From an uncultured Muribaculaceae bacterium (lineage in GTDB: Bacteria; Bacteroidota; Bacteroidia; Bacteroidales; Muribaculaceae): a stretch of DNA of 64,000 bases. Location of the stretch: contig CANNVE010000005.1 in assembly GCA_947525975.1 (NCBI GenBank), forward strand, positions 1-64,000, read 5' to 3'. Both the position numbers and the translations under genes were made by a program. A model generated the notes under the pieces. The model had not been told where the DNA came from, did not search any database, and worked only from the letters and a program-made list of their open reading frames with translations. Positions 1-64,000 of this stretch are shown in pieces; position 1 is the stretch's first letter, and every line of letters begins with the position of its first letter.

Positions 1-1772
1 TATGACCGGCCTTGGGTGGGGAAATTGAGGTCGTCGAGCGTGCTGCTGGTGTAGTTGGCGAAAGCCTGCCACAGATGGTGCTTGCTGTGATCGCGTCCGT
101 ATTGCGGATCGTCGGTGGCCAGAGGGCGGAAAAAACCGTCGTTGAGAGAGCCGAATCCCACTCCGGCGTCAATCGAGCCGAGCGAACCTGCGGCGCAAGC
201 CCATTTCAGCCTTCCGTAGAGCTCATGGCTCACAAGGTATGACGGCTGGCGGCGCTCATAGAATAGATAGTCCTTGTCGTAGTAGCGCTGGCGGAACACC
301 ACAGCCTGCAGCTCGATGGCCGACGGCAACGCTGTCTTCAGATAGAGCCGGCTGGTGAGCATGGCGCCCAGATAGCTCTGGCCGAGCCACGCGCCTGCGT
401 TGGCCGAGAGCGAGCGGAACGACAGGGTGGAGTATCCGCCCGAGACATAGACGTAGCTTGACGACGATGACGATATGTAGCCGCCGATGCCCACGCTGTA
501 GCGGTCTTTGACCGATGCCTTGAGGCGGAGGTCGAAGAGCCCGGTGGAGTCGTTGTAATACGATCTCGGCGCCAGATCGCGGAATTTGCCCGACGATATG
601 GCCCGGTAATAGTCGCGGCGGGCCAGGTCGATGGTCAGGGTGTCGGCCCTCTCCTCATGCTTGTCGAAAAGATATTTTATGTATGCGTTCTGGGCGGGGG
701 TAGCACCGTATACGTCGACGTTTCCGAAGTTGACGTATGGCGTCTGTGACTTGAACACCCGGCGCCTCAGGCTGCGGGCCTCGGCCGGCACCCTCGATTT
801 TACGCGGCTCTTGATAGAGTCCATCATCTCCAGGCCGCGCGCATATCCGATGTCGTAGATCTGCTTGGCTTTTGGGAAGTCGAGCAGGCCAAACTGATTG
901 AGGTCGAAGCGTATCTTGATGCCGTCGGCGGGGTCGAGGTTGTAGTCGTTGTTTTGAATCACGAGATTCTCGAGCTGGTCCATATACGACGTCTGCGGGC
1001 CTTTCTCTATTGTGGAGACGTCGATGCCGAGGATGAAGTCGGGCGCGAAGTCGGCCTTCATCACATCCACCGGGAAATTGTCGTAGATGCCACCGTCATA
1101 GAGCAGCATGGAGTCGATCTCTGTAGGCTGGAACACGATAGGGAAGCTCATCGAAGAGCGTATCGACTGCCCCAGATCGCCCTTTGAGAGCACCACCTTG
1201 TGCTTGGCGGCAGCATCGGAGGCCACGCAGCGGAACGGCACGAACAGCCTGTCGAAGTCTCCCCCGCATTGCGCCGTGTGGCCTGAAAAGAGCTCCATGA
1301 AGGCGAAGCTCATGGGCATGGGATTGATGATAGATGCCGGCACCGCCGACTTTGCCTGCCGGGCCGAGTCCTTGCGGGTGGTCAGGTTTATGTTGAACAT
1401 CACCGGCGAGGCCTGCTCCGTGGCGAAGTAGTAGGAATACTGCGGGTCGATCTGCCCTGTAGACCAATAGGCAAACTCCTTAGAGAGCAGCAGGTCCATC
1501 ATCTCGTCGGGAGTGTATCCCGAAGCGTAGAGGCCGCCCACTATGGCGCCGATCGATGTGCCTGCGATGAAGTCGATGGGGATGTCGTTCTCTTCGAGAG
1601 CCTTGATCACGCCTATGTGGGCTATGCCCTTGGCGCCCCCGCCGCCGAGCACCAGCCCCACCGACTGCCGGCCTTCTATGGCTTGAATGCTGTCGGCTGC
1701 CGCATTGTTTTGCCCCATGACGGAGGCTGCGGCGCATATGGCCGCAAGAGAAGATAGGATGCGTCTTTTCAT
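1..1772 (-). CDS. Patatin-like phospholipase with C-terminal outer-membrane barrel (3' end cut off)
   Basis: The gene runs off the left edge, so its C-terminus is missing. The ATG at 1772 begins a signal peptide (MKRRILSSLAAICAAASVMG). A patatin domain follows: the oxyanion motif GGGGAKG lies at about residues 43-49 and the nucleophile motif GTSIG at 71-75 with Ser73. The Asp-Gly-Gly dyad (LLYDGG) near residue 210 completes the Ser-Asp catalytic pair. Beyond about residue 320 the translation reads like a POTRA/BamA-type surface-antigen barrel (alternating aromatic strands such as YVYVSGGYSTLSFRS). Proteins of this architecture are outer-membrane or secreted lipid acyl hydrolases; substrate cannot be told from sequence. 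It is divergent from the DUF4954 gene. Confidence 0.9.
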   Translation of the reverse strand, partial: MKRRILSSLAAICAAASVMGQNNAAADSIQAIEGRQSVGLVLGGGGAKGIAHIGVIKALEENDIPIDFIAGTSIGAIVGGLYASGYTPDEMMDLLLSKEFAYWSTGQIDPQYSYYFATEQASPVMFNINLTTRKDSARQAKSAVPASIINPMPMSFAFMELFSGHTAQCGGDFDRLFVPFRCVASDAAAKHKVVLSKGDLGQSIRSSMSFPIVFQPTEIDSMLLYDGGIYDNFPVDVMKADFAPDFILGIDVSTIEKGPQTSYMDQLENLVIQNNDYNLDPADGIKIRFDLNQFGLLDFPKAKQIYDIGYARGLEMMDSIKSRVKSRVPAEARSLRRRVFKSQTPYVNFGNVDVYGATPAQNAYIKYLFDKHEERADTLTIDLARRDYYRAISSGKFRDLAPRSYYNDSTGLFDLRLKASVKDRYSVGIGGYISSSSSSYVYVSGGYSTLSFRSLSANAGAWLGQSYLGAMLTSRLYLKTALPSAIELQAVVFRQRYYDKDYLFYERRQPSYLVSHELYGRLKWACAAGSLGSIDAGVGFGSLNDGFFRPLATDDPQYGRDHSKHHLWQAFANYTSSTLDDLNFPTQGRS

Positions 1773-1845
1773 ATAGTAGGCTCTCATTGAAATAAATAGT
1801 TGACAATATAACGGCGCGGCAGGCGCAAAAGTTGTGACTATGCCG

Positions 1846-1884
1846 CAAAGATAATTATTTTATCGGAAAAAATTCGTAACTTTG
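1846..1884. promoter_or_regulatory. Divergent -7 boxes between patatin and DUF4954 genes
   Basis: CAAAGATA at 1846-1853 is a minus-strand TATCTTTG, and TAACTTTG at 1877-1884 faces the other way. Both fit the Bacteroidetes TAnnTTTG -7 element. The -33 elements are weak, so only the -7 boxes are claimed. Confidence 0.5.
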
Positions 1885-1972
1885 CGGCGCAAACGGCCTA
1901 TGCGTTTGTCTGGAATCCATATTCACCACGTTTAAAAGTTACTGAGATAATCATATTTAATTGTTTCCGATC

Positions 1973-3952
1973 ATGAACCGTCACTTATCTCCCGCCGAAA
2001 TACGCCTGCTTGAAAATCAGGGCTGCTCAGCCGCAGACTGGTCAACCGTAGTAATTGCCGATGGCACCGACCTGCGCTATGTGCGCAATTCCAGGTTTTC
2101 AGGAAAAGTAACTCTCGGTCTATTTGAAAAATCATTCACCATGCCCGGTGGTGTGGAGAAGCACAGCGGCATCAACATGGCCACGCTGCACAATGTGGAG
2201 GTCGGTGACAACTGCTGCATCGAGAACATCAAGAATTACATAGCCAACTACCGCATCGGCGCTGACACATTCATAGAGAATGTCGACATCATCCTTGTCG
2301 ACAAGCCCTCGACATTCGGCAATGGCGTGGAGGTGTCGGTGCTCATCGAGACAGGCGGACGCGAAGTGGTGATACACGACCGCCTTTCGGCCCACGAGGC
2401 ATACATCGAAGCCATGTACAGGCACCGGCCCAAGGTGGTGAAGCGCCTGCAGGACATGGCCCGCGCCTACGCCGAGAGCCGCAAGTCGGAGAGGGGTGAG
2501 ATAGGCGACCACGTCACTATAGCCGATGCCGGATACATAAAGAATGTCAACATAGGCCCCTACTGCAAGATCGAGGGGGCAGGCCGCCTGAAAAATGGCA
2601 CGATAGTCAGCAAGGAGCAGGCACCCGTGCACATCGGATACGGCGTGGTGCTCGACGACTTCATCGTGCAGAGCGGATCAAGCATCGAGGACGGCACCAT
2701 GCTCACTCGCTGCTTCGTGGGGCAGAGCTGCATTATGGGGCACACATATTCAGCTTCCGATTCGCTCTTCTTCAGCAATTGCCAGGGCGAGAACGGCGAG
2801 GCGTGCGCCATCTTCGCCGGGCCGTTTACCGTGACCCACCATAAGAGCACGCTGCTGATAGCCGGCATGTTCTCGTTCATGAACGCCGGTTCAGGGTCGA
2901 ATCAGAGCAACCACATGTACAAGCTCGGCCCCATCCATCAGGGCCACATGGAGAGAGGCGCGAAGACGTCGAGCGACTCCTACATCCTTTGGCCCGCGCG
3001 CGTAGGCGCTTTCTCGCTGGTGATGGGACGCTTCGTGGGCAATATCGACACGAGCGACCTTCCATTCTCATACCTCATCGAAAATAAGGGCGAGGCCATG
3101 CTGGTGCCGGGCGTAAACCTGAAGTCGGTGGGCACGATACGCGACGCGCAGAAATGGCCGAAACGCGACGGGCGCAAAGACCCTGACAAACTTGATCAGA
3201 TCAATTATAATCTGCTCTCCCCCTTCACCATGCAGAAGGCCCTGCGCGGGCAGAAACTGCTGCGCCAGCTGCGTGACACCAGCGGCCCGGCGTCGGCGGC
3301 ATATTCCTACCACAGCACGAAAATCACCAACAGCGCCCTGCAGAAAGGCATACGCCTCTATGATCTCGCCATCACCAAATTTCTCGGCAACAGCCTTATA
3401 CAGCGCATCAAGGATGCGGCATGGGCAAATGACACGGAGCTGAGGAAGGCGCTTGTGCCTGATTTCCCGAGCGGCCACGGCGAATGGGTTGACCTCGCGG
3501 GCCTTATCGCCCCCAAGCTTGAGGTTGACGCCCTGATAGCCGATGTGCTCAGCCATAAGATAGATAGCGTTGACGCCCTCAACCAACGCCTCGCCAAGCT
3601 ACATGGCGATTACTACGACATGGAGTGGACGTGGGCCTACCGCGTGTTCCACGAATATTTCGGCCTCGATCCGGAGGACGTAACATCCAAAGATCTCATA
3701 CACATCGTAGAGAAATGGATCGAAGCAGTGACCACCATAGACAATGCCGTGTACGCCGATGCCAAAAAAGAATTCTCGCTCTCGGCCAAGACCGGCTTCG
3801 GAGCCGACGGCTCAATCTTCGACGCCGAGAAGGATTTCGAGCAGGTGAGGGGCATATTCGAGTCTAACTCATTTGTGAAGTCGGTGTGTGAGCACATCGA
3901 GAAGAAGACAGCCCTTGGCCAAGGCGTGATAGAGCGTCTCAAAAGCATCTGA
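1973..3952 (+). CDS. DUF4954 family protein (left-handed beta-helix type)
   Basis: About 659 residues starting MNRHLSPAEI. An upstream in-frame TTG exists at 1961 but the ATG at 1973 fits the family start better. The first 350 residues contain hexapeptide-like repeats (for example VEVGDNCCIENIKNYI and IADAGYIKNVNIGPYCKIEG), the signature of left-handed beta-helix acyltransferase/nucleotidyltransferase folds. The C-terminal 300 residues are helical. The family is widespread and nearly universal in Bacteroidales but has no established reaction. It probably acts in the cytoplasm, since no signal peptide or membrane segment is visible. It is transcribed alone from the divergent promoter region at 1850-1885. 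Confidence 0.85.
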   Translation: MNRHLSPAEIRLLENQGCSAADWSTVVIADGTDLRYVRNSRFSGKVTLGLFEKSFTMPGGVEKHSGINMATLHNVEVGDNCCIENIKNYIANYRIGADTFIENVDIILVDKPSTFGNGVEVSVLIETGGREVVIHDRLSAHEAYIEAMYRHRPKVVKRLQDMARAYAESRKSERGEIGDHVTIADAGYIKNVNIGPYCKIEGAGRLKNGTIVSKEQAPVHIGYGVVLDDFIVQSGSSIEDGTMLTRCFVGQSCIMGHTYSASDSLFFSNCQGENGEACAIFAGPFTVTHHKSTLLIAGMFSFMNAGSGSNQSNHMYKLGPIHQGHMERGAKTSSDSYILWPARVGAFSLVMGRFVGNIDTSDLPFSYLIENKGEAMLVPGVNLKSVGTIRDAQKWPKRDGRKDPDKLDQINYNLLSPFTMQKALRGQKLLRQLRDTSGPASAAYSYHSTKITNSALQKGIRLYDLAITKFLGNSLIQRIKDAAWANDTELRKALVPDFPSGHGEWVDLAGLIAPKLEVDALIADVLSHKIDSVDALNQRLAKLHGDYYDMEWTWAYRVFHEYFGLDPEDVTSKDLIHIVEKWIEAVTTIDNAVYADAKKEFSLSAKTGFGADGSIFDAEKDFEQVRGIFESNSFVKSVCEHIEKKTALGQGVIERLKSI

Positions 3953-3959
3953 CCGAGGA

Positions 3960-4077
3960 GCACAGTAGAAACAGGAGGCTTCGAGTAAGTGGAGGTGCGT
4001 TTCTCCGAAACGCACGGGCGAGCAATTGACAGACAATCATCCATCAAATTGCATTAAGGCTCCTGTTTCTACTGTGC
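3960..4077. repeat. Nested inverted repeats with REP-like core
   Basis: An 18-bp perfect inverted repeat (arms 3960-3977 and 4060-4077, GCACAGTAGAAACAGGAG and its complement) encloses a second perfect palindrome at 3995-4015. The inner palindrome has arms GTGCGTTTC and GAAACGCAC around TCC, inside the conserved context GTGGAG...GGG. The inner core recurs at 62631-62651 and 62823-62843. The position just after the DUF4954 stop means it could also terminate transcription, though there is no T-tract. Confidence 0.75.
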
Positions 4078-4122
4078 CCCTGCCTCTATGCTTAGCAATC
4101 TGCGGCGAGACAATAGACAACA

Positions 4123-4379
4123 ACGGATTACACGGATTTATTTATGTGATTTTCATGGCATAAGATGCCATAAGCCGGAGGGCGGGGCATCCGGAAGGAA
4201 GCCGAACGTGACTCCTTCGGCTTTCTCCGAATGCCTCCACCACTATGCCAATAACCCTGCATGACTTCGCTTCGCTGCGTCATACAGGGTTACGATAATT
4301 CAGCATCCTGCCGGATGCCACATGCCTCCGCGTGATCCCTTTCGTGAAATGAAAATCAGTGTAATCCGTGAAATCCGTG
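4123..4379. repeat. Composite palindromic repeat element
   Basis: The ends carry opposed copies of an ACGGATTACACGGATTT-like motif (4123-4140 and, inverted, 4362-4378), each followed inward by a TGATTTTCAT-like stretch. Inside are smaller hairpins: 4155-4170 (ATGGCA/TGCCAT), 4186-4235 (imperfect, GGCATCCGG...AAGCCGAA) and 4253-4291 (AACCCTGCATGAC with a one-mismatch partner). A related ACGGATT/CACGGATT motif occurs at 62698-62723. No ORF of substance lies here. This looks like a non-coding MITE or REP cluster. Confidence 0.6.
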
Positions 4380-4430
4380 GTGGATGCCCTCACTGCCACC
4401 AATTCTAATGTTTCTCGGTCGGGCCGTGGC

Positions 4431-5591
4431 TTACAGGAATTTGATGCTGCTGAAGAGTTTGTACCACGTTGGGTCGTCATCCATCAGAGAGTAGGTGGAT
4501 ATGACATAGAACTTGTCAGACCGGCCATCGGCTACGACTGCGAAATCCCAGTATACAGGCACATCGTCCAATCTGATCTTGAGTTTCTTGGCCCAGACGG
4601 TGTTGCCGTCTTTGGTATATTCTTCATCGACAAGGACTGTGGTGTTGCGTGAAGTGGCATCCTCCGGCATCCAGCCTTCGAATATATCTTCGGCCATGTA
4701 TTTATCCATGTCGCTTTCGTGCTCGCTGACGATGTTGCCGTATGTGCCTTCATCTACATTTTCCAACGAAAACACTGTTAGGCCGTCATCGTTGATTTCC
4801 TTTTCGCACGTCACGCCGTCAGGCAGTGTGATGAGAATGCGTCCGTCGGTGGCCTGATTGTCATCCATCGTTTCAAGGGTTGCCGCCAGCATTTCAAAAT
4901 CGCTTAAGGCGTTGGCTTGCTGTTGGCGTTCGATGATCTGCGAGTATGTGACTATGGCCATGAGCGGAAGCAGTATCGAAGCGCCAAGCAGGAGGTCGCG
5001 CAGTTTGAATTGTCGCGTATGCTCCGGGATGCGCTCTTTGACCTGATTTGACGCAAAGGTGAATACGAACCATACTCCGCACCAGATGATTGACTTTAAG
5101 GCGGCAGTCACTTCTTTTGACGACAAGCCTTCGCTATTGATCAGCAATGCGCCTAAGTTCAACACAAAGCATGAGATGATGAAAATGCGCGCCAGATACA
5201 CAGCGTCGGATTGGCGCTTGTAGAAAGACACGATCGTGAATGCGGCGGTGGCTAAATATGCGAGGTCAGCTATCATAGCGCCGGCAGTGATGAATGCCGG
5301 GTTGTCGAAGTCATAGTCTATGAAATCCATCACCAGCGTGGCTACGGAGCCTATGCCAACGAAAAAGATCAGGAAAAATTTGAGCCAGCCATGTACCGGC
5401 TCGCATTCGTTCATCGAATCAGCTCCATATTGGGGGTAGGCGTGGGCGTATTGAGTGGCGTTGTCTGGTTGGTAGCCGTAGTTCGTGCCAATGCGTGTGG
5501 CGTTGTCGGGCTGGTAGCCGTAGTTCGGGCCAATACGTGTGGCGTTGTCGGGCTGGTAAGAGTTGTTTGGAACGCGATAGTCGTCTGCCAT
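4431..5591 (-). CDS. Five-helix membrane protein with N-terminal YQPDNAT repeat
   Basis: 386 residues, function unknown. Residues 12-55 contain three copies of a 14-residue unit (YQPDNATRIGxNYG) that are also near-identical in DNA, so they are likely prone to slippage. The segment starting GWLKFFLIFF begins a block of about five hydrophobic helices between residues 69 and 217; its first part resembles DUF2569-type proteins. The last 170 residues form a soluble domain, probably extracytoplasmic, rich in Asp and Glu. It is a single-gene unit on the minus strand with a well-matched promoter upstream at 5660-5691. Confidence 0.75.
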   Translation of the reverse strand: MADDYRVPNNSYQPDNATRIGPNYGYQPDNATRIGTNYGYQPDNATQYAHAYPQYGADSMNECEPVHGWLKFFLIFFVGIGSVATLVMDFIDYDFDNPAFITAGAMIADLAYLATAAFTIVSFYKRQSDAVYLARIFIISCFVLNLGALLINSEGLSSKEVTAALKSIIWCGVWFVFTFASNQVKERIPEHTRQFKLRDLLLGASILLPLMAIVTYSQIIERQQQANALSDFEMLAATLETMDDNQATDGRILITLPDGVTCEKEINDDGLTVFSLENVDEGTYGNIVSEHESDMDKYMAEDIFEGWMPEDATSRNTTVLVDEEYTKDGNTVWAKKLKIRLDDVPVYWDFAVVADGRSDKFYVISTYSLMDDDPTWYKLFSSIKFL

Positions 5592-5659
5592 GATGGTGAG
5601 ATTTTAGGTTTTTGAGGTCGGATTATTGTTGTTTCGGTGTGAGAAATGGTTGGTCTACG

Positions 5660-5691
5660 CAAATTTAGCGCTAAATTTTCCAAAAGTCAAT
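5660..5691 (-). promoter_or_regulatory. Promoter with embedded 18-bp palindrome
   Basis: Read on the minus strand: ATTG (5688-5691), 20-bp spacer, TAAATTTG (5660-5667). A perfect palindrome AAATTTAGCGCTAAATTT (5661-5678) overlaps the -7 element and spacer, a likely repressor site. It drives the membrane protein ending at 4431. Confidence 0.6.
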
Positions 5692-5853
5692 ATGCAGAGC
5701 AAGATTATCGCTCCGATACGTGATTTTGCAAGTGCGTTATCCGCATTGTTTATTGTCTGATTTGGTTAAAAAGTTGGCGTGATTGGATGTTTTTTTGTTT
5801 TTGTGGCCATTTAGCCGAGTATTTTTGTTACTTTTGCAGGAAATTTCAGATTT

Positions 5854-6648
5854 ATGCAGAGGCTGAAAGGCATATTCATGGTTGTGACGGTGATGCTTGT
5901 GGCATTGGCGTTGCCATCGGCGTGCATGGCGCAGGCCGACGATGACGCATTCACGGTGGTCATAGATCCGGGCCATGGTGGAAAAGACACCGGCTGCATA
6001 GGCCGCAAGGCCAAGGAAAAAGACATCACCCTGGCTGTGGCCAAGCGTCTTGGCGATAAGATAACCAAGAAATACGGCGACAAAGTGCGCGTGGTCTACA
6101 CTCGCAAGACCGACAAATACCTGACTCTGCAGCAAAGGGCCGACGTGGCCAACGGCGAGCAGGGCGATCTTTTCATTTCGATACACGTCAATTCGGTCGA
6201 CAAGAAGAATCGCAAAAGGGCATCGCTGAGCGGCACTTCGGTATACACCTGCGGCCTTCACAAGACAAAGAATAACCTTGAAGTGGCCATGATGGAGAAT
6301 TCGGTCATTGAGCTCGAGCCTGATTATGAACAGGTGTATCAGGAATTCGACCCCCAAAGCGACGAATCATACATTATATTCGAGATGTCGCAGGACCTGC
6401 ACATAAAGCAGAGCCTGCAATTCGCCTCGTTGGCGCAGAAACGGCTTGTGAAGACAGCCGGGCGAGTCGACAAGGAGGTGCGCCAGGCCGGATTCTGGGT
6501 GCTTTGGGCCACATCGATGCCGTCGGTGCTCGTGGAGCTCGATTTCATCTGCAACCCTACGCAGGAGAAGTTTCTTGCCTCCACAAGCGGGCAGGATAAG
6601 TGCGCGCAGGCTCTCTTCGAGGCTTTCCGCGATTACTACGGCAAATGA
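5854..6648 (+). CDS. N-acetylmuramoyl-L-alanine amidase (Amidase_3)
   Basis: 264 residues with a signal peptide (about 1-26, ending CMA-QA). The zinc amidase fold is seen from its conserved blocks: VVIDPGHGGKDTG (first zinc His), the Glu in KEKDITLAVAKRL, LFISIHVNS (second His) and VLVELDFICN (catalytic Glu; the usual motif is VLVELGFISN). It cleaves the amide bond between N-acetylmuramate and the peptide stem in the periplasm. A -7 box TACTTTTG sits at 5829-5836. The downstream MCE gene starts 37 bp later, so the two are probably co-transcribed, a common pairing of amidase and MlaD-like protein in Bacteroidetes. Confidence 0.9.
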   Translation: MQRLKGIFMVVTVMLVALALPSACMAQADDDAFTVVIDPGHGGKDTGCIGRKAKEKDITLAVAKRLGDKITKKYGDKVRVVYTRKTDKYLTLQQRADVANGEQGDLFISIHVNSVDKKNRKRASLSGTSVYTCGLHKTKNNLEVAMMENSVIELEPDYEQVYQEFDPQSDESYIIFEMSQDLHIKQSLQFASLAQKRLVKTAGRVDKEVRQAGFWVLWATSMPSVLVELDFICNPTQEKFLASTSGQDKCAQALFEAFRDYYGK

Positions 6649-6685
6649 CGTTGGTCAAAGAAATAATAAAGATAAAGATACAGAT

Positions 6686-7585
6686 ATGAAGAAGATATTC
6701 GGAAAAGAAGTGAGGATAGGAATATGCGTGATCCTGGCCCTCGCCATTTTGTTTTTTGGCATCAACTTCCTGAAAGGCGTAAACCTTTTCAAGGCCTCTA
6801 ACTATTATTATGCCTCATACACCAATGTCGAGGGTCTTGCCGTTTCGGCCCCTGTGACTCTAAACGGATTCAAGGTAGGGCAGGTGAGGTCAATCGAATA
6901 TGAATATGACAATCCCGGTCATGTGCTTGTGGAGATGAGCCTCGACAAGCAGGTGAAAGTGCCCCGCGGCTCCAAGGCCGTGCTCGGCAGCGATCTTCTT
7001 GGCACAGCATCGATCAAGCTGGCTCTTGCTCCCGCTGCCGACATGCACTCGGTGGGCGATAAACTCATCGGCGTGAATCAGTCGGGCATGATGGATGCCA
7101 TCGGGCAGACAGTGGTGCCCGCCGTGGAGCAGATATTGCCGCGAATAGACACATTGCTGATGAATCTCAACGCTCTTGTAGGCGACACTGCCCTGCGCAA
7201 CTCTGTGGGCCGTCTCGACCGCATCACGGCAGACCTGAGCATCACCACACGCAATCTGGCCGCCGCCACATCGCAGCTTGGTCCCATCGCGTCGAATGTC
7301 AACGGCATCACCGGAAACGTAAACACCATGACCGAAGACCTCGCCGTGCTCACCGGCCAGGTCAGGGATCTCCCGGTAGACAGTCTGTTTGCCGACCTTC
7401 AGGCTACTGCCGACAACCTCAGGGCGCTGTCAGAGCAGATCAACAATCCGGAATCGAGTCTCGGCAAGCTCATGCACGATCCGGCCCTTTACAACAACAT
7501 CAATGCCACGGTGCAGAGCCTCGATTCGATATTTGTCGACCTCAAGAAAAATCCCAAACGCTACGTCAGCATCAAGCTGTTCTGA
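6686..7585 (+). CDS. MlaD/MCE family lipid-transport protein
   Basis: 299 residues from the ATG at 6686 (MKKIFGKEVRIG); an earlier in-frame start at 6575 overlaps the amidase gene and is unlikely. One N-terminal membrane anchor (ICVILALAILFFGINFL) precedes the MCE domain (about residues 38-115: YYASYTNVEGLAVSAPV, NGFKVGQVRSI, GSDLLGTASIKL). The C-terminal half is a helical, coiled-coil-like region. MCE proteins form hexameric rings that carry phospholipids between inner and outer membranes. The permease and ATPase partners are not in this window. Confidence 0.9.
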   Translation: MKKIFGKEVRIGICVILALAILFFGINFLKGVNLFKASNYYYASYTNVEGLAVSAPVTLNGFKVGQVRSIEYEYDNPGHVLVEMSLDKQVKVPRGSKAVLGSDLLGTASIKLALAPAADMHSVGDKLIGVNQSGMMDAIGQTVVPAVEQILPRIDTLLMNLNALVGDTALRNSVGRLDRITADLSITTRNLAAATSQLGPIASNVNGITGNVNTMTEDLAVLTGQVRDLPVDSLFADLQATADNLRALSEQINNPESSLGKLMHDPALYNNINATVQSLDSIFVDLKKNPKRYVSIKLF

Positions 7586-7596
7586 CTCCGATAGCG

Positions 7597-7646
7597 CAAA
7601 ACAAAAGCGATGCCAAGCCGCGCGGCTTGGCATCGCTTTTGTTTTG
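7597..7646. terminator. Perfect 50-nt palindromic bidirectional terminator
   Basis: The 25-nt arms (CAAAACAAAAGCGATGCC... and its exact complement) meet without a spacer. A-rich and T-rich flanks allow function in both directions, between the convergent MlaD-like and glsB genes. Confidence 0.85.
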
Positions 7647-7664
7647 TGGCCTATGCCCGAGGGC

Positions 7665-8594
7665 TCACTTATGGTAGCTGTCGATGTGGCGGTTTTTCTT
7701 CTGGTCATATATCTCGCCGATGGCCAGGAAAATGCCCGTCTCTTCGACATCGCCGAATTCATCGTTGATGGCCGTGCCGAAAATGCGCATCGTGGGCGAG
7801 AGGCTCATGTAGGCGTTGACCAGCGGAGGGATGTTGATGCCGCGCTTGCGCACCTCGGCGTTGAGTATCTTATAATCTTCCTTGAACGTGCCGCCCACGA
7901 AGAGCTCTTCCATGGCGTGGGCGTCGGTGCCTGTCTGCAGGCTTGATATGGGCGATACCAGGCCATCGCGGTCGGGAAAGTATTTGTGCAGGAAATACAG
8001 TATCATGTTGCGGCACTCGGTGATGTAGCTCGGATACATTGTCACTTTGCCGAAGAGATATTTGATGTAGGGATACTCCACAGTCAGGGCGCCGAGGCCG
8101 TCCCAAAGATTGTCGAGGGCGAAGAGAGCTTTGGCTCCGGCCTTCGACGATTGATATTCAGGCCTTACGAATGAGCGCCCGAGTTCCATGGTCACAGGCA
8201 GGTATTCGTCTAAGAAGCGCTGCGAGAATCTGAACATGTGGCTTGTGGCTATGCGCGGCACGCCTTCGGGGCTGACGGCGATGTCGGGGCCGAGAATAAA
8301 GCGGTATCCGCCGAGTATCTCTCTTTCGTCAGGATTCCATACCAGCAGTTGGCGGCATGGCGGATCCATGAGGTCAAACTCGTCGATGTCGCATTCTTTT
8401 CCTGTGCCTCCGCCGGCCTGGCGGAAAGAAATCTCGCGAAGTCGCCCTATCTCGCGCATCACGTTAGGGCATTCGCGTCCGTCGACTACATATATCTTGT
8501 TGCCGCCCTTGTTTGAGTCGCGCAGGAAGCGCGCCTCGGTAAGCTCAGCCTCAATCAGGCTTTTTTCAACCGGTGGGATGATTGGGAGGTTCAT
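7665..8594 (-). CDS. glsB: GNAT-type N-acyltransferase, GlsB-like (glycine lipid synthesis)
   Basis: 309 residues of the hemolysin/OlsB-like acyltransferase family (for example GGYRFILG, MELGRSFVRPEYQ, ALFALDNLWDGL). In Bacteroides thetaiotaomicron the homologous GlsB N-acylates glycine with a 3-hydroxy fatty acid, giving the monoacyl precursor of glycine lipids and flavolipin-type lipids. The assignment is by family and by context: its ATG overlaps the TGA of a PlsC-like acyltransferase gene (ATGA at 8591-8594), the same pairing as in Bacteroides. The product is probably membrane-associated on the cytoplasmic side. Substrate is inferred, not visible. Confidence 0.8.
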   Translation of the reverse strand: MNLPIIPPVEKSLIEAELTEARFLRDSNKGGNKIYVVDGRECPNVMREIGRLREISFRQAGGGTGKECDIDEFDLMDPPCRQLLVWNPDEREILGGYRFILGPDIAVSPEGVPRIATSHMFRFSQRFLDEYLPVTMELGRSFVRPEYQSSKAGAKALFALDNLWDGLGALTVEYPYIKYLFGKVTMYPSYITECRNMILYFLHKYFPDRDGLVSPISSLQTGTDAHAMEELFVGGTFKEDYKILNAEVRKRGINIPPLVNAYMSLSPTMRIFGTAINDEFGDVEETGIFLAIGEIYDQKKNRHIDSYHK

Positions 8595-9436
8595 ATTTCC
8601 TTGATTTTCTCTTTTAGGAGGTATGTCTTTTCTTTAATATCGGCAGCCATCTGCGCGGCTGGCTTCTGCGCAAGGCTCTGCCAGGGGATGCGTTCGCCGC
8701 ATACAAGCGAGAAGCGTCCGCCACGTGCCCTCAGCATCTCGGCGGGCAAGCGCACCATCTCTATGTTGAAGGGCACATTGAGCCTTACGCGCCATTTGGC
8801 CAGCGAATAGAATCCCGGAGAGTTGGTGCCGCTGAAATACAGGGGCACTACGTCGCGATGATACTGCAGCGCTTTCATCACAAACATCTTGTGCCATTTT
8901 AGGTCGCGAATCTCGCCGTCTTTGCCGAGCCTTGACACCAGGCCAGCCGGAAACACCAGCACAGGCGAGTCGCCGGCCATGGCCGAGGCCAGATCCTCTG
9001 CGCTCTTGCGCGATTGCCGGCCATGCTTGTTGATGGGCAGGAACACTTGCTGCAATGGCTGCACGGCCATGAGCAGATCGTTGACCACAAACCGCACTCC
9101 GTCGCCGTATATGCCCGACAGCAGCGATATGAGCGCGATGCCGTCGAGGCCCCCGAGCGGGTGGTTGCACACGAAAATCACCCTCCCGTCGGCGGGCGAT
9201 GGGAGAGCGTCGGCGTTGACGGCTTCGAGGCGTATGTCCATGTCGCTCATCATCGCGTCGCAGAATGCCGCTCCGGTATTTGGATAATATCGGCGCAGCA
9301 TGTCGTTGAGCTCGTCGGTGTGCACCAGCGATTCAAGCCACTTCACCGCGAACGATGGCACGAACTTGGCCTTGGCGCCAAGTTTGCCGCGCAGCGTTTC
9401 GGCGAGATTGATCTGTATCGGTCCGGTGGTCTCCAT
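8591..9436 (-). CDS. glsA: PlsC-type O-acyltransferase, GlsA-like
   Basis: 281 residues from the ATG at 9436 (METTGPIQINLAETL). The track of codons extends further upstream, but that part crosses a likely -7 box and has no family character. The acyltransferase motif NHPLGGLDG (His and Asp catalytic) is the HPxGGxD variant of the lysophospholipid acyltransferase family that also holds OlsA-like proteins. In Bacteroides, GlsA adds the second acyl chain to the product of GlsB. It is the first gene of a two-gene operon, translationally coupled to glsB by a 4-bp overlap. Confidence 0.8.
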   Translation of the reverse strand: METTGPIQINLAETLRGKLGAKAKFVPSFAVKWLESLVHTDELNDMLRRYYPNTGAAFCDAMMSDMDIRLEAVNADALPSPADGRVIFVCNHPLGGLDGIALISLLSGIYGDGVRFVVNDLLMAVQPLQQVFLPINKHGRQSRKSAEDLASAMAGDSPVLVFPAGLVSRLGKDGEIRDLKWHKMFVMKALQYHRDVVPLYFSGTNSPGFYSLAKWRVRLNVPFNIEMVRLPAEMLRARGGRFSLVCGERIPWQSLAQKPAAQMAADIKEKTYLLKEKIKEI

Positions 9437-9612
9437 GCTTGTTTTATTTACGAGATGCAAAATTAGTGATTTTTTTCTCGCAATATCTCGATTTGCGTCA
9501 CTTTTTGACTTAAAATTCGCATAAAGTGTAAAACTGCGCCTGTTTTCATCTTTCACACACCCAAAAATTCCGTATCTTTGCACGTTGTAATTTATTTTGT
9601 GCAATACCATCT

Positions 9613-10272
9613 ATGATACAGATCGACGATATATTGATCGACCTTTGCGGCAATGACTTTCTTGAGCCATACCTGCGCAGGGAGCTGGAGCGCCGGGTCG
9701 AGGCCGACGATCGGGAAGGCGAGGAGCGGAAGCCTAAGCCGCTGCCAAATCCGCGAGTAGCTGTAGTGATAAGGTCTGACTCCGGAAATGTGAGGGGCCG
9801 AGAGTTCGGCGCCCTCTGCTGTGATTTTAATCTGCCCGTGCTTGCGCTATATTGCCCATTGATCGTAGGCACAGGCATGGCGGGCCTTCCGCGCCGCATG
9901 GCCGCCGGCATATACAAAGGGTCATATTTCAATATAAAGGGCAATGTCAGCCGCGTGAGCGTGATCCATGCGTCAGACATGGCCCGCGCCGTGGCCATGG
10001 GCGCAGGCACCGACGGCGCCTTCACCGTCACTGATGGTGCTGCCCCCACTGTCGATGCCCTTGCCGATGCTTTGGCGTATCGGCTGGGCGACAAGCGCCT
10101 CTTCACCATCAAGCCATGGATGGCGAGGCTGTGGTATGGCAAGGAGTATTATGGCCAGCTGACTTCCGACCACCTGTCAGATGATTCCTTCGCTTTGTCG
10201 TTCCCTGATTTTAAGCCTACGCCTGTCACACAATATCTCCGCAGCCATGTCTATGACGAAAACAGTCTCTGA
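9613..10272 (+). CDS. Truncated NAD-dependent epimerase/SDR-like protein
   Basis: 219 residues. The second half reads like the C-terminal half of an extended SDR: LALYCPLIVGTGMAGLPRRM, VSVIHASDMARAVAMG and FTVTDGAAPTVDALADAL match the substrate-binding half that follows YxxxK. The glycine-rich Rossmann motif and the YxxxK pair are absent, so ordinary dehydrogenase or epimerase activity is unlikely. It may be a degenerate or repurposed family member. A -7 box TATCTTTG lies at 9573-9580. The next gene starts 26 bp before its stop codon, so the two are coupled. Confidence 0.65.
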   Translation: MIQIDDILIDLCGNDFLEPYLRRELERRVEADDREGEERKPKPLPNPRVAVVIRSDSGNVRGREFGALCCDFNLPVLALYCPLIVGTGMAGLPRRMAAGIYKGSYFNIKGNVSRVSVIHASDMARAVAMGAGTDGAFTVTDGAAPTVDALADALAYRLGDKRLFTIKPWMARLWYGKEYYGQLTSDHLSDDSFALSFPDFKPTPVTQYLRSHVYDENSL

Positions 10273-11110
10273 CGCATTGGCCGTGGCAGGGAAGTCGGTC
10301 AAGAGCCTGATCAAGCTGGCGCTGCTGAGCCGGCCTGTGGGCCGAGGCTTGCGCAAGGCAGGCCTGGATCATCCGGGCGACAGCCTGATAATAATGGGCA
10401 ATGGCCCATCGCTCGCCGAAGACATAGCCTCGCATCTTGATGCGCTGGCCAAGGGGCCGGCCATGGCTGTCAACTTCGCCGCTTGCGCGCCTGAATTCGT
10501 TCGACTGCGTCCGGCTTACTATATTATAATAGATCCCCATTTTTTTTCAGGGAAAGAAGACCCCAACCTCCAGAAGCTATGGGGCGCTATCGCGGCTGTC
10601 GACTGGCCAATGACCCTTATAGTGCCTCGCAAGCAGGCCGGCAGGCTGCCCGAGGCGGTGCGGGCAAACAAGCATCTTGCGGTGGCCTGCGTAAATCCCG
10701 TGGCCGTGGAGGGGTGGAGATGGCTTGAATCGATGGCCTATTTTTCTGGCCTCGGCATGCCCAGGCCCAGGAATGTGCTCATTCCGGCAATAATGGCCGC
10801 CATAGTTATGGGCTATCGGGAAATCTACCTTTGCGGCGCCGACCATTCATGGCTGAAGACCATATCAGTCGACGATGACAACTGCGTAGTGTCGATACAG
10901 CCGCATTTCTATAAGGATGACGAGCGGGAGCTCAAGCGCCAGCGCAAAGATTATATGAAGTATCCGCTGCATCAGATTCTCGAAAGTTTCAGCATAGCGT
11001 TCGCTTCCTATCATCGCATCCGCAGGTTTGCGCTCGCTCACGGCATACGCATCTACAACTCCACTCCATCGAGCTATATCGACGCTTTCGAAAGGCAGAC
11101 CCCCTGGTGA
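10247..11110 (+). CDS. DUF115/MptE-like protein, probable surface-glycan role
   Basis: About 287 residues from ATG 10247 (MSMTKTVSDALA; MTKT at 10253 is also possible). The motif SLIIMGNGPSLAEDI, followed by an AVNFAA...PAYYIIIDPHFF stretch and LCGADHSW, matches the DUF115 fold found in MptE-like pterin kinases and in flagellin or surface-glycan sialic acid enzymes. In Bacteroidetes such proteins usually sit near cell-surface polysaccharide genes. No signal peptide is visible. It overlaps the truncated SDR gene. The exact reaction is not inferable. Confidence 0.7.
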   Translation: MSMTKTVSDALAVAGKSVKSLIKLALLSRPVGRGLRKAGLDHPGDSLIIMGNGPSLAEDIASHLDALAKGPAMAVNFAACAPEFVRLRPAYYIIIDPHFFSGKEDPNLQKLWGAIAAVDWPMTLIVPRKQAGRLPEAVRANKHLAVACVNPVAVEGWRWLESMAYFSGLGMPRPRNVLIPAIMAAIVMGYREIYLCGADHSWLKTISVDDDNCVVSIQPHFYKDDERELKRQRKDYMKYPLHQILESFSIAFASYHRIRRFALAHGIRIYNSTPSSYIDAFERQTPW

Positions 11111-11221
11111 GGCTTTAACCTCGTTTTTCCTCGATTTTGGTGTTGGCTCCGGGCCCGATTGCAGTTTTTTATGTAATTTTAGTGAATGTATGTTAAATCA
11201 GACACGAAATCAGATGGAAAA

Positions 11222-11253
11222 TTTGGATAAATGCCAAAAAGTGCCTACATTTG
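11222..11253 (+). promoter_or_regulatory. Consensus promoter in intergenic region, no ORF behind it
   Basis: TTTG (11222-11225), 20-bp spacer, TACATTTG (11246-11253): a full match to the Bacteroidetes consensus. The predicted start is about 11260, only some 40 bp ahead of a terminator, so this probably makes a short RNA. Confidence 0.65.
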
Positions 11254-11259
11254 TATGTG

Positions 11260-11329
11260 TGTTTTTCATAGTATTAGATTAAGATAAAGGTTTAAAGGAA
11301 AAGAGATGTCGTGAGACATCTCTTTTTTT
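11260..11329 (+). ncRNA. Candidate small RNA of about 70 nt
   Basis: Bounded by a consensus promoter (11222-11253) and an intrinsic terminator (11301-11329). The interior is A-rich, contains no convincing ORF, and carries ATTAGATTAAGATAAAGG. It may be a free sRNA or an attenuated leader; the MTase gene has its own promoter further on, which favours a free RNA. Confidence 0.45.
11301..11329 (+). terminator. Intrinsic terminator
   Basis: A 10-bp stem (AAGAGATGTC / GACATCTCTT) with a GTGA loop followed by a run of T. Confidence 0.85.
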
Positions 11330-11475
11330 GTAGTCAAGCGGGCGCATAATCATGCTGTGGCATAGCGTTGTGGCCCTGCTGTGCGTTTAGGGACAAAGTC
11401 GGTGCGGCGCCTCAGTCGATATTTAAGAGAATAAACGAAAAAATACGTCTGAAAATAAAATTAATAATCAAAATA

Positions 11476-11507
11476 TTTGCATATAATCTGATTTTTCATT
11501 AACTTTG
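11476..11507 (+). promoter_or_regulatory. Promoter of the AT-hook DNA methyltransferase
   Basis: TTTG (11476-11479), 20-bp spacer, TAACTTTG (11500-11507). The predicted transcript starts near 11514, 34 nt before the ATG. The region 11330-11475 holds nothing else recognisable. Confidence 0.75.
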
Positions 11508-11547
11508 TGCCTAATATTGTTAATACGTCCTACAGTGATCATAGGCG

Positions 11548-13128
11548 ATGGAAAGTTTTAAATTCATAGACTTGTTTTGCGGCATAGGCGGATTTCACCA
11601 GGCGATGGCATCGCTTGGAGGCGAATGCGTCTTCGCCAGTGACATCGACGAGCACTGCCAAAAGACGTACTACCGCAATTACGGCATCATGCCCGTGGGC
11701 GACATCACCCAGGTGGATGCCGCCGACATACCACCCCACGATGTGCTCTGCGGGGGCTTTCCCTGCCAGGCCTTCTCGATAGCCGGCAAGAGGCTCGGAT
11801 TCGCCGATCCCACAAAGGGTACTCTGTTTTTTGACATTCTGCGCATTGCGAAATATCACAAGCCGAAATACCTTCTGCTTGAGAATGTGCGCAATCTCGC
11901 ATCGCATGACAGCGGCAACACATGGCGCGTCATACACCAGAGCCTCACTGAAGCCGGATACAATGTGTCGCCGACTCCGGTGATATTCAGTCCGCACTAC
12001 ATAGGCGTGCCGCAGAGGCGCGACAGGGTATTCATCATGGGAGTGCGCAAGGATGTGGGCGAATTGCCCGAATTTTACTTCAACAAGAAGAAGGCCGCTC
12101 CGTGCAGCATAGAATCCGTGCTGCAGGATGACTCGGAGATAAAGCATATAGAGAAATACCGCATGAGCCAGGCCGAGATTGATGTGGTCGACCATTGGAA
12201 TGTATTTCTCAAGGAAATACGCCGCATCACCGGCAAATGTCCGCTTTTTTCGGTGATCGACCTGTTTCTGAAGCCTTCGACGTCGCATTTCAACTATAAT
12301 GCGCTCACCCCGCAGAAGGCGGTGACGGCCAGGCGCAATGTGCAGCTCTACAACAAGGCGCCCGACTACATACACGACTGGCTCATCGAGGCCAAAAAGT
12401 TGCCTAAATTCAAAGGCGCCCGACGCATACTCGAATACCACGCGGGCCAGACCGATACTCCTGACCTGTGGACCACGGTGATGCAATTCCGCCAGTCGGG
12501 CATCCGTGCGCGCAACACCCATCATTTCCCCACGCTAACAGCCGTGCCGATGACGCCGGTGGTGGGCATGCGCAAGCGCAAGCTTACGCCCAGAGAGTGC
12601 GCCCGCCTGCAGAGTTTCCCCGATACGTTTCAATACGATGAGAAAGAAGGACAGGCCTACAAGCAATTCGGAAATTCTGTGAATGTGGCCGTTGTCACCA
12701 TCTTCGCCAAGTTTCTCTTCGGTGACCCCGAGATACAGAAGCGCTTTACTTTCGATCCCGAGGAGGCAGCCCGCGAGGCGGCTCTACACCCGCCGAAGAA
12801 GCGCGGACGCCCACGCAAGATACGCCCCGAAGAGCTCGGCCCCGACGGTCAGCCGCTGCCGCCGAAGAAACGCGGACGCCCGCGTAAGGTCAAGCCCGAG
12901 GATATGCCGCTTCCTGATGGCTCTATGCCCGTGAAGCGCAAGCGCGGACGCCCGCGCAAAGTCAGGCCTGAAGAGGCGGAGGGCGCGATGGCGGTGCAGC
13001 CTGAAAAGCGCAGGCGCGGACGCCCGCGCAAGGTGCGCCCGGAGGAAGCGGCCTCCGCGATGCAGCCGACTGCTGAACAGCCCGTGAAGCGCAAGCGGGG
13101 CCGTCCGCGCAAATACCCGTTGGAGTAG
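11548..13128 (+). CDS. Orphan C5-cytosine DNA methyltransferase with five AT-hooks
   Basis: 526 residues. Residues 1-400 carry the C5-MTase motifs in order: LFCGIGGF (SAM binding, 9-16), GGFPCQ (catalytic Cys73), ENV (112-114), QRRDRVFIMG, a variable target-recognition region, LTPRECARLQSFP and QFGNSV. The last 110 residues are a low-complexity basic tail with five RGRPRK AT-hook cores separated by acidic linkers (RPEEL, KPEDM, RPEEA). AT-hooks bind the minor groove of AT-rich DNA. No restriction endonuclease gene is nearby, so this is a solitary methylase. The tail is GC-rich and chromosome-like in codon use, arguing against very recent transfer. surE follows 39 bp downstream. Confidence 0.93.
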   Translation: MESFKFIDLFCGIGGFHQAMASLGGECVFASDIDEHCQKTYYRNYGIMPVGDITQVDAADIPPHDVLCGGFPCQAFSIAGKRLGFADPTKGTLFFDILRIAKYHKPKYLLLENVRNLASHDSGNTWRVIHQSLTEAGYNVSPTPVIFSPHYIGVPQRRDRVFIMGVRKDVGELPEFYFNKKKAAPCSIESVLQDDSEIKHIEKYRMSQAEIDVVDHWNVFLKEIRRITGKCPLFSVIDLFLKPSTSHFNYNALTPQKAVTARRNVQLYNKAPDYIHDWLIEAKKLPKFKGARRILEYHAGQTDTPDLWTTVMQFRQSGIRARNTHHFPTLTAVPMTPVVGMRKRKLTPRECARLQSFPDTFQYDEKEGQAYKQFGNSVNVAVVTIFAKFLFGDPEIQKRFTFDPEEAAREAALHPPKKRGRPRKIRPEELGPDGQPLPPKKRGRPRKVKPEDMPLPDGSMPVKRKRGRPRKVRPEEAEGAMAVQPEKRRRGRPRKVRPEEAASAMQPTAEQPVKRKRGRPRKYPLE

Positions 13129-13167
13129 GGTGGGCAGCAACATCATTGATCATGCAAAAAACATAAT

Positions 13168-13938
13168 ATGGAAAGCAAACGCAATCTTATTCTCGTCACG
13201 AATGACGACGGAGTCAACGCCAAGGGCGTGAAATGCCTGGCGCAGTGCGCCGCCCGATTCGGCGACGTAGTGATAGTGGCTCCGGCCAGGCCCCAGTCGG
13301 GCATGTCCTCGGCCATAACGGTAGGCGCCCCTCTGCGCATCAATGAGCACGAAGGCTTCGACGGGTGTCGCGTCTTCTCGGTCAGCGGCACTCCGGTCGA
13401 TTGCGTGAAACTCGCCATGCACACCATATTGCCCCGCCGTCCCGACCTGCTGCTGTCGGGCATAAACCATGGCAGCAATTCAGGCACAGCCATCACATAT
13501 TCAGGCACCATGGGAGCCGTGATGGAAGGTTGCATGAACGGCATCCCCTCTATCGGATTCTCGCTTCTGCACCACTCCCTGAAAGCCGACTTCTCCCTGT
13601 CGATTGATTTTGTGGCCGATATCGTGGGCAAAGCCGTGGAGAATCCGCTCCCTCACTGGACATCCCTCAACGTCAACATCCCGGCTCTCGTGCGCCCGGA
13701 AGGAGTGCGCGTGTGCCGCGCGGCAAGGGGGCATTGGAGCGAGGAATACGTCAGATATCTTGATCCGCAGGCCAATCCGTTTTATTGGCTCACGGGTCGC
13801 TTCGTCAACATGGAGCCTGCCGCCACAGATACTGACGAATACTGGCTCGGAAAGAAATTTATATCGGTAGTGCCGGTGACCCCTGACCAGACTCTCGGTG
13901 CCTGCATACCCCAATTCGCATCTATCTACGATAAATAA
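13168..13938 (+). CDS. surE: 5'/3'-nucleotidase SurE
   Basis: 256 residues, normal family length. The metal-binding NDDG (LVTNDDGVNAKGV), the Ser/Asn block (RPQSGMSSAIT), GTPVDCVKLAM and SGINHGSNSGTAITYSGTMG motifs are all present. SurE dephosphorylates nucleoside 5'- and 3'-monophosphates in the cytoplasm. It lies between the methyltransferase and guaA on the same strand; the next gene starts 21 bp downstream. Confidence 0.95.
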   Translation: MESKRNLILVTNDDGVNAKGVKCLAQCAARFGDVVIVAPARPQSGMSSAITVGAPLRINEHEGFDGCRVFSVSGTPVDCVKLAMHTILPRRPDLLLSGINHGSNSGTAITYSGTMGAVMEGCMNGIPSIGFSLLHHSLKADFSLSIDFVADIVGKAVENPLPHWTSLNVNIPALVRPEGVRVCRAARGHWSEEYVRYLDPQANPFYWLTGRFVNMEPAATDTDEYWLGKKFISVVPVTPDQTLGACIPQFASIYDK

Positions 13939-13959
13939 TAAATACCAATATATCTCAAT

Positions 13960-15483
13960 ATGCAAGAAAAAATCATCATTCTCGACTTCGGTTCGCAGAC
14001 CACACAGCTCATCGGACGCCGCGTGCGTGAGCTCAACATGTACTGCGAGATCGTGCCGTACAACAAATTTCCCTACGACGACCCTTCGGTCATAGGCGTG
14101 ATTCTTTCCGGCAGCCCCTTCTCTGTGTATGACGAAAAGTCATTCAAACTGTCGCTCGAAGGCATCCGCGGCAAGTATCCGCTGCTCGGCATCTGCTATG
14201 GAGCACAGCTGATGGCATACGACAACGGAGGCACCGTAGAGCCAGCCGGCAGCCGGGAATATGGGCGCGCGCACCTGTCGGTGATTGACCGCACCGATCC
14301 GCTCTTCGACGGCATTGAGCCCGGAGCGCAGGTGTGGATGAGCCATGGCGACACCATCACATCTCTTCCCGAAGGCTTCAAGGTGATTGCTTCGACCGAC
14401 AAGGTGAAGTGTGCGGCTTATCGCGCCGAGGGCGAGCAGCTCTGGGGCGTGCAGTTCCATCCCGAGGTGTTCCACAGCGAGTGCGGCACGCGCTTGCTGA
14501 GCAATTTCGTGGTCGGCATCTGCGGCGGCAAGCAGGATTGGAGCGCTGCGTCGTTCATCGAGTCGACAGTGGCTGAGCTCCGCGAGCAGCTTGGCGACGA
14601 CAAGGTGGTGCTTGGCCTCAGCGGCGGAGTTGACTCGTCGGTGGCCGCTGTGCTTCTCAACCGCGCCATCGGCAGCAACCTCACCTGCATATTCGTTGAC
14701 CACGGCATGCTGCGCAAGAATGAGTTTGAGAATGTGCTCAATGACTATAAGTGCCTCGGCCTGAACGTGATCGGGGTCGACGCTTCAGAAAAGTTCTTCA
14801 GCGAGCTGGTCGGCGTCACCGATCCGGAAAAGAAACGCAAGATCATTGGCAAGGGCTTCATCGACGTGTTTGACGCCGAGGCCCACAAGATCAAGGATGT
14901 GAAGTGGCTGGCGCAGGGCACCATATATCCTGACTGCATAGAGTCTCTGTCGATTACAGGCACCACCATCAAGAGCCACCACAATGTGGGCGGCCTCCCC
15001 GAGAAGATGAATCTCAAGCTTTGTGAGCCTCTGCGCCTGCTCTTCAAGGATGAGGTGCGCGCCGTGGGCCGTGAGCTCGGCATGCCCGACCATCTGATCA
15101 AGCGCCATCCGTTCCCCGGTCCCGGCCTTGCTGTGCGCATCCTCGGCGACATCACCCGCGAGAAAGTGCGCATACTTCAGGATGCCGACGATATCTTCAT
15201 ACAGGGCCTCCGCGACAGCGGCCTGTATGACAAGGTTTGGCAGGCCGGCGTGATATTGCTGCCCGTGCAGAGCGTGGGTGTGATGGGCGATGAGCGCACC
15301 TATGAGCGCGCCGTGGCTCTCCGCGCTGTCACCAGCACCGATGCCATGACCGCCGACTGGGCCCATCTCCCCTACGAATTCCTCGCCAAGGTGTCAACCG
15401 ACATCATCAACAAGGTGAAGGGAGTGAACCGTGTATGCTACGACATCTCCTCAAAGCCGCCATCGACCATCGAGTGGGAGTGA
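13960..15483 (+). CDS. guaA: GMP synthase (glutamine-hydrolysing)
   Basis: 507 residues with both domains. The class I amidotransferase has the nucleophile in [12 protein letters not shown] (Cys79) and the His-Glu pair in [11 protein letters not shown]. The ATP-pyrophosphatase P-loop is [11 protein letters not shown] (about 222-232). The C-terminal dimerisation domain ends in KPPSTIEWE, the usual GuaA terminus. It converts XMP to GMP. The last codons and stop codon form attL of an integrated element: the same 15 bp recur at 31160-31174, so insertion left the coding sequence intact but separated it from its downstream DNA. Confidence 0.97.
15469..15483 (+). other. attL (guaA 3' end)
   Basis: Left copy of the 15-bp core; includes the last four guaA codons and the TGA stop. 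Confidence 0.85.
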
Positions 15484-15569
15484 TAAAGGCACTTTCAGAC
15501 CCCTCTGAACTATAGCCGATTACCCCACTTTGGAACAATCCACATAGATTGATACCAATCACTTACAAG

Positions 15570-15606
15570 CAATCCACGGTTAACTCGCTGAGTTTTCCGT
15601 GGATTG
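15570..15606. terminator. Hairpin inside the left end of the element
   Basis: A 10-bp perfect stem CAATCCACGG / CCGTGGATTG with a 17-nt loop, then TCTGTTTTG. It may terminate guaA read-through in the integrated state. The spacer 15484-15678 holds no other feature except CGTCCCCGATTT and CCCCGATGAA motifs shared with the right end. Confidence 0.45.
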
Positions 15607-15678
15607 TCTGTTTTGCCCGTTATGGAGGATTTAACCCCGTTATTCGTCCCCGATTTGAAAAAATGACCCCGATGAAGA

Positions 15679-16542
15679 TTACTGATTCTTTTGCTGACCC
15701 CGACACATCGCTAACCATTTGAAGAACTTCTGTCCGATGGGATTGTCAGGCTCTGCTGCGTACTTCTTCTCAAAATACCTTATCTTCGGTTTGCCGACAG
15801 CATCGCATCTGCGGAAGGTATTTTCTTTGACTTCCTCACTTGGGGCTGTAGCAATTAGACAATCAACCTCACTGCATAACATCATCCAGTCTTGCCATGA
15901 TGTAACTTTGCTTATCCGCGCCATCAGTGCATCTTCCTTCTGCTTGTATTTAGCCATTGCAGGTGAGTGGAATTCCCTCGGTCTGGTTGAAATTCTCTCA
16001 TGCGCCCCTGCAGAGAGTATATTATCTATATTCTCTTTATTATCTGCATTCTCTATATTGTCCTCACTTTGGGGAAGTGGCCGTGGAGATTTAGGGTTTG
16101 TTGTAGCTGATTTATAAATATAAGATGGCTTCCATCCAGTTGCTCTATACTGGTCAGTAATTATGGCATAGTCGGGATTCTTAATGCAATCCTCAATGCT
16201 ATACTTCTCCCATTGGAGCATTGCTGTTTCGTTAACCTTAAACCGATTGGGGGATTGATTCTTGGATTTACTATCCAACCGAACATCAACAACACCTTCG
16301 CGGAAGAGTGTGCTGATTGTGGCTCTTACTAAATTCTCACTTAGTCGGCTCTGGGCTTGAAGGTCAGCATTACTACGAAAAAACCAACCATCCCATTCTT
16401 TATTTTCAGCCCTACAACGATTCTCATAGTATGATGATAATTGCAGAAGTGTGAAGAGCATACTTCGGCAATTATTATCTAAGCAACACATCAAATTTAC
16501 TGGCATAGCCGTAAACTGATATTTTAGTTCTGACTTCTTCAT
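15679..16542 (-). CDS. Winged-helix replication-type protein of the element
   Basis: 287 residues. The N-terminal 110 residues look like a replication-organiser wHTH domain (NADLQAQSRLSENLVRATIS, then LFREGVVDVRL), as in phage and plasmid replisome-organiser proteins. The middle is low complexity (SEDNIENADNKENIDNI), and the C-terminus is basic and helical. It could start replication or load a helicase; no direct catalytic motif is visible. Its ATG overlaps the integrase stop codon (ATGA at 16539-16542), so it is the last gene of the resolvase-integrase operon. Confidence 0.6.
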   Translation of the reverse strand: MKKSELKYQFTAMPVNLMCCLDNNCRSMLFTLLQLSSYYENRCRAENKEWDGWFFRSNADLQAQSRLSENLVRATISTLFREGVVDVRLDSKSKNQSPNRFKVNETAMLQWEKYSIEDCIKNPDYAIITDQYRATGWKPSYIYKSATTNPKSPRPLPQSEDNIENADNKENIDNILSAGAHERISTRPREFHSPAMAKYKQKEDALMARISKVTSWQDWMMLCSEVDCLIATAPSEEVKENTFRRCDAVGKPKIRYFEKKYAAEPDNPIGQKFFKWLAMCRGQQKNQ

Positions 16543-17867
16543 ACGGCTCTACTATTACCCGTGAAAAACTCTTGAGACCGTTCCGCATACTCCTCTTTTT
16601 CAATTTTGATGTACTTCAAGAAGTTGGCTTCCGATGTGTGACCAGTCATACTCATTATCGCCAATGTCGGCATTTTCTTACGATATAGATTTGTGGCGAA
16701 TGAACGTCTTGCTGTGTGAAATCCTATGCACTGGTATTTGAGGTACTTCTTTTGCACAGTTTCTCCCTTTACGGTTTGCGTCTGCTGAACTACATCATTT
16801 AGCCCAGCAAGTCTGCCCAATTCTTTAAGATGTGAATTAGATTTACTCTTATCCACCAATCGAGGAAACTGCCCATTATACTTCGCATACAATTCACGAA
16901 CATAAGGATGGAGGGGTATCATCACCATCGCTTTTGTTTTCTGAGTCTGTATTGAGAGTGTGTTCTTGTTGAAGTCGAATATCGCTTCATTGATTCTGTT
17001 CAAGTCCGCACGTCTCAGTCCAGTCCAACATCCAATTACAAATAGGTCTCGTGAGACCTCCATAGTAGATTTAGAGTCAATCAACCCTTCTCTCATTAAC
17101 TGGGGTATATCGAGATTATACAGTGCTGTTATCTCTTCTTCGGTCAGAGAGATTTTATCCTCGGTAAATTCCTTGGTGGGCAATGCCTTGTAAAAATCGG
17201 TCTTTAACAAGCCCTCCTTCGTGGCAGCATTCAACCGTAATTTCAAGATTGAGAATGTTGCCCCCACCGAATTACGGCTATAACCATGCCCTGGACGTGC
17301 GACATGATATGCCCAGTTGGTGAAACGAGTTTCAAACGACTCATTAAACATATCAAAACTGTCAGAAGTATGGGTTGCTTTCATATAAGCCATAAGGCGT
17401 TTAAGAATCACCTTATGATGGCCCTGCGTTCTAACACTGATGTTTTGCGACGTGCCTTTGCGTGTCATTGTCGGGATTCGCTCAATGTATTCCTGGAAGA
17501 ATTGAAGTGGTGTACGATTTGCCTTAGCTTCATCTACCTCTATTTTCTGCTTAGATGTTCTGACAGCATCTTTGAATATGGGATTGATGTCAAAGTCAAG
17601 TTTCATAGAACCGACAAGCGCAAAACTGCCGAGACGTGACCAACGGTCTTCTATTTCGTTGAGTTGTTTGTTTATCTTCTTCAATTCGCGCTTGAATCGG
17701 ACTGTTCCTTCTGCATCCTTATTACAACGCTGTGTAGATTTATCCCAAACTGAAGTCGGGATTGTGATGCCAGTAGATTTCTTTATTTGTTGTCCTCCAC
17801 CTCTGACAATCGCCATGATAAGTGAGCGTTCACGGTTGGGGTATTGTAAATTGAAACGTATCTTCAT
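16539..17867 (-). CDS. Tyrosine recombinase/integrase of the guaA element
   Basis: 442 residues. The N-terminal arm-binding and SAM-like core domains span roughly 1-235. The catalytic domain has Arg285 (WTGLRRADL), a Lys near 312, HTARR (His384, Arg387), His410 (MTGHTS) and Tyr419 (NFLKY), a complete R-K-H-R-H-Y set. This size and the layout are typical of Bacteroidetes integrases of the CTn/phage type. Being the only tyrosine recombinase near attL, it is the probable integrase for the guaA site. Its ATG overlaps the serine recombinase stop codon. Confidence 0.93.
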   Translation of the reverse strand: MKIRFNLQYPNRERSLIMAIVRGGGQQIKKSTGITIPTSVWDKSTQRCNKDAEGTVRFKRELKKINKQLNEIEDRWSRLGSFALVGSMKLDFDINPIFKDAVRTSKQKIEVDEAKANRTPLQFFQEYIERIPTMTRKGTSQNISVRTQGHHKVILKRLMAYMKATHTSDSFDMFNESFETRFTNWAYHVARPGHGYSRNSVGATFSILKLRLNAATKEGLLKTDFYKALPTKEFTEDKISLTEEEITALYNLDIPQLMREGLIDSKSTMEVSRDLFVIGCWTGLRRADLNRINEAIFDFNKNTLSIQTQKTKAMVMIPLHPYVRELYAKYNGQFPRLVDKSKSNSHLKELGRLAGLNDVVQQTQTVKGETVQKKYLKYQCIGFHTARRSFATNLYRKKMPTLAIMSMTGHTSEANFLKYIKIEKEEYAERSQEFFTGNSRAV

Positions 17868-18511
17868 ACTGCTTCTTTTTTATTGTTGATGATTGCTGCA
17901 ACCTTGCGGATTGTAGTCACGCTGGTGCCAGTTATTTTTGAAATGTTGCGGAGACTGTAGCCGCGTTTGAGAAGTCTTAGTTCCTCGGCATACTCCTCTT
18001 TGTAGGCTTCTATTGGTTTGTTATAACCGTCCTTACGACCTACTTTACCTCCGTTAGCCCGATAGTTACTGTAACCGCTTTGCATACGGCTTCGGATGAG
18101 GTTTCTCTCCATTGCGTTAAACTGGGCGAGGATGCCGAGGACGAGGGTCGCTATGGGATTGACCTTCCCATCGGGGAGCATAGTCTCCAATCCATTTTGC
18201 AGTATGTAGAGTGAAATGCCGTGCTCAGTGAAAGTCTCTACCAGTTGGAGGAAGTCCACGGCTCGACGTGAAAGACGGCTGCATTCGTAGATGAGGATTT
18301 TATCAACCTTATGGCTACTGGTGTAGTCAAGAAGCTCAGTCATAGCTTGACGCTCTGCAACCCGCTTTGCTCCGCTTATCTTCTCGCTAAACTCTTTGAC
18401 TACCTCAAAGCCATTCTGAGAGGCATAGGCGCGGAGGTCATGAAGTTGGCGGTCATAGTCTTGGCTGCTTGTCGAAACACGAGCGTAGATAACAACCTTG
18501 GTCTTTTCCAT
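17864..18511 (-). CDS. Serine recombinase, resolvase/invertase family
   Basis: 215 residues from ATG 18511 (MEKTKVVIYARVS); a longer reading from 18580 overlaps the upstream gene. The catalytic domain shows YARVSTSSQDYDRQ (Ser13 nucleophile), CSRLSRRAVDFL and AQFNAMERNLIRSRM. The C-terminal HTH is LKRGYSLRNISKITGTSVTTIRKV. It is small-resolvase sized, not a large serine integrase. It could resolve multimers of the element or invert a segment. It is translationally coupled to the tyrosine integrase (ATGA at 17864-17867). Confidence 0.92.
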   Translation of the reverse strand: MEKTKVVIYARVSTSSQDYDRQLHDLRAYASQNGFEVVKEFSEKISGAKRVAERQAMTELLDYTSSHKVDKILIYECSRLSRRAVDFLQLVETFTEHGISLYILQNGLETMLPDGKVNPIATLVLGILAQFNAMERNLIRSRMQSGYSNYRANGGKVGRKDGYNKPIEAYKEEYAEELRLLKRGYSLRNISKITGTSVTTIRKVAAIINNKKEAV

Positions 18512-18521
18512 ATCCGTAAGG

Positions 18522-18830
18522 TTAAGCGGTGAAACCATAATCAGACTTAACTCGCTCCTCATAGTCATCGGTACGCTCAACTAATCCGTCAATGACGTTG
18601 ACCAGTTCATCGAAATACACATCCTCGACTTTCTTACCAGTCTTTTTAAGGATAACTGTAAAAGTGTCAAGTCCTTCCTCATACACGACCTCTACCCAAC
18701 CTTTGTACTTATAGCCCTGCACCTTGAAGGCAAGACCTCGGTCATTAGATAGACGAGTCGGAGAGTTGAAGCCCCATGACCACATTATCATTAACTGAGA
18801 GCGGAGGATGCTGAGAATGTATTCTGCCAT
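18522..18830 (-). CDS. Small conserved-type hypothetical protein of the element
   Basis: 102 residues, unknown function. It begins MAEYILSILRSQLMIMWSWG and has a mixed alpha-beta pattern with no membrane segment or catalytic motif. It is the first gene of the left-arm operon, 10 bp ahead of the resolvase, and is read from the promoter at 18863-18894. The position before recombination genes suggests a recombination-directionality or regulatory role, but this is only inference. Confidence 0.7.
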   Translation of the reverse strand: MAEYILSILRSQLMIMWSWGFNSPTRLSNDRGLAFKVQGYKYKGWVEVVYEEGLDTFTVILKKTGKKVEDVYFDELVNVIDGLVERTDDYEERVKSDYGFTA

Positions 18831-18862
18831 ATTTTTGATATTATGGGTTAATTATTGCACTG

Positions 18863-18894
18863 CAAAGTTACAGCTAAAGTTAAGCGAATCCAAA
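18863..18894 (-). promoter_or_regulatory. Promoter of the recombinase operon
   Basis: On the minus strand: TTTG (18891-18894), 20-bp spacer, TAACTTTG (18863-18870). The start is about 25 nt before the ATG at 18830. Confidence 0.75.
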
Positions 18895-18921
18895 TTTCTA
18901 TAGATAACTAAAGTTAATCTA
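18874..18921. promoter_or_regulatory. Candidate XRE operator: paired CTAAAGTTAA sites
   Basis: CTAAAGTTAA occurs at 18874-18883 (inside the minus promoter) and 18908-18917, 34 bp apart. The second copy lies in a larger imperfect dyad (ATAGAT...ATCTAT, 18900-18921). The location between divergent recombinase and XRE genes fits a lysogeny-type switch. Confidence 0.5.
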
Positions 18922-18930
18922 TACCTCAAA

Positions 18931-18962
18931 ATTGATATTCTGCGTTAATTATGCTACCTTTG
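18931..18962 (+). promoter_or_regulatory. Promoter of the XRE regulator
   Basis: ATTG (18931-18934), 20-bp spacer, TACCTTTG (18955-18962), 19 bp before the ATG. Confidence 0.65.
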
Positions 18963-18981
18963 CAGTGTAATCCGAAAAACT

Positions 18982-19290
18982 ATGGCAAAAGAACTATCTC
19001 AACGAGTCAAAGAACTCTGCTCAGAGCGAGGCATACAGTTGAAAGACCTTGCTGAGCGAATGAGTGTCAAGCCCGAATCATTGAGCAGGGCAATCAACGG
19101 CAACCCACATCTCTCAACCTTGGAGAACATAGCCAACGCCCTCAAAGTTGGAGTAGCCGAGTTATTAAACAGTGGGCGGTCTCACGAACCTCTGACCTCT
19201 GATTTTACGGCCATGGTAGTTAATTACGGTAAAACGTATCTGTTTCATACCAAAAGAGATTTATTCAGATGGTTAGATGAGAAGTGTTAG
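18982..19290 (+). CDS. XRE-family transcriptional regulator of the element
   Basis: 102 residues. The N-terminal 60 residues are a Cro/C1-type HTH (KELCSERGIQLKDLAERMSV, then KPESLSRAINGNPHLSTLENI). The C-terminal 40 residues are short and aromatic, without a peptidase motif. It is divergent from the recombinase operon, with two CTAAAGTTAA repeats in the shared region, so it likely represses recombination genes and itself. Confidence 0.88.
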   Translation: MAKELSQRVKELCSERGIQLKDLAERMSVKPESLSRAINGNPHLSTLENIANALKVGVAELLNSGRSHEPLTSDFTAMVVNYGKTYLFHTKRDLFRWLDEKC

Positions 19291-19292
19291 TC

Positions 19293-19790
19293 TTACACTT
19301 CCATATTGTTTATTAACTGTCTTACGAGAGTTTGCGCCTCGGTTGTCAGAGTCTTTAATGCTATCTTATAATCTGACAAGAAACTACTTGCTACCGAGAA
19401 ACATATATACACCCCCTTTGCTTCATTATCATAAGTAAGAAATATTCTGGAATACTCTATATGTTTTGGCACACTCGTATGCTCCGTCTCAAGCACTTCA
19501 AGAAGATAGACAAGGTCATCCCAAGCATCGAGTAATTCGTATCTTTTATCGCTGACAAACTGAGGGTCAAGAAGCCACTCTCCAAATTCATCTTTGTAGA
19601 GATTATATGGTTTCGCTTTGGTCACATCCCATCCATTGTCGTGATACTCTTCCAGTATATTCCAGTCGCTAATGATGAACTTGAGGCGATGTAGTGAACG
19701 TTTCACTATTCGCGCTATGTAGCCAAATTTATCCTTGGCTATTACTTCTGTGATGTTGTTGGGAGTAAGTAAAGAAATAATTTCTTTCAT
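19293..19790 (-). CDS. Hypothetical protein, element left arm
   Basis: 165 residues from ATG 19790 (MKEIISLLTPN). A longer start at 19838 would leave only a few nucleotides behind the predicted transcription start (TAATTTTG on the minus strand, 19850-19857). The protein is soluble, helical and acidic (WDDLVYLLEVLETEHT), without recognisable motifs. It is convergent with the XRE gene; the stop codons are 2 bp apart. Confidence 0.65.
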   Translation of the reverse strand: MKEIISLLTPNNITEVIAKDKFGYIARIVKRSLHRLKFIISDWNILEEYHDNGWDVTKAKPYNLYKDEFGEWLLDPQFVSDKRYELLDAWDDLVYLLEVLETEHTSVPKHIEYSRIFLTYDNEAKGVYICFSVASSFLSDYKIALKTLTTEAQTLVRQLINNMEV

Positions 19791-19957
19791 TGTTTTTACT
19801 TTTTCTGTCAATCCAAACAAAAGACTATCAATTGTCATCGTTGACAGTGCAAAATTAGCAACAACCTGAGCGATAACAGAATAGAATTATAGGGCGGGGA
19901 CGGAATCATCCCTGCCTCAATAAAATAAAAATGAAAGTGGTAACAGAGAGGTAACTT

Positions 19958-20878
19958 CTATTTCAGATACCGAAACTTAAACGCAGCCCATTTGGGGTTA
20001 ATTTGAGAGTATATGCGTTGCTTTCTCGCTTCCATTGGTGAGAGTGCCACTCCATTATTCTTCTTGCTCTGAACTGGTGGCGTTAATTGTACCTCTTTGG
20101 TGTATGTCGTTATAGGAAGACTAAGGAACACTGAGAATGCTTCCAAAACACTTTTTATGCTCCTCGCCTTGTTGCGCTCTATCAGAGGACACTCCATGAA
20201 GAATCTATATAGGATGATAGTGCGTTTATGAGCATCTTCTTCTTGTTCAAGATTCCATTCAGAGGATAGAAGTCTCAGTTTAGATTTCAGTATTCGTAGA
20301 TTGTCAGCATCATTTACTTTTAGCATATTCCCCAGTGCCAAGTCTATATCATTTGAATTGACAATCATTTTCAGTTGCATCTCAATATAGGTGTCGCGGT
20401 TAATAGTCACCCTCCAAACTTTCAACACCCTATTAACCATCTCTACATTGGGTTTCTTATCTATAACATACAAGATGGCTTTGGCTACCTGCTCCTTGGT
20501 ATAAAGCGGTCGTATCTCGTTCAAATATGCAAGAGCCAATTCTCGCTCATCCCCATATTCTCGTATTGGGTATATCACAGCACCAGTACGAAGTAAACTG
20601 ATTGCTTCATCAGAAAGTATCTCGTTCTTATTGAAAACGTTCTCAACGTAATAATCTCCCCATTCAGTAATCTCATATTCCCAACCATAGTCATAGCCGA
20701 CCTCCTCGCGTATCTCATCTTTGCGTTGTTCGATTATATCATAATACGATTTCTCAAACTCCTCAGAGGTCATGTAGATATACACATACTTCACCTTATT
20801 ATATACTGGGTGCAAATACTCTAATCGCACTGTATAACGAAGTTGCGGATGGGGACATGTGTCGATATTCAGAGGCAT
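19958..20878 (-). CDS. Hypothetical protein of the element
   Basis: 306 residues, no known family recognised. The N-terminal third is rich in Tyr/Trp/Glu (YDYGWEYEITEWGDYYVENV); the rest is helical, with a Lys/Arg-rich C-terminus. No signal peptide or membrane segment. It lies 12 bp downstream of the methyltransferase-like gene on the same strand, so both are probably one transcript. Confidence 0.65.
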   Translation of the reverse strand: MPLNIDTCPHPQLRYTVRLEYLHPVYNKVKYVYIYMTSEEFEKSYYDIIEQRKDEIREEVGYDYGWEYEITEWGDYYVENVFNKNEILSDEAISLLRTGAVIYPIREYGDERELALAYLNEIRPLYTKEQVAKAILYVIDKKPNVEMVNRVLKVWRVTINRDTYIEMQLKMIVNSNDIDLALGNMLKVNDADNLRILKSKLRLLSSEWNLEQEEDAHKRTIILYRFFMECPLIERNKARSIKSVLEAFSVFLSLPITTYTKEVQLTPPVQSKKNNGVALSPMEARKQRIYSQINPKWAAFKFRYLK

Positions 20879-20890
20879 GGCAATACAGAT

Positions 20891-21802
20891 TTATGGTTTA
20901 CGAAAGACCAAGAAATAAGAGTGCATCTTTCGGGCGCAGCGTTGGCGATATGACTGTTTTAATAGCTTTGTTTTCGCTATCAAGAGAAACTGGTCTAATA
21001 ACTCAAAACCGAGCTTGCGAGCCTCTTCGATAACATAAAGTGCTACCCATTCCTGCTTGCCCTTATACCAATAATCTTGCGTCTTCATTACCAGTACGCC
21101 ATTGGCGGTTAACAGTCTGTATACCAATGAGAGCATTGCAGAATTTGTTCTGTACAACTCCTCATTACTACTGAAATGGCTGAACCGTTTCTGCATCATG
21201 CTTCGCACCTCCTTACTATCTACATACTCGTCCACAATGAAGGGCAAATCTATGACTATTGATTTGAAGGAGTTGTCTGGTAACAACTCCGCGTCTTCCA
21301 GTTGTCGGACGGTTTCATCTACGGGATATTTATCGTAACAATACGTTGGGCGTGGGATTCCGTACTTATAAAACACTCCCTCAGATGTCGTAAGGTCACA
21401 GTCAAAAGTGGGAGCATTGTTACAATAGAGCCTCAGAATTCCCGATAGAATTGCGGTTTGGTCTTTGTCAACGGTCTTTATGGGAGCTGATAACTTTGAT
21501 AGATTGACTTTACTGATTTTGTCGGTGGTAGGTTTAGCAGGTGGAGCCTCCATCGCCATATACTTTTTGGCAGTATTGAGGGACATTCCCAGTGCTTTTG
21601 CAACTTCACTGGGTTTTGCCTCCTTGTGAGTTTGGAGGTATAAGCGCACCGCATTATATTTCTTAACCTGCTCGTCATAGCGACGGTCAATTCCCTGCTC
21701 AGAGATGTATTTGCGTATAGCAGCATCGGTCACACCGCAACGCTCGGCATTTTCATGGATGCTGAGGGAGGGGTTGTAGTTGATTCTTGACTTCTGCGGC
21801 AT
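20891..21802 (-). CDS. HTH plus SAM-dependent DNA methyltransferase-like protein
   Basis: 303 residues from ATG 21802 (MPQKSRINYNPS); the open frame runs to 22144 but the extension covers non-coding DNA. Residues 1-85 hold two HTH-like stretches (NAERCGVTDAAIRKYI and KPSEVAKALGMSLNTAKKYM). The rest resembles phage and element adenine-methylase-like proteins: SIVIDLPFIV takes the place of the DPPF/Y motif IV, and LTANGVLVMKTQD follows as the strand after the core. The D-L-P-F variant leaves activity in doubt. A TATCTTTG -7 box is visible upstream on the minus strand. Confidence 0.6.
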   Translation of the reverse strand: MPQKSRINYNPSLSIHENAERCGVTDAAIRKYISEQGIDRRYDEQVKKYNAVRLYLQTHKEAKPSEVAKALGMSLNTAKKYMAMEAPPAKPTTDKISKVNLSKLSAPIKTVDKDQTAILSGILRLYCNNAPTFDCDLTTSEGVFYKYGIPRPTYCYDKYPVDETVRQLEDAELLPDNSFKSIVIDLPFIVDEYVDSKEVRSMMQKRFSHFSSNEELYRTNSAMLSLVYRLLTANGVLVMKTQDYWYKGKQEWVALYVIEEARKLGFELLDQFLLIAKTKLLKQSYRQRCARKMHSYFLVFRKP

Positions 21803-22221
21803 AGTAGCAATTATTGTGACTACAAAGATAATAATTTTTGACTGAATATTGGGCTTGCGCATTGATAGTTCAGAAAAATTCGTTAAATTTGCATCGTTAT
21901 TGGTGTAGTGGCTTTTGTCGCTTGCCTTTGACAGACATATTAGGAAAGTGTTTGGCTTTTCTTGACGATGCAAATCACCACCTTTGCCAATCGGAGTCAG
22001 GAACTGCGTAACGCTCTCCCCATGGTTGCATATTACGACTATCGGTCGATAATATACGCTGTGGGTGAGTTGCATCGCGTATAATATCGACTCCGTGGCT
22101 TGTGGTGAGCCTGCATCGTAGATAAAATGCCGATTGCAGCTCACTCTTTTTTATATGTCTCAACTCAATATCAATCACAGAACCGCCCCATCTGAGCCGC
22201 ACTGGAGCACTGCTATTCTTC
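21803..22221. other. 420-bp non-coding divergent region with a hairpin
   Basis: This separates the HTH-methylase gene from the SPFH cargo operon. It contains a 14-bp inverted repeat with one mismatch (22046-22059 TCGATAATATACGC, 22077-22090) and repeated GTTGCAT-like words. No credible ORF. It could hold the cargo promoter, a regulatory RNA or a transfer/replication origin. Confidence 0.45.
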
Positions 22222-22959
22222 ATGGAAATGCGAGACAGCGATGTTACAATCAACCTCTTAGCTTCACTAAGGTCGGTTTTTGATGATTGCGTTGAGAAAC
22301 AAAGGTCTCAACCGAAATATAATTGGCATATTTCTGTGAAAGAGCCAGTCGAGGATTTTGATGAATTTTCGCAATGGTTCTTCTTTACGGAAGAGGGACG
22401 TGTGTTGACAAATAGGCCAAATCTCGGTATTGGGTTTAAGTTTGATGATGAACAGAACAACCGCTTTCTGCAACTCGGCATAAGCAATGAGTTTAAGAGT
22501 GATAAAGATGCGGTTGACGATTGCTATGCTTACTTTGCGGAGTGTGGCGATAACGCAGAAAAGGCATCCCAACTGGTGTATGAAGTTTTAACCCATGTAT
22601 ACCAGTTAGCCGATTTCCCTACTTTCACCAATCAAAAATTGGGAAATGAGCGAGATAAGAAAAGCCTCAAAGGGTATTGTATTGACCACCTCCCTATGAG
22701 GTTCTGTTTTGACCTGCCAAGCAACACGGATATGTCCAAAATAAGGCAGAAATTTGAGAAAACCGCCGCTTGCATGGAGAAATACGGATTTGGACAAGTT
22801 GAGTTTGACCAATCAAAAAGATGTGTCAAGGGTTATTATCAGCCAACTGAAGAACCTAAAGGATTCTTTGCAAGTGTAAAACATGGAGGCCAACTTGGAG
22901 ACACCGAAGCTGAGCTGATAGGTCTTTTAGACCTTTGTTATCAATCATTCAAACAATAA
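22222..22959 (+). CDS. Hypothetical protein, first gene of the SPFH cargo operon
   Basis: 245 residues, not recognised. Soluble, with aromatic-rich N-terminal part (WHISVKEPVEDFDEFSQWFF) and a mixed fold; no signal peptide, no cysteine clusters. It ends 6 bp before the SPFH gene, so translation is likely linked. Since it is always worth asking whether it is part of the cargo, its tight spacing and same strand support membership. Confidence 0.7.
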   Translation: MEMRDSDVTINLLASLRSVFDDCVEKQRSQPKYNWHISVKEPVEDFDEFSQWFFFTEEGRVLTNRPNLGIGFKFDDEQNNRFLQLGISNEFKSDKDAVDDCYAYFAECGDNAEKASQLVYEVLTHVYQLADFPTFTNQKLGNERDKKSLKGYCIDHLPMRFCFDLPSNTDMSKIRQKFEKTAACMEKYGFGQVEFDQSKRCVKGYYQPTEEPKGFFASVKHGGQLGDTEAELIGLLDLCYQSFKQ

Positions 22960-22965
22960 CATTAT

Positions 22966-24060
22966 ATGGCATTAGCGGAAGTCATAAAATGGGAAGTCAG
23001 CACTAAGGAGTTGACTCACAAATTTCAGTCAGAAGACCTCAAATTAGGGTCGCAACTGGTGGTGTATCCTGCGCAGACAGCCTTCTTTGTGAAAGGAGGT
23101 CAGATACTTGACGAGTTTATCTGTGGCACATACACAATCAAGACAGAGAACATCCCACTGCTGAACAAACTGGTCAATTTGCCTTTCGGAGGGGAGTCTC
23201 CATTCCAAGCCGAAGTCTGGTTCGTAAATCAGATTTCCGTACTGGATTGTAAGTGGGGAACACCTTCGCCCATACAGATAGAAGACCCAAAATATGGTGT
23301 AATTGTGCCTATCCGTTCTTTCGGACAATACGGTTTCAAAATCTCCAACCCTCGCGTCTTTCTTGAGAGACTTATCGGTAATATGTCAACATTCTCGACC
23401 GAGAAACTGACAGATTATTTTCGTGGTGTGATATTATCTAAACTGACTAAAATCATATCAGAAAAGCTATATGCCGAGCAGTTATCTGTAATCAACATAA
23501 ACACCCACGTTGAAGAGATTTCAGAGTATGCCAAGGAGAAACTGTCAGAGGTGTTTGCGGAATATGGAGTCTGTCTTGAGATGTTTACGGCTATCGCTAT
23601 AAATGTCAACGAAGATGACCCAAGTTTCAAACGGCTTAAAGAGACCAAAGATGCGCTGGCGCGAATAAACATCATGGGAAAAGAAAACTATCAGATGGAG
23701 CGCAGTTTCAATGTACTTGACAGTGCAGCCGAGAATGAGGGTGGAGTTGTTGGCACAGCCGTAGGTTTAGGCGCAGGTGTTGGTGTTGGTGCGCAGATTG
23801 GAAATATGGTCAAGGATAACCTCAATACAAATCCCTCAACACCACCTCCACTTACCTCGCCACAATATTTCCTTGGGATAAATGGTCAACAGCAGGGGCC
23901 GTTTGACTACGAAGCCGTAAAAACAGCCATTCAGTCGCATCAGATTGATGAGTCTGTATTGGTTTGGAAACGAGGAATGTCTAACTGGTGTCCGATAGGT
24001 GATATTTCAGATTTCTCCGAGATTTTCAACAATTGTCCTCCACCTCTTCCACCCATGTAA
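22966..24060 (+). CDS. SPFH-domain protein (YdjI-like) with C-terminal GYF_2 domain
   Basis: 364 residues. The N-terminal 225 residues match the YdjI/virion-core-like SPFH family: MALAEVIKWE start, QLVVYPAQTAFFVKGGQI, GTYTIKTENIPLLNKL, CKWGTPSPIQ. Bacillus YdjI has a zinc ribbon at the C-terminus; here a GYF_2-type domain (about 300-360, FLGINGQQQGPFDYEAV then WKRGMSNWCPIGDI) takes its place after a Gly/Val-rich linker that may be membrane-associated. SPFH proteins scaffold membrane microdomains. The neighbours are a four-helix protein and two zinc-ribbon proteins, like the YdjGHI membrane complex. Family placement is firm; role is inferred. Confidence 0.85.
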   Translation: MALAEVIKWEVSTKELTHKFQSEDLKLGSQLVVYPAQTAFFVKGGQILDEFICGTYTIKTENIPLLNKLVNLPFGGESPFQAEVWFVNQISVLDCKWGTPSPIQIEDPKYGVIVPIRSFGQYGFKISNPRVFLERLIGNMSTFSTEKLTDYFRGVILSKLTKIISEKLYAEQLSVININTHVEEISEYAKEKLSEVFAEYGVCLEMFTAIAINVNEDDPSFKRLKETKDALARINIMGKENYQMERSFNVLDSAAENEGGVVGTAVGLGAGVGVGAQIGNMVKDNLNTNPSTPPPLTSPQYFLGINGQQQGPFDYEAVKTAIQSHQIDESVLVWKRGMSNWCPIGDISDFSEIFNNCPPPLPPM

Positions 24061-24063
24061 GCC

Positions 24064-24408
24064 ATGAAACAGACCATTATCACACTCGGAATAATACTGT
24101 GCGTCCTTAATCTCCTCGTGGGATTGATATTATCAGCATACGGATGGCAAAATGTAGTTTGCTCAACTATGGCAGTTATAGTAACTACGGCCTTCTCCTT
24201 AATGGGAATCTCTACTTCAATAAAGGATGGCTTCAAACTGGGGTTGCTGTTGTTATTCTCCGTAGTTGGACTGATTCAGTTCCTACTTGCTGCCCTTATG
24301 CCCAGCACTTTCACCGACAACTGGTGCTTGATAGCCATACTCGTCCTATTAGTTGTTGAAATTGCCATCTTTATAATTACCAAAAAAGTATCTACCGCAA
24401 TAAAATAG
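24064..24408 (+). CDS. Small four-helix membrane protein of the SPFH operon
   Basis: 114 residues, about four transmembrane segments (IITLGIILCVLNLLVGLIL, CSTMAVIVTTAFSLMGI, LGLLLLFSVVGLIQFLLAAL, LIAILVLLVVEIAIFII). No catalytic motif. It starts 3 bp after the SPFH stop codon and ends 6 bp before the next gene. It may take the place of YdjH as membrane partner, but there is no sequence proof. Confidence 0.75.
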   Translation: MKQTIITLGIILCVLNLLVGLILSAYGWQNVVCSTMAVIVTTAFSLMGISTSIKDGFKLGLLLLFSVVGLIQFLLAALMPSTFTDNWCLIAILVLLVVEIAIFIITKKVSTAIK

Positions 24409-24414
24409 CCCCTA

Positions 24415-25191
24415 ATGGAAACAATAAAATGTTCAAAATGTGGATGTGAGATGTCGGTAATGTCTGAGGCATGTCCATTGTGTGGCACTCCAACAAGAAT
24501 AGTCAAGTCAATAGCCGTTGAGCAACCCAAGTCTACAAAAGCTGAAAAAGTCACAAGACCAAATATCAACAACCAAACAAGGGTTAAAACACTTGAAGAG
24601 GCTTTGATTATGGCAATGAACTATGTCAAGGTGACACCAGACACCATATTGTATGTCAAGCCGAGGGAGGGCGGAGAGTTTTCATCTTTCCTTGAAATGA
24701 ATAATTTCCTTTGGGTCGGAGATATGATGATTTGCAATCATCCGAAGATAAACTTCGACCATTGCGATTTAGAAACATCGGTAGAATACCTGAACTCGGA
24801 GGAAGATTGCAAGAAATTTGCAGAGGACTTTTCATCATTCTGTAAGGCAAACGGCTTCAATACCAATGATTATACCTATTGTTTCGATGCTGTACTGGTC
24901 TATGACTGTATGTCTGGTCCAAATCTTGCGCTTGAAGTAGAGACAGAGTTGTATGTAAAAGAGGGCATTGCTGAAATAGACTCACAGATTGATGCCTTCA
25001 ATGCCAAAACATTATCCGTTGGTCTTTCAACGTTGTCGTATAAAGGCTCACAACCCTCAATTACTGGTATGATTAAATTTTCTGCTGCCAAGGGTATGTT
25101 CAAGAAAGGGGCTGAAAAGAAAGTTCGCTCAGAGTTAATAAAAAATTTGAGTGACCTCGTGTGTGAAATCGCCGAAAAATATCAGATATGA
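24415..25191 (+). CDS. Zinc-ribbon protein of the SPFH operon
   Basis: 258 residues. The N-terminus is a zinc ribbon (CSKCGCEM...CPLCG, four Cys). The remainder is a soluble alpha-beta domain of unknown family with no membrane segment. Its stop codon overlaps the ATG of the next gene (ATGA, 25188-25191), so the two zinc-ribbon proteins are probably made in fixed ratio. Confidence 0.75.
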   Translation: METIKCSKCGCEMSVMSEACPLCGTPTRIVKSIAVEQPKSTKAEKVTRPNINNQTRVKTLEEALIMAMNYVKVTPDTILYVKPREGGEFSSFLEMNNFLWVGDMMICNHPKINFDHCDLETSVEYLNSEEDCKKFAEDFSSFCKANGFNTNDYTYCFDAVLVYDCMSGPNLALEVETELYVKEGIAEIDSQIDAFNAKTLSVGLSTLSYKGSQPSITGMIKFSAAKGMFKKGAEKKVRSELIKNLSDLVCEIAEKYQI

Positions 25192-26978
25192 GTACCAATA
25201 CTTGTCCCAACTGCGGAGCGCAAACAAATAAGCCCATTTGTGAATATTGTGGTTCTGTCGTAACTCCCCCACAAACGCCCAAGAGGCACAAGAATGACAT
25301 TGAGGCTATCTATGTGCTTCCTTGGCCGAAAAAATTACAGACTGATGATGATATAATCGTTAAATGTCTCACGCATATCAGAAATATGAAAGATGCGCCA
25401 TTGGATGTGTTTGAACATATTACTGATGTGCAGGTTGCAAGGTATTATTTGCCGATGAGATATTTCAACGGTAATGTAACGACTGACTGGAATTGCATAC
25501 AAGTATTTGACCGCAAGCGAATCGTCGGATATGACTACGACCGCGATGGCAAAAAGAAACCAATCTATGAGAATTACGAGGAGTTTATTCCTGCAAGCGG
25601 TAAGGGAGCTGCCAATTTTAGTTTTGTTGTGCCTACTGTTAATGAGGTTGGTCTACCCAAGGCTCTTGTAGATTGTTTGGGAACAATGTCATTGGATAAA
25701 GACATTGTGGAAATGGCTCAGTCATTAGATGCCTCCCTAATTGTTGACGGTGCTACGATTATTGATGAAGGAGACAGAGCAATAGACAAGACTATCATGA
25801 GAGCAGCCGAAAAGTACATTGGCAATGTCGCACACCGAGCTTCTTTCAAAAATCTAAGTGGAAGGCTTCAAGACTGTAATTTCAGCTACACTTGGCGATA
25901 TGGCTCTGCCCAAAACAAAAGATTGCTTGTACCTGCCTCAACAGTTACTTACAAATATAAAGGAGAGCAATATACATACGCATTTATCTATAATGGGGAT
26001 GGGTTCAATGGTGATAGCAAAAAAGAATATCCCAAAGGGAAGGTTGAGATTTTGCAACAAGTTAAATCTCAATCTCGTAGCTACACAAAAACTGGTTGGT
26101 TGACCTTTATTATTTCGCTGCTATTGACAATTGGCACACCATTTATTTGGGGCAATGGGAACTCAACAGATGCTCACCCAATCCCTGTGATAGTGGCAGT
26201 TTTGATAGTGTTAGTTGTCGCGTGGAAATCACTTTCAATAAACATGATGTATGATAGACTGGAAAGAAATGTCGAGGTAATGTCATCAATCCTACGTACT
26301 TACAGCCTCAAAAGAGTTTTTCCTCAATATGCAAATAATACATTGGTTAATAAGGTAGCAAAAGAGGAATCAGAAACGCAATCAAAAATCGATGAGACAA
26401 ACAAAAACATCAAGAAGCAACGACGATATATAAAGCTACTCGTATTGGTTCAAGTACTGATAATAATTGGTGGTTTTGTTAATATGAACAGAATAGCAGA
26501 GAACAAAAGGGCTGCTTACAGAGCCGAACAAGAACGAATACTGGAACAAGAACGTCAAGAACAGCAACGACAAGCAGAAGAAAAACGTATTGAACAAGAA
26601 AAATATGCGGAAGAACAGCGACAACTGGAACCTACTAAAAAATGGATATTGTCACAATTAGTAGGCAAAACATATACAGGTGAATGTTGGATGAATAAGA
26701 ATGGTATTCGCATATCTTTTCTGAATGAGAATACATTGCAGTTTAGTACGACTCCAAAATTTCAGCACGAAAATAGTAAATGGTCTGACCCTATATCAAT
26801 ACCTTTCTCAATTGACATTAAGAAAGAATCATTAGGCGTTAGTTCATGGTATCGTGTTGTAATACGAAGTAGAGAATTCTATTCTGATGAAATAAACATA
26901 CATGACGATAAGTTTAATCCCTACGATTTGCGCATAAAATACAAAGATGAAAATTATACACTTTATCGTAAGGACTAA
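25188..26978 (+). CDS. Zinc-ribbon membrane protein, YdjG-like, with coiled coil
   Basis: 596 residues. Order: zinc ribbon (CPNCGAQTNKPICEYCG, 5-21); a large soluble region whose TYKYKGEQYTYAFIYNGDG stretch resembles the YkGk-Y-vnG pattern of TFIIB-ribbon membrane proteins such as YdjG; two hydrophobic helices (about 305-322 and 328-345); another helix (about 412-430); a Glu/Gln/Arg coiled coil (about 440-485); and a C-terminal beta domain. It is the last gene of the operon and is followed by a terminator. The function is probably membrane-complex assembly; nothing catalytic is visible. Confidence 0.75.
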   Translation: MSTNTCPNCGAQTNKPICEYCGSVVTPPQTPKRHKNDIEAIYVLPWPKKLQTDDDIIVKCLTHIRNMKDAPLDVFEHITDVQVARYYLPMRYFNGNVTTDWNCIQVFDRKRIVGYDYDRDGKKKPIYENYEEFIPASGKGAANFSFVVPTVNEVGLPKALVDCLGTMSLDKDIVEMAQSLDASLIVDGATIIDEGDRAIDKTIMRAAEKYIGNVAHRASFKNLSGRLQDCNFSYTWRYGSAQNKRLLVPASTVTYKYKGEQYTYAFIYNGDGFNGDSKKEYPKGKVEILQQVKSQSRSYTKTGWLTFIISLLLTIGTPFIWGNGNSTDAHPIPVIVAVLIVLVVAWKSLSINMMYDRLERNVEVMSSILRTYSLKRVFPQYANNTLVNKVAKEESETQSKIDETNKNIKKQRRYIKLLVLVQVLIIIGGFVNMNRIAENKRAAYRAEQERILEQERQEQQRQAEEKRIEQEKYAEEQRQLEPTKKWILSQLVGKTYTGECWMNKNGIRISFLNENTLQFSTTPKFQHENSKWSDPISIPFSIDIKKESLGVSSWYRVVIRSREFYSDEINIHDDKFNPYDLRIKYKDENYTLYRKD

Positions 26979-26984
26979 ATTTGC

Positions 26985-27010
26985 AGAGGAGGCTTCGGTC
27001 TCCTCTTTTG
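26985..27010 (+). terminator. Terminator of the SPFH cargo operon
   Basis: Stem AGAGGAG / CTCCTCT with an 8-nt loop, followed by TTTT. Confidence 0.8.
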
Positions 27011-27070
27011 TATTATCACTTGCTATCAAATATTGCTACTATCATCTTAGTAATTTTTAACATTGAAAAC

Positions 27071-27102
27071 TTGACAAGGGGTAGGTCGTTGTTGTAACTT
27101 TG
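27071..27102 (+). promoter_or_regulatory. Promoter of the NADAR transcript
   Basis: TTGA (27071-27074), 20-bp spacer, TAACTTTG (27095-27102). The predicted start is near 27109, giving a 125-nt leader. Confidence 0.65.
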
Positions 27103-27108
27103 CGGTCT

Positions 27109-27233
27109 GAAGAGGGAGAATCCCTTAGTGTCAAGAGTCAGCCTTTGGGCTGCACCAACCGAGACTCACATAACAGTCCACGGTGGTCGGAGTAATCCAG
27201 ACACGATAGTAGGTAACTATAAAATAAATCGTT
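27109..27233 (+). promoter_or_regulatory. Structured 5' leader of the NADAR gene
   Basis: About 125 nt with several short stems: AGGGA/TCCCT with GAA loop (27113-27125), GAGTC/GACTC (27135-27139, 27163-27167) enclosing CAGCC/GGCTG with TTTG loop, CCAC/GGTGG (27178-27186), and ATAGT/ACTAT just before the ATG. There is no uORF of note. It is more structured than ordinary leaders here; a ligand-binding or protein-binding RNA is possible. Confidence 0.45.
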
Positions 27234-27995
27234 ATGAGCAATCCCAATTACATCTCGACTTCATCTTCTGTGTCTGAACTCGTTGCGGCTCTTGGTCGTG
27301 AGGAGCGAATTGTTGCGTCTGAGGCTCCCGTTTGGTGCTTTAAGAAAGTGACCGATATTGTCGAGGGCGTTGAACTGAGACTTAGCAATATGGCAGGTGG
27401 CTATCCGTTTGTATTTGCTGGGGTCAACTGGCCGTCAAGTGAGCAACTTTATCTATGTGGCGAGTTTACAGACTCCACCATTCAGCAAGAACTACTCTCA
27501 CAGACAAGCGGTTATGCCGCCAAGCGTTTCATCAAAGCCAAGTATAAGACGTTGGTGCGAGCCGACTTCACTACATTCCGTTTGCAGTGGATGCTCTTTG
27601 TCGTATGGCAGAAATGCCTCGGCAATGAAGCCTTCAGAAAAAAGTTGCTATCACTTCCCGAAGGAATAATTCTCATTGAGGAGACCACTCTCGACACTGG
27701 TGGCACGGCTCAGATATGGGGCTGTAAGAATAGAGAGTTGATAGCCTACCGCAAGCAACTAACAGAGCGCATCAAGCGACACTCCAACAACCTAACCAAG
27801 AAGGCTCTCGACTTGCATATCAACGTTGAGACCAACAAAGTCCGCAACATCGGTACATTCATCGGTCAAAACAACATTGGCAAAATCCTTATGCTCTGCC
27901 GTCGCTGTCTTATTGAAGGCATTGAGCCGCCTATCGACCGCGCCCTGCTAAACACAGCCAACATTACCATATTAGGCAATTCTCTCACATTTTAA
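27234..27995 (+). CDS. NADAR-family protein (ADP-ribose-linked N-glycosidase fold)
   Basis: 253 residues. NADAR/YbiA-type motifs: GVNWPSSEQLYLCGEF (family WPSSEH), a Lys/Phe core, FRLQWMLFVVWQKCLGN, ILIEETTLDTGGTAQIWG and IGQNNIGKILMLCRRCL (family GxNxLGxxLMxxR). About 45 residues are inserted between the IWG block and the GQNNIG block. Known members remove ADP-ribose from guanine in DNA (antitoxin of DarT1) or process riboflavin intermediates. No DarT-like toxin is adjacent. Its TAA overlaps the next gene's ATG by one base. Confidence 0.8.
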   Translation: MSNPNYISTSSSVSELVAALGREERIVASEAPVWCFKKVTDIVEGVELRLSNMAGGYPFVFAGVNWPSSEQLYLCGEFTDSTIQQELLSQTSGYAAKRFIKAKYKTLVRADFTTFRLQWMLFVVWQKCLGNEAFRKKLLSLPEGIILIEETTLDTGGTAQIWGCKNRELIAYRKQLTERIKRHSNNLTKKALDLHINVETNKVRNIGTFIGQNNIGKILMLCRRCLIEGIEPPIDRALLNTANITILGNSLTF

Positions 27996-28387
27996 TGAAA
28001 GCATATATGAAGAAGGTACTTAACCAAGAACCCAACAGTGATGAGGGCAAGAAGTTACTTGCCAAGTGTATAACCAAAATGCTCGGAATGGAGGGCGATG
28101 ACTGGTTTTGTCTACGTCTGAACGTCAACGTCGGTGATGATGACTTTGTAAAATCGGTATTCGTCGGCACTGGGTGGGTTACGCCTCAATGGGCTGAAGT
28201 GAGCGACCGAGGTCCCAGTTTTGCAGAAAAACAGCAATTCCATGAGTTTTTCCAACGCATCTTCAAAGATTTGGAGATATCGCCCACTCCGACCACACCC
28301 GAAGCGGTAGCCGAGTTTTTCGGATACTTCTTGTTCGCCTATCCCGAATTGAAACGCTACTATCTAATACTCCAACGCAGTAGATAA
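27995..28387 (+). CDS. Hypothetical protein following NADAR
   Basis: 130 residues, no family recognised. Starts with the A of the NADAR stop codon, so it is strictly coupled to it. It is acidic and soluble with several Trp and Phe (DDWFCLRLNVNVGDDDFV). It may work with the NADAR protein; alternatives cannot be excluded. Confidence 0.65.
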   Translation: MKAYMKKVLNQEPNSDEGKKLLAKCITKMLGMEGDDWFCLRLNVNVGDDDFVKSVFVGTGWVTPQWAEVSDRGPSFAEKQQFHEFFQRIFKDLEISPTPTTPEAVAEFFGYFLFAYPELKRYYLILQRSR

Positions 28388-28464
28388 ATCCGCGCTCACC
28401 ACAAGTCACGGACGTTTGGGTTGCGTTCCTAATGGGCGCAGCCCATTCACTTAAGTAAAACGAT

Positions 28465-29640
28465 ATGGAATACATAGAAAACTATCTGTCTATACCAGTA
28501 ACAACGGAGACCGAATCTCACATCTCAAATTATCTACGTCACGCCCACTATCCCCATGCCGTTGACCAAAAGCGCATGAAGATATTAGTGTTCAATATGC
28601 CACACGTCAGAATGTGGACGTTTGTGAATAAGTTGGGTATATCCAAATGGGAATATCACACCTATCCGACACCACCCGAAGAATACGTCAACCTGTTTCG
28701 TTACATTGATTGGCATATAGGAGAGAATCTGCTCACCTACCGCTGGAATAATCTACGTAATGATGATGGGGTATTTTCGACAATGGAGGAGCGAGGAAGA
28801 CTCATGCACGATGCTTATAATTGCGATGGCTATAAAGCATGGCGATTGCGATATTATCTCAGCAAAGGGCTATATGGAAGAATCGCCGACTCGCCTCACA
28901 ACTTCATAGTATATATAGTATATAAGGAGACAGACAGAAGAATTGAATGTATTGAGCATAATCTCGCCCCTCGGCTCGCCCATGCAATCAAAGATTTGGA
29001 TATGCCATTCTACAAACAACCAGTAGAATTAGACTTTTATTTTGACAGTGACCGCTTTTATATAGGTTGGTTCATCGCAGACACAGACTTACTAAATCTC
29101 AGTGGCTCATGTAGAACTATATTAAAGCCTATAACGGAGAAAATGAATTCATATCTTGGGGAGTTGGGGCTAATCCGAAACACAAGACACACTGACGAGG
29201 TTGAGGCAAATTTCAAAAGTCAAATGTTAGGAGACTATCAAATGCCACGAATGGAGCAATCTAAAAATCCGTTCTTTCTCAACCATGTCATCATTCCATG
29301 GAAAAACAGAGTGGAGGAAATACCGCAAGAGGGCTATATTTCGTTTATTCACTTCATCGACTATCAGCGACAGCAGGTGTTGGTCTTTAATATGGACTAT
29401 CGACACTGCTGTGAATTACTGGAAGCCGACCACCCAATCAGCATCCGTTACTCCGAGGGTGAGCCACCTATATATTATCAAGACCTCTTCAATCGGGTAA
29501 AAGAACAGATGAGAGCCAATATGCCTCACCTCGATGATGAGCAAATTCGCAATCTCATGACATACGTCCATCATATCGGCATGAGCAACTATGTTACCCG
29601 AATGAAACTTTACAAAGGACTCCATCACCTCACCCTCTGA
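28465..29640 (+). CDS. Hypothetical protein, right arm of the element
   Basis: 391 residues, no family recognised. Aromatic- and His-rich, soluble, no signal peptide. Two similar segments, RMKILVFNMPHVRMWTFV near the start and QQVLVFNMDYRHCCELL near the end, share VFNM followed by basic and aromatic residues, suggesting an internal duplication. It lies 77 bp after the NADAR partner on the same strand. It shows no ADP-ribosyltransferase motif. Confidence 0.65.
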   Translation: MEYIENYLSIPVTTETESHISNYLRHAHYPHAVDQKRMKILVFNMPHVRMWTFVNKLGISKWEYHTYPTPPEEYVNLFRYIDWHIGENLLTYRWNNLRNDDGVFSTMEERGRLMHDAYNCDGYKAWRLRYYLSKGLYGRIADSPHNFIVYIVYKETDRRIECIEHNLAPRLAHAIKDLDMPFYKQPVELDFYFDSDRFYIGWFIADTDLLNLSGSCRTILKPITEKMNSYLGELGLIRNTRHTDEVEANFKSQMLGDYQMPRMEQSKNPFFLNHVIIPWKNRVEEIPQEGYISFIHFIDYQRQQVLVFNMDYRHCCELLEADHPISIRYSEGEPPIYYQDLFNRVKEQMRANMPHLDDEQIRNLMTYVHHIGMSNYVTRMKLYKGLHHLTL

Positions 29641-29689
29641 CCGTATGCCGTACCAACATAACTTAAAAGATTAGAGTGGTACAAAAAGA

Positions 29690-29731
29690 GAGTGTGTCAA
29701 CCATTACCGACAAGATTAAATTGACACACTC
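29690..29731. repeat. 11-bp inverted repeat ahead of the replication-type gene
   Basis: GAGTGTGTCAA (29690-29700) and TTGACACACTC (29721-29731) with a 20-nt loop. It lies 75 bp upstream of a Rep_trans-like gene and could be its origin or operator. GTACCAA / GTGGTAC pieces flank it on the left. Confidence 0.5.
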
Positions 29732-29804
29732 CAACTAATGGCACACTTTAGTTTGAAAAACTCAGCGACTGCCACTATATATAATTGAACATACACATAT
29801 AAAT

Positions 29805-30683
29805 ATGGCAAACCGACAATTCAATTACGCGCTGTGCATAGACGCACTTGAAATTACATACACCGCCTCCGACGCACAAAAGAGCTTATTGAGTACCATT
29901 GAAAAGAAATTGCATATAGGAGAAGACAATACATCACTGTGGCTTGAAAGAATTGAGAGCCGACATTACCGAGACGAGTTTATAATTAAATGTGCCGATG
30001 CAGATAATAATGGTTATGATATAGTAAGAGTCGTTGGCTATCTCCGAAGTGGCAGTTTCAACCCCAACCGACAACTGGTTTACCTCACTTTTGAGAATGC
30101 CGCACTTTACTCATGGATTCTGCAAGCCCGTTATTACGTGGAGGCAGCTCTTGGAATGAAATTTTATCGTATTAGCAAAATCGACATAGCCGTTGACTTT
30201 GACTTCAATATACAGAAACGACTTATTGCATTGCTGAAAACCACACCATACGACATAATTGTAAATGGGCGAATCGCAAACCGTAAATCCGTGAAAGGGC
30301 TGAATGTTCACGCCTACAACATTAGTATAAGTCGAATGTTTGCACATCCCGAACTGAGCATTAGCAATGATGATTCTACACTCCAAATGAAGACATATAA
30401 CAAACGCAAAGAGATTGAGGAGTCGAGCGGGAAAGCATATATAACCGAATGTACTGGTTTCACTGGTACGCACTACCGCCTTGAAGTTAACTGCAAAAAC
30501 TATAAACGTCTTCTCCCCTCGCTCAAAGCATTGGGAATAGACGATACCTATCTCTACGTTCATCTTGACAATGACGAAACCTTAAAGACTCTATTTTGTG
30601 ACATCCTCAATAGGCTTATCTATCTACGCAAAGGGCGCAAACAAATCAATATAATTGATGAGGTGCTTAACGACTTGAAATGA
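29805..30683 (+). CDS. Rep_trans-like replication initiator or MobT-type relaxase
   Basis: 292 residues. The pattern LVYLTFENAALYSW, FYRISKIDIAVDFDFN, LQMKTYNKRKEIEES and GTHYRLEVNCK fits rolling-circle initiators of the Rep_trans/phage replication-initiation family (conserved Asp-rich strand, YNKxxE and RxE motifs). Such proteins nick one strand at an origin and can also act as relaxases in mobilizable elements. It stands alone near attR, with an inverted repeat 75 bp upstream. I am fairly sure of the family type but not of the role. Confidence 0.55.
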   Translation: MANRQFNYALCIDALEITYTASDAQKSLLSTIEKKLHIGEDNTSLWLERIESRHYRDEFIIKCADADNNGYDIVRVVGYLRSGSFNPNRQLVYLTFENAALYSWILQARYYVEAALGMKFYRISKIDIAVDFDFNIQKRLIALLKTTPYDIIVNGRIANRKSVKGLNVHAYNISISRMFAHPELSISNDDSTLQMKTYNKRKEIEESSGKAYITECTGFTGTHYRLEVNCKNYKRLLPSLKALGIDDTYLYVHLDNDETLKTLFCDILNRLIYLRKGRKQINIIDEVLNDLK

Positions 30684-31159
30684 ATGAGATAGATTAGAGA
30701 GAAGTGCATCCTGAGGCTATTGGTTAATAGGCTCAGAAAACACTTCCAAGGAACAAAAAAAATTGCAGGTCTCATAAATCAGACGGATGCCGCCCCTATA
30801 GGGCAGGGAGGACGGGAGGGGTAATAGGGGATACCTACGTGCCACTGTATTAGACCCATAAGTGACGTAAATACCCATCTTTTATACCCCCAGGAAATTC
30901 TGCTAAAGCCACAGAGGAAGCGCAAAAATTGTAGCCGTTTTGATATTGTGTATGTTATGAGAATTATGTAACTTTGCACTCGCAAGCTATGAGACACCAG
31001 CGAATTGAACTTCCTATCAGCCAGTATGGAATTTTCAACTTAACTGACTGTCCTACAGCACGCCTGCAAAACTAAAAACGTCCCCGATTTTCAACCCCGA
31101 TGAAACAGATGACAAACATAATACGCAATATATCAGCCTTCTCACCCTCCAAACGCATA
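30684..31159. other. Right terminal region of the element, no confident gene
   Basis: Contains an imperfect hairpin (CTGAGGCTATT...AATAGGCTCAG, about 30712-30737), a G/C-rich purine block (30790-30830), an outward promoter (30945-30976) and, at 31080-31106, CGTCCCCGATTT and CCCCGATGAA words that also occur near attL (15647-15676). A 28-codon ORF starts at 30989 but is unsupported. Confidence 0.5.
30945..30976 (+). promoter_or_regulatory. Outward-facing promoter near attR
   Basis: ATTG (30945-30948), 20-bp spacer, TAACTTTG (30969-30976). It reads toward attR; in an excised circle it would read across the joined att site toward the left end. Confidence 0.6.
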
Positions 31160-31174
31160 ATCGAGTGGGAGTGA
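31160..31174 (+). other. attR
   Basis: Right copy of ATCGAGTGGGAGTGA, the guaA 3' terminus duplicate. Sequence to its right is the presumed original DNA downstream of guaA. Confidence 0.85.
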
Positions 31175-31203
31175 CGATCTGACCGTAATTTTTCAACCAT
31201 AAT

Positions 31204-31252
31204 AAAAGCAGCCATTCATATTCCATAATAACGAATATGAATGGCTGCTTTT
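31204..31252. terminator. Perfect 20-bp stem terminator, probably the original guaA terminator
   Basis: Arms AAAAGCAGCCATTCATATTC and its exact complement, 9-nt loop, ending in TTTT. It lies 30 bp beyond attR, where a guaA terminator would be if the element were absent. Confidence 0.85.
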
Positions 31253-31284
31253 CTGCAGGCGCCGCATTTGGATAAGATTTTTGA

Positions 31285-31316
31285 TTTGGTTGTTATATAT
31301 AAAATCATTATCTTTG
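31285..31316 (+). promoter_or_regulatory. Promoter of the chimeric regulator gene
   Basis: TTTG (31285-31288), 20-bp spacer, TATCTTTG (31309-31316). Start predicted near 31323, which excludes the earlier ATG at 31281 and supports ATG 31338. Confidence 0.75.
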
Positions 31317-31337
31317 CTATCTATAATACATAGAGTC

Positions 31338-32333
31338 ATGCACTTGATATATGGCAACATACATAGACTGATCACTTTTTGCCTAAAGCATAAGGCGAAT
31401 AAGTTACATGCCTTTTGGTCAATTCTCGCCAACAGATTTAATGGGGAGAGCGATGTTGATATTCTCGTTAAATACAATTCCGATATTGACCACAACCACT
31501 ATGCGGATAAATTTACATCGAACAATAGCAAGATTGCGTCTTTGCGGTATGCGATGTTTGTTCCATTGGCATTGATGATTGCGGCTGTGGTGGCATCTTG
31601 CCATTCTTATTCATCTGCTAAACTGGCCATTGCCGAGGATTTGAACGAGGCCGTGCTTGCGTTGACAAAAGAGAATCGTGAATTATGGACCCGTCAGGAC
31701 ACCATAGCGGCATTGCGCCAGATGCACGAAACTACACACAAGCCACTCATATATCAGGCGTCGGATGTGAATTTCAGAAATTCCGCACTCAGAAATGAGG
31801 CCTATTTCTCACTCGCGTTGGTCGATGATAAAAATGAGGCCCCTAAAATACAAGGGGATAAGATAGCCTCTGATTCCATCATGCTTGTGCCCGAGCTCGC
31901 TGTTGACGGGCTTGCCATACAGGTGCAAGGATTTGCCGACTGCTCTATGGCATCGGTATTCGCGGCTTCTGACCAGACATTTCCAGGAGTGCTCTTTTCG
32001 CTGTCTCTTCTTTCTATGGCGAGTATGTTTTTGTGGAGAAGGAAAGAGGTAGGAATGCCTGAGGTTGGCGTTGCCCCGACAGGCTCGGCGGCTCATCTTC
32101 TCGATGGCATCAAGCTCACTCCAATGCAGCGGCAGTTTGCGCGGATGTTGATTGAGGCTCCCGGTATGAGAGTTGACAAAGCGAAACTATGCACAGCATT
32201 GTGGGGCGGTAAAAGCAATGCGGAGGAGTCGCTTTATACGCTTGTCAGGCGCACCAAGGCGGCTCTTGCCTCGGCAAATATCGAGATTGTATGCAATCGT
32301 GGTGATTCTTATGAAATGCGGTTAAATAATTGA
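31338..32333 (+). CDS. Membrane-anchored wHTH regulator fused to a nucleotidyltransferase remnant
   Basis: 331 residues from ATG 31338. Residues 1-60 resemble a MNT-type nucleotidyltransferase (ANKLHAFWSILANRFNGESD then VDILVKYN); the usual GS motif reads WS. Then follow a hydrophobic helix with a lipobox-like Cys (PLALMIAAVVASC), a periplasmic-type region, a second helix (FPGVLFSLSLLSMASMFLW) and a C-terminal OmpR/ToxR-type winged helix (LTPMQRQFARMLIEAPGMRV, ALWGGKSNAEESLYTLVRRT). The regulator proper may begin at MFVPLALM (31552). It is followed by an outer-membrane barrel gene with an 11-bp repeat array in between, its likely target. Confidence 0.75.
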   Translation: MHLIYGNIHRLITFCLKHKANKLHAFWSILANRFNGESDVDILVKYNSDIDHNHYADKFTSNNSKIASLRYAMFVPLALMIAAVVASCHSYSSAKLAIAEDLNEAVLALTKENRELWTRQDTIAALRQMHETTHKPLIYQASDVNFRNSALRNEAYFSLALVDDKNEAPKIQGDKIASDSIMLVPELAVDGLAIQVQGFADCSMASVFAASDQTFPGVLFSLSLLSMASMFLWRRKEVGMPEVGVAPTGSAAHLLDGIKLTPMQRQFARMLIEAPGMRVDKAKLCTALWGGKSNAEESLYTLVRRTKAALASANIEIVCNRGDSYEMRLNN

Positions 32334-32343
32334 TATTCTGCAT

Positions 32344-32387
32344 TGTCAGATAAATGTCAGGAAGATGCCGGGAAGATGTCAGACAAC
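32344..32387 (+). promoter_or_regulatory. Four 11-bp direct repeats upstream of the OM barrel gene
   Basis: TGTCAG at 32344, 32355 and 32377 with a degenerate TGCCGG at 32366, exactly 11 bp apart. Direct repeats at one helical turn are typical of OmpR/PhoB-type winged-helix binding. They end next to a TTTG (32389-32392). Confidence 0.65.
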
Positions 32388-32442
32388 TTTTGACGCTTGA
32401 TCGCGGTTTTTTCGCTTGCTTTGCGGAAAAAATCGCATCAGC

Positions 32443-34503
32443 ATGAAGAAGTTACCTCTCCCCTTATTGTTGGCTTTGCCTGTCATGGCATTCGCGCAGC
32501 AGGAAGTCACTGCAGATTCCATTCCCGCCACTCTCGAAGACGTGGTGGTCACAGCAGACGCACAGATTGAAACTCCAAAGAAAGTAATGCTCCGGCCTAC
32601 CGGGCTGGAGAAGAAGCACAGCACCAACGGCTATGCTCTGTTGGAAAATATGAATTTGCCGGATTTCATTGTCAATGCTTCGGCAAAGTCTATTTCGACA
32701 GCTGACGGGCGTGATGTCAGGATACTTGTCAATGGCGTCGAGGCAGATCCTGACGAACTCGCCACTCTCGCCGCATCTGAAATTATCCGGATCGACTATC
32801 AGCGCAATCCGGGTGGAAGATACGTAGGGAGTGGTGCGGTGATGAATTTCATCACCGTGCGATATGATTATGGCGGCAACGTCTATCTCTCGGCCGATGA
32901 GGGCCTGGCGCGCCGATACGGCAACTACATAGGCATGGTCAACTACAAGAAAAACGCCTTGACGCTGACAATGACCGCAAACGGCAAGTGGGATAATTTC
33001 TCACAACTGAATAGCGCGGATAACGTGTTTGAGCTTAATGACGGGGTGTTGAATCAATCAATTACGCCTGTCGGCAGCAAGACTCACACAAATTCGCAAT
33101 ACGTCAATTTTAAGTTGGCGCATGCCGCGGATAATCATTCTTTCGATGTTTCTCTCGCGTTGACCAGAAGCGCCAGCCCAAAAAATATCTTGCGGGATAA
33201 TATCGTTTACGCCGGGCTATACGATTTCACCTCTGAAGCCACCCGGCAAAGCCGTGAGCGGGGCCTGCAGCCTATTCTTAAGATGCACTATAATCTTTTT
33301 CTGCCCGGAGGCCATACTATTATGGCGATCGTGACCGCCCGCCACGGACACACCGCCTATCGCAGCAGCTACCAGGAAACTCATGCCGACGAAATTATTA
33401 ACCACACGAAGGAGGACAATGTGTTGGCAAGCGCCACATTGGGATATTTCAAATCTTTCAGCAATGGCCTCAGCTTCGGCATGACTTTAGATGAATACTA
33501 TAACTATTACCATGATGTCTATTCAGGCAGTTTTCAAAGCAAGCAGACATTGAAAAACAATCACGCGATGGCCATGCTCCACATTGACCAAAATCTGCCT
33601 TTCGGATTGTCTTACTATGTCTCTGCCGGTATTGCCGATCTGTATTCCACCATTGGCGGCCACAAAGACAATCAGTTTTCGCCAAAGGCTTTCTATGGTG
33701 CTACATATGCGGTCAATCAGAGACATTCTGTATCGCTTACAGGCAATTACGTGCATAGCATCTACAATCCGTCATACAAAAACGATGCCGTCATCCGCAC
33801 CTCATTCTTCGAGGCAACTATGGGCAATCCTGACTTGAAGCAGTTGAACGCCTTTGAAAACTCTTTGGCCTATAATGGCCGTTTCGGACATTTCGGCCTG
33901 TCGGTAGCATACGACTTCCTGAAATACTTCAAGAATACTTCAAACCGATATTTTGCCGAAGATAATATCATGTATCATCAGCTTGTCAACGACGGAACCT
34001 TCTCATACAACAAACTGACGTTTGGCCTGTCGGTCAATCTCCTTGACAGCAAGTTGCGGCTGAAGGGAAATGCCACTTTCAGCGTCAATCGGTTTGATTC
34101 GGCTTATCGTCCGGCCAAAAGCAATGATTGGAGAGCGGATTTCAGCGCATCGTATATGTTCGGTGATTGGCAGCTGAAGGGCGTTTTTGCGCCTTCTTAC
34201 AATGTGCTTGGCATCGATGGCGCAAAAATCCACAATCCGGCCCAATACGGGCTCTCTTTGGGTTGGCAGCATGGCAACTGGGCCGCTGAATGCTGTGTCG
34301 AGAACTTCCTTGACCGCCGTGTGTCTACCCTGACTAATGCCGATTACGGAGTTTTTAGCAGCGTTTCAAAATCACTTGGCGACCTGAAAGGGCGAAATAT
34401 CAGCGTATCCGTCACATATGCGCTTCCATATGGCCGGAAAACCGATAAAGGGCGCATAGAGACGGAGACTAAAATAAATTCGGCTATCCTCCGCCCGTTC
34501 TGA
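32443..34503 (+). CDS. Outer-membrane TonB-receptor-like beta-barrel protein
   Basis: 686 residues from ATG 32443 with a signal peptide (MKKLPLPLLLALPVMAFA). Residues 25-150 form a plug-like domain (LEDVVVTADAQIE, VRILVNGVEADPDELATL, IRIDYQRNPGGRYVGSGAV), then a long barrel with alternating aromatic strands. The usual N-terminal carboxypeptidase-like domain of SusC proteins is missing. It ends ILRPF, with the terminal Phe expected of BAM substrates. It probably works with the upstream regulator. Ligand unknown. Confidence 0.8.
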   Translation: MKKLPLPLLLALPVMAFAQQEVTADSIPATLEDVVVTADAQIETPKKVMLRPTGLEKKHSTNGYALLENMNLPDFIVNASAKSISTADGRDVRILVNGVEADPDELATLAASEIIRIDYQRNPGGRYVGSGAVMNFITVRYDYGGNVYLSADEGLARRYGNYIGMVNYKKNALTLTMTANGKWDNFSQLNSADNVFELNDGVLNQSITPVGSKTHTNSQYVNFKLAHAADNHSFDVSLALTRSASPKNILRDNIVYAGLYDFTSEATRQSRERGLQPILKMHYNLFLPGGHTIMAIVTARHGHTAYRSSYQETHADEIINHTKEDNVLASATLGYFKSFSNGLSFGMTLDEYYNYYHDVYSGSFQSKQTLKNNHAMAMLHIDQNLPFGLSYYVSAGIADLYSTIGGHKDNQFSPKAFYGATYAVNQRHSVSLTGNYVHSIYNPSYKNDAVIRTSFFEATMGNPDLKQLNAFENSLAYNGRFGHFGLSVAYDFLKYFKNTSNRYFAEDNIMYHQLVNDGTFSYNKLTFGLSVNLLDSKLRLKGNATFSVNRFDSAYRPAKSNDWRADFSASYMFGDWQLKGVFAPSYNVLGIDGAKIHNPAQYGLSLGWQHGNWAAECCVENFLDRRVSTLTNADYGVFSSVSKSLGDLKGRNISVSVTYALPYGRKTDKGRIETETKINSAILRPF

Positions 34504-34521
34504 CCATCAAATCTGATGGCA

Positions 34522-35418
34522 TCATGTTTGCGAGGGCGTCTCTTGGCTTTCGGCGGTGTTCTCGCGGGGCTTGTGCACACGCTCCATCACTATCTGGTAG
34601 TTGTTGATCACGGCCCCCGTGACGAGATTGAGCAGGAGGAATACCGAGATCACAAACCATGTGATGTGGAATGTGTTGATGATGAGCGGCGGAGTCTTGA
34701 TCACGCCCAGTTCGTAGGCCGTGATGTGGTTGTATCGCAGATCGGTCCAGTCTTCGCCGGTGACTTCTCGGAAGAGGGTGAACATAGCTTCTCCGAGCGT
34801 GCCGAACGGGTCGGGCGAGTTTGCCGGGGAATTGGGGGCGATCTCCATCAGCTTCTTGTATCTTTCAAGCTCCTCGCCTTGCAATGTGGCGGGGTCGGGC
34901 AGCCTGAACATGCACACGCCTATTATCGAGAACAGATAGATGAAGATGCCGAAAAGCATCACGTTGTAGAACATCGCCGTGGTCGACTTGATAAGCACGG
35001 CGATTATGACCTTGATCTCTTTGGCGGCTCTGAGCAGGCGAAGCACCCTGAGCACCCTGAGCACCCTGAGGGCCATCATGGCCGTGCTCCCCTCGAAGAG
35101 ATTTTCGGGGATGTATCCGATTATGACGAGCGACAAGTCGAAGAGATTCCACCCGTCGGAGAAAAAATCCTTTGCCGAGGGCGAAGCCACATAGCGCATC
35201 AGAATTTCGATCGAAAAGATGGCGAGAATAAATAGCTGTACTGTAGCTATGGCATCAGAATGGAGGTATGTCTCGACTCCGATCAGCAGGGAGTTGATCA
35301 GAATTATCGCCGTAATTCCGATTTCAAAGACTTGGCTTTCGATCACACGTTTTGACAATGAACCGAGAGTCGATAGATTTTGTGGCCTGATGGCGGCGGT
35401 ATCGTTTGATTCGTTCAT
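34522..35418 (-). CDS. Voltage-gated-type cation channel (Ion_trans)
   Basis: 298 residues from ATG 35418 (MNESNDTAAIRPQ). A longer start at 35475 falls at the predicted transcription start and is unlikely. Helices S1-S4 are visible; S4 is RVLRVLRVLRLLRAAKE with Arg at every third position. S5, a pore loop with LFREVTGEDWTDL, and S6 (ITWFVISVFLLLNLVTGAVI) follow. The TxEDW filter resembles eukaryotic Nav/Cav domains and bacterial single-domain sodium channels (TLESW). It would act as a tetramer in the inner membrane. It is expressed alone. Confidence 0.88.
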   Translation of the reverse strand: MNESNDTAAIRPQNLSTLGSLSKRVIESQVFEIGITAIILINSLLIGVETYLHSDAIATVQLFILAIFSIEILMRYVASPSAKDFFSDGWNLFDLSLVIIGYIPENLFEGSTAMMALRVLRVLRVLRLLRAAKEIKVIIAVLIKSTTAMFYNVMLFGIFIYLFSIIGVCMFRLPDPATLQGEELERYKKLMEIAPNSPANSPDPFGTLGEAMFTLFREVTGEDWTDLRYNHITAYELGVIKTPPLIINTFHITWFVISVFLLLNLVTGAVINNYQIVMERVHKPRENTAESQETPSQT

Positions 35419-35476
35419 AGTGATGATAGATTTTGGTTGATGCAAACCTTCGCTTTTTAGTGCGTGGATGATCATA

Positions 35477-35508
35477 CAAAATTACGAACAATTATGTAAT
35501 TTTCCAAT
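35477..35508 (-). promoter_or_regulatory. Promoter of the ion channel gene
   Basis: Minus strand: ATTG (35505-35508), 20-bp spacer, TAATTTTG (35477-35484). Confidence 0.7.
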
Positions 35509-35668
35509 TCTTTCGCAAAAGAAAATAGAAATATAATAGGAGGAGGCCGTCTGACAATGTGTGGACTGCCTTTGCTTACATATTTTTGTAAATATGGATA
35601 AGAATAAGGTTTGAAATAGATGTTAATCCATAGATTTTTGCAGTGACAGGAACATAAGAAAAAATCCC

Positions 35669-35706
35669 TTATTTCACCTTTAAGTGAAATAATTGTCGTA
35701 TATTTG
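35669..35706 (+). promoter_or_regulatory. Toxin-antitoxin promoter with palindromic operator
   Basis: Perfect inverted repeat TTATTTCAC / GTGAAATAA (35669-35692) just upstream of TATATTTG (35699-35706). It is the expected autoregulatory site for the XRE antitoxin. The rest of 35419-35735 holds nothing else recognised. Confidence 0.65.
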
Positions 35707-35735
35707 CGTTATAGTATTATATAAGCAATTGTAGT

Positions 35736-36206
35736 ATGAGTGAAGTTGAATTATATCTGATACAAGAGGGAGATAACTGTACTATTTACACGTTGCAGTT
35801 TCTCCGAGATACAGAGAGTGAGTTTGAGAAATTTGTTTCAAAATTTATCGACAATGTCGAGTACAATGAGGATTATACTCGTATAGCGGCGTTCATCAGC
35901 CGTATCGCTCGGAACGGTGCGCTGGAGCGTTATTTCCGTCCGGAGGGAAAGATGTCAGATTCGGTGGTGGCATTGCCTGTGACATCATCCAAGCTTAGAC
36001 TATACTGTTTGCGTTTGTCTGATAAGATTCTTATTCTTGGTAATGGTGGTGTAAAATCAACACGTACCTATGATGAGGATGCTTCGTTAAAAGGTTATGT
36101 GATGACATTGCAAAAATTTGAAAAATTATTAACTGATGGTGTGAAAGACGGTTCAGTCACTATAACCGAAACATCAATTGAAACTGATAACATTTTTGAG
36201 ATATGA
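35736..36206 (+). CDS. RelE/HigB-like toxin candidate
   Basis: 156 residues. RIARNGALERYFRPEG then LRLYCLRLSDKILILGNGG matches the Bacteroidetes HigB-like pattern (basic helix, then two beta strands), though the family is divergent and catalytic residues cannot be named safely. The toxin precedes the antitoxin, as in HigBA. Its stop overlaps the antitoxin ATG (ATGA, 36203-36206). Base composition is AT-rich relative to neighbours, suggesting transfer. Confidence 0.65.
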   Translation: MSEVELYLIQEGDNCTIYTLQFLRDTESEFEKFVSKFIDNVEYNEDYTRIAAFISRIARNGALERYFRPEGKMSDSVVALPVTSSKLRLYCLRLSDKILILGNGGVKSTRTYDEDASLKGYVMTLQKFEKLLTDGVKDGSVTITETSIETDNIFEI

Positions 36207-36469
36207 AACGTACGGCTAAGACTCTTGATGAAATGTTGGGTACGATACCCGAAGCGGTAAAGAATGAGGTTGATCTTTCCTTTCAAATCTCTGACCGCAT
36301 TGATGAGCTGATGCATCAGCGAGGTTTGACAAAGAAACAGTTTGCTGACGCTATCGGTCGCAGACCGAGCGAGATTACAAAATGGTTGAGTGGTCAGCAT
36401 AACTTCACAATTTCCACGCTCGGAATGCTATCTGCATTCTTCGGGCAGCCAATAGTGACCGTCGGTTAA
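36203..36469 (+). CDS. XRE-family antitoxin (HigA-like)
   Basis: 88 residues. HTH of the Cro/C1 type (MHQRGLTKKQFADAIGRRPS, EITKWLSGQHNFTISTLGML) in residues 35-85 with a helical N-terminus for toxin binding. Overlaps the toxin gene by 4 bp. Probably represses the pair from the palindrome at 35669-35692. Confidence 0.82.
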   Translation: MKRTAKTLDEMLGTIPEAVKNEVDLSFQISDRIDELMHQRGLTKKQFADAIGRRPSEITKWLSGQHNFTISTLGMLSAFFGQPIVTVG

Positions 36470-36480
36470 AGTTTGATTGC

Positions 36481-36549
36481 TGTTTGCATAATAAAAGTGT
36501 TCCTACCCGATCTACAAGTTAGGGTAAGAACACTTTTATTATGCAAACA
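36481..36549. terminator. Long bidirectional terminator
   Basis: 22-bp perfect stem (arms 36481-36502 and 36528-36549, TGTTTGCATAATAAAAGTGT...), with CTACCC/GGGTAA-like pairing inside. It separates the convergent antitoxin and bactofilin-like genes. Confidence 0.85.
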
Positions 36550-36558
36550 GACGTGGAA

Positions 36559-37512
36559 TCAGTTGGTCAGCTCTGTTAGTGAGAAGTGGCCGTCCATGGG
36601 CTGCACGGCGATCTTTCCGTTGAGTATGCCGAAGAAGAATTCGCTCAGGGCCTCGGGTGTGAGCTTTGTCTGGCCGTCTGACATGTTGTATGTGCGCAGC
36701 AGCTGCGGGCCGAGGGCGGCGGCTGTGAGCAGAAAATGATTCTGGAACTTGTCTGTGTCGATGAGGTCGGCGGCGAGCACTTTGCCCACCACGGTGTAGC
36801 TGCGGAGGGCTTTGTTGACCTCGCCGTCGGTCAGATGCGCGCGAAGCTCGTCGTCCTTCAGGTTCACCTTGATTTTTCCGGATTCGGGGCTTTGCTCCTT
36901 GCCCTGGTAGAGGGCGCCGAGGTCGGCGAGCGAGTAGTTGTATAGCGAGGCGAGGGGAGCGGCGTTGATGGGCTCTATCGAGAATGCGCTGGGCAGGAGG
37001 ATGCCGTTGTCGCCGGTTATCGACACCATGGGCGCGTTGAACGTGCCCACAAGGCAACCGTCAAGGTTTAGCTCCTGGGTGGCGAAAACTCCACCGATCA
37101 CCACGCAGTTTTTAAGCGTGATTTCATCGGCGTAGATGCTGCCGCTGACAAAAGCGTTGTAGAGCACCACGGATTTGGCGTTGATGTCGCTGCCGAATGA
37201 CAGCGATGCCTTGGCGGCGCGCGACACTATTGACCCGGCGCTTGCCACGGCTTTCACAAACCTTGCGTTGCCCGAATAGTCGGTGTCGGCGTAGAGCTCA
37301 TTTTGCACGTATGTGGCTCCTTGTATTTCAAGGTTGCCAGCCTGAAGGGTCAGCGTATGCGCGAACACCGAACCTTGCACTATGGTTTCGCCCTTGACGA
37401 CAATGCTGCGGGCCAGTTCGGCGGCCTTTTGGGGGAGTATGCCCGATGTCACGAGATTGTCTTGCAGGAAGAGCAGGTTATCGTTGAATTTTATTTCTTT
37501 GAGTTCTTTCAT
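36559..37512 (-). CDS. Bactofilin-like beta-helix protein, last gene of a four-gene operon
   Basis: 317 residues. Residues 35-170 repeat short beta-strand units (SIVVKGETIVQGSVFAHTLT, AGNLEIQGATYVQNELYA, NAKSVVLYNAFVSGSIYADE), as in polymer-forming bactofilin-type right-handed helices. The C-terminal 130 residues are a helical domain not usual for bactofilins. No signal peptide. Placed 49 bp after a coiled-coil gene on the same strand; likely cytoplasmic scaffold partner of the upstream proteins. Family call is by pattern only. Confidence 0.6.
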   Translation of the reverse strand: MKELKEIKFNDNLLFLQDNLVTSGILPQKAAELARSIVVKGETIVQGSVFAHTLTLQAGNLEIQGATYVQNELYADTDYSGNARFVKAVASAGSIVSRAAKASLSFGSDINAKSVVLYNAFVSGSIYADEITLKNCVVIGGVFATQELNLDGCLVGTFNAPMVSITGDNGILLPSAFSIEPINAAPLASLYNYSLADLGALYQGKEQSPESGKIKVNLKDDELRAHLTDGEVNKALRSYTVVGKVLAADLIDTDKFQNHFLLTAAALGPQLLRTYNMSDGQTKLTPEALSEFFFGILNGKIAVQPMDGHFSLTELTN

Positions 37513-37561
37513 TTTTGTTTTTCAGTCGGTTGTTAGCATTAAAAGCATCTGATGCCGGAGG

Positions 37562-38584
37562 TTAATTCTGGTAGTTGAACGCCCGTCCGGCATCGGCGTT
37601 GAACAGGCGCCTGGCCATGTCTCTCACCCTTGTGTCGTGGGGCGATGAGCCGTTAGCGTTTTCCGAGAGGTTTTCTTCGAAATGCTGGTTGATGGCGGTC
37701 ATCTTCTCGTCAGTCAGCCTCTGCCATGGATATTGCTGCAGCCTGCGGTCGGTGTCATCTTTCGCGTATTGCATGATGGCTTCGGGCACATAGGTGTTGC
37801 GGTCGATGCTTTGGCTTGGGGAGACTTTCTGTATGTGGATCACCGGGGCGTACTTCACCTGTCGGCCTGTCGACGGCACTGTGCATTTCTGCAGCAGGGC
37901 GTCAGTCTTGGCCTGCTCCTGCAGGTATGCGTCGATGCGGCCTATGGTGCCTTCGGCCAGGCTTTTTGATCTGGCGGCGGCCAATAGCGCTGTGGCTTTT
38001 GCCTCTTCGAGGCTTGTCACTGTGGCTTCGCCCACGAGTTCGCTGCCCAGCATCGGCAGCGTGTATTTCTCGGTGTGGCGGCGCAGGTCGAACGCATGCT
38101 TGTCGAGCATGTATATGCGGTTTTCGAGCTCGCGGTTGAGGTCGGTGAATGTCTTTGTGTATCGCGATGTGATGCGGTCATAGTCTACCTGCATCTGTCG
38201 GCGCTTGTCGGCGCACCTCTTGGCCAGTTCGCTCAGGTGAGATATGGTTGCGTCTACCTCCGACTTCAGCGCCGATATCTGCTGGGAAATCTCGGAGCGC
38301 ACAGTCTTGAAGAATCCGTCTACGATTGATTTTCCCACCTTCTTGGCGTTGCTGTGCAGCGAGGCCACCTGAGCTACCTCTGTGGCGGCTATGGCTCCGG
38401 TGAGGAGATTGACGTTCTGGTTGCATTTATGCACCTGATTGTCAAAGGGATCGGTCTCTACGTGGATGTTGACCTCCACAACTTCCGATACCTCTCCGGA
38501 GATATTTACCGATTTGCCGTCAACAGTGACATTTCTTGAGTATGGTATTGTCACCGTCTTGTGAAATGTGCGGGTATAGCTCAT
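37562..38584 (-). CDS. Coiled-coil protein B of the operon
   Basis: 340 residues from ATG 38584 (MSYTRTFHKTV); its ATG overlaps the stop of the upstream gene (ATGA 38581-38584). A short beta N-terminus (KTVTIPYSRNVTVDGKSVNI) is followed by a long helical region. Residues 75-175 are clearly paralogous to the upstream gene's middle: ISQQISALKSEVDATISHLS versus ISQKIAKLTSDVDSWVMKLS, and RYTKTFTDLNRELENRIYML versus RYTKLFNRLNRNLIDRIYAL. No known family. The two paralogues likely form a hetero-oligomer. Confidence 0.7.
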   Translation of the reverse strand: MSYTRTFHKTVTIPYSRNVTVDGKSVNISGEVSEVVEVNIHVETDPFDNQVHKCNQNVNLLTGAIAATEVAQVASLHSNAKKVGKSIVDGFFKTVRSEISQQISALKSEVDATISHLSELAKRCADKRRQMQVDYDRITSRYTKTFTDLNRELENRIYMLDKHAFDLRRHTEKYTLPMLGSELVGEATVTSLEEAKATALLAAARSKSLAEGTIGRIDAYLQEQAKTDALLQKCTVPSTGRQVKYAPVIHIQKVSPSQSIDRNTYVPEAIMQYAKDDTDRRLQQYPWQRLTDEKMTAINQHFEENLSENANGSSPHDTRVRDMARRLFNADAGRAFNYQN

Positions 38585-39498
38585 GACTGTGTGGGGCTGA
38601 GTGATTGGAATGCAGTGGCAGTGAAGAGCTGATAGGCGGTGCGCTTCACGCGGTCGGAAGCCGACGATGAGGCGAGCATGCCGTTGAAGTCCCCGACGAG
38701 GTCCTGAGAAGCAAACTGCGGGGCTGTCCATTCCATAAGTTTCTGCGCGCGGCGTATCTGCTCGGCATGGGCGGCCGGCACAAGGTCTTCGTCAGAGAAT
38801 ACCTTGGTGACTTTTGAGCCGGAGTTGTCGAAGTTCATCTCCATGATCATCACCGGGGCCATCACGCTGCGGCTGTCGGCCTTCAGGGGCTTGGGCAGGA
38901 GTATGCGTGCCGTGAGGGCATCCTGCTCGGCCAAGGCCCTCAGGTATGAGTCCATGGCGCGGATTGCTCTGCGGCTGTCGTGCTTCAGGCTTGACATCAG
39001 CAGTCTCTGCGAGGTGGTTAGCGCCTCTTTCTGCATCGTTGGCACCGTGGCTGTGAGCTGCGACGGGCGGTTGCTTTCGCGATCCATCTCCTTGCCGGCA
39101 AAGTCGATCACAGGCTTGTCGAGAGCGTAGATGCGGTCGATGAGGTTGCGGTTGAGGCGGTTGAAGAGCTTAGTGTATCGGGCCGTGAGCATAAGGTAGT
39201 CGCGCTCCATACGCGAGCGTATCTCGGCCAGTTGGCGGCGCTGCTGGCTCAGTTTCATCACCCAAGAGTCGACATCGCTCGTGAGCTTGGCTATCTTCTG
39301 CGATATCTGTGAGTGGATTAGGGAGTAAAATCCTCGGTTGACGTTCGATACTATGTGGTCTGCGGCATCAGACTCAGCCTTAAGCACGGCGGCTTTCATG
39401 GCCACTACGGCGGCTGTGGTGCCTGTGACGTGGTTTGACACTGAGCTGAGCTCGCTGGCCATCGGCTGAGTGTCGACTACGCAATCTATTCTTGCCAT
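38581..39498 (-). CDS. Coiled-coil protein A of the operon
   Basis: 305 residues, paralogue of the downstream 340-residue protein in its central coiled coil (about residues 30-135). No signal peptide or membrane helix. A Ser/Ala-rich C-terminus (GMLASSSASDRVKRTAYQLF) also resembles the paralogue's end (RVRDMARRLFNAD). It starts 33 bp after the membrane-anchored protein's stop codon. Confidence 0.7.
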   Translation of the reverse strand: MARIDCVVDTQPMASELSSVSNHVTGTTAAVVAMKAAVLKAESDAADHIVSNVNRGFYSLIHSQISQKIAKLTSDVDSWVMKLSQQRRQLAEIRSRMERDYLMLTARYTKLFNRLNRNLIDRIYALDKPVIDFAGKEMDRESNRPSQLTATVPTMQKEALTTSQRLLMSSLKHDSRRAIRAMDSYLRALAEQDALTARILLPKPLKADSRSVMAPVMIMEMNFDNSGSKVTKVFSDEDLVPAAHAEQIRRAQKLMEWTAPQFASQDLVGDFNGMLASSSASDRVKRTAYQLFTATAFQSLSPTQS

Positions 39499-39531
39499 AA
39501 TTGATAAGCTGATTATAGGTTGGTATTATGG

Positions 39532-41355
39532 CTATTTTGCCAGCACTTCGGCTGCGAGGCCAGGGAGGTCGATGCTGCTGTGCTCGTATGCCTTGTCGGC
39601 GAGGGCGGGCTCGGGCGGGAGCTCGGCTTTCTTGGCGAAGTATGGGTTGACAGAAGCCAGGTTGCGGCGGCGCGCGTCGAGCTGGTCCACTTCGGCTGTG
39701 GCCACGGCGGCCTCGTTGGCGTATCCGTCGCGCAGCTTGGCGTCATAGAACTCTACATGGCCGAATTCCTCGGCGCGGCGGTCGATGTCGTCCTTGAGCT
39801 CCATCATGAAATTCTCGAATTCGAGCTGGGCAGCCTGGAATTCCTCGCTTTGCTTTGCGAAAGCGTCCATGTTCTCCGACGATGCGCTGATGGCGTTGAC
39901 CACGGTGGAGTCAAGCTCTCCGTCGCTTTGCTTCATAGAGTCCTCGGTGCGCTGCATCGACACCAGGGTGGTGTAGGCAGCCACGTAGTTGCGCAGGGCT
40001 TCCTGCATCAGGTTGATGATATCGGCGCTTTCGGCGTGGTTTGAGCGGTAGAAAGCCTCGGTATCCTGATGCCAGCGGTTGAGGTATTCGATCTTCTGGT
40101 CTTGTATGTGATTGTAGATTTTGAGGCGCTCGATGCGGTTTTCCATCATCAGGCTCTGCACCACGGGTGCTACGATATCTTCAAATATCTGGTGTACGGC
40201 GAAGGGCGATCCGGTGGTGCTTCCGTCTTCGGCCACCCATGAGCCGGTGAGCGGATCGAGCTTCACTCGCGAGCTCTGTTTGAGGTTGAAGGGGTCGTAG
40301 CCCTGTGCATTGTCGGAATAGTCGAATTTCTCCTGGCGTATGCGCTCTATCTCCTCCCGCTCGAGCACGGGCGAATAGTGGTTGTACGGAGCCTTGAGTA
40401 TGTTGAAGAGGAGGGCGTTGCTTTCGTCCATCATCTTGTCGACAGAGGCTTCCTTCAGGTTTGAGAGCGCGTCGACCGATGTGGCGAGGGTGCCGATAAG
40501 CGAGCGGAGCACATCTTCAAACTGCAGAGCCTTTGCGGCGAATGAGTCCTTCAGGCGGTTGAGCTCTTTGAATTTGTCGATGCTCGAAGCATAGCGCTCG
40601 CGGTCGAAAACTTCGATCACGGGAGCCGATTCGGGCAGCTGGTCGGTAGCGAATTCCTCTACGTGGCGCAGGTAGTCGCTGCCGTCGGCCACGAGCGGGA
40701 GCGATACTGACGATACGTCGACGTCCTGCATGCAGTGCGACACGGTGCGCAGGGCATTCTCCATCGCGCCCATGTAGTCGTAGACTTGCACCTGCTGTAT
40801 AGATGACGAGTACTCGGAGGTGTCTACGGCCTCCACCTTTTCGTCGGTCTCTACGAGCGGCGCTTCGGCTCCGAGCTCGTCAAGGCGTCCGATGGTCTCC
40901 ACCAGCAGGTCGGGCTTGCGCGACATCTGCACCTTCACCTGCGATTCGCCCACCTGGCCGGTGAGGTCAACCATGAAGCTGCGGTCGTTGTATTTTATCT
41001 CTTCGGCAACCGGCACATAGGCCACGCCGAGCTTGGTGACTCCGTATCCGCGGAATATATTGTCATATTCGTTTTTGAGCGCGCCAATCTGTTCATCGAT
41101 CTCCTCGATGCGCTTCTTCATCTGGTTTTTCTTGATGAAATACATGAAGAACAGGATTATGGTGAGGAACCATAGCCAGAGGCTCGACATTTTGTTTTCG
41201 ATTTCGGCGCGTTCGTCCTGCAGGGCCTGGGCCTGCTGCTCGATGCGCTCCTCTTCGGTCACGATCCTTTCAGCGGCATCGATGTAGTAGTCATAGAGGA
41301 TCTTTGCCTGATCCTGCTCTACACCGCTGCTGTTTTTAAACACTTTTCCTTTCAT
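39532..41355 (-). CDS. Membrane-anchored coiled-coil protein, first gene of the operon
   Basis: 607 residues, unknown family. A coiled coil (about 25-56, EEERIEQQAQALQDERAEIE) leads into one membrane helix (about 59-75, LWLWFLTIILFFMYFI) and a second coiled coil (76-98, KKRIEEIDEQIGALKNEY). The remaining 500 residues are acidic and helical, probably cytoplasmic given the Lys after the helix. No enzymatic motif. It anchors the presumed complex of two coiled-coil paralogues and a bactofilin-like protein. No clear promoter was seen in 41356-41575, which holds no gene. Confidence 0.7.
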   Translation of the reverse strand: MKGKVFKNSSGVEQDQAKILYDYYIDAAERIVTEEERIEQQAQALQDERAEIENKMSSLWLWFLTIILFFMYFIKKNQMKKRIEEIDEQIGALKNEYDNIFRGYGVTKLGVAYVPVAEEIKYNDRSFMVDLTGQVGESQVKVQMSRKPDLLVETIGRLDELGAEAPLVETDEKVEAVDTSEYSSSIQQVQVYDYMGAMENALRTVSHCMQDVDVSSVSLPLVADGSDYLRHVEEFATDQLPESAPVIEVFDRERYASSIDKFKELNRLKDSFAAKALQFEDVLRSLIGTLATSVDALSNLKEASVDKMMDESNALLFNILKAPYNHYSPVLEREEIERIRQEKFDYSDNAQGYDPFNLKQSSRVKLDPLTGSWVAEDGSTTGSPFAVHQIFEDIVAPVVQSLMMENRIERLKIYNHIQDQKIEYLNRWHQDTEAFYRSNHAESADIINLMQEALRNYVAAYTTLVSMQRTEDSMKQSDGELDSTVVNAISASSENMDAFAKQSEEFQAAQLEFENFMMELKDDIDRRAEEFGHVEFYDAKLRDGYANEAAVATAEVDQLDARRRNLASVNPYFAKKAELPPEPALADKAYEHSSIDLPGLAAEVLAK

Positions 41356-41575
41356 TGCGGTATTAATTGTTTTTGATTAGGGTTCTTAGTGAATTAGGGT
41401 GAGTCTGTGCTGTGTATGTATGTCTTCGGCATAGGTCGGCTGCCTGAAGGTGTGGGTATGAGAAATCTAAGTTGCTGTTTCGCGGTCGGTGATTGTATGG
41501 ATGGTTTTAGATTAGGCTGTGTTTTTTTATTATTTCAGGCGGTTGCCTTGTAGATTGGTGGAGCGCGGAAACCGT

Positions 41576-42847
41576 TCAGTCGAGCGGCTCGGTGTAGAAT
41601 CGTATGATGCGCGCTAATGCTTCGGTGCATGCCGGGCAGAATGCCGGCGAATCATTGGTGCGCATGCGGCAGTTTAGCGCAGGGCGGTATACGCCCCGGG
41701 CTGAATACCCGCCGCCTTCGTATACGCCTGCGGGGTAAGCCGCGGCGCTGTCGGCAGGGGTGGGTATCGGGGTGCCCGCTTTGAGCAGGCCTTCCCATTT
41801 TGAGGCGAAATCCGTGAGAGTGGTGATGTTTGGCTCCCACGGCTCGATGTCGAGTGGGTATGTGTTGTCGAAAGTGTCGCCTGTGTAGAAATATTCGTCA
41901 GCGAGGCCTCCGAAGCTGTGGCCGAACTCATGCACCACCACCGGGTGGAAGGCGGCGTGTTTCGACGCGGTCAGCGTGTAGGCGTTGAATATGCCTCCGC
42001 CGCCGTATTCGGGCGTGTTGGCGAGTATGATCAGATGCTGGGCCGGGATATTGGCCACGGCGTCGTACATCTTGAATAGGGCTGGCGACGTCAGGTAGCG
42101 GTCGCTGTAGAATGTGGAGAAATGGCTGCCGAAGGCCGTGTCGAGCCAGTCCCCGTCATTTGGCACGCTGACCCCCGATTGTTCGGAGGGCGTGTGCACG
42201 GCGATGAAGTCGATGCGGTCGGCGTATCTGTCGAATGGCGAGTGGCTGAGGATTGCCTCCGATGCTGCGCTCGCATCGGAGACGAAAGCCTCCATCTCGT
42301 CGGCTGCATAGCCTTCGGCCAATATTGCCACGCCTATGTGCGGGCCGTCGTATGTGGCCCGGTGCACATAGGTGTGGGTCAAAGGCTTTTGGTCACGCCG
42401 GCGTATCAGTATGTCGGCGGGGTCAACGATGTGCTCGATGCTGGCGGCGGGGAGGTGCCTCTTGTCGAGAAGCCTGGCGGTCACCTTCACCTTCTCGCGC
42501 GGCATAGGCACCAGAAGCGGGCATTCGGCTGACGACGGCACGTCGAGCCCGAGGTCGAGCCATTCGTTGAAGAGTGAAGAGAATGATTGAGCGTAGAGAG
42601 TGTCGCCATCGAGCGAGGTGACGGTGATGTCGCCGTTGCCCGCGTAGAGGGGCTTTTCGAGATTGTGCTTCCGGCCAGCCCAATGTGCGTGACGGCTCAA
42701 GCCTCTGAGCCCGATGCTGACATCACCCGGCGTGCCCGAGAGCACGTAGTCGATGCGCAGAGTCGAGTCAGTGAAGGCCTGGCTGAAATCGGCGGCCCAG
42801 GAAGAGGCCGCCGCTAACAGGGCCGCGTATGCGATGGCGATGCGCAT
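41576..42847 (-). CDS. Peptidase family M64 (IgA-peptidase type) metalloprotease
   Basis: 423 residues with signal peptide (MRIAIAYAALLAAASSWA). An N-terminal M64_N beta domain (about 20-150) precedes the metalloprotease domain. The zinc site is HEFGHSFGGLADE (His306, Glu307, His310, Asp317-Glu318), and a Cys-rich end (LNCRMRTNDSPAFCPACTEA) follows. Family members are secreted or surface enzymes, first described as IgA-degrading; here the substrate is unknown. It lies 5 bp downstream of the lrp-type gene on the same strand, possibly co-transcribed. Confidence 0.92.
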   Translation of the reverse strand: MRIAIAYAALLAAASSWAADFSQAFTDSTLRIDYVLSGTPGDVSIGLRGLSRHAHWAGRKHNLEKPLYAGNGDITVTSLDGDTLYAQSFSSLFNEWLDLGLDVPSSAECPLLVPMPREKVKVTARLLDKRHLPAASIEHIVDPADILIRRRDQKPLTHTYVHRATYDGPHIGVAILAEGYAADEMEAFVSDASAASEAILSHSPFDRYADRIDFIAVHTPSEQSGVSVPNDGDWLDTAFGSHFSTFYSDRYLTSPALFKMYDAVANIPAQHLIILANTPEYGGGGIFNAYTLTASKHAAFHPVVVHEFGHSFGGLADEYFYTGDTFDNTYPLDIEPWEPNITTLTDFASKWEGLLKAGTPIPTPADSAAAYPAGVYEGGGYSARGVYRPALNCRMRTNDSPAFCPACTEALARIIRFYTEPLD

Positions 42848-42852
42848 GGCGC

Positions 42853-43323
42853 TTAGATGCTCTCGTTGCAGATCGGAATCTGGCGCTTGAACACCTCCTT
42901 GAATGAGATTATGGTCTCGGTGCGGGTGGCGTCAAGCTTCTGGAAGTGGGTCTGGATGATCTGCAGCAGGTGGTTGTTGTTGCGGGCCACCACTTTGGTG
43001 AACATGTCATAGTGGCCGGTGGTGAAGTGGCATTCCACTACCTCGGGAATCTTCTCGAGGTGGGCTATCACTTTGTCAAACTTGGTGGGGTCGGTGAGCA
43101 GGATGCCGATGTAAGCGCAGGTGTCGTAGCCGAGGGCTGCGGGGTTGATGAGGCACTCGGTGCCCTTCACCACGCCCTTGCCGGCCAGGCGCTGCAGGCG
43201 CTGGTGGATAGCTGCTCCGGAGACGCCGAGCTCACGCGCGATCTCCAGGTACGGCTTGCGGCCGTCATCGGCCAGTTTCTGCAAAATCTGAATGTCTATT
43301 TTGTCAAGTTGTTGGCGATTCAT
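42853..43323 (-). CDS. Lrp/AsnC-family transcriptional regulator
   Basis: 156 residues, the normal length. HTH in DKIDIQILQKLADDGRKPYL and LGVSGAAIHQRLQRLAGKGV, then a RAM (ACT-like) domain (CAYIGILLTDPTKFDKVIAH, VECHFTTGHYDMFTKVVARN). Binds amino acids and DNA as an octamer. A minus-strand -7 box TACTTTTG lies at 43405-43412. Confidence 0.93.
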   Translation of the reverse strand: MNRQQLDKIDIQILQKLADDGRKPYLEIARELGVSGAAIHQRLQRLAGKGVVKGTECLINPAALGYDTCAYIGILLTDPTKFDKVIAHLEKIPEVVECHFTTGHYDMFTKVVARNNNHLLQIIQTHFQKLDATRTETIISFKEVFKRQIPICNESI

Positions 43324-43412
43324 AAGGCAAGTGATTATTGTGATAGATGATTGTGATAATGGTATGTTTTAAAGTTGGCGCATATCAAATGTGCTATTCA
43401 TTTGCAAAAGTA

Positions 43413-43743
43413 GTGTAAATAATTGAGAAAAACTACTATTTTGGCTTAAAATTTAAATTTAAAAATATAAAAAAACGCAAACAAGTGTTTTCTCCGCCTG
43501 GATCTCTGCGCTCCGGCTTGGCCGCTTGGGCGCAGGGAGCGGCCTCCGGGCCATATCACGCTTGTTAAACCGCGTATTTCTCCGCGTGGCCTAACGCATT
43601 GATAAATTGTGGGGTTTTATGCGTTTAACTATTCTTGGAAACAAATTTTAACAAAAATAAACATAAAAATATTTGTAATTGTTGTGCATAAAGCGTTAAA
43701 TTAGCACCACAATAATAATTTCCACGAAAATCACTATCGATCT
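43413..43743. other. Long leader region with GC-rich hairpins
   Basis: No gene. A GC-rich patch (43493-43560) contains GGCCGCT/AGCGGCC (7 bp, 11-nt loop). Further on, AACGCAT/ATGCGTT (about 43583-43627) pair across 19 nt. A possible promoter TTTG-N20-TAAATTAG sits at about 43674-43705, 40 bp before the next gene. Confidence 0.4.
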
Positions 43744-44304
43744 ATGATATTTAAGTTCAGAATCGTCTCTGATGAGGTCAGCAACTTCAAAAGAGAAATA
43801 GACATCGACGCTACTGCCACATTCCTCGACCTGAAGAATGCCATCTGCGATGCGGTGGGCTATGACAAGAATCAGATGAGCTCTTTCTTCATCTGCAGCG
43901 ATGATTGGGAGAAGAACAAGGAAATCGCCATGGAGGACATGGGCTTCGACACCGACCAGGACGTATGGCTGATGGATGAATGCGTGCTCAGCGACAATCT
44001 CGACGACGAGGGCCAAAAGCTGCTTTTCGACTTCGACTACATGACTGACCGCAATCTCTTCATGGAGCTGCGCGAGGTCATCACCGGGCGCACGCTCAAG
44101 GATCCTGTGTGCACTCTCTCTCTCGGCCAGGCGCCGGCCCAGAGTATCGACATCGATGAGTTCACGAAAGACATCGACAAGAAGACTGCGGTGGCTGCCA
44201 CCGCAGCCGATATCGACGAGCTTGACGAGGAATTCTACGGCTCTGACGACTACGACCCCTCGGAATTCGACGCCGAAGGCTTCGACGAGATGCGCTACGA
44301 CTGA
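43744..44304 (+). CDS. Plasmid pRiA4b Orf3-like protein
   Basis: 186 residues. The N-terminal 110 residues fit the pRiA4b Orf3 fold (FKFRIVSDEVSNFKREIDID, FLDLKNAICDAVGYDKNQMS, SFFICSDDWEKNKEIAM). The last 40 residues are very acidic (DIDELDEEFYGSDDYDPSEF), a tail that might contact basic proteins or mimic nucleic acid. The family is common in plasmids and Bacteroidetes chromosomes; function unknown. It is followed by a terminator. Confidence 0.82.
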   Translation: MIFKFRIVSDEVSNFKREIDIDATATFLDLKNAICDAVGYDKNQMSSFFICSDDWEKNKEIAMEDMGFDTDQDVWLMDECVLSDNLDDEGQKLLFDFDYMTDRNLFMELREVITGRTLKDPVCTLSLGQAPAQSIDIDEFTKDIDKKTAVAATAADIDELDEEFYGSDDYDPSEFDAEGFDEMRYD

Positions 44305-44362
44305 CCACGTCCCTCTTGTGACTCTCGTGCAAATATCATTAATTTAATATAAAAGCATAAGG

Positions 44363-44391
44363 GAGGCCGTCTGACGAGTTTAGACGGCCTC
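44363..44391 (+). terminator. Terminator after the Orf3-like gene
   Basis: Stem GAGGCCGTCT / AGACGGCCTC, 9-nt loop. The same GAGGCCGTCTGAC word occurs at 35545-35557 and a relative at 61065. Confidence 0.7.
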
Positions 44392-44463
44392 TAACTTTGT
44401 TTGTTGGGCAGTATCTTCCCTGCTCGATGTGTAGTGGTGAGTGGTCTGTTGGCTTAAGGGCAT

Positions 44464-44489
44464 TAAAAAAGACCCTGCCGGGCAGAGTC
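44464..44489 (-). terminator. Terminator of the small-ORF transcript
   Basis: Minus strand: stem GACTCTGC / GCAGGGTC (one G-T pair) followed by a run of T. Confidence 0.65.
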
Positions 44490-44582
44490 TGCTAATGGGG
44501 TTAATGTGATTTCTGTGAAAGGGATCGGCAGCCGGGTACTGTGGCTCAGGCTTGCTTCAATCCCGGGAAGTGCGGGTCAAGC

Positions 44583-44711
44583 TTACTTTGACGCCTGGTC
44601 AAATGCTTCGCTTGAGTCTTTGTGCGCTTCGGGCGAGAGAGGCGACCATACGTAGTTTTTGGCGGCCTCGTTGCAGTACCACTGTACCGCTTTCTTAAAG
44701 TGTTGAAACAT
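44583..44711 (-). CDS. Very small protein B (42 residues) of a tandem pair
   Basis: MFQHFKKAVQWYCNEAAKNY then VWSPLSPEAHKDSSEAFDQA. It shares the start pattern MF-H-K-A--WY--E with the 35-residue protein encoded 83 bp upstream, and both ATGs follow an ATGTTTAACT word 20-25 bp earlier. The minus strand has a terminator just downstream (44464-44489). No known family; the amphipathic aromatic-basic N-terminus could bind membrane or nucleic acid. Codon use is reasonable, but expression is unproven. Confidence 0.6.
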   Translation of the reverse strand: MFQHFKKAVQWYCNEAAKNYVWSPLSPEAHKDSSEAFDQASK

Positions 44712-44793
44712 AGTAATTGAACTTTTTTAGTTAAACATTCATTTTCTCGAGGGCTGGCAACGCTCGCTGAGCGGTTGCGCCGATCGGGCTTGC

Positions 44794-44901
44794 TCAAAGT
44801 GCTTGCCTCGATTCAGCATATCGGGCGTCGGAGGCGAGAGCGTCGATGTTGCCCATCTCCTTGACGTACCATGCTGATGCGCGCTTTACACGGTGAAACA
44901 T
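44794..44901 (-). CDS. Very small protein A (35 residues) of a tandem pair
   Basis: MFHRVKRASAWYVKEMGNID then ALASDARYAESRQAL. First of the tandem pair, about 63 nt behind a predicted transcription start (TAACTTTG on the minus strand, 44971-44978). Similar N-terminus to the downstream 42-residue protein, so the unit looks duplicated. Function unknown. Confidence 0.58.
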   Translation of the reverse strand: MFHRVKRASAWYVKEMGNIDALASDARYAESRQAL

Positions 44902-44970
44902 AATCTGAAGTGCTTAAGTTAAACATTTTTGTTCATGTTCCCTCTGGAACTCTTTGCTATTATAACGCTG

Positions 44971-44978
44971 CAAAGTTA
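44971..44978 (-). promoter_or_regulatory. -7 box of the small-ORF transcript
   Basis: CAAAGTTA on the plus strand is TAACTTTG on the minus strand. The -33 match is poor. The stretch 44979-45335 up to the nuclease gene is AT-rich with a TAATTTTG at about 45313 as its probable -7 box and nothing else recognised. Confidence 0.5.
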
Positions 44979-45335
44979 CGAAATGTTTTTGAATTATGTT
45001 ATAAAACATATTTATTTAGCATATGCGAATATTGACGCATTTTATTTGATTAATAGATATGATGCTGAAATTCAGTAATAAAATGTGTGGGTGACCTCAA
45101 TGTGAAAATTATATTAATTACTTCCCAAATAGATTTTGGAGGCAAGCGGCAGGTGCCTCGAAACTATGGCATAAGCATCATAATAGTGAAATATAAACGT
45201 GATTGCCGCATGATAGTTCAAGTCAGAGCGTCAACCTGGCCTCGAGAAGGCATTGATTAATCTTTTGGATTAATGGAGTTTGATTTCTCCAAATCACATA
45301 AATTCATTAATTTTGTATTCTAAATTTCAATATTA

Positions 45336-46547
45336 ATGGAAAAGAAGTCATACATCACCAGTTCACACGATGTGCATCTTGATATCGAATATACCCAATG
45401 GCTGACTGAGCTCATAGGTCGCTATCGTCATGCTCAAGTCAAGGCTGCCGTAAAAGTCAATTCTGAAAAACTGTTGTGGAATTGGCAGACCGGGAGAGAC
45501 CTCGTGCGGCGTAAAGCGGAAGAGAAATGGGGCACAGGCATAGTGGAGCAATTGAGCCTTGATTTGCAGGCTGCTTTCCCAAATGAGACTGGATTTGGTA
45601 CAAGTAACCTCTGGTATATGAAGAAATGGTATCTTTTCTATTCCGGAGAACTTCGGCGACTTGTAGGTGAATTTGGCGATTACTCTTCTGGCAGACCAAT
45701 CCACCATGTTGGTGGAGAATTGCAGTTGTTTGATAGAAAGGAATTTGAAAAACTCCACCACATAGGTGGAGAAATTATTGAGGATTCAGAAAGTGCAAAT
45801 TTCCCGTACATATTCGCTTGTGTTCCATGGAAACATCATGTGGAAATAGTTTCCAAATGTAAGACGGTAGATGAAGCACTGTTCTATCTTAAGCTGACGG
45901 TTCATGAGTCGTTGTCAAAGCAGGGCTTATTGAATTGCCTGAAGGCCAACTTGTATGAGGAGCAAGGGGGAGCATTGACGAATTATAAGGAAAAGCTCCC
46001 ATTGCCACAAGCAAAATTGGCGCAGGATATTACACGTGGTAACTATAATTTCAGCTTTGTACATGTGCCAAAGGAATATACGGAGCGAGATTTGGAAGAT
46101 GCACTATGCAATCAGATGACACGTTTCCTATTGGAGCTTGGCAATGGATTCGCTTTTATTGGCAGGCAGAAGGAGTTGGTGATAAGCGGCGTCAGCCGCC
46201 GAATTGACTTGTTGTTCTATCATATCAGATTGCGGTCATATGTGGTTCTGGAAATTAAGGTGAAGCCATTCGAGCCGAGTTTTGCCGGTCAAATAAACTT
46301 CTACGTTAATGCAGTGGATGAGATACTGAAAACACCGGAAGATAATCCGACCATCGGATTGCTCATATGTAGTGACATGAGGGATACGGATGTTCAGCTT
46401 TCGTTTAAGGGCATCACAACTCCATTGGGTGTGGCGACATACAATAATGTGCAATTAGAAGAAATCAAACGTCAACTCCCAACATACGACCAGCTTGTCG
46501 AAAGGGTAAGGCTATTAGAACAAGAAATCACTGATTCTAAAGGTTGA
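45336..46547 (+). CDS. YhcG/DUF1016-type PDDEXK nuclease-domain protein
   Basis: 403 residues. The N-terminal DUF1016 helical domain (LLWNWQTGRDLVRRKAEEKW, FGTSNLWYMKKWYLFYSG) and C-terminal PDDEXK-like nuclease domain (FAFIGRQKELVISGVSRRID, then VVLEIKVKPFEPSFAGQINF) are both present; Asp in RRID and Glu-Lys in LEIK form the predicted active site. A terminal leucine-zipper-like helix follows. Such proteins often accompany restriction or defence loci; here it stands alone and is AT-rich, suggesting lateral acquisition. Confidence 0.88.
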   Translation: MEKKSYITSSHDVHLDIEYTQWLTELIGRYRHAQVKAAVKVNSEKLLWNWQTGRDLVRRKAEEKWGTGIVEQLSLDLQAAFPNETGFGTSNLWYMKKWYLFYSGELRRLVGEFGDYSSGRPIHHVGGELQLFDRKEFEKLHHIGGEIIEDSESANFPYIFACVPWKHHVEIVSKCKTVDEALFYLKLTVHESLSKQGLLNCLKANLYEEQGGALTNYKEKLPLPQAKLAQDITRGNYNFSFVHVPKEYTERDLEDALCNQMTRFLLELGNGFAFIGRQKELVISGVSRRIDLLFYHIRLRSYVVLEIKVKPFEPSFAGQINFYVNAVDEILKTPEDNPTIGLLICSDMRDTDVQLSFKGITTPLGVATYNNVQLEEIKRQLPTYDQLVERVRLLEQEITDSKG

Positions 46548-46760
46548 AACAAACTTATTGCCCCTGCATTTTGAATGCGAAAAGTCCTGATGAAATTTTC
46601 GTGCCTGACAACGAGAGAAAGCACCGCCTAACGTGGGCTTTATCGCAAGATTTAACCATCTTTGGGGCTTTGCATTGAAAAAAAAATTGTAACTTTGCAA
46701 ATTCACTCGCGTGCGTAGGCGATGGCCTACCAGAAAACCTAACGAGCAGGATCAAAGGCA

Positions 46761-49154
46761 ATGGCAAACAAAACCGACAATAACGCAAATCCGCGGCAGG
46801 AGCGCGCTGCCTCAATAAAGCCGCTGTATAAAAAAGTGATCAAATGGATGTGGATATCATTCGCGGCCATTGTGGCCCTTGTGATAGCCTTCCTCATACT
46901 GATATATAATGGAGTGATAGGCTATATGCCCGAACTCGACCAGCTGAAGAATCCCCAGGACAAATTCGCTACGGCAATATACACGTCAGACGGCGAGGAG
47001 ATGGGCCGATACTTCCGCAATACAGGCAACCGCGTATACGCAGACTACGCCGACATATCGCAGCATGTGATCGACGCACTCATCGCCACCGAGGACGAGC
47101 GTTTCATGAAGCATTCGGGCATCGACGCCAAGGCGCTCAGCCGCGTGCTGATAAAGACGCTGATGATGCAGAACAAAAACGCCGGCGGCGGCTCCACCAT
47201 CACCCAGCAGCTCGCCAAGCAGCTCTATTCCCCCCAAAGCTCGGGCCTGCTGTCGCGCGCTATGCAGAAGCCTATCGAATGGATGATAGCCGTGAAGCTC
47301 GAAAGGCAATATTCAAAGGAAGAGATATTGAAGATGTATCTCAACCAATTTGACTTCCTGTACAATGCCGTAGGCATCAAGTCGGCGGCCACGGTGTATT
47401 TCGGCAAGGACGCCAAAGACCTGAATGTGGAGGAGGCGGCCATGCTTGTGGGCATGGTGAAGAATCCGGCCTACTACAATCCGCGCCGCCACCCCGAGCG
47501 CACCCGCATGCGCCGCAATGTGGTGCTTGAGCAGATGTGCCGCGGCAAGCTCATCAGCCGGGAGCAGCTCGACTCGCTCTCCAGGCTGCCCATCACCCTC
47601 GACTACCATGCCGCCGACCACAAGGAGGGCATAGCGCCGTATTTCCGCGAGGAGCTGCGCCGCTTCCTGCTCGCCAAGAAGCCTGTGCGCAAGAACTACA
47701 TGTCGTGGGAAGGGCAGAAATTCAAGGATGACTCTATCCTTTGGGAGACCAACGCCCTGTACGGCTGGGTCGAGAAAAATCCCAAGCCCGACGGCTCAAA
47801 GTGGGACATATACAATGACGGGCTGAAGATATACACCACCATCGACTCTCGCATGCAGGCCCACGCCGAAGAAGCGGTGCAGGATCACATGCGCGACCTC
47901 CAGGGCAGATTCTTCCAGGAAAAGAAAAAGATGTCAAACGCGCCCTACAGTTCGCTGCTGAGCGCCGCCGATCGCGAAAGGCACATCAAGACGGCCATCC
48001 GCCAAAGCGAGCGATACCGCGTGGCGTCAAAGATCGCCCATAAGACCGAAGAGGAGATCGAAGAGGAATTCAACCGCCCCGTGGAGATGTCGGTATTCAG
48101 CTATGACGGCCCTATCGACACGGTGATGACCCCGCGTGACTCCATCCTCTACATCAAGCACTTCCTGCGCACGGGATTCATGTCGATGGATCCGCGCAAC
48201 GGATATGTAAAAGCTTACGTGGGCGGCCCCAATTTCAAATTCTTCCAATATGACATGGTGTCGACCGGGCGCCGACAGGTAGGCTCCACCATCAAGCCAT
48301 TCCTCTACACGCTGGCCATGGAAGAGGGCATGACGCCCTGCACTCAATTCCTCAACGCACAGCCCACGCTCATCGACGGCAACGGACGCCCCTGGTCGCC
48401 GCGAAATGCCGGCACATCGCGTCTGGGCGAGATGGTCGATCTGCGCTGGGCGCTCACCAACTCAAACAACTGGATCTCGGCCCGCGTGATGGACGTGGTG
48501 CGCCCCAACAACCTTGTCAGGCTCATGCACAACATGGGCATCACCAACGACCTCCCGGCAGTGGTGTCGCTCTGTCTTGGCCCGAGCGAGATCTCGGTCA
48601 AGGAGATGGTCACTGCGTATTCGGCCTACGCCAACTACGGCATGAAGACCGATCCCGTGTTCGTGACATCGATCACCGACCGCAACGGCACTGTCATCTC
48701 CAACTTCGCCCCGCAGCAGACCGAGGTGATCTCCCAGAAGGCTTACTACCGCATCCTCTCGATATTGCTCAACGTGGTCGACGGAGGCACAGGCAACCGA
48801 CTGCGCCGTCCGCCATACAGCATCACAGCCCAGACCGGAGGCAAGACCGGCACCACCAACGACAATAGCGACGGATGGTTCATGGCATTCACCCCCGAGC
48901 TCGTTTCGGGCGTGTGGGTAGGAGGCGACGAACGCGACATACACTTCAACACCATGGCCAACGGCCAGGGCGCATCTATGGCCCTGCCGATCTATGGCCG
49001 ATACATACGCTCGGTATACGATGATCCCAAGCTCAGCTACAAGCAGGATGCAAGATTCCAGTTCCCCTCAGGCATCGACCTTTGCGAGGGGGCTTATGAC
49101 GCAGGCCTTGTGTCAGACAAGCTTGAGGAGAGCGTGGAGGGCGTATTTGATTAA
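46761..49154 (+). CDS. Penicillin-binding protein 1A (bifunctional)
   Basis: 797 residues. A cytoplasmic tail and one membrane helix (about 30-53, WISFAAIVALVIAFLILIYN) precede the GT51 transglycosylase (ATEDERFMKHSGID with catalytic Glu; GGGSTITQQLAKQLY) and the transpeptidase (GSTIKPF with Ser nucleophile, TNSNNW, GGKTGTTNDNSDGWF). It polymerises and cross-links peptidoglycan at the inner membrane. A -7 box TAACTTTG lies at 46690-46697. The next gene is 12 bp downstream, so a three-gene unit with the LysM and PorT-like genes is likely. Confidence 0.95.
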   Translation: MANKTDNNANPRQERAASIKPLYKKVIKWMWISFAAIVALVIAFLILIYNGVIGYMPELDQLKNPQDKFATAIYTSDGEEMGRYFRNTGNRVYADYADISQHVIDALIATEDERFMKHSGIDAKALSRVLIKTLMMQNKNAGGGSTITQQLAKQLYSPQSSGLLSRAMQKPIEWMIAVKLERQYSKEEILKMYLNQFDFLYNAVGIKSAATVYFGKDAKDLNVEEAAMLVGMVKNPAYYNPRRHPERTRMRRNVVLEQMCRGKLISREQLDSLSRLPITLDYHAADHKEGIAPYFREELRRFLLAKKPVRKNYMSWEGQKFKDDSILWETNALYGWVEKNPKPDGSKWDIYNDGLKIYTTIDSRMQAHAEEAVQDHMRDLQGRFFQEKKKMSNAPYSSLLSAADRERHIKTAIRQSERYRVASKIAHKTEEEIEEEFNRPVEMSVFSYDGPIDTVMTPRDSILYIKHFLRTGFMSMDPRNGYVKAYVGGPNFKFFQYDMVSTGRRQVGSTIKPFLYTLAMEEGMTPCTQFLNAQPTLIDGNGRPWSPRNAGTSRLGEMVDLRWALTNSNNWISARVMDVVRPNNLVRLMHNMGITNDLPAVVSLCLGPSEISVKEMVTAYSAYANYGMKTDPVFVTSITDRNGTVISNFAPQQTEVISQKAYYRILSILLNVVDGGTGNRLRRPPYSITAQTGGKTGTTNDNSDGWFMAFTPELVSGVWVGGDERDIHFNTMANGQGASMALPIYGRYIRSVYDDPKLSYKQDARFQFPSGIDLCEGAYDAGLVSDKLEESVEGVFD

Positions 49155-49166
49155 AATGCTTTTGAA

Positions 49167-50639
49167 ATGAGAGAACAAAATCTAATGAGGGGCATCTGCT
49201 CGCTTGCCGCGGCTTTCATGCTTGCCGTGGCGCCGGCCTATGCCGATTTTCAGCATAAGGTGGCCCGCGGCGAGAGCATATCAGGCATCGCCTACAAATA
49301 CCACATTTCTGTAGAGGATCTGATCAAGCACAATCCTCACGCCAATTCCGGCGTGCGCCAAGGCATGATGCTCACCATTCCCGACGGATCTCCGGCGCAG
49401 CAGCCCGAGACTGTGGCCGGAAGCGGAAGCGGATTGCCCGGCATCCAGGCAGGGCAGGCCGACGGCCCCACGGCTGTAATCGGCTCGATAGATGACGCAC
49501 AGGTGGAATGGATTGATCCGTCAGACACTCTTGCGGCGCAGCCCGACACCTTGCGCAAGCCCAATCTGATGGTGCTTCTGCCATTCAAGGCCGAGCCCGG
49601 CAAGAAGGCCAAGCAATATGCCGAATTTTATCGCGGCATGCTCCTGGCCGCCAATGAACTGACGGCCGACCGAGGCGAAGAAGTCGAAGTGATTGTCAGG
49701 GATCTTGCCTCCGACCGGGAGGGCTTGGAGGCACAGTTGCTTCTGGCCGAAGAGAAAAACGTGGCGGTGGTCATCGCCCCCGAAGACCAGGCCTCGATGC
49801 GCGAAATAATAGACTATGCGTCGCCCAAGGGCATATATGTGCTCAATATGTTCAATATAAAGGATGAGTCGCATCTCACCAACCCCTACGTGCTGCAGGG
49901 ATACATCGATGCCCGCATGATGTACGACAAGGCCGTGAGCGGCATCCTTGAATATTACCCCGGCTACACCCCCGTGATACTCGACCCGGCCAACGGACGC
50001 GCAGAGAAGGATCCGTTTGTGCAGATGCTTCGCAAAAAATACGCTTCGATGGGGCTTGATGTGATAGACGTGCCGTTTGCCGACACATTGCGCAAAGCCG
50101 ATCTTGAAGCAGCCGGCGTGAGAACCGACGGCTCAGGGCGATACGTGTTCATTGCCCGATCGGGCGCAGTATCGGTCTTCAACCGCTTCGCGCCCATGGT
50201 GTCAGAGCTCAGGCTCACAGACGAAGGCAAGGAAGCCTACAAGGTATTCGGCTATCCTGACTGGACCGCCTTCCGGGGCGAGCACCTGACGCGCCTCTAC
50301 GACATCCAGGCCATGGTCTATTCCAGATTCTTCTTCGACGAGAAGAGCCGCGAGGCCCGCGAGCTGCGCGACGGATACGAGCGCTGGTACGGCGAGTCGA
50401 TGCTTGAGGCTGTGCCCAACCAGGCCGCACTCGGATACGACACCGCCCACACCTTTATAAAATGGCTGCAGCAGACCGACGGCAACATCGGCAGCGTGCT
50501 CGGCTCGGCTGAAGTGAGCCTGGGCATACAGTCGGCCTTCTCTTTCGTGCCGGCGGGCATAGGGGCCGGATACATCAATAGCACCCTGTATCTGGTCAGA
50601 TACATGCCTGACCGCACCACTCAATCATACGTTCTCTAA
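49167..50639 (+). CDS. LysM plus periplasmic-binding-fold protein
   Basis: 490 residues. Signal peptide (to PAYA), LysM motif (about 29-72, HKVARGESISGIAYKYHISV, EDLIKHNP), a Pro/Gly linker, then a type I periplasmic binding fold (about 125-450, NLMVLLPFKAEPGKKAKQY, VAVVIAPEDQASMREIIDYA). It probably binds peptidoglycan through LysM and a small ligand or partner through the second domain. It follows the PBP1A gene, which fits a cell-wall role. Confidence 0.87.
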   Translation: MREQNLMRGICSLAAAFMLAVAPAYADFQHKVARGESISGIAYKYHISVEDLIKHNPHANSGVRQGMMLTIPDGSPAQQPETVAGSGSGLPGIQAGQADGPTAVIGSIDDAQVEWIDPSDTLAAQPDTLRKPNLMVLLPFKAEPGKKAKQYAEFYRGMLLAANELTADRGEEVEVIVRDLASDREGLEAQLLLAEEKNVAVVIAPEDQASMREIIDYASPKGIYVLNMFNIKDESHLTNPYVLQGYIDARMMYDKAVSGILEYYPGYTPVILDPANGRAEKDPFVQMLRKKYASMGLDVIDVPFADTLRKADLEAAGVRTDGSGRYVFIARSGAVSVFNRFAPMVSELRLTDEGKEAYKVFGYPDWTAFRGEHLTRLYDIQAMVYSRFFFDEKSREARELRDGYERWYGESMLEAVPNQAALGYDTAHTFIKWLQQTDGNIGSVLGSAEVSLGIQSAFSFVPAGIGAGYINSTLYLVRYMPDRTTQSYVL

Positions 50640-50653
50640 ACCCATTCCCACGC

Positions 50654-51352
50654 ATGCGCATAATCAGATCATTGGCGGCGATGTGCCTCTCGGCGGCAAT
50701 TCTCGCGATGCCATCAGCCATCAAGGCCGAGACGCACTATAAGCCGCATATATCGCTCGGTTTTCATGCCGGAGCCGATATGTCGAAGGTGTCATTTTCC
50801 CCGGCTGTGAAGCAGGGATGGGAGCAGGGCATGCTCATGGGCGTGTCGGTGCGGTACGCCGAGGAGAGGCTTGTGGGCGTGGTCGGAGAGCTCAATTTTG
50901 CCCAAAGAGGGTGGAAGGAGGACTTCGAGGGAGCGCCGCTGAGCTATTCCCGACAGTTCACCTACATCGCCCTGCCCATCATGACCCATATCTATTTCGG
51001 CCCGTCGCGCTTCAAGTGCTTCTTCAATCTTGGTCCGGAATTCAGCTATATGATAGGCGAGAGCACATCGGCCAACTTCGACTACCGCAATCCCACCGAG
51101 GCCGAAGGCTGGCCCGACAAGGCGCGCATGACAGAGCAGATGTCGATGGATGTGCACTCGAAGTTTGACTATGGCATCACTGCCGGTTTCGGTGTGGAAT
51201 TCTGGGTAAGGCCCCGGCATTCCATCTACGCCGAGGGGAGGTTCTATTACGGCCTTGGCAATGTGTTCTCGGCCACAAAAGCCGATACGTTCAATGCCTC
51301 GCGCAATATGACCCTCTCCATCACTCTCGGATACAACTTCCGCCTGAAGTGA
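50654..51352 (+). CDS. PorT-like outer-membrane beta-barrel protein
   Basis: 232 residues with signal peptide (to IKAE). Eight-strand barrel pattern (HISLGFHAGADMSKVSF, RLVGVVGELNFAQRGW, YIALPIMTHIYFG) ending LGYNFRLK, as in OMP_b-brl_2/PorT family proteins. It lies 14 bp after the LysM gene. Confidence 0.85.
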   Translation: MRIIRSLAAMCLSAAILAMPSAIKAETHYKPHISLGFHAGADMSKVSFSPAVKQGWEQGMLMGVSVRYAEERLVGVVGELNFAQRGWKEDFEGAPLSYSRQFTYIALPIMTHIYFGPSRFKCFFNLGPEFSYMIGESTSANFDYRNPTEAEGWPDKARMTEQMSMDVHSKFDYGITAGFGVEFWVRPRHSIYAEGRFYYGLGNVFSATKADTFNASRNMTLSITLGYNFRLK

Positions 51353-51442
51353 AACAAAATCCGCCTTCGCTGACGTGAAATCCAATCATTTTTCGTAATT
51401 TTGCGCATTAAATAAGAAAGATATTCCAATAGGCATAAACAA

Positions 51443-53242
51443 ATGCAGAAAATCAGAAACATAGCGATCATCGCGCACGTAGACCACGGCAAAACCACCG
51501 TAGTGGACAAAATGCTGCTGGCAGGACACCTATTCCGAGAAAACCAGAACGCCGGAGAGCTCATACTCGACAACAACGACCTCGAGCGCGAGCGTGGCAT
51601 CACAATCCTGTCGAAGAACGTTTCAATTGACTACAAAGGCTATAAAATCAACATAATCGACACCCCCGGGCACGCAGACTTCGGCGGCGAGGTGGAGCGT
51701 GTGCTCAACATGGCCGACGGCTGCCTGCTGCTCGTAGACGCCTTCGAGGGCCCGATGCCACAGACCCGATTCGTGCTGCAGAAGGCCATACAGATTGGTC
51801 TGAAGCCTGTGGTGGTCATAAACAAGGTCGACAAGCCCAACTGCCGCCCGGAAGAGGTGCAGGAGATGGTGTTTGACCTGATGTTCAGCCTTGACGCCAC
51901 CGAGGATCAGCTTGATTTCCCCACTATATTCGGCTCGGCCAAGGAGGGCTGGATGAGCACCGATTGGCGCAAGCCCACCGACAGCATCCTGCCGCTTCTC
52001 GACGCCATAATCGAGTACATCCCCGAGCCAAAGGTGCATGAAGGCGATGCCCAGATGCTGATCACCTCACTCGACTACTCGAGCTATGTGGGCCGCATAG
52101 CCATAGGCCGCGTGCACCGAGGCACAGTGCGCGATGGCATGGACATCGCCCTCTGCAAGAAAGACGGCACCGTGTCGAAGCAGCGCATCAAGGAGCTGCA
52201 CACATTCGAGGGCATGGGCCGAAAGAAGGTAGACAGCGTGTCGAGCGGCGACATATGCGCACTGGTGGGCATAGACGGATTTGAGATCGGCGACACTGTG
52301 GCCGACATCAGCAATCCCGAGCCCCTGCCGCGCATCAGCATCGACGAGCCCACAATGTCAATGACTTTCACCATCAACGACAGCCCATTCTTCGGCCGCG
52401 ACGGCAAATACGTGACTTCGCGCCACATAGGCGACCGTCTCACCAAGGAACTTGACCGCAACCTGGCCCTGCGCGTGGAGCGCGGAGACAATGATGACTC
52501 CTGGAAGGTGAGCGGGCGAGGCGTGCTGCACCTGTCGGTGCTCATTGAGACCATGAGGCGCGAGGGCTATGAGCTGCAGGTGGGTCAGCCCCAGGTGATC
52601 ATAAAGGAGATCGACGGGGTGAAGTGCGAGCCCATCGAGCTGCTGACAATCAACACAGCCGAGGAGTATTCTTCAAAAATCATCGATATGGTCACCCGCC
52701 GCAAGGGCGAGATGCTGAGCATGACAGCCCAGGCCGGCGACAGGGTGCACATGGAATTCCAGATACCGTCGCGCGGCATCATCGGCCTGCGCAACAATGT
52801 GCTCACTGCATCGGCCGGAGAGGCCATCATGGCCCACCGCTTCCTCGACTACCAGCCATGGAAGGGCGACATCGAGCGCCGCACCAACGGCTCTCTGATA
52901 GCCCTCGAGGCAGGCACGTCATACGCCTACGCAATCGACAAACTGCAGGACAGAGGCCGATTCTTCATCTTTCCTCAGGAAGACGTATACGCCGGCCAGG
53001 TGGTGGGCGAGAACGCGAAGGAAAACGATATCGTGGTCAATGTCACCAAGTCAAAGAAACTAACCAATATGCGCGCCTCCGGTTCGGATGACAAGGCCCG
53101 TATCGTGCCTCCTGTGGTGTTTAGCCTTGAAGAGGCGCTTGAATACATCAAGGAAGACGAATATGTGGAGGTGACCCCCCATCATATACGCCTCCGCAAG
53201 ATCATTCTCGACGAGATAGAGCGCAAGCGCAGCAACCGATAA
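51443..53242 (+). CDS. typA: Ribosome-associated GTPase TypA/BipA
   Basis: 599 residues. G motifs: [15 protein letters not shown] (G1), RGITILSKN (G2), [12 protein letters not shown] (G3), NKVDKPN (G4). EF-G-like domains III and V and the TypA-specific C-terminus ([20 protein letters not shown]) follow. It acts on 50S assembly and stress translation. -7 box TAATTTTG at 51396-51403. Confidence 0.97.
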
Positions 53243-53255
53243 AACCTCAATCGAA

Positions 53256-54113
53256 ATGAAGCCATTCTCCCTGAACATTAATGGCGACCTACGCCAGTTT
53301 GACCATCCGGTGGTGATGGGCATCCTCAATGTCACCCCTGACTCATTCTACGCCGAGTCTCGCGCTTTCTCGTCGGATGAAGTCAGCCGTAAGGTCGATG
53401 AGATGGTGAGGCAAGGCGCCGACATCATCGACATCGGCGCATACTCAAGCCGGCCCGGCTGCGAGGATGTGAGCGTCGACGAGGAGCTGCGCCGCCTGGA
53501 GTTTGGCATCGAGGCTCTCCGCAAGGTGGCTCCGGATGTGATTGTCTCGGTCGATACTTTCCGCGCCGCAGTGGCCCGCAAGGCTGTGACTGAGTTTTCG
53601 GCCAACATCATCAACGACATCTCGGGAGGTGTCATCGACGAGGACATGGTGCAGACGGTGGCCGACCTGCATGTGCCATACATCGCAATGCACATGCGGG
53701 GCACAGCCGCCGACATGACCGAGCACACAGACTATGACAACCTCCTTATGGAGATATTTGAAGAGCTGGCGCAGCGCATCTCGGCCCTCGAGCTTGCCGG
53801 AGTCAACGATATCATCATCGACCCAGGCTTCGGATTCAGCAAGACGCTGGAGCAGAACTATATGATACTGCGCAATCTGCCATTCTTCAAGGTGTTCCAG
53901 ATGCCTCTGCTTGTAGGAGTCTCCCGCAAGTCGATGGTGACAAAACTTCTCAACATTTCGGCTGACGAGGCGCTTGCCGGCACCACATCGCTCAATATGT
54001 ATGCGCTGCAGCATGGGGCCGACATCCTCAGGGTGCATGACGTGGCTGCCGCAGTGCAGTCAGTCAAGATCTGCGAGCAACTGCAGAAATATTCATCTAT
54101 CGGTAATCTCTAA
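53256..54113 (+). CDS. folP: Dihydropteroate synthase
   Basis: 285 residues. VMGILNVTPDSFY, DIIDIGAYSSRPG (pterin-binding loops), VSVDTFRAAVARKAV, NIINDISGG, AMHMRGTA and IIDPGFGFSKTLEQNY are all present. It condenses pABA with dihydropterin diphosphate in folate synthesis and is the sulfonamide target. 13 bp after typA and 17 bp before cdaA. Confidence 0.96.
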   Translation: MKPFSLNINGDLRQFDHPVVMGILNVTPDSFYAESRAFSSDEVSRKVDEMVRQGADIIDIGAYSSRPGCEDVSVDEELRRLEFGIEALRKVAPDVIVSVDTFRAAVARKAVTEFSANIINDISGGVIDEDMVQTVADLHVPYIAMHMRGTAADMTEHTDYDNLLMEIFEELAQRISALELAGVNDIIIDPGFGFSKTLEQNYMILRNLPFFKVFQMPLLVGVSRKSMVTKLLNISADEALAGTTSLNMYALQHGADILRVHDVAAAVQSVKICEQLQKYSSIGNL

Positions 54114-54130
54114 CATCAAAGCATCAAGCC

Positions 54131-54907
54131 GTGGTTGACTTCAGCATAAAAGATCTGCTTGATATCGTCATCGTCGCCTTCCTCCTCTATTATGTCTACA
54201 AGCTGATGAAGGAGTCGGGCACGATAAGCATCTTCTACGGCGTGATGGCTTTTTTGGTGGTGTGGGTGATCGGCTCTGAGATCCTCGACATGAGGCTCTT
54301 CGGCACCATCCTCGATAAATTCATGAGCATCGGCCTTCTGATACTCGTGATTTTGTTTCAGGATCAGATCAAGAGATTTCTCGTGGATCTCGGCTCGCAC
54401 AAGAGATGGCGATTCCTTAAGCGCCTGCTAAATCACGGCAAGGAGCATGACGAGAGCAACTACAGGCTGAGGATAATGCCCATCGTCTATGCCTGCATGA
54501 GCATGTCGAAGAGCAAGACCGGCGCGCTCATCGTGATTCAGCAGAAGATACCGCTTGATTCCTACGCCAAGACCGGCGATATCATCAGCGCCCGCATCAA
54601 CACGCGCCTCATAGAGAATATCTTCTTCAAGAATTCGCCCTTGCATGACGGCGCCATGATCATAGCCGACGGTCGCATCGTGGCCGCGGGCTGCATCCTG
54701 CCCGTCAGCCATGACGACAACATACCGCGCGCCCTCGGCCTCCGTCACCGGTCGGCTCTGGGGGTGGCTCAAGCCACCGACGCTATGGCCATAGTGGTGT
54801 CGGAGGAGACAGGCAACATTTCGGTGGCCTATCGCGGAGATCTTAAGGTGAAGTTGTCGTCGGCCGATCTCGAAAAGTGTCTGTCATCTCTTGAAGTGCC
54901 GCTTTAA
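54131..54907 (+). CDS. cdaA: Diadenylate cyclase CdaA (c-di-AMP synthase)
   Basis: 258 residues, GTG start. Three N-terminal helices (about 10-80) then a DisA_N domain with LHDGAMII (DGA 173-175) and LRHRSALGVAQ (RHRSA 205-209), both catalytic. It makes c-di-AMP from two ATP at the inner membrane. The folP-cdaA order is conserved in Bacteroidetes. Confidence 0.95.
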   Translation: MVDFSIKDLLDIVIVAFLLYYVYKLMKESGTISIFYGVMAFLVVWVIGSEILDMRLFGTILDKFMSIGLLILVILFQDQIKRFLVDLGSHKRWRFLKRLLNHGKEHDESNYRLRIMPIVYACMSMSKSKTGALIVIQQKIPLDSYAKTGDIISARINTRLIENIFFKNSPLHDGAMIIADGRIVAAGCILPVSHDDNIPRALGLRHRSALGVAQATDAMAIVVSEETGNISVAYRGDLKVKLSSADLEKCLSSLEVPL

Positions 54908-54947
54908 GGCTTTTTATGAATACGTAACCATCCACACATCTTAAGGT

Positions 54948-55553
54948 ATGCGAAAAGCACTCTCCATCATAGCCGCCATGGCATTCAGCCTCGGCCTCCA
55001 CGCTCAAAAAGGCGTGGACATAAGCAATCTCACCCTCACCGAGAATCTGGCTCAGCCTGCTGTGACAGGCAAGGCCTTGAAGCCACTCATGGCTCACATG
55101 GAAGGCATACGCGCTTCGTTGGCCAAACATTTCAAGGATGTCGAGCTCGCGCGCGACGGACAAGTCGTTGTCGTTGACATTCCGGCATCGGTGCTTTTCG
55201 CCCCCAATGAGGTCGTACTCCTCGAAAGCGGCAAGCCCTACCTGCGGCCTTTCCTCAATATGCTGAAATATCCCACCATGTATAAGTTGCTGCCGGTGAT
55301 GCACAGTGATGACTCTGGCGATGACCAATATTCTGATGCCTTGACATCTGACCGGGCCGCCGCAGTCTATGAGTTTCTATGTCAGGAAGCCGGCATGCAG
55401 GGCGACAATGTGGTGCCTTACGGAGTGGGGAAGGAAGACCCCGTGGTTCCTAATAATTCCATCGTCAACCGCGCCGCCAACCGCCGGCTCGAGATCTACA
55501 TAGTGCCGCAATGGCAGCTTGTCGATCAAGCCAAATCAGGAAAACTGAAATAA
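54948..55553 (+). CDS. OmpA-like periplasmic protein
   Basis: 201 residues with a signal peptide (MRKALSIIAAMAFSLGLHA). The C-terminal 120 residues resemble an OmpA peptidoglycan-binding domain (VLFAPNEVVLLESGKPYLRP, ALTSDRAAAVYEFL, NRAANRRLEIYIVP), though the usual TDxxG stretch reads HSDDSGDDQYSD. Probably binds peptidoglycan. Strong terminator follows. Confidence 0.8.
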   Translation: MRKALSIIAAMAFSLGLHAQKGVDISNLTLTENLAQPAVTGKALKPLMAHMEGIRASLAKHFKDVELARDGQVVVVDIPASVLFAPNEVVLLESGKPYLRPFLNMLKYPTMYKLLPVMHSDDSGDDQYSDALTSDRAAAVYEFLCQEAGMQGDNVVPYGVGKEDPVVPNNSIVNRAANRRLEIYIVPQWQLVDQAKSGKLK

Positions 55554-55599
55554 AAACAAAGTCGCTGGCGGATCTGCATCCGCCAGCGACTTTGTTTTT
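55552..55599. terminator. Bidirectional terminator
   Basis: 22-bp perfect stem (AAAAACAAAGTCGCTGGCGG...), 4-nt loop CTGC, T-rich end. It separates convergent ompA-like and nucleoside phosphorylase genes. Confidence 0.9.
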
Positions 55600-55614
55600 G
55601 TCAATGTGTAGGCA

Positions 55615-56490
55615 TCAGATGCGTTCAAGCACTCTGGCCACCAGATCCTGCATTCCGGCCTTGTAGTTGGGATTAGCCTTGTTGTTGAATCTATTGGCTA
55701 TGATCTGGCACACAGTCATGCACTTGTGGCCCATGAGCGCGCCCATGCCCTGCAGCGGAGCGCTCTCCATCTCATAGTTTGTGACGCGCCTGCCTTTGTA
55801 TTCAAATTCCTCAATGCGGCGGTTGAGATCGGGATTGGCCAGGTCGAGGCGCACTTTTCGGCCTTGCGGGCCATAGAATCCTACGGCAGAAATAGTGTTT
55901 CCTCTCACCATATCGTCCTTGCCAATGCGCTCCACGAGCTCGGCGTCAGCGTCGACCACGTAGGGGGTGGCCCAAAGACGGTTCCAGCCCGTGTGGCGGC
56001 AAAGCGCATGCTCAAAGCCGAGGTCGGCCACCTCGTCGCGCCCGGCGTAGTAGTTGAGAACGCCGTCAAATCCGATAGCCTTTTCGGCTATCACGGGAGT
56101 GCCGATGGTGATGTCAGGCTGCAGCGAGCCGGATGTGCCTACGCGCACCATGGTGAGCGTGCGGTGCGAGTCCTTCACTTCGCGGGTGTTGAAGTCTACG
56201 TTGGCCAGGGCATCGAGCTCAGTGATCACGATGTCGATGTTGTCAGGGCCTATGCCGTGGCTGATGCACATGATGGGCTCTCCCTTGAATGTGCCGCCGA
56301 TGGTGTGAAATTCGCGTGAAAACACCTCAAATGTCTTCGTGTCGAAAAATGACGCGATCATGTCCACACGCTGCGGATCGCCGCACATGATGATTTTGTC
56401 GGTGAGCTGGTCGGGATGGAGATGGAGGTGGAAGACTGTGCCGTCGGGGTTGATTATGAGCTCCGAATCGGGAATCGTTATTTTTGCCAT
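55615..56490 (-). CDS. Nucleoside phosphorylase (uridine phosphorylase-like)
   Basis: 291 residues from ATG 56490 (MAKITIPDSELIINPDG). PNP_UDP_1 fold: IIMCGDPQRVDMIASFF (phosphate site), GPDNIDIVITELDAL, TMVRVGTSGSLQPDI and NYEMESAPLQGMGAL (nucleoside-binding Glu). It splits nucleosides with phosphate in pyrimidine/purine salvage. Substrate class uridine is a family inference. Confidence 0.92.
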   Translation of the reverse strand: MAKITIPDSELIINPDGTVFHLHLHPDQLTDKIIMCGDPQRVDMIASFFDTKTFEVFSREFHTIGGTFKGEPIMCISHGIGPDNIDIVITELDALANVDFNTREVKDSHRTLTMVRVGTSGSLQPDITIGTPVIAEKAIGFDGVLNYYAGRDEVADLGFEHALCRHTGWNRLWATPYVVDADAELVERIGKDDMVRGNTISAVGFYGPQGRKVRLDLANPDLNRRIEEFEYKGRRVTNYEMESAPLQGMGALMGHKCMTVCQIIANRFNNKANPNYKAGMQDLVARVLERI

Positions 56491-56523
56491 GGTAAAAAAT
56501 TTTCTTATTATGAATAATAACTG

Positions 56524-56554
56524 CAAAATTAGCATAATTGTTCAATTCCACAAA
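56524..56554 (-). promoter_or_regulatory. Promoter of the nucleoside phosphorylase
   Basis: Minus strand: TTTG (56551-56554), 19-bp spacer, TAATTTTG (56524-56531). Confidence 0.7.
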
Positions 56555-56680
56555 TTGCGGAGAGGAAATTATAGGCAAAAATGTCCCCTGATTAATTATT
56601 GAGAGTGTGGTATAATAAAAGGCCCGCGTCATCGTTAATAAAGAATATGATCAAAAAAAATTAACAACTACAATACAGAG

Positions 56681-57481
56681 ATGAAGGTATTGCGTTTTTG
56701 CGCCATCTGCGCTTTCGCGGCGGTGTTGGCTTCGTGTTCAAGCAATAAGCGGAGCAAATTTGTGTATTTTCAGGATATCGACAATGCGCCGGCAGTGGAG
56801 CTGCCAAATTATGAAACCCGCATCAAGAGCGGCGATGAGCTTGTCATAACCGTTAATTCTACCGATCCGGCCGCCACGGCAATATACAATGTGCCGCTTT
56901 CGAATCCGGCCACCGAAGGCGATCTCGCCGGAACGTCACAGCCGAGGCAGCAGACATATCTCGTAGACAAAGAAGGAAACATACAGTTTCCCGTGCTTGG
57001 TGAAATCCATGTGACGGGCATGACCCTTGGCCAGCTGCGAAAGTTGCTTGAGGAGAAGATCAGCGCCGATGTGCAGGACCCGTTGGTGAAAGTTGGATAC
57101 GACAACTTCGTGGTCAATGTGGCCGGAGAGGTTAAAAATCCGAGGCAGATCTATGTGGGGAGCCCGCGCTTCAGCGTGCTTGACGCCTTATCGGCCACAG
57201 GCGACCTCACGCCCTACGGACGTCGAGACAACATCCTCGTGATCCGCGAGGAAGAGGACGGCACCCGCTCGTCGGCCCGCCTCGACCTCACGAAATCAGA
57301 AGTATTCGAATCTCCATATTTCTATATGAGGCAGAATGACTACGTATATGTCGAGCCCACAGAGGTGCGTGAAGACAATGCGGAATACAACCAGAATAAT
57401 GCATTTAAACTCAGCGTGATATCTACCATCACCGGATCATGCTCGGTGGTGGCTTCACTGCTCATAGCCTTGCTGCGCTGA
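56681..57481 (+). CDS. Polysaccharide export lipoprotein (Wza-like)
   Basis: 266 residues. Lipoprotein signal (ending VLASCSS), Poly_export domain (RIKSGDELVITVNSTDP, YLVDKEGNIQFPVLGEI), an SLBB domain (VVNVAGEVKNPRQIYVG, FSVLDALSATGDLTPYGRRD) and a C-terminal helix. It forms the outer-membrane exit pore for exopolysaccharide. Start of a three-gene unit with the Wzc- and Wzy-like genes. Confidence 0.93.
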   Translation: MKVLRFCAICAFAAVLASCSSNKRSKFVYFQDIDNAPAVELPNYETRIKSGDELVITVNSTDPAATAIYNVPLSNPATEGDLAGTSQPRQQTYLVDKEGNIQFPVLGEIHVTGMTLGQLRKLLEEKISADVQDPLVKVGYDNFVVNVAGEVKNPRQIYVGSPRFSVLDALSATGDLTPYGRRDNILVIREEEDGTRSSARLDLTKSEVFESPYFYMRQNDYVYVEPTEVREDNAEYNQNNAFKLSVISTITGSCSVVASLLIALLR

Positions 57482-57539
57482 CCGCGTGGCAGGAATCAAG
57501 CGTTTCAATTATCACTTCCCATACGCCCTTATCATAAAA

Positions 57540-59795
57540 ATGGAAGATAAGAAAGATAAAAAAACATGGGTCGCCGCTTTTGACCTGAAGAATTTCGTGA
57601 AGCTGTGCTTCAAATCATGGAAATTGATAGGATCGTGTGTCATAGCCGTGCTCATGCTGGCCGCCGCATATCTTTATGTGCGCAAATCAAGCGCCGAGGT
57701 GTTCGCCCAGCTCATGCTGCCGCCGGAGTCAAATGCAGGCGGCCTGTTGCCGTATCTTGACATAGCGAGTTCTCTGCCCATCAGCGACATGCTTGGCAGC
57801 TCCACAACCGAGAATGAAATAGTTGTGATAAAATCCCACACTGTATTTGAGCGCACCGCCCGGGATCTTGGGCTCAACGTCTCATATCTGCAGAAGCGCT
57901 ATCCGCTGAAGTGGTATCCCGCCTATGACAACGCGCAGTTGAAGCTGACCACTCTTCCGAGCATCCCTGACACTATCAGGGCCACTCTCCGCTTCGACAT
58001 CGACCCGAACTCCGACGGCACTTTCGACATAAAATGCAAATTCAAGCGCCGCACTCTCGCCGACGTGGAGAAGGCTGTGCTGCCGGTGACACTTGAGACC
58101 TCCTACGGCCCTTTCACCATTTCAAAGACTGAATTCTACGGGCAGGCTCCGGTCAACTCTTTCCGCATTTTGTTTTGCTCTTACAATGCGGCGGCATACT
58201 CATACACGGAGGCCGTGCAGGTCTATGCCCCAAGCAAGAAGACTGATGTCATCGACCTTTCATTCTTTACCAACGACCCCGCCTTCGGCGAGAAGCTGCT
58301 TTCAAAGATCATTGAGAATTATAACTACGTCGGCAATAAGAACCGCGATGACAACAGCACACGCACTCTCGACTTCGTCAACAAGCGCATGTCGACGCTC
58401 GAAGGCGAGCTCGCGCAGGCCGAAGAGAAAATGACGGCATTCAAAAAGGCCAACGACATCGTTAATCCCGAGGCTGACATCGCCACGCTCGTAGGAAAAG
58501 AGAGCACGCTCGACGCACAGATACTCGGAGTGCAGACTGAGCTGGAAATCCTGGGTATGGCCAAGGATTTCCTCGCCAATCCGGAAAACAACTATGCCCT
58601 GCTGCCGAGTGTGCCCGGAGCCGGCCCCGAAATGGCGGCTTACAATGACCTGATCTTAAAGCGCATGAAGCTTGCCTCCTCGGCCAAGGAAAGCAACCTC
58701 GTGCTGCGCAAGCTCAATGAGCAGATCGACGCCCTGCGCGAAAACATAATAGTGACTGTCGACCGCTCTTACGAAAACACAAGCATGCGTCTGTCGGCCC
58801 TGCGGCGTGAAAATGCAGGCACAGAGACGCGCAAGGGCAGCGTGCCCGGCATAGAGCAGGAATATGCCACTCTCGGGCGTAATCTCTATATGCTGCAGCA
58901 GCTCTATGTGATGCTCCTTAAGCAGCGTGAGGAGGCCGAGATGAGTATGCTGAAGACATCAGTCTCCCTGCTCACGGTCGATGCGCCCTACACAGTGCCC
59001 GCTCCTACTGAAATGGGCAAGAGCAAGGTGCTGGCCATAGCCTTGTTTTTCGGCCTGTGCATAGGCCTTGCCATGGTATTTCTGCTAAAATTGCCAAAGG
59101 CGTCAATAAGCGGAAAGCGACAGATAGAAAAGATGTCAGCGGCTCCGGTGCTTGGCTCTGTCGAGGTGGAGAAAGGCGAAGACAATGCACTGATATCGGC
59201 TGACAGCCATGCAGCCGAGGCGCTGAGGATGCTGCGGAGCAATGTCATGCTGGCGCTTGAGGGAGCGGGCCGGAATGTGGTCATGGTCACTTCGGCGCTG
59301 AACGGCGAGGGGGCCTCTTTCATAGCCGCCAATCTTGCTGTTTCGTTGTCAAAAGCCGGATACCGCACTGTTTTGGTTGAGGCCAACCTCCGCTCGCCCC
59401 AGCTGGCTGAGCTGATGCCGGGCCTAAAGCCTTCGGCGTCGCTGCCCGATGTCATAGGATCAAATGGCCGGTTCGCGCCTGAGTTTAGCGAAGACGGGAT
59501 GCCTGTGGTGATAGGCGCGGGACATTACGATGGCAATCCGGCTGATCTTCTGTGCGGCGAAGGCATGGATAAATTCATGGCAGGCCTAACGAGCGCCAGC
59601 GACTATGTGGTGGTGGATGTCGCCAACATGGAGGGGTATAGCGATGTCTTTGCCATGGCAGATTGCGCCGCTCTCACCCTTGTAGTTGCAAAGACCGGCG
59701 TCACCACGCCTAAAGAGATGGAGTACATCAACGGCATATACGCCGATGGCAGGCTTCCGCGCCTTGCTTGCGTAGTCAATTCTGTCGAAAACTGA
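57540..59795 (+). CDS. Wzc-like chain-length/export protein with degenerate kinase domain
   Basis: 751 residues from ATG 57540 (MEDKKDKKTWVAAFD). Wzz domain with two membrane helices (about 35-52 and 499-518) around a large periplasmic coiled coil. The cytoplasmic BY-kinase-like domain (from about 560) has SALNGEGASFIAANLAVSL where the Walker A Lys should be (GEGKS/T), and VLVEANLRSPQ in place of LLIDADLRRP. There is no C-terminal tyrosine cluster. So export control without autokinase activity is likely. Confidence 0.88.
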   Translation: MEDKKDKKTWVAAFDLKNFVKLCFKSWKLIGSCVIAVLMLAAAYLYVRKSSAEVFAQLMLPPESNAGGLLPYLDIASSLPISDMLGSSTTENEIVVIKSHTVFERTARDLGLNVSYLQKRYPLKWYPAYDNAQLKLTTLPSIPDTIRATLRFDIDPNSDGTFDIKCKFKRRTLADVEKAVLPVTLETSYGPFTISKTEFYGQAPVNSFRILFCSYNAAAYSYTEAVQVYAPSKKTDVIDLSFFTNDPAFGEKLLSKIIENYNYVGNKNRDDNSTRTLDFVNKRMSTLEGELAQAEEKMTAFKKANDIVNPEADIATLVGKESTLDAQILGVQTELEILGMAKDFLANPENNYALLPSVPGAGPEMAAYNDLILKRMKLASSAKESNLVLRKLNEQIDALRENIIVTVDRSYENTSMRLSALRRENAGTETRKGSVPGIEQEYATLGRNLYMLQQLYVMLLKQREEAEMSMLKTSVSLLTVDAPYTVPAPTEMGKSKVLAIALFFGLCIGLAMVFLLKLPKASISGKRQIEKMSAAPVLGSVEVEKGEDNALISADSHAAEALRMLRSNVMLALEGAGRNVVMVTSALNGEGASFIAANLAVSLSKAGYRTVLVEANLRSPQLAELMPGLKPSASLPDVIGSNGRFAPEFSEDGMPVVIGAGHYDGNPADLLCGEGMDKFMAGLTSASDYVVVDVANMEGYSDVFAMADCAALTLVVAKTGVTTPKEMEYINGIYADGRLPRLACVVNSVEN

Positions 59796-59800
59796 CCAAT

Positions 59801-61042
59801 ATGGCCTACGCCGCTTTTCTGTTCATAGTGCTTTCGACGGTGGCATTCTTCAATTACCATGCCATCTTGTCAGAGTCAGCATCAAAGGCTCTTTTCTACC
59901 TGTCGGTGTTGATAGGCGGAGTCGTTGCCGCCTTCTATGCGCGTAGTGAGCGTAGGGTTTCATACCCGCTGGCTCCTTGGCTTATGCTTATGGGGGGGCT
60001 TCTTGTGTCGGTATTTATGGCTACGCTCTATCATCAGCAGAGCCTTAAAGTCTCGTTCGTGACCACTTTGCCGGTGCTCCTGTCGTATGCGACGTTCGTG
60101 ATCTTCATGCGGTTTGACCTCCCGGCGGAAAAGGTGATGCGCACATATCTGGTGCTTGCGGTCGTGTCGGCCATTGTCTATTTCTGCAATGTGCTCACCG
60201 TGCCCAACAACATGTTTGGCAAGCCGATGCTGGATATCGACGACAGCCGAGGCATAGTGCGCATCTACGTGATATTTCTTGAGATGTTTTCGATCATGAT
60301 TTTCTATGTGATCAACCGCTGGCTCGTCGACAAGAAATTCAAGTGGGTGATCTTGGGGTCGTTTCTGCTGGTAATGGTGGTGCTTTCGGTGATAAGGCAG
60401 GTGATTGTGTACACTGTGCTGCTATCGGCGCTTTTCATCATGCGCAGGGTGTCATGGAAGATCAAGGCTCTGATATGCGGAGCGTGCGTGGCGATCGTGG
60501 TGTTTGTCTTGCCTATGATTCCAGTCTACAAAGCTTTGGTGGAGTTGTCGGAAGAGCAAGTCGATGATAATGAAGAGAAAGAGGACATACGCATCACGGC
60601 CTGGCGCTTCTACACCTACGACAACCAGACGGGAGATCTCACGCCCATATTAGGCAATGGCATGCCATCGTTTGGCAATAGCGTCTGGGGCATAGCTTTT
60701 GACGCTGAAACGCAGGACAACGGATGCTTTTTCGTAGATGTTGGCTGGGCCGGACTGTATTGGCTCCATGGCATTTTTGCCGTTATCGGGCTTCTTTGGC
60801 TCATGGGAGCGGCTTTGATGAGGAAGAAGCCTGAGAATATGCAGTTTGTCAACTATGGCATAGTCTATTTCTTTCTGCTCTGTTTCGCTTCAGGCCCCAA
60901 CCTGTATTATTTCCAGATAGTGTCTCTTATGCTCCTTCTGAGCATGGCTTTCTCATGCGCTCCGCAGACAGATGCGCTCCCGGCAGCCTCCACGGTTGAA
61001 AAGCGCCCGCGCCTTTTGCCTCGCTTCCCCCAGCTCAGGTGA
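59801..61042 (+). CDS. O-antigen polymerase/ligase-like membrane protein (Wzy-type)
   Basis: 413 residues from ATG 59801. About ten to twelve hydrophobic helices and a periplasmic loop around residues 245-330 (EEKEDIRITAWRFYTYDNQT, GNGMPSFGNSVW) as in Wzy/WaaL proteins. It starts 5 bp after the wzc-like stop, consistent with polymerisation of the exported chain. The glycosyltransferases must be elsewhere. Confidence 0.8.
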   Translation: MAYAAFLFIVLSTVAFFNYHAILSESASKALFYLSVLIGGVVAAFYARSERRVSYPLAPWLMLMGGLLVSVFMATLYHQQSLKVSFVTTLPVLLSYATFVIFMRFDLPAEKVMRTYLVLAVVSAIVYFCNVLTVPNNMFGKPMLDIDDSRGIVRIYVIFLEMFSIMIFYVINRWLVDKKFKWVILGSFLLVMVVLSVIRQVIVYTVLLSALFIMRRVSWKIKALICGACVAIVVFVLPMIPVYKALVELSEEQVDDNEEKEDIRITAWRFYTYDNQTGDLTPILGNGMPSFGNSVWGIAFDAETQDNGCFFVDVGWAGLYWLHGIFAVIGLLWLMGAALMRKKPENMQFVNYGIVYFFLLCFASGPNLYYFQIVSLMLLLSMAFSCAPQTDALPAASTVEKRPRLLPRFPQLR

Positions 61043-61064
61043 AATAATGCTCATTATGCAAGCA

Positions 61065-61095
61065 GAGGCTGTCTAAACTTTCATCAGACAGCCTC
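61065..61095. terminator. Terminator after the polysaccharide genes
   Basis: Stem GAGGCTGTCT / AGACAGCCTC, 11-nt loop, lying between convergent genes. Confidence 0.7.
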
Positions 61096-61119
61096 GTGAG
61101 GGATATGGATGTGTGTGTT

Positions 61120-62151
61120 TCAGAAGAAGAATGGCTTGGTGTGGTGATTGATGAAGAAGATGGTGAGGATGATGAGCGCAGTTATCAGGATGACAAGCGC
61201 TAAGCCCGAGATGAACAGAAGCGTCTTGGAAATCCTCTCCCAGTTGAAGGCCACCGCTCCTACGCCTCCTATCAGCAGGGCAGATAATATGGCTGCGATG
61301 AGGCAGATGCATGCTCCCCAGATGCAGCTCACCGGGATGTTGCCCATGGTGTAGGGATCAAAGTGGTAAATGAACCACGAGCTGCCCATCGAGTGGTTGA
61401 TAAGGAAAAAGATGGCTACAAAGAGTCCTATCAGCGCGGAAATCCCTATCACGCTGCCTGCGAGGATGATCAGGGCGCCCACCACCTTGCATACGGCGCC
61501 GAAAAGGCTGGTGGCCGTGTGTCCTACATTGGCCGAGTCAATCTTGCGCAACTGCTCCTGGGCTGAATCGCGGAGGCTTTGCGCCACCGAATCAAATGTC
61601 ACTTCGCGCCCCTCCATCTCAAGTTTCTTGCGGGGTGTGTTGGCCAGCGGAATCACCATCCATGCGATGAGGTAGCACAGCACCATGGGCATTACGTAGG
61701 TGGTGAGCGCGAGCACCACCAGCAGCAGGCGCATCACCCCCGCGTTCCATCCGAGGTATTTGGCGAGGCCGCCCACCACTCCGCCGAGCACTCGGTCATT
61801 GGGATCGCGGTAAAGTTTCTTCAGGTTCTTCATTTGCTTGTAGGGCGGCGGGGGCGTGTTGTCGTCGGCATCAGGATATTGTGTGCCGGCCTGGGCGCCG
61901 AGCTCTTCGGGGCTGCCTATGGTCTCGATCACCTGATAGATGCATTGTATGTCGATCACGTTTTTTCCGTTTTCGACTCTCTCGCTCAGGAGTTCGCTTG
62001 CGCGGCATTCGATGTCGTCTACTATCTCCTTGCCTTCGGGGCCCGAAAATGCGTCGCTGAGTTGGCGCAGATAATTCTGAAGCAGATTGTAGGCATCCTC
62101 GTCGATGTAGAAGACCTTATTGTTGATGTTTGCTTGCAGTGCTCGTTTCAT
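61120..62151 (-). CDS. PspC-domain envelope-stress membrane protein
   Basis: 343 residues. A soluble N-terminal region (about 1-100, FYIDEDAYNLLQNYLRQLSD), then a PspC domain (KKLYRDPNDRVLGGVVGGLA, KYLGWNAGVMRLLLVVLALT) and further membrane helices to the C-terminus. PspC-type proteins sense membrane damage. Its ATG overlaps the PadR stop (ATGA 62148-62151). Confidence 0.9.
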   Translation of the reverse strand: MKRALQANINNKVFYIDEDAYNLLQNYLRQLSDAFSGPEGKEIVDDIECRASELLSERVENGKNVIDIQCIYQVIETIGSPEELGAQAGTQYPDADDNTPPPPYKQMKNLKKLYRDPNDRVLGGVVGGLAKYLGWNAGVMRLLLVVLALTTYVMPMVLCYLIAWMVIPLANTPRKKLEMEGREVTFDSVAQSLRDSAQEQLRKIDSANVGHTATSLFGAVCKVVGALIILAGSVIGISALIGLFVAIFFLINHSMGSSWFIYHFDPYTMGNIPVSCIWGACICLIAAILSALLIGGVGAVAFNWERISKTLLFISGLALVILITALIILTIFFINHHTKPFFF

Positions 62152-62501
62152 TTTGTTTGCTGTGGGGTGTGAGGGTTTATTCTTTCAATTAATGATATTG
62201 TCGAAGTGATTTCTTGCCAGCCTTCGCGCAGCATTGTCAGGTATTCAGCGCCTTTGTCGGTGATGTTGTAATACTTTCTTGGTGGTCCTGAGTTTGACTC
62301 TTCCCAGCGGTAGGCGAGAAGATCGTCGTTTTTCAAGCGCGTGAGCAGAGGATATAGCGTGCCCTCGACCACGATCATCCTTGCCGCCTTAAGACGCGAG
62401 ATGATCTCGGAGGCGTAGGTCTCGCCCCGGCTGATCAGAAGCAGGACACAAAATTCAAGCATCCCTTTGCGCATTTGTGATTTTACTTTGTCGGCATTCA
62501 T
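62148..62501 (-). CDS. PadR-family transcriptional regulator
   Basis: 117 residues. Winged helix of PadR type (MRKGMLEFCVLLLISRGETY, EIISRLKAARMIVVEGTLYP, LLTRLKNDDLLAYRWEES, GPPRKYYNITDKG). It is cotranscribed with the pspC-like gene and probably represses both until membrane stress. Confidence 0.93.
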   Translation of the reverse strand: MNADKVKSQMRKGMLEFCVLLLISRGETYASEIISRLKAARMIVVEGTLYPLLTRLKNDDLLAYRWEESNSGPPRKYYNITDKGAEYLTMLREGWQEITSTISLIERINPHTPQQTK

Positions 62502-62538
62502 TTCTGTGTCTGGTGATGTGATTTTGTCGTTTACATCG

Positions 62539-62570
62539 CAAAGGTATGTAATATTACAGTACCTTACAAT
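62539..62570 (-). promoter_or_regulatory. PadR promoter with palindromic operator
   Basis: Minus strand: ATTG (62567-62570), 20-bp spacer, TACCTTTG (62539-62546). Within the spacer lies TGTAATATTACA (62547-62558), a perfect dyad flanked by GGTA and TACC, fitting PadR operators. Confidence 0.65.
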
Positions 62571-62630
62571 ACATAGTACCTAAAATTAGCGTAAATTAAC
62601 ATATTTGTCGCGGAATTACAAGTGGTGGAG

Positions 62631-62651
62631 GTGCGTTTCTCCGAAACGAAC
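62631..62651. repeat. REP-like palindrome, copy 2
   Basis: GTGCGTTTC TCC GAAACGAAC, one mismatch to the copies at 3995 and 62823; same GTGGAG prefix. Confidence 0.75.
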
Positions 62652-62697
62652 GTGTCAACATCCATCATGCCTTGTTGGCAAGGGAACACAGATTAAG

Positions 62698-62723
62698 ACG
62701 GATTCACGCGGATTTCACGGATT
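62698..62723. repeat. ACGGATT/CACGGATT repeat motif
   Basis: ACGGATTCACGCGG then ATTTCACGGATT, followed by GTTCTCATTT; related to the ends of the composite repeat at 4123-4379. Confidence 0.6.
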
Positions 62724-62760
62724 GTTCTCATTTAACGGCGATTATCCCGCATATAGCAAA

Positions 62761-62800
62761 CGTCAGAAAATCGAATGCAAAGACATTCGGCTTTCTGACG
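62761..62800. repeat. 40-nt imperfect palindrome
   Basis: 17-nt arms (CGTCAGAAAATCGAATG and partner, two mismatches) with CAAAGA loop. Confidence 0.65.
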
Positions 62801-62822
62801 TTTGCCATATGGATGTGTGGAG

Positions 62823-62843
62823 GTGCGTTTCTCCGAAACGCAC
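62823..62843. repeat. REP-like palindrome, copy 3
   Basis: Identical in its 21 nt to the copy at 3995-4015 and in the flanks GTGGAG and GGGC. The whole spacer 62502-62873 has no gene. Confidence 0.75.
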
Positions 62844-62873
62844 GGGCCAACTTCCGCCTCCATCTATGGGGTG

Positions 62874-63770
62874 TCAGTCTGCGTATTCGATTTTGCAGAC
62901 GATCTTGTGGCTTGGGGTGGGGGTGGAGGATGAGGCCACTGATGGCTGGTGTATGTCGCTCGGGAAATAGAGGAAGAAGCGGTCGGGCGTGGCCTTGGTG
63001 AACTCTACGGCGCCGGTGGGGCGGTATTTCTCCACATCTTTGGCATCATCGTATGGCATGGTCACCTCTACGCCGCCGCGCACAAGGCCCATGAGTTCTT
63101 GGCCAGAGATGGTGTATTGGAGGTCGATGTATTTCTTGTGGGCTTCTGCCGGGGTGGAGTCGTAGTCTTTGGGAGTGTACTCCATGACGTTGATCCACAG
63201 GCGGTCGGGCACGATCACCGCTTTTCCGGGCTGTAGGGTCGTGAGGTCTGTGTTGGCCAGGTATTCAAAAAGTTTATTCCACAGGTCGGCGTTCTTTTCA
63301 TATTGCGACTGCCATTGGGCCATGTCGCAGCTTGCGTCGGGCTTTACGCCCCAGGCTTCGGCGCGGGAGATTGCGTTTTGTTCCATTATCTTATTGTATC
63401 CTTTTATGAAATATGGTGAGTTGTAGTCTACGGGCCTTATGATGGAGTCAGTGTGGGTCACAAGGTCGATGTCTATTGGCACCAAGTGCATCCTGCGCAT
63501 CTCTTCGCTGCGTCCGAGGTCGGCCTCCATGCTTTTGCAAATGCTTTCGACGGCATGGGCATCGAGTGACGTAGCCACGCTGACCACTTCGTTGAGATAG
63601 TGCGCGCCGTCGGTCACCATCCCGCGCTTGTAGCAGGGCGTGCGGTATTTTCCGCTCAAGGCTGTCACCCGGCCAATGCGGTGCCCGATGGCTTCGACGG
63701 CCTTGTCGATGTTGGTCTCGGCTATGTCGGCCATATTTGAGCCGAGGCATAGCATAGCGATTTCAGCCAT
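62874..63770 (-). CDS. HPPK (FolK-like) fused to YhcH/YjgK/YiaL domain
   Basis: 298 residues. Residues 1-125 resemble 6-hydroxymethyl-dihydropterin pyrophosphokinase (LCLGSNMADIAETNI, LSGKYRTPCY, ADLGRSEEMRRMHLVPIDID), but the usual RxRxxxxPRxIDxD block reads RSEEMRRMHLVPIDID. Residues 145-298 are a YhcH/DUF386 beta-barrel (PGKAVIVPDRLWINVMEYTP, AHKKYIDLQYTISGQELMGL, FFLYFPSDIHQPSVA), normally a sugar-metabolism or toxin-antitoxin-like protein. It overlaps the tex stop codon by one base. Confidence 0.75.
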   Translation of the reverse strand: MAEIAMLCLGSNMADIAETNIDKAVEAIGHRIGRVTALSGKYRTPCYKRGMVTDGAHYLNEVVSVATSLDAHAVESICKSMEADLGRSEEMRRMHLVPIDIDLVTHTDSIIRPVDYNSPYFIKGYNKIMEQNAISRAEAWGVKPDASCDMAQWQSQYEKNADLWNKLFEYLANTDLTTLQPGKAVIVPDRLWINVMEYTPKDYDSTPAEAHKKYIDLQYTISGQELMGLVRGGVEVTMPYDDAKDVEKYRPTGAVEFTKATPDRFFLYFPSDIHQPSVASSSTPTPSHKIVCKIEYAD

Positions 63771-64000
63771 CAGTCAATTCCTTTCATTGACAGGGAGATG
63801 CGCCGGCGTGTGAGGTCGACGTCGAGCACCTTAACCCTCACTTTCTGATTGAGCCTGACCACCTCCGCCGGGTTATTGACGCGACGGTCGGCCATCTGCG
63901 ATATGTGCACCAGTCCGCTTTCATGCACTCCTATGTCGACAAACGCTCCGAATGCGGTGATGTTGTTTATGATGCCGTTGAGCACCATGCCGGGGCGCAC
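63770..64000 (-). CDS. tex: RNA-binding protein Tex, C-terminal S1 domain (5' part outside window)
   Basis: Only the last 76 residues are in the window: an S1 RNA-binding domain (GIINNITAFGAFVDIGVHES, GLVHISQMADRRVNNPAEVV, LTRRRISLSMKGID) as at the end of Tex. The reading frame is open to the right edge, so the true start lies beyond. It is immediately upstream of the HPPK-YhcH fusion. Confidence 0.88.
   Translation of the reverse strand: MRPGMVLNGIINNITAFGAFVDIGVHESGLVHISQMADRRVNNPAEVVRLNQKVRVKVLDVDLTRRRISLSMKGID

Follow-up and report, generated by a model that had tools for sequence, protein, structure and literature searches.

The five genes at positions 22,222 to 26,978 of the window, by which we mean the whole analysed stretch of 64,000 nucleotides, are mobile cargo of an integrative element in the chromosome of a gut bacterium. 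We give about an even chance to the view that they encode a membrane-anchored SPFH-GYF scaffold, which as exchangeable cargo would be built through contacts of GYF domains with proline-rich tails, take up zinc-ribbon clients and protect the envelope. The anatomy of the cassette can be read directly, and it is from this anatomy that we infer its function. The presence of an SPFH scaffold in a cargo slot, with a two-gene core that hardly varies and zinc-ribbon clients that do, suggests that such scaffolds act in conflict or protect the envelope. SPFH proteins that have zinc-ribbon partners, a common and little understood class of bacterial membrane proteins, are now tied to mobile DNA. The defined mobile slot makes the scaffold role testable through cassette swaps, while its conserved RNA and the NADAR gene linked to a SAM riboswitch represent further testable switches. 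As far as the available text of the literature on SPFH proteins with GYF and zinc ribbon goes, no description of such a cassette was found.

Table 1. Features of the cassette and its integrative element in window coordinates (L numbers denote loci used for comparison).
Feature	Position	Strand	Basis or remark
attL	15469..15483	+	15-bp core ATCGAGTGGGAGTGA, last guaA codons plus stop; exact repeat of 31160-31174
Tyrosine recombinase (integrase)	16539..17867	-	PF00589, 7.4e-12
Serine resolvase/invertase-type recombinase	17864..18580	-	PF00239, 5.6e-36
HTH regulator, backbone	18982..19290	+	HTH_26, 9.6e-9; homologs in L102-L105
Backbone gene, no function assigned	19958..20878	-	homologs in L101-L105
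Methyltransferase-like backbone gene	20891..22144	-	weak N6_N4_Mtase and mad2 matches; homologs in L101, L003
Conserved structured RNA (leader or small RNA)	21890..22163	+	left border of the cargo slot
Gene A, 245 aa	22222..22959	+	pieces resemble the 372-aa protein of L003 (2.3e-5)
Gene B, SPFH (Band_7_1) plus GYF_2, proline-rich C-tail	22966..24060	+	
Gene C, 114-aa four-TM protein	24064..24408	+	usual partner of B, directly after it (20/22 loci)
Gene D, zinc ribbon plus domain without family	24415..25191	+	CxxC pairs seen by inspection; in other loci the ribbon part alone is matched
Gene E, zinc ribbon, cytosolic domain, TM, coiled coil, C-terminal domain	25188..26978	+	
Terminator-like hairpin ending the cassette	26985..27006	+	consensus scan; 5 such sites found vs 4.2 expected
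SAM-I/IV riboswitch aptamer (putative), backbone	27123..27236	+	RF01725, 52.6 bits vs curated threshold of 41.1; upstream of NADAR, right slot border
NADAR-family protein, backbone	27234..27995	+	PF08719 1.5e-8, slightly above cut-off; NF053876 2.6e-16, under cut-off
Backbone gene, no function assigned	28465..29640	+	homologs in L101-L105
attR	31160..31174	+	15-bp core repeat

The five reading frames lie where the original prediction had placed them, on the same strand and separated by 6, 3, 6 and -4 bp. Gene B matches Band_7_1 (PF13421, 1.1e-47) and GYF_2 (PF14237, 1.4e-15) and is, as had been proposed, an SPFH protein with GYF_2 in place of the zinc ribbon that ends other family members; zinc ribbons are present in the long class, L062 and L063. 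The structure model of B, which is poor overall (pLDDT 61), matches solved SPFH structures including stomatin (3bk6, 2.4e-5), flotillin, prohibitin and HflK/C, and it also matches the GYF structure of GltJ (7z3c, 9.6e-4). B has the SPFH fold. No TM segment is predicted in B. A proline-rich tail was found in 41 of 46 SPFH homologs, and a wider tail pattern gives 42 of 46, one being the zinc-ribbon end of L063. According to inspection by eye, the five tail-less proteins comprise zinc-ribbon ends (L062, L063), ends of neither type (L079, L080) and a GYF domain without tail (L053). Proline-rich linkers also occur in some neighbour proteins (L004, L050, L052). GYF domains bind proline-rich sequences.

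Among the other cassette proteins, C has four TM segments predicted by a hydropathy script and corresponds to the four-helix protein of the original prediction; no significant family was found for C, nor for A in the Pfam and NCBIfam scan, and D has no Pfam match. The zinc ribbons assigned to D and E are visible by eye as one CxxC...CxxC each, but the Pfam match is not significant (Zn_ribbon_3 in E, 0.043). The description of E as a membrane protein with coiled coil agrees with the TM segments predicted by the hydropathy script and a coiled-coil-like stretch seen by eye; ribbon and TM are both present in this protein, a candidate counterpart of YdjG, the zinc-ribbon/NTF2-like membrane protein of the Bacillus operon. 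Residues 51-286/306 of E match L079 and L080 (phmmer, 5.6e-11 and 2.8e-10), and the profile of E matches that of the zinc-ribbon protein accompanying SPFH-GYF genes on chromosomes (hhalign, 99.0%, 6.2e-18). The structure model of E is unusable (pLDDT 40).

The comparison of loci identified B and C as the constant core, with C immediately downstream of B in 20 of 22 loci and missing in L053 and L067. B and C thus do occur together elsewhere, but the five genes are not kept as a set: among the loci seen only B and C recur together widely, and L003 represents the fullest parallel. Zinc-ribbon genes cluster around B, taking up 32 of at most 176 nearby positions as against 3 of 269 distant genes, and 21 of the 22 loci have them no further than four genes from B. 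This supports the predicted link of zinc-ribbon membrane proteins to the SPFH gene. The weak match L013 was left out of the locus set. Chromosomal sets of Bacteroidales (L084, L055, L068, L061) share the SPFH-GYF architecture, a downstream 4TM coiled-coil protein and a zinc-ribbon partner, whereas their 4TM partner has 195-280 aa compared with the 114 aa of C. A homology of C to these longer partners was considered but found no support, the hhalign value being 10.5%. Of 24 chromosomal-type loci, 11 have a zinc-ribbon gene of the E family close to B. The SPFH-GYF gene of L084, a record filed as plasmid, adjoins the housekeeping genes yidD and obgE. Viral contigs scanned with B, NADAR, E and the methyltransferase yielded no relatives, and phage records gave 8 weak matches to B, with 0 covering 80% of it. 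Among plasmid records 24 match B, of which 3 cover 80% of its length at 26.6-31.4% identity.

In the original prediction the cassette was thought to act like YdjGHI of Bacillus, a system recruiting a PspA/ESCRT-III-type protein to the membrane. The combination of a YdjI-kind SPFH protein with zinc-ribbon membrane partners fits such a system, as does the PspC gene at 61120, which was verified (PF04024, 5.7e-19). However, PspA_IM30 (PF04012) has 0 matches in the whole genome of 99.9% completeness, in a search that did give matches for 9 of 14 control genomes, and none of the five cassette proteins matches the TPM (YdjH) domain. PspA, which the original prediction noted as absent from the element, was thus not found in the genome either, and PspA-mediated action of the YdjGHI kind is weakened because both PspA and TPM were not found; recruitment of PspA as in Bacillus is ruled against by the PF04012 result, and we regard this explanation as extremely unlikely. 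According to the available parts of PMC8581546, PMC11237479 and PMC9239133, the Bacillus subtilis pspA-ydjGHI operon shares with the cassette a soluble SPFH protein, membrane partners and a zinc-ribbon membrane protein. In contrast, in the window GYF and proline tail replace the C-terminal zinc ribbon, a 114-aa four-TM protein stands where YdjH has its TPM domain, and the genes are located on an integrative element in a genome in which PspA was not found.

The membrane scaffold would not act by way of a recognisable PspA in this cell. B would oligomerise via its SPFH domain, as is known for SPFH relatives, which form oligomeric rings (available part of PMC12624060). In the absence of a predicted TM segment, B would probably be tethered to the membrane by the four-TM protein C; the localisation of the soluble YdjI of Bacillus likewise depends on membrane partners, as described in the available part of PMC8581546. 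The GYF domain might then bind the PPPxP C-terminus of a neighbouring B subunit or proline-rich linkers of clients, thereby permitting the scaffold to close on itself and to recruit clients; this step draws on general knowledge of GYF domains. The clients would be zinc-ribbon proteins, in the window D and E, of which E is predicted to span the membrane with a C-terminal domain that is probably extracytoplasmic. Such an assembly would probably stabilise or reshape the envelope under stress or attack by a phage, toxin or competing element, and by shielding the host it would shield the element, too. The scaffold is suggested by the joined SPFH and GYF domains, the B-C pairing, the zinc-ribbon clustering, the E family, the proline-rich tails and the envelope-type cargo of related slots. 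Against it stand the absence of C in two loci, the lack of a supported fold for A and D, and the poor and unusable models of B and E, respectively. SPFH-GYF genes also adjoin housekeeping genes, so that protection as the task of the cassette on the element is guesswork.

The latter observation leads to the alternative that the cassette is a housekeeping membrane-microdomain module travelling as a passenger, with its link to the element having no special role. Of 393 genomes sampled from the order, 36 have SPFH-GYF-like proteins (E<=1e-60, both types counted), and housekeeping families are found among the neighbours of the chromosomal type. We consider a mere passenger unlikely, since the window type is distinct by B score and C partner, and the slots of related elements repeatedly hold zinc-ribbon/TM or exported cargo. 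This exchangeable, envelope-directed cargo varies between related elements as exclusion types would, which might point to a cassette barring related elements or plasmids from the host. Such entry or surface exclusion is nevertheless very unlikely, because the element proteins scanned with Pfam include no conjugation gene and the matches of the five proteins no exclusion-protein family.

A dedicated anti-phage system, in which the membrane proteins detect an entering phage and either prevent injection or bring about the death of the infected cell, would suit a mobile element with a variable slot. In addition, the best NCBIfam match of the adjoining NADAR gene is an anti-phage NADAR model, under the cut-off, and 4 of the 22 window-type loci vs 0 of 24 controls have a kinase-like and/or regulator gene cluster close to B. 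However, PADLOC found nothing significant in the five cassette proteins, the single match being that to D at 0.19, and the search for defence islands gave no clear signal. For the latter, up to 7 proteins of at least 120 aa per locus, excluding C, were chosen as neighbours. The window-type set comprised 133 of the 134 proteins chosen from 21 loci other than the window, with the incomplete L010:2-1090 omitted, and matched 75 families; the 25 listed of these 75 each match 3 proteins and are mostly kinase models, so that hits to single proteins lie outside the listing. PD-T4-6/Stk2 models, for example, match 3 of the 133 proteins, presumably those kinases. The control set (21 loci, 141 of 155 chosen proteins; L073 and L075 dropped for size) matched 17 families, none of them with more than 2 proteins. 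The neighbours of relatives are thus not clearly enriched over controls, and among the slot proteins of other elements that were scanned, Pfam and NCBIfam found no defence enzyme. Collectively, we regard dedicated defence as unlikely.

The claim that the five genes are mobile cargo was supported by att repeats, an empty site and different cargo in the same slot elsewhere. The 15.7-kb integrative element carries an integrase and is flanked by 15-bp repeats matching the guaA 3' end; the guaA site is empty in one relative, and the att core was found with 1-2 changes at the right ends of L101-L104. The backbone is common to related elements, whose slot cargo differs and often consists of zinc-ribbon or WG-repeat proteins. 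The mechanical start of the methyltransferase-like gene is probably too far upstream, judged from its L101 homolog of 305 aa; only some elements carry a copy of this gene. The guaA-integrating mobilisable elements ATE-1, Brucella IncP island and GIsul2, likened here by their description in the available part of PMC5704250, also use a tyrosine recombinase and the guaA 3' end, whereas their hosts and cargo differ.

We rejected the idea that NADAR belongs firmly to the SPFH cassette, because the NADAR gene stays while the slot cargo changes. Among the loci compared, only L003 has NADAR together with B, whereas B is lacking beside the NADAR gene of L078. Relatives of NADAR were found in 1 of 295 genomes sampled from the order and 15 of 297 from the family, the window's own genome being counted in each. 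The NADAR domain is shared with DarT1-NADAR systems (available parts of PMC11543638, PMC11833690 and PMC11125620), but the neighbouring genes scanned gave no DarT family match, and the gene in the window follows an aptamer that by its score is a putative SAM-I/IV riboswitch. No paper pairing a SAM riboswitch with NADAR was found. It is conceivable, though quite unlikely, that RNA governs the element family as a platform of exchangeable envelope modules, with NADAR on when SAM falls, serving membrane-and-metabolite surveillance against invaders. The conserved rod-like RNA would head the slot, SPFH-GYF scaffolds, zinc-ribbon, TM or WG-repeat proteins or lipoproteins would be swapped in, and the fixed NADAR neighbour would be switched on by a drop in SAM, for example by a SAM-destroying phage. 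If true, the platform would be a surveillance unit unlike known defence systems.

The structured RNA was aligned in 7 elements, with more copies in L133-L135, and folds with a z of -7.93 (21893-22160). RNAalifold supports part of the rod only, with 48 pairs of which 12 are changed on both sides. The helix test is modest (mean 7.6 pairs for own pairing vs 6.1 across sequences), since for L102 the pairing with other sequences is the better one and for L003 own pairing brings no advantage. The terminator scan does not list the hairpin that ends the leader RNA. At about 21884-21891 lies TAAATTTG, seen by eye, which we take to be promoter-like.

The element at guaA carries a real, mobile and modular membrane cassette of the SPFH/zinc-ribbon kind, the function of which is putative. 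All five predicted open reading frames (A to E) were found, closely packed on one strand, and the SPFH protein with a GYF_2 domain was confirmed by Pfam for B. The AlphaFold model of B, built from 12 sequences with a pLDDT that averages 61 and drops under 50 in residues 22-89 and 257-296, resembles stomatin, flotillin, prohibitin and HflK/C, and it also has two GYF matches, GltJ (7z3c, 9.6e-4) and GIGYF2-TNRC6A (7rup, 9.8e-3). Four TM segments are predicted for C and none for B, while D and E each show one CxxC...CxxC ribbon as read by eye. Family searches with A, C and D returned nothing significant.

Positions of features in the window and in compared loci (L-numbers) of other genomes
Feature	Sequence	Positions	Remark
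guaA	window	13960-15483	
guaA 3' end, ATCGAGTGGGAGTGA	window	15469-15483	15-bp repeat
Methyltransferase-like gene	window	20891-22144	weak mad1/mad2 matches
Structured RNA, ~270 nt	window	21890-22163	left slot border
Variable cargo slot	window	~22200 to ~27000	
Genes A to E	window	22222-26978	+ strand
SAM-I/IV riboswitch (RF01725)	window	27123-27236	above threshold
NADAR gene	window	27234-27995	backbone
Second, identical 15 bp	window	31160-31174	
Segment missing in genome G204	window	31175-36577	beyond the att-bounded element
Ribbon proteins over Pfam cut-off	L101	11952-13163	
	L103	9817-10548	
Relative of SDSRMFLAPV-like family	L003	18094-19200	by eye
Related gene pair	L051	7184-7975	adjoins SPFH-GYF locus
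	L053	4822-5634	adjoins SPFH-GYF locus
Tandem structured RNAs and gene run	L135	7115-19001	genome G153

Relatives of B occur in 42 of the 247 family genomes (E<=1e-10) and those of E in 6 (E<=1e-5), the window's own genome being counted in both cases. Window-type denotes the 22 loci whose B scored highest (the window, L002-L012, L049-L054, L064-L067), comprising the matches above a score break near E 1e-95 plus L054, in which B lies in two frames; 24 of the more distant SPFH matches served as chromosomal-type controls, including L068 and L055 (40% and 39% identity), which follow directly in score and have a long 4TM partner, and this boundary was set with the data in view. C is the next gene after B in 20 of the 22 window-type loci, being absent in L053 and L067. 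Genes of the E family are found near B in two window-type loci (window, L003) but in 11 of the 24 controls. The window E matches the chromosomal-type group outside the ribbon (phmmer 5.6e-11 and 2.8e-10), and a profile comparison, in which the window-side profile contains L079-L081, aligned both groups over 284 columns (99.0%, 6.2e-18); on these matches the two groups were linked. Accordingly, B and C form the near-constant unit of the cassette, E is a long-standing SPFH-GYF partner, and A and D are local genes; of the five-gene synteny to be looked for in other elements the B-C pair held up, while the complete set did not. According to a motif search, a zinc-ribbon gene stands at most four genes from B in 21/22 window-type and 19/24 chromosomal-type loci, and around B of the window type 32 such genes were counted in no more than 176 positions, versus 3 of 269 farther genes of both groups. 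A cluster of kinase-like and/or regulator genes lies near B in four window-type loci (L002, L012, L050, L065) compared to none of the 24 controls.

The original prediction of mobile cargo is borne out by the 15-bp repeats, the integrase and resolvase genes directly inside the left end, an empty site in another genome and the changing slot content. Mobilisable elements are known to target the guaA 3' end (PMC5704250). In G204 (GuaA 93% identical) the element is missing, and about 130 bp after guaA the sequence reaches the counterpart of window position 36578. The corresponding gap in the window is ~21 kb, so that the DNA between 31.2 and 36.6 kb is additional and separate, either a second insertion or a divergent segment. 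A related element (L103 of genome G239) sits at its own guaA with the 15-bp core at both ends; it lacks an SPFH gene, and the same genome harbours an SPFH-GYF gene without C on another contig (L053).

The element was compared with L003 from Alloprevotella and with L101-L105 and L078 of the same family, the latter six being NADAR relatives of 78-83% identity; for L003, L078 and L101 the backbone was seen in part only, owing to the stretches compared. To the left of the slot the backbone comprises integrase, resolvase, HTH, the 19958 gene and in some elements a methyltransferase, and to the right NADAR and the 28465 gene, with a small gene that varies between them. Homologs of the methyltransferase-like gene were found in L101 and L003 and not in L102-L105. 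Between these borders the cargo is exchanged. In the place of A-E of the window there are, in L003, WG-like and zinc-ribbon genes, B, C, a 372-aa protein with A-like pieces and one ribbon, and E; in L101 and L104, a lipoprotein-like gene with zinc-ribbon-TM and WG-repeat proteins; in L103, zinc-ribbon-TM, zinc-ribbon-WG and exported genes; in L102 and L105, proteins that look exported; and in L078, a decayed E without B. The WG repeats of two L101 proteins are significant in Pfam, and two of the scanned proteins have a ribbon that scores over the cut-off, the other cargo labels being assigned by eye.

A location in defence islands had also been considered. The cassette proteins gave nothing significant with PADLOC, and among the 25 families listed of 75 kinase models matched 3 of the 133 neighbour proteins of the relatives, compared to at most 2 of 141 control neighbours for any family. 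This is no defence-island signal, although it falls short of proving absence, because the listing covered no more than 25 of the 75 families. Pfam identified two integrases and two resolvases among the 133 window-type neighbours, and neither is among the 25 of 141 families listed for the control neighbours. The related pair from L051 and L053 presumably represents the 2/133 neighbours matching uracil-DNA-glycosylase (PF03167).

GYF domains bind proline-rich peptides, and 41 of the 46 SPFH homologs possess a proline-rich C-terminus; of the other five, with end types judged by eye, L053 has GYF without a tail, zinc ribbons close L062 and L063, and L079 and L080 show neither type. Because of this ligand preference, it is proposed that B might assemble via its proline tail and GYF domain, and that the same contacts might bind clients. 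In Bacillus, the soluble YdjI requires the membrane proteins YdjG and YdjH for membrane arrival and PspA recruitment (PMC8581546). B resembles YdjI in having no predicted TM segment, and C and E could act as its membrane anchors. However, a whole-genome search found no PspA in the window's genome, which speaks against a YdjGHI-like recruitment of PspA; therefore, a scaffold that would work PspA-independently is proposed, possibly with a protective output.

The left slot border is marked by a conserved, rod-like RNA with strong folding (z of -7.93 in the window, -6.68 in L101, -4.57 in L003) and no significant Rfam match. By eye its 3' end forms a hairpin with a run of T behind it, which the consensus terminator scan did not list. 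A profile of seven copies also detected L133, L134 and L135 (two copies) at E 1.7e-12 or better, loci fetched because a leader DNA search matched part of them; here the RNA stands before zinc-ribbon or lipoprotein-like genes, in L135 5' of a gene run resembling zinc-ribbon cargo beside a kinase-like gene. Weak matches lie upstream of SPFH cassettes in L002 (3.9e-5), L010 (8.3e-4) and L012 (2.4e-3). With a second profile (best reversed decoy 0.97) L010 was lost, and L002 (4.1e-4), L012 (1.2e-3), L050 (7.7e-3) and L110 (2.4e-3), the last of these included because it holds a NADAR gene, were found. Excluding the window and the too short L054, L060 and L083, unusually good folding (z <= -3.5) of the 330-nt stretch before the first gene of the cassette was seen in 11/20 window-type loci, 6/22 chromosomal-type loci and 8/76 background genes; against background, p was 1.7e-4 for the window type and 0.11 for the chromosomal type, and 0.019 between the two types. 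The L135 region contains regulator-like and kinase-like genes (by eye), the tandem RNAs and a set of seven genes that resemble zinc-ribbon cargo.

At the right border, a SAM-I/IV riboswitch directly precedes NADAR and is above threshold in all eight related loci examined (window, L003, L078, L101-L105), compared to none of seven stretches with more distant NADARs (L106-L112); no second match was found in the window's genome. Within the family RF01725 occurs in 16/247 genomes (E<=0.001; over cut-off in 14). Its 18 places precede NADAR in five cases, one unknown family in seven (by eye), FGase (PF05013) in L116 and L124, and otherwise unclear genes; no methionine gene was noticed there, the Pfam scan covering six proteins and one L003 protein. 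A protein family with an SDSRMFLAPV-like motif, recognised by eye, adjoins riboswitch matches in L114, L117-L120, L126 and L127 and has a relative in L003.
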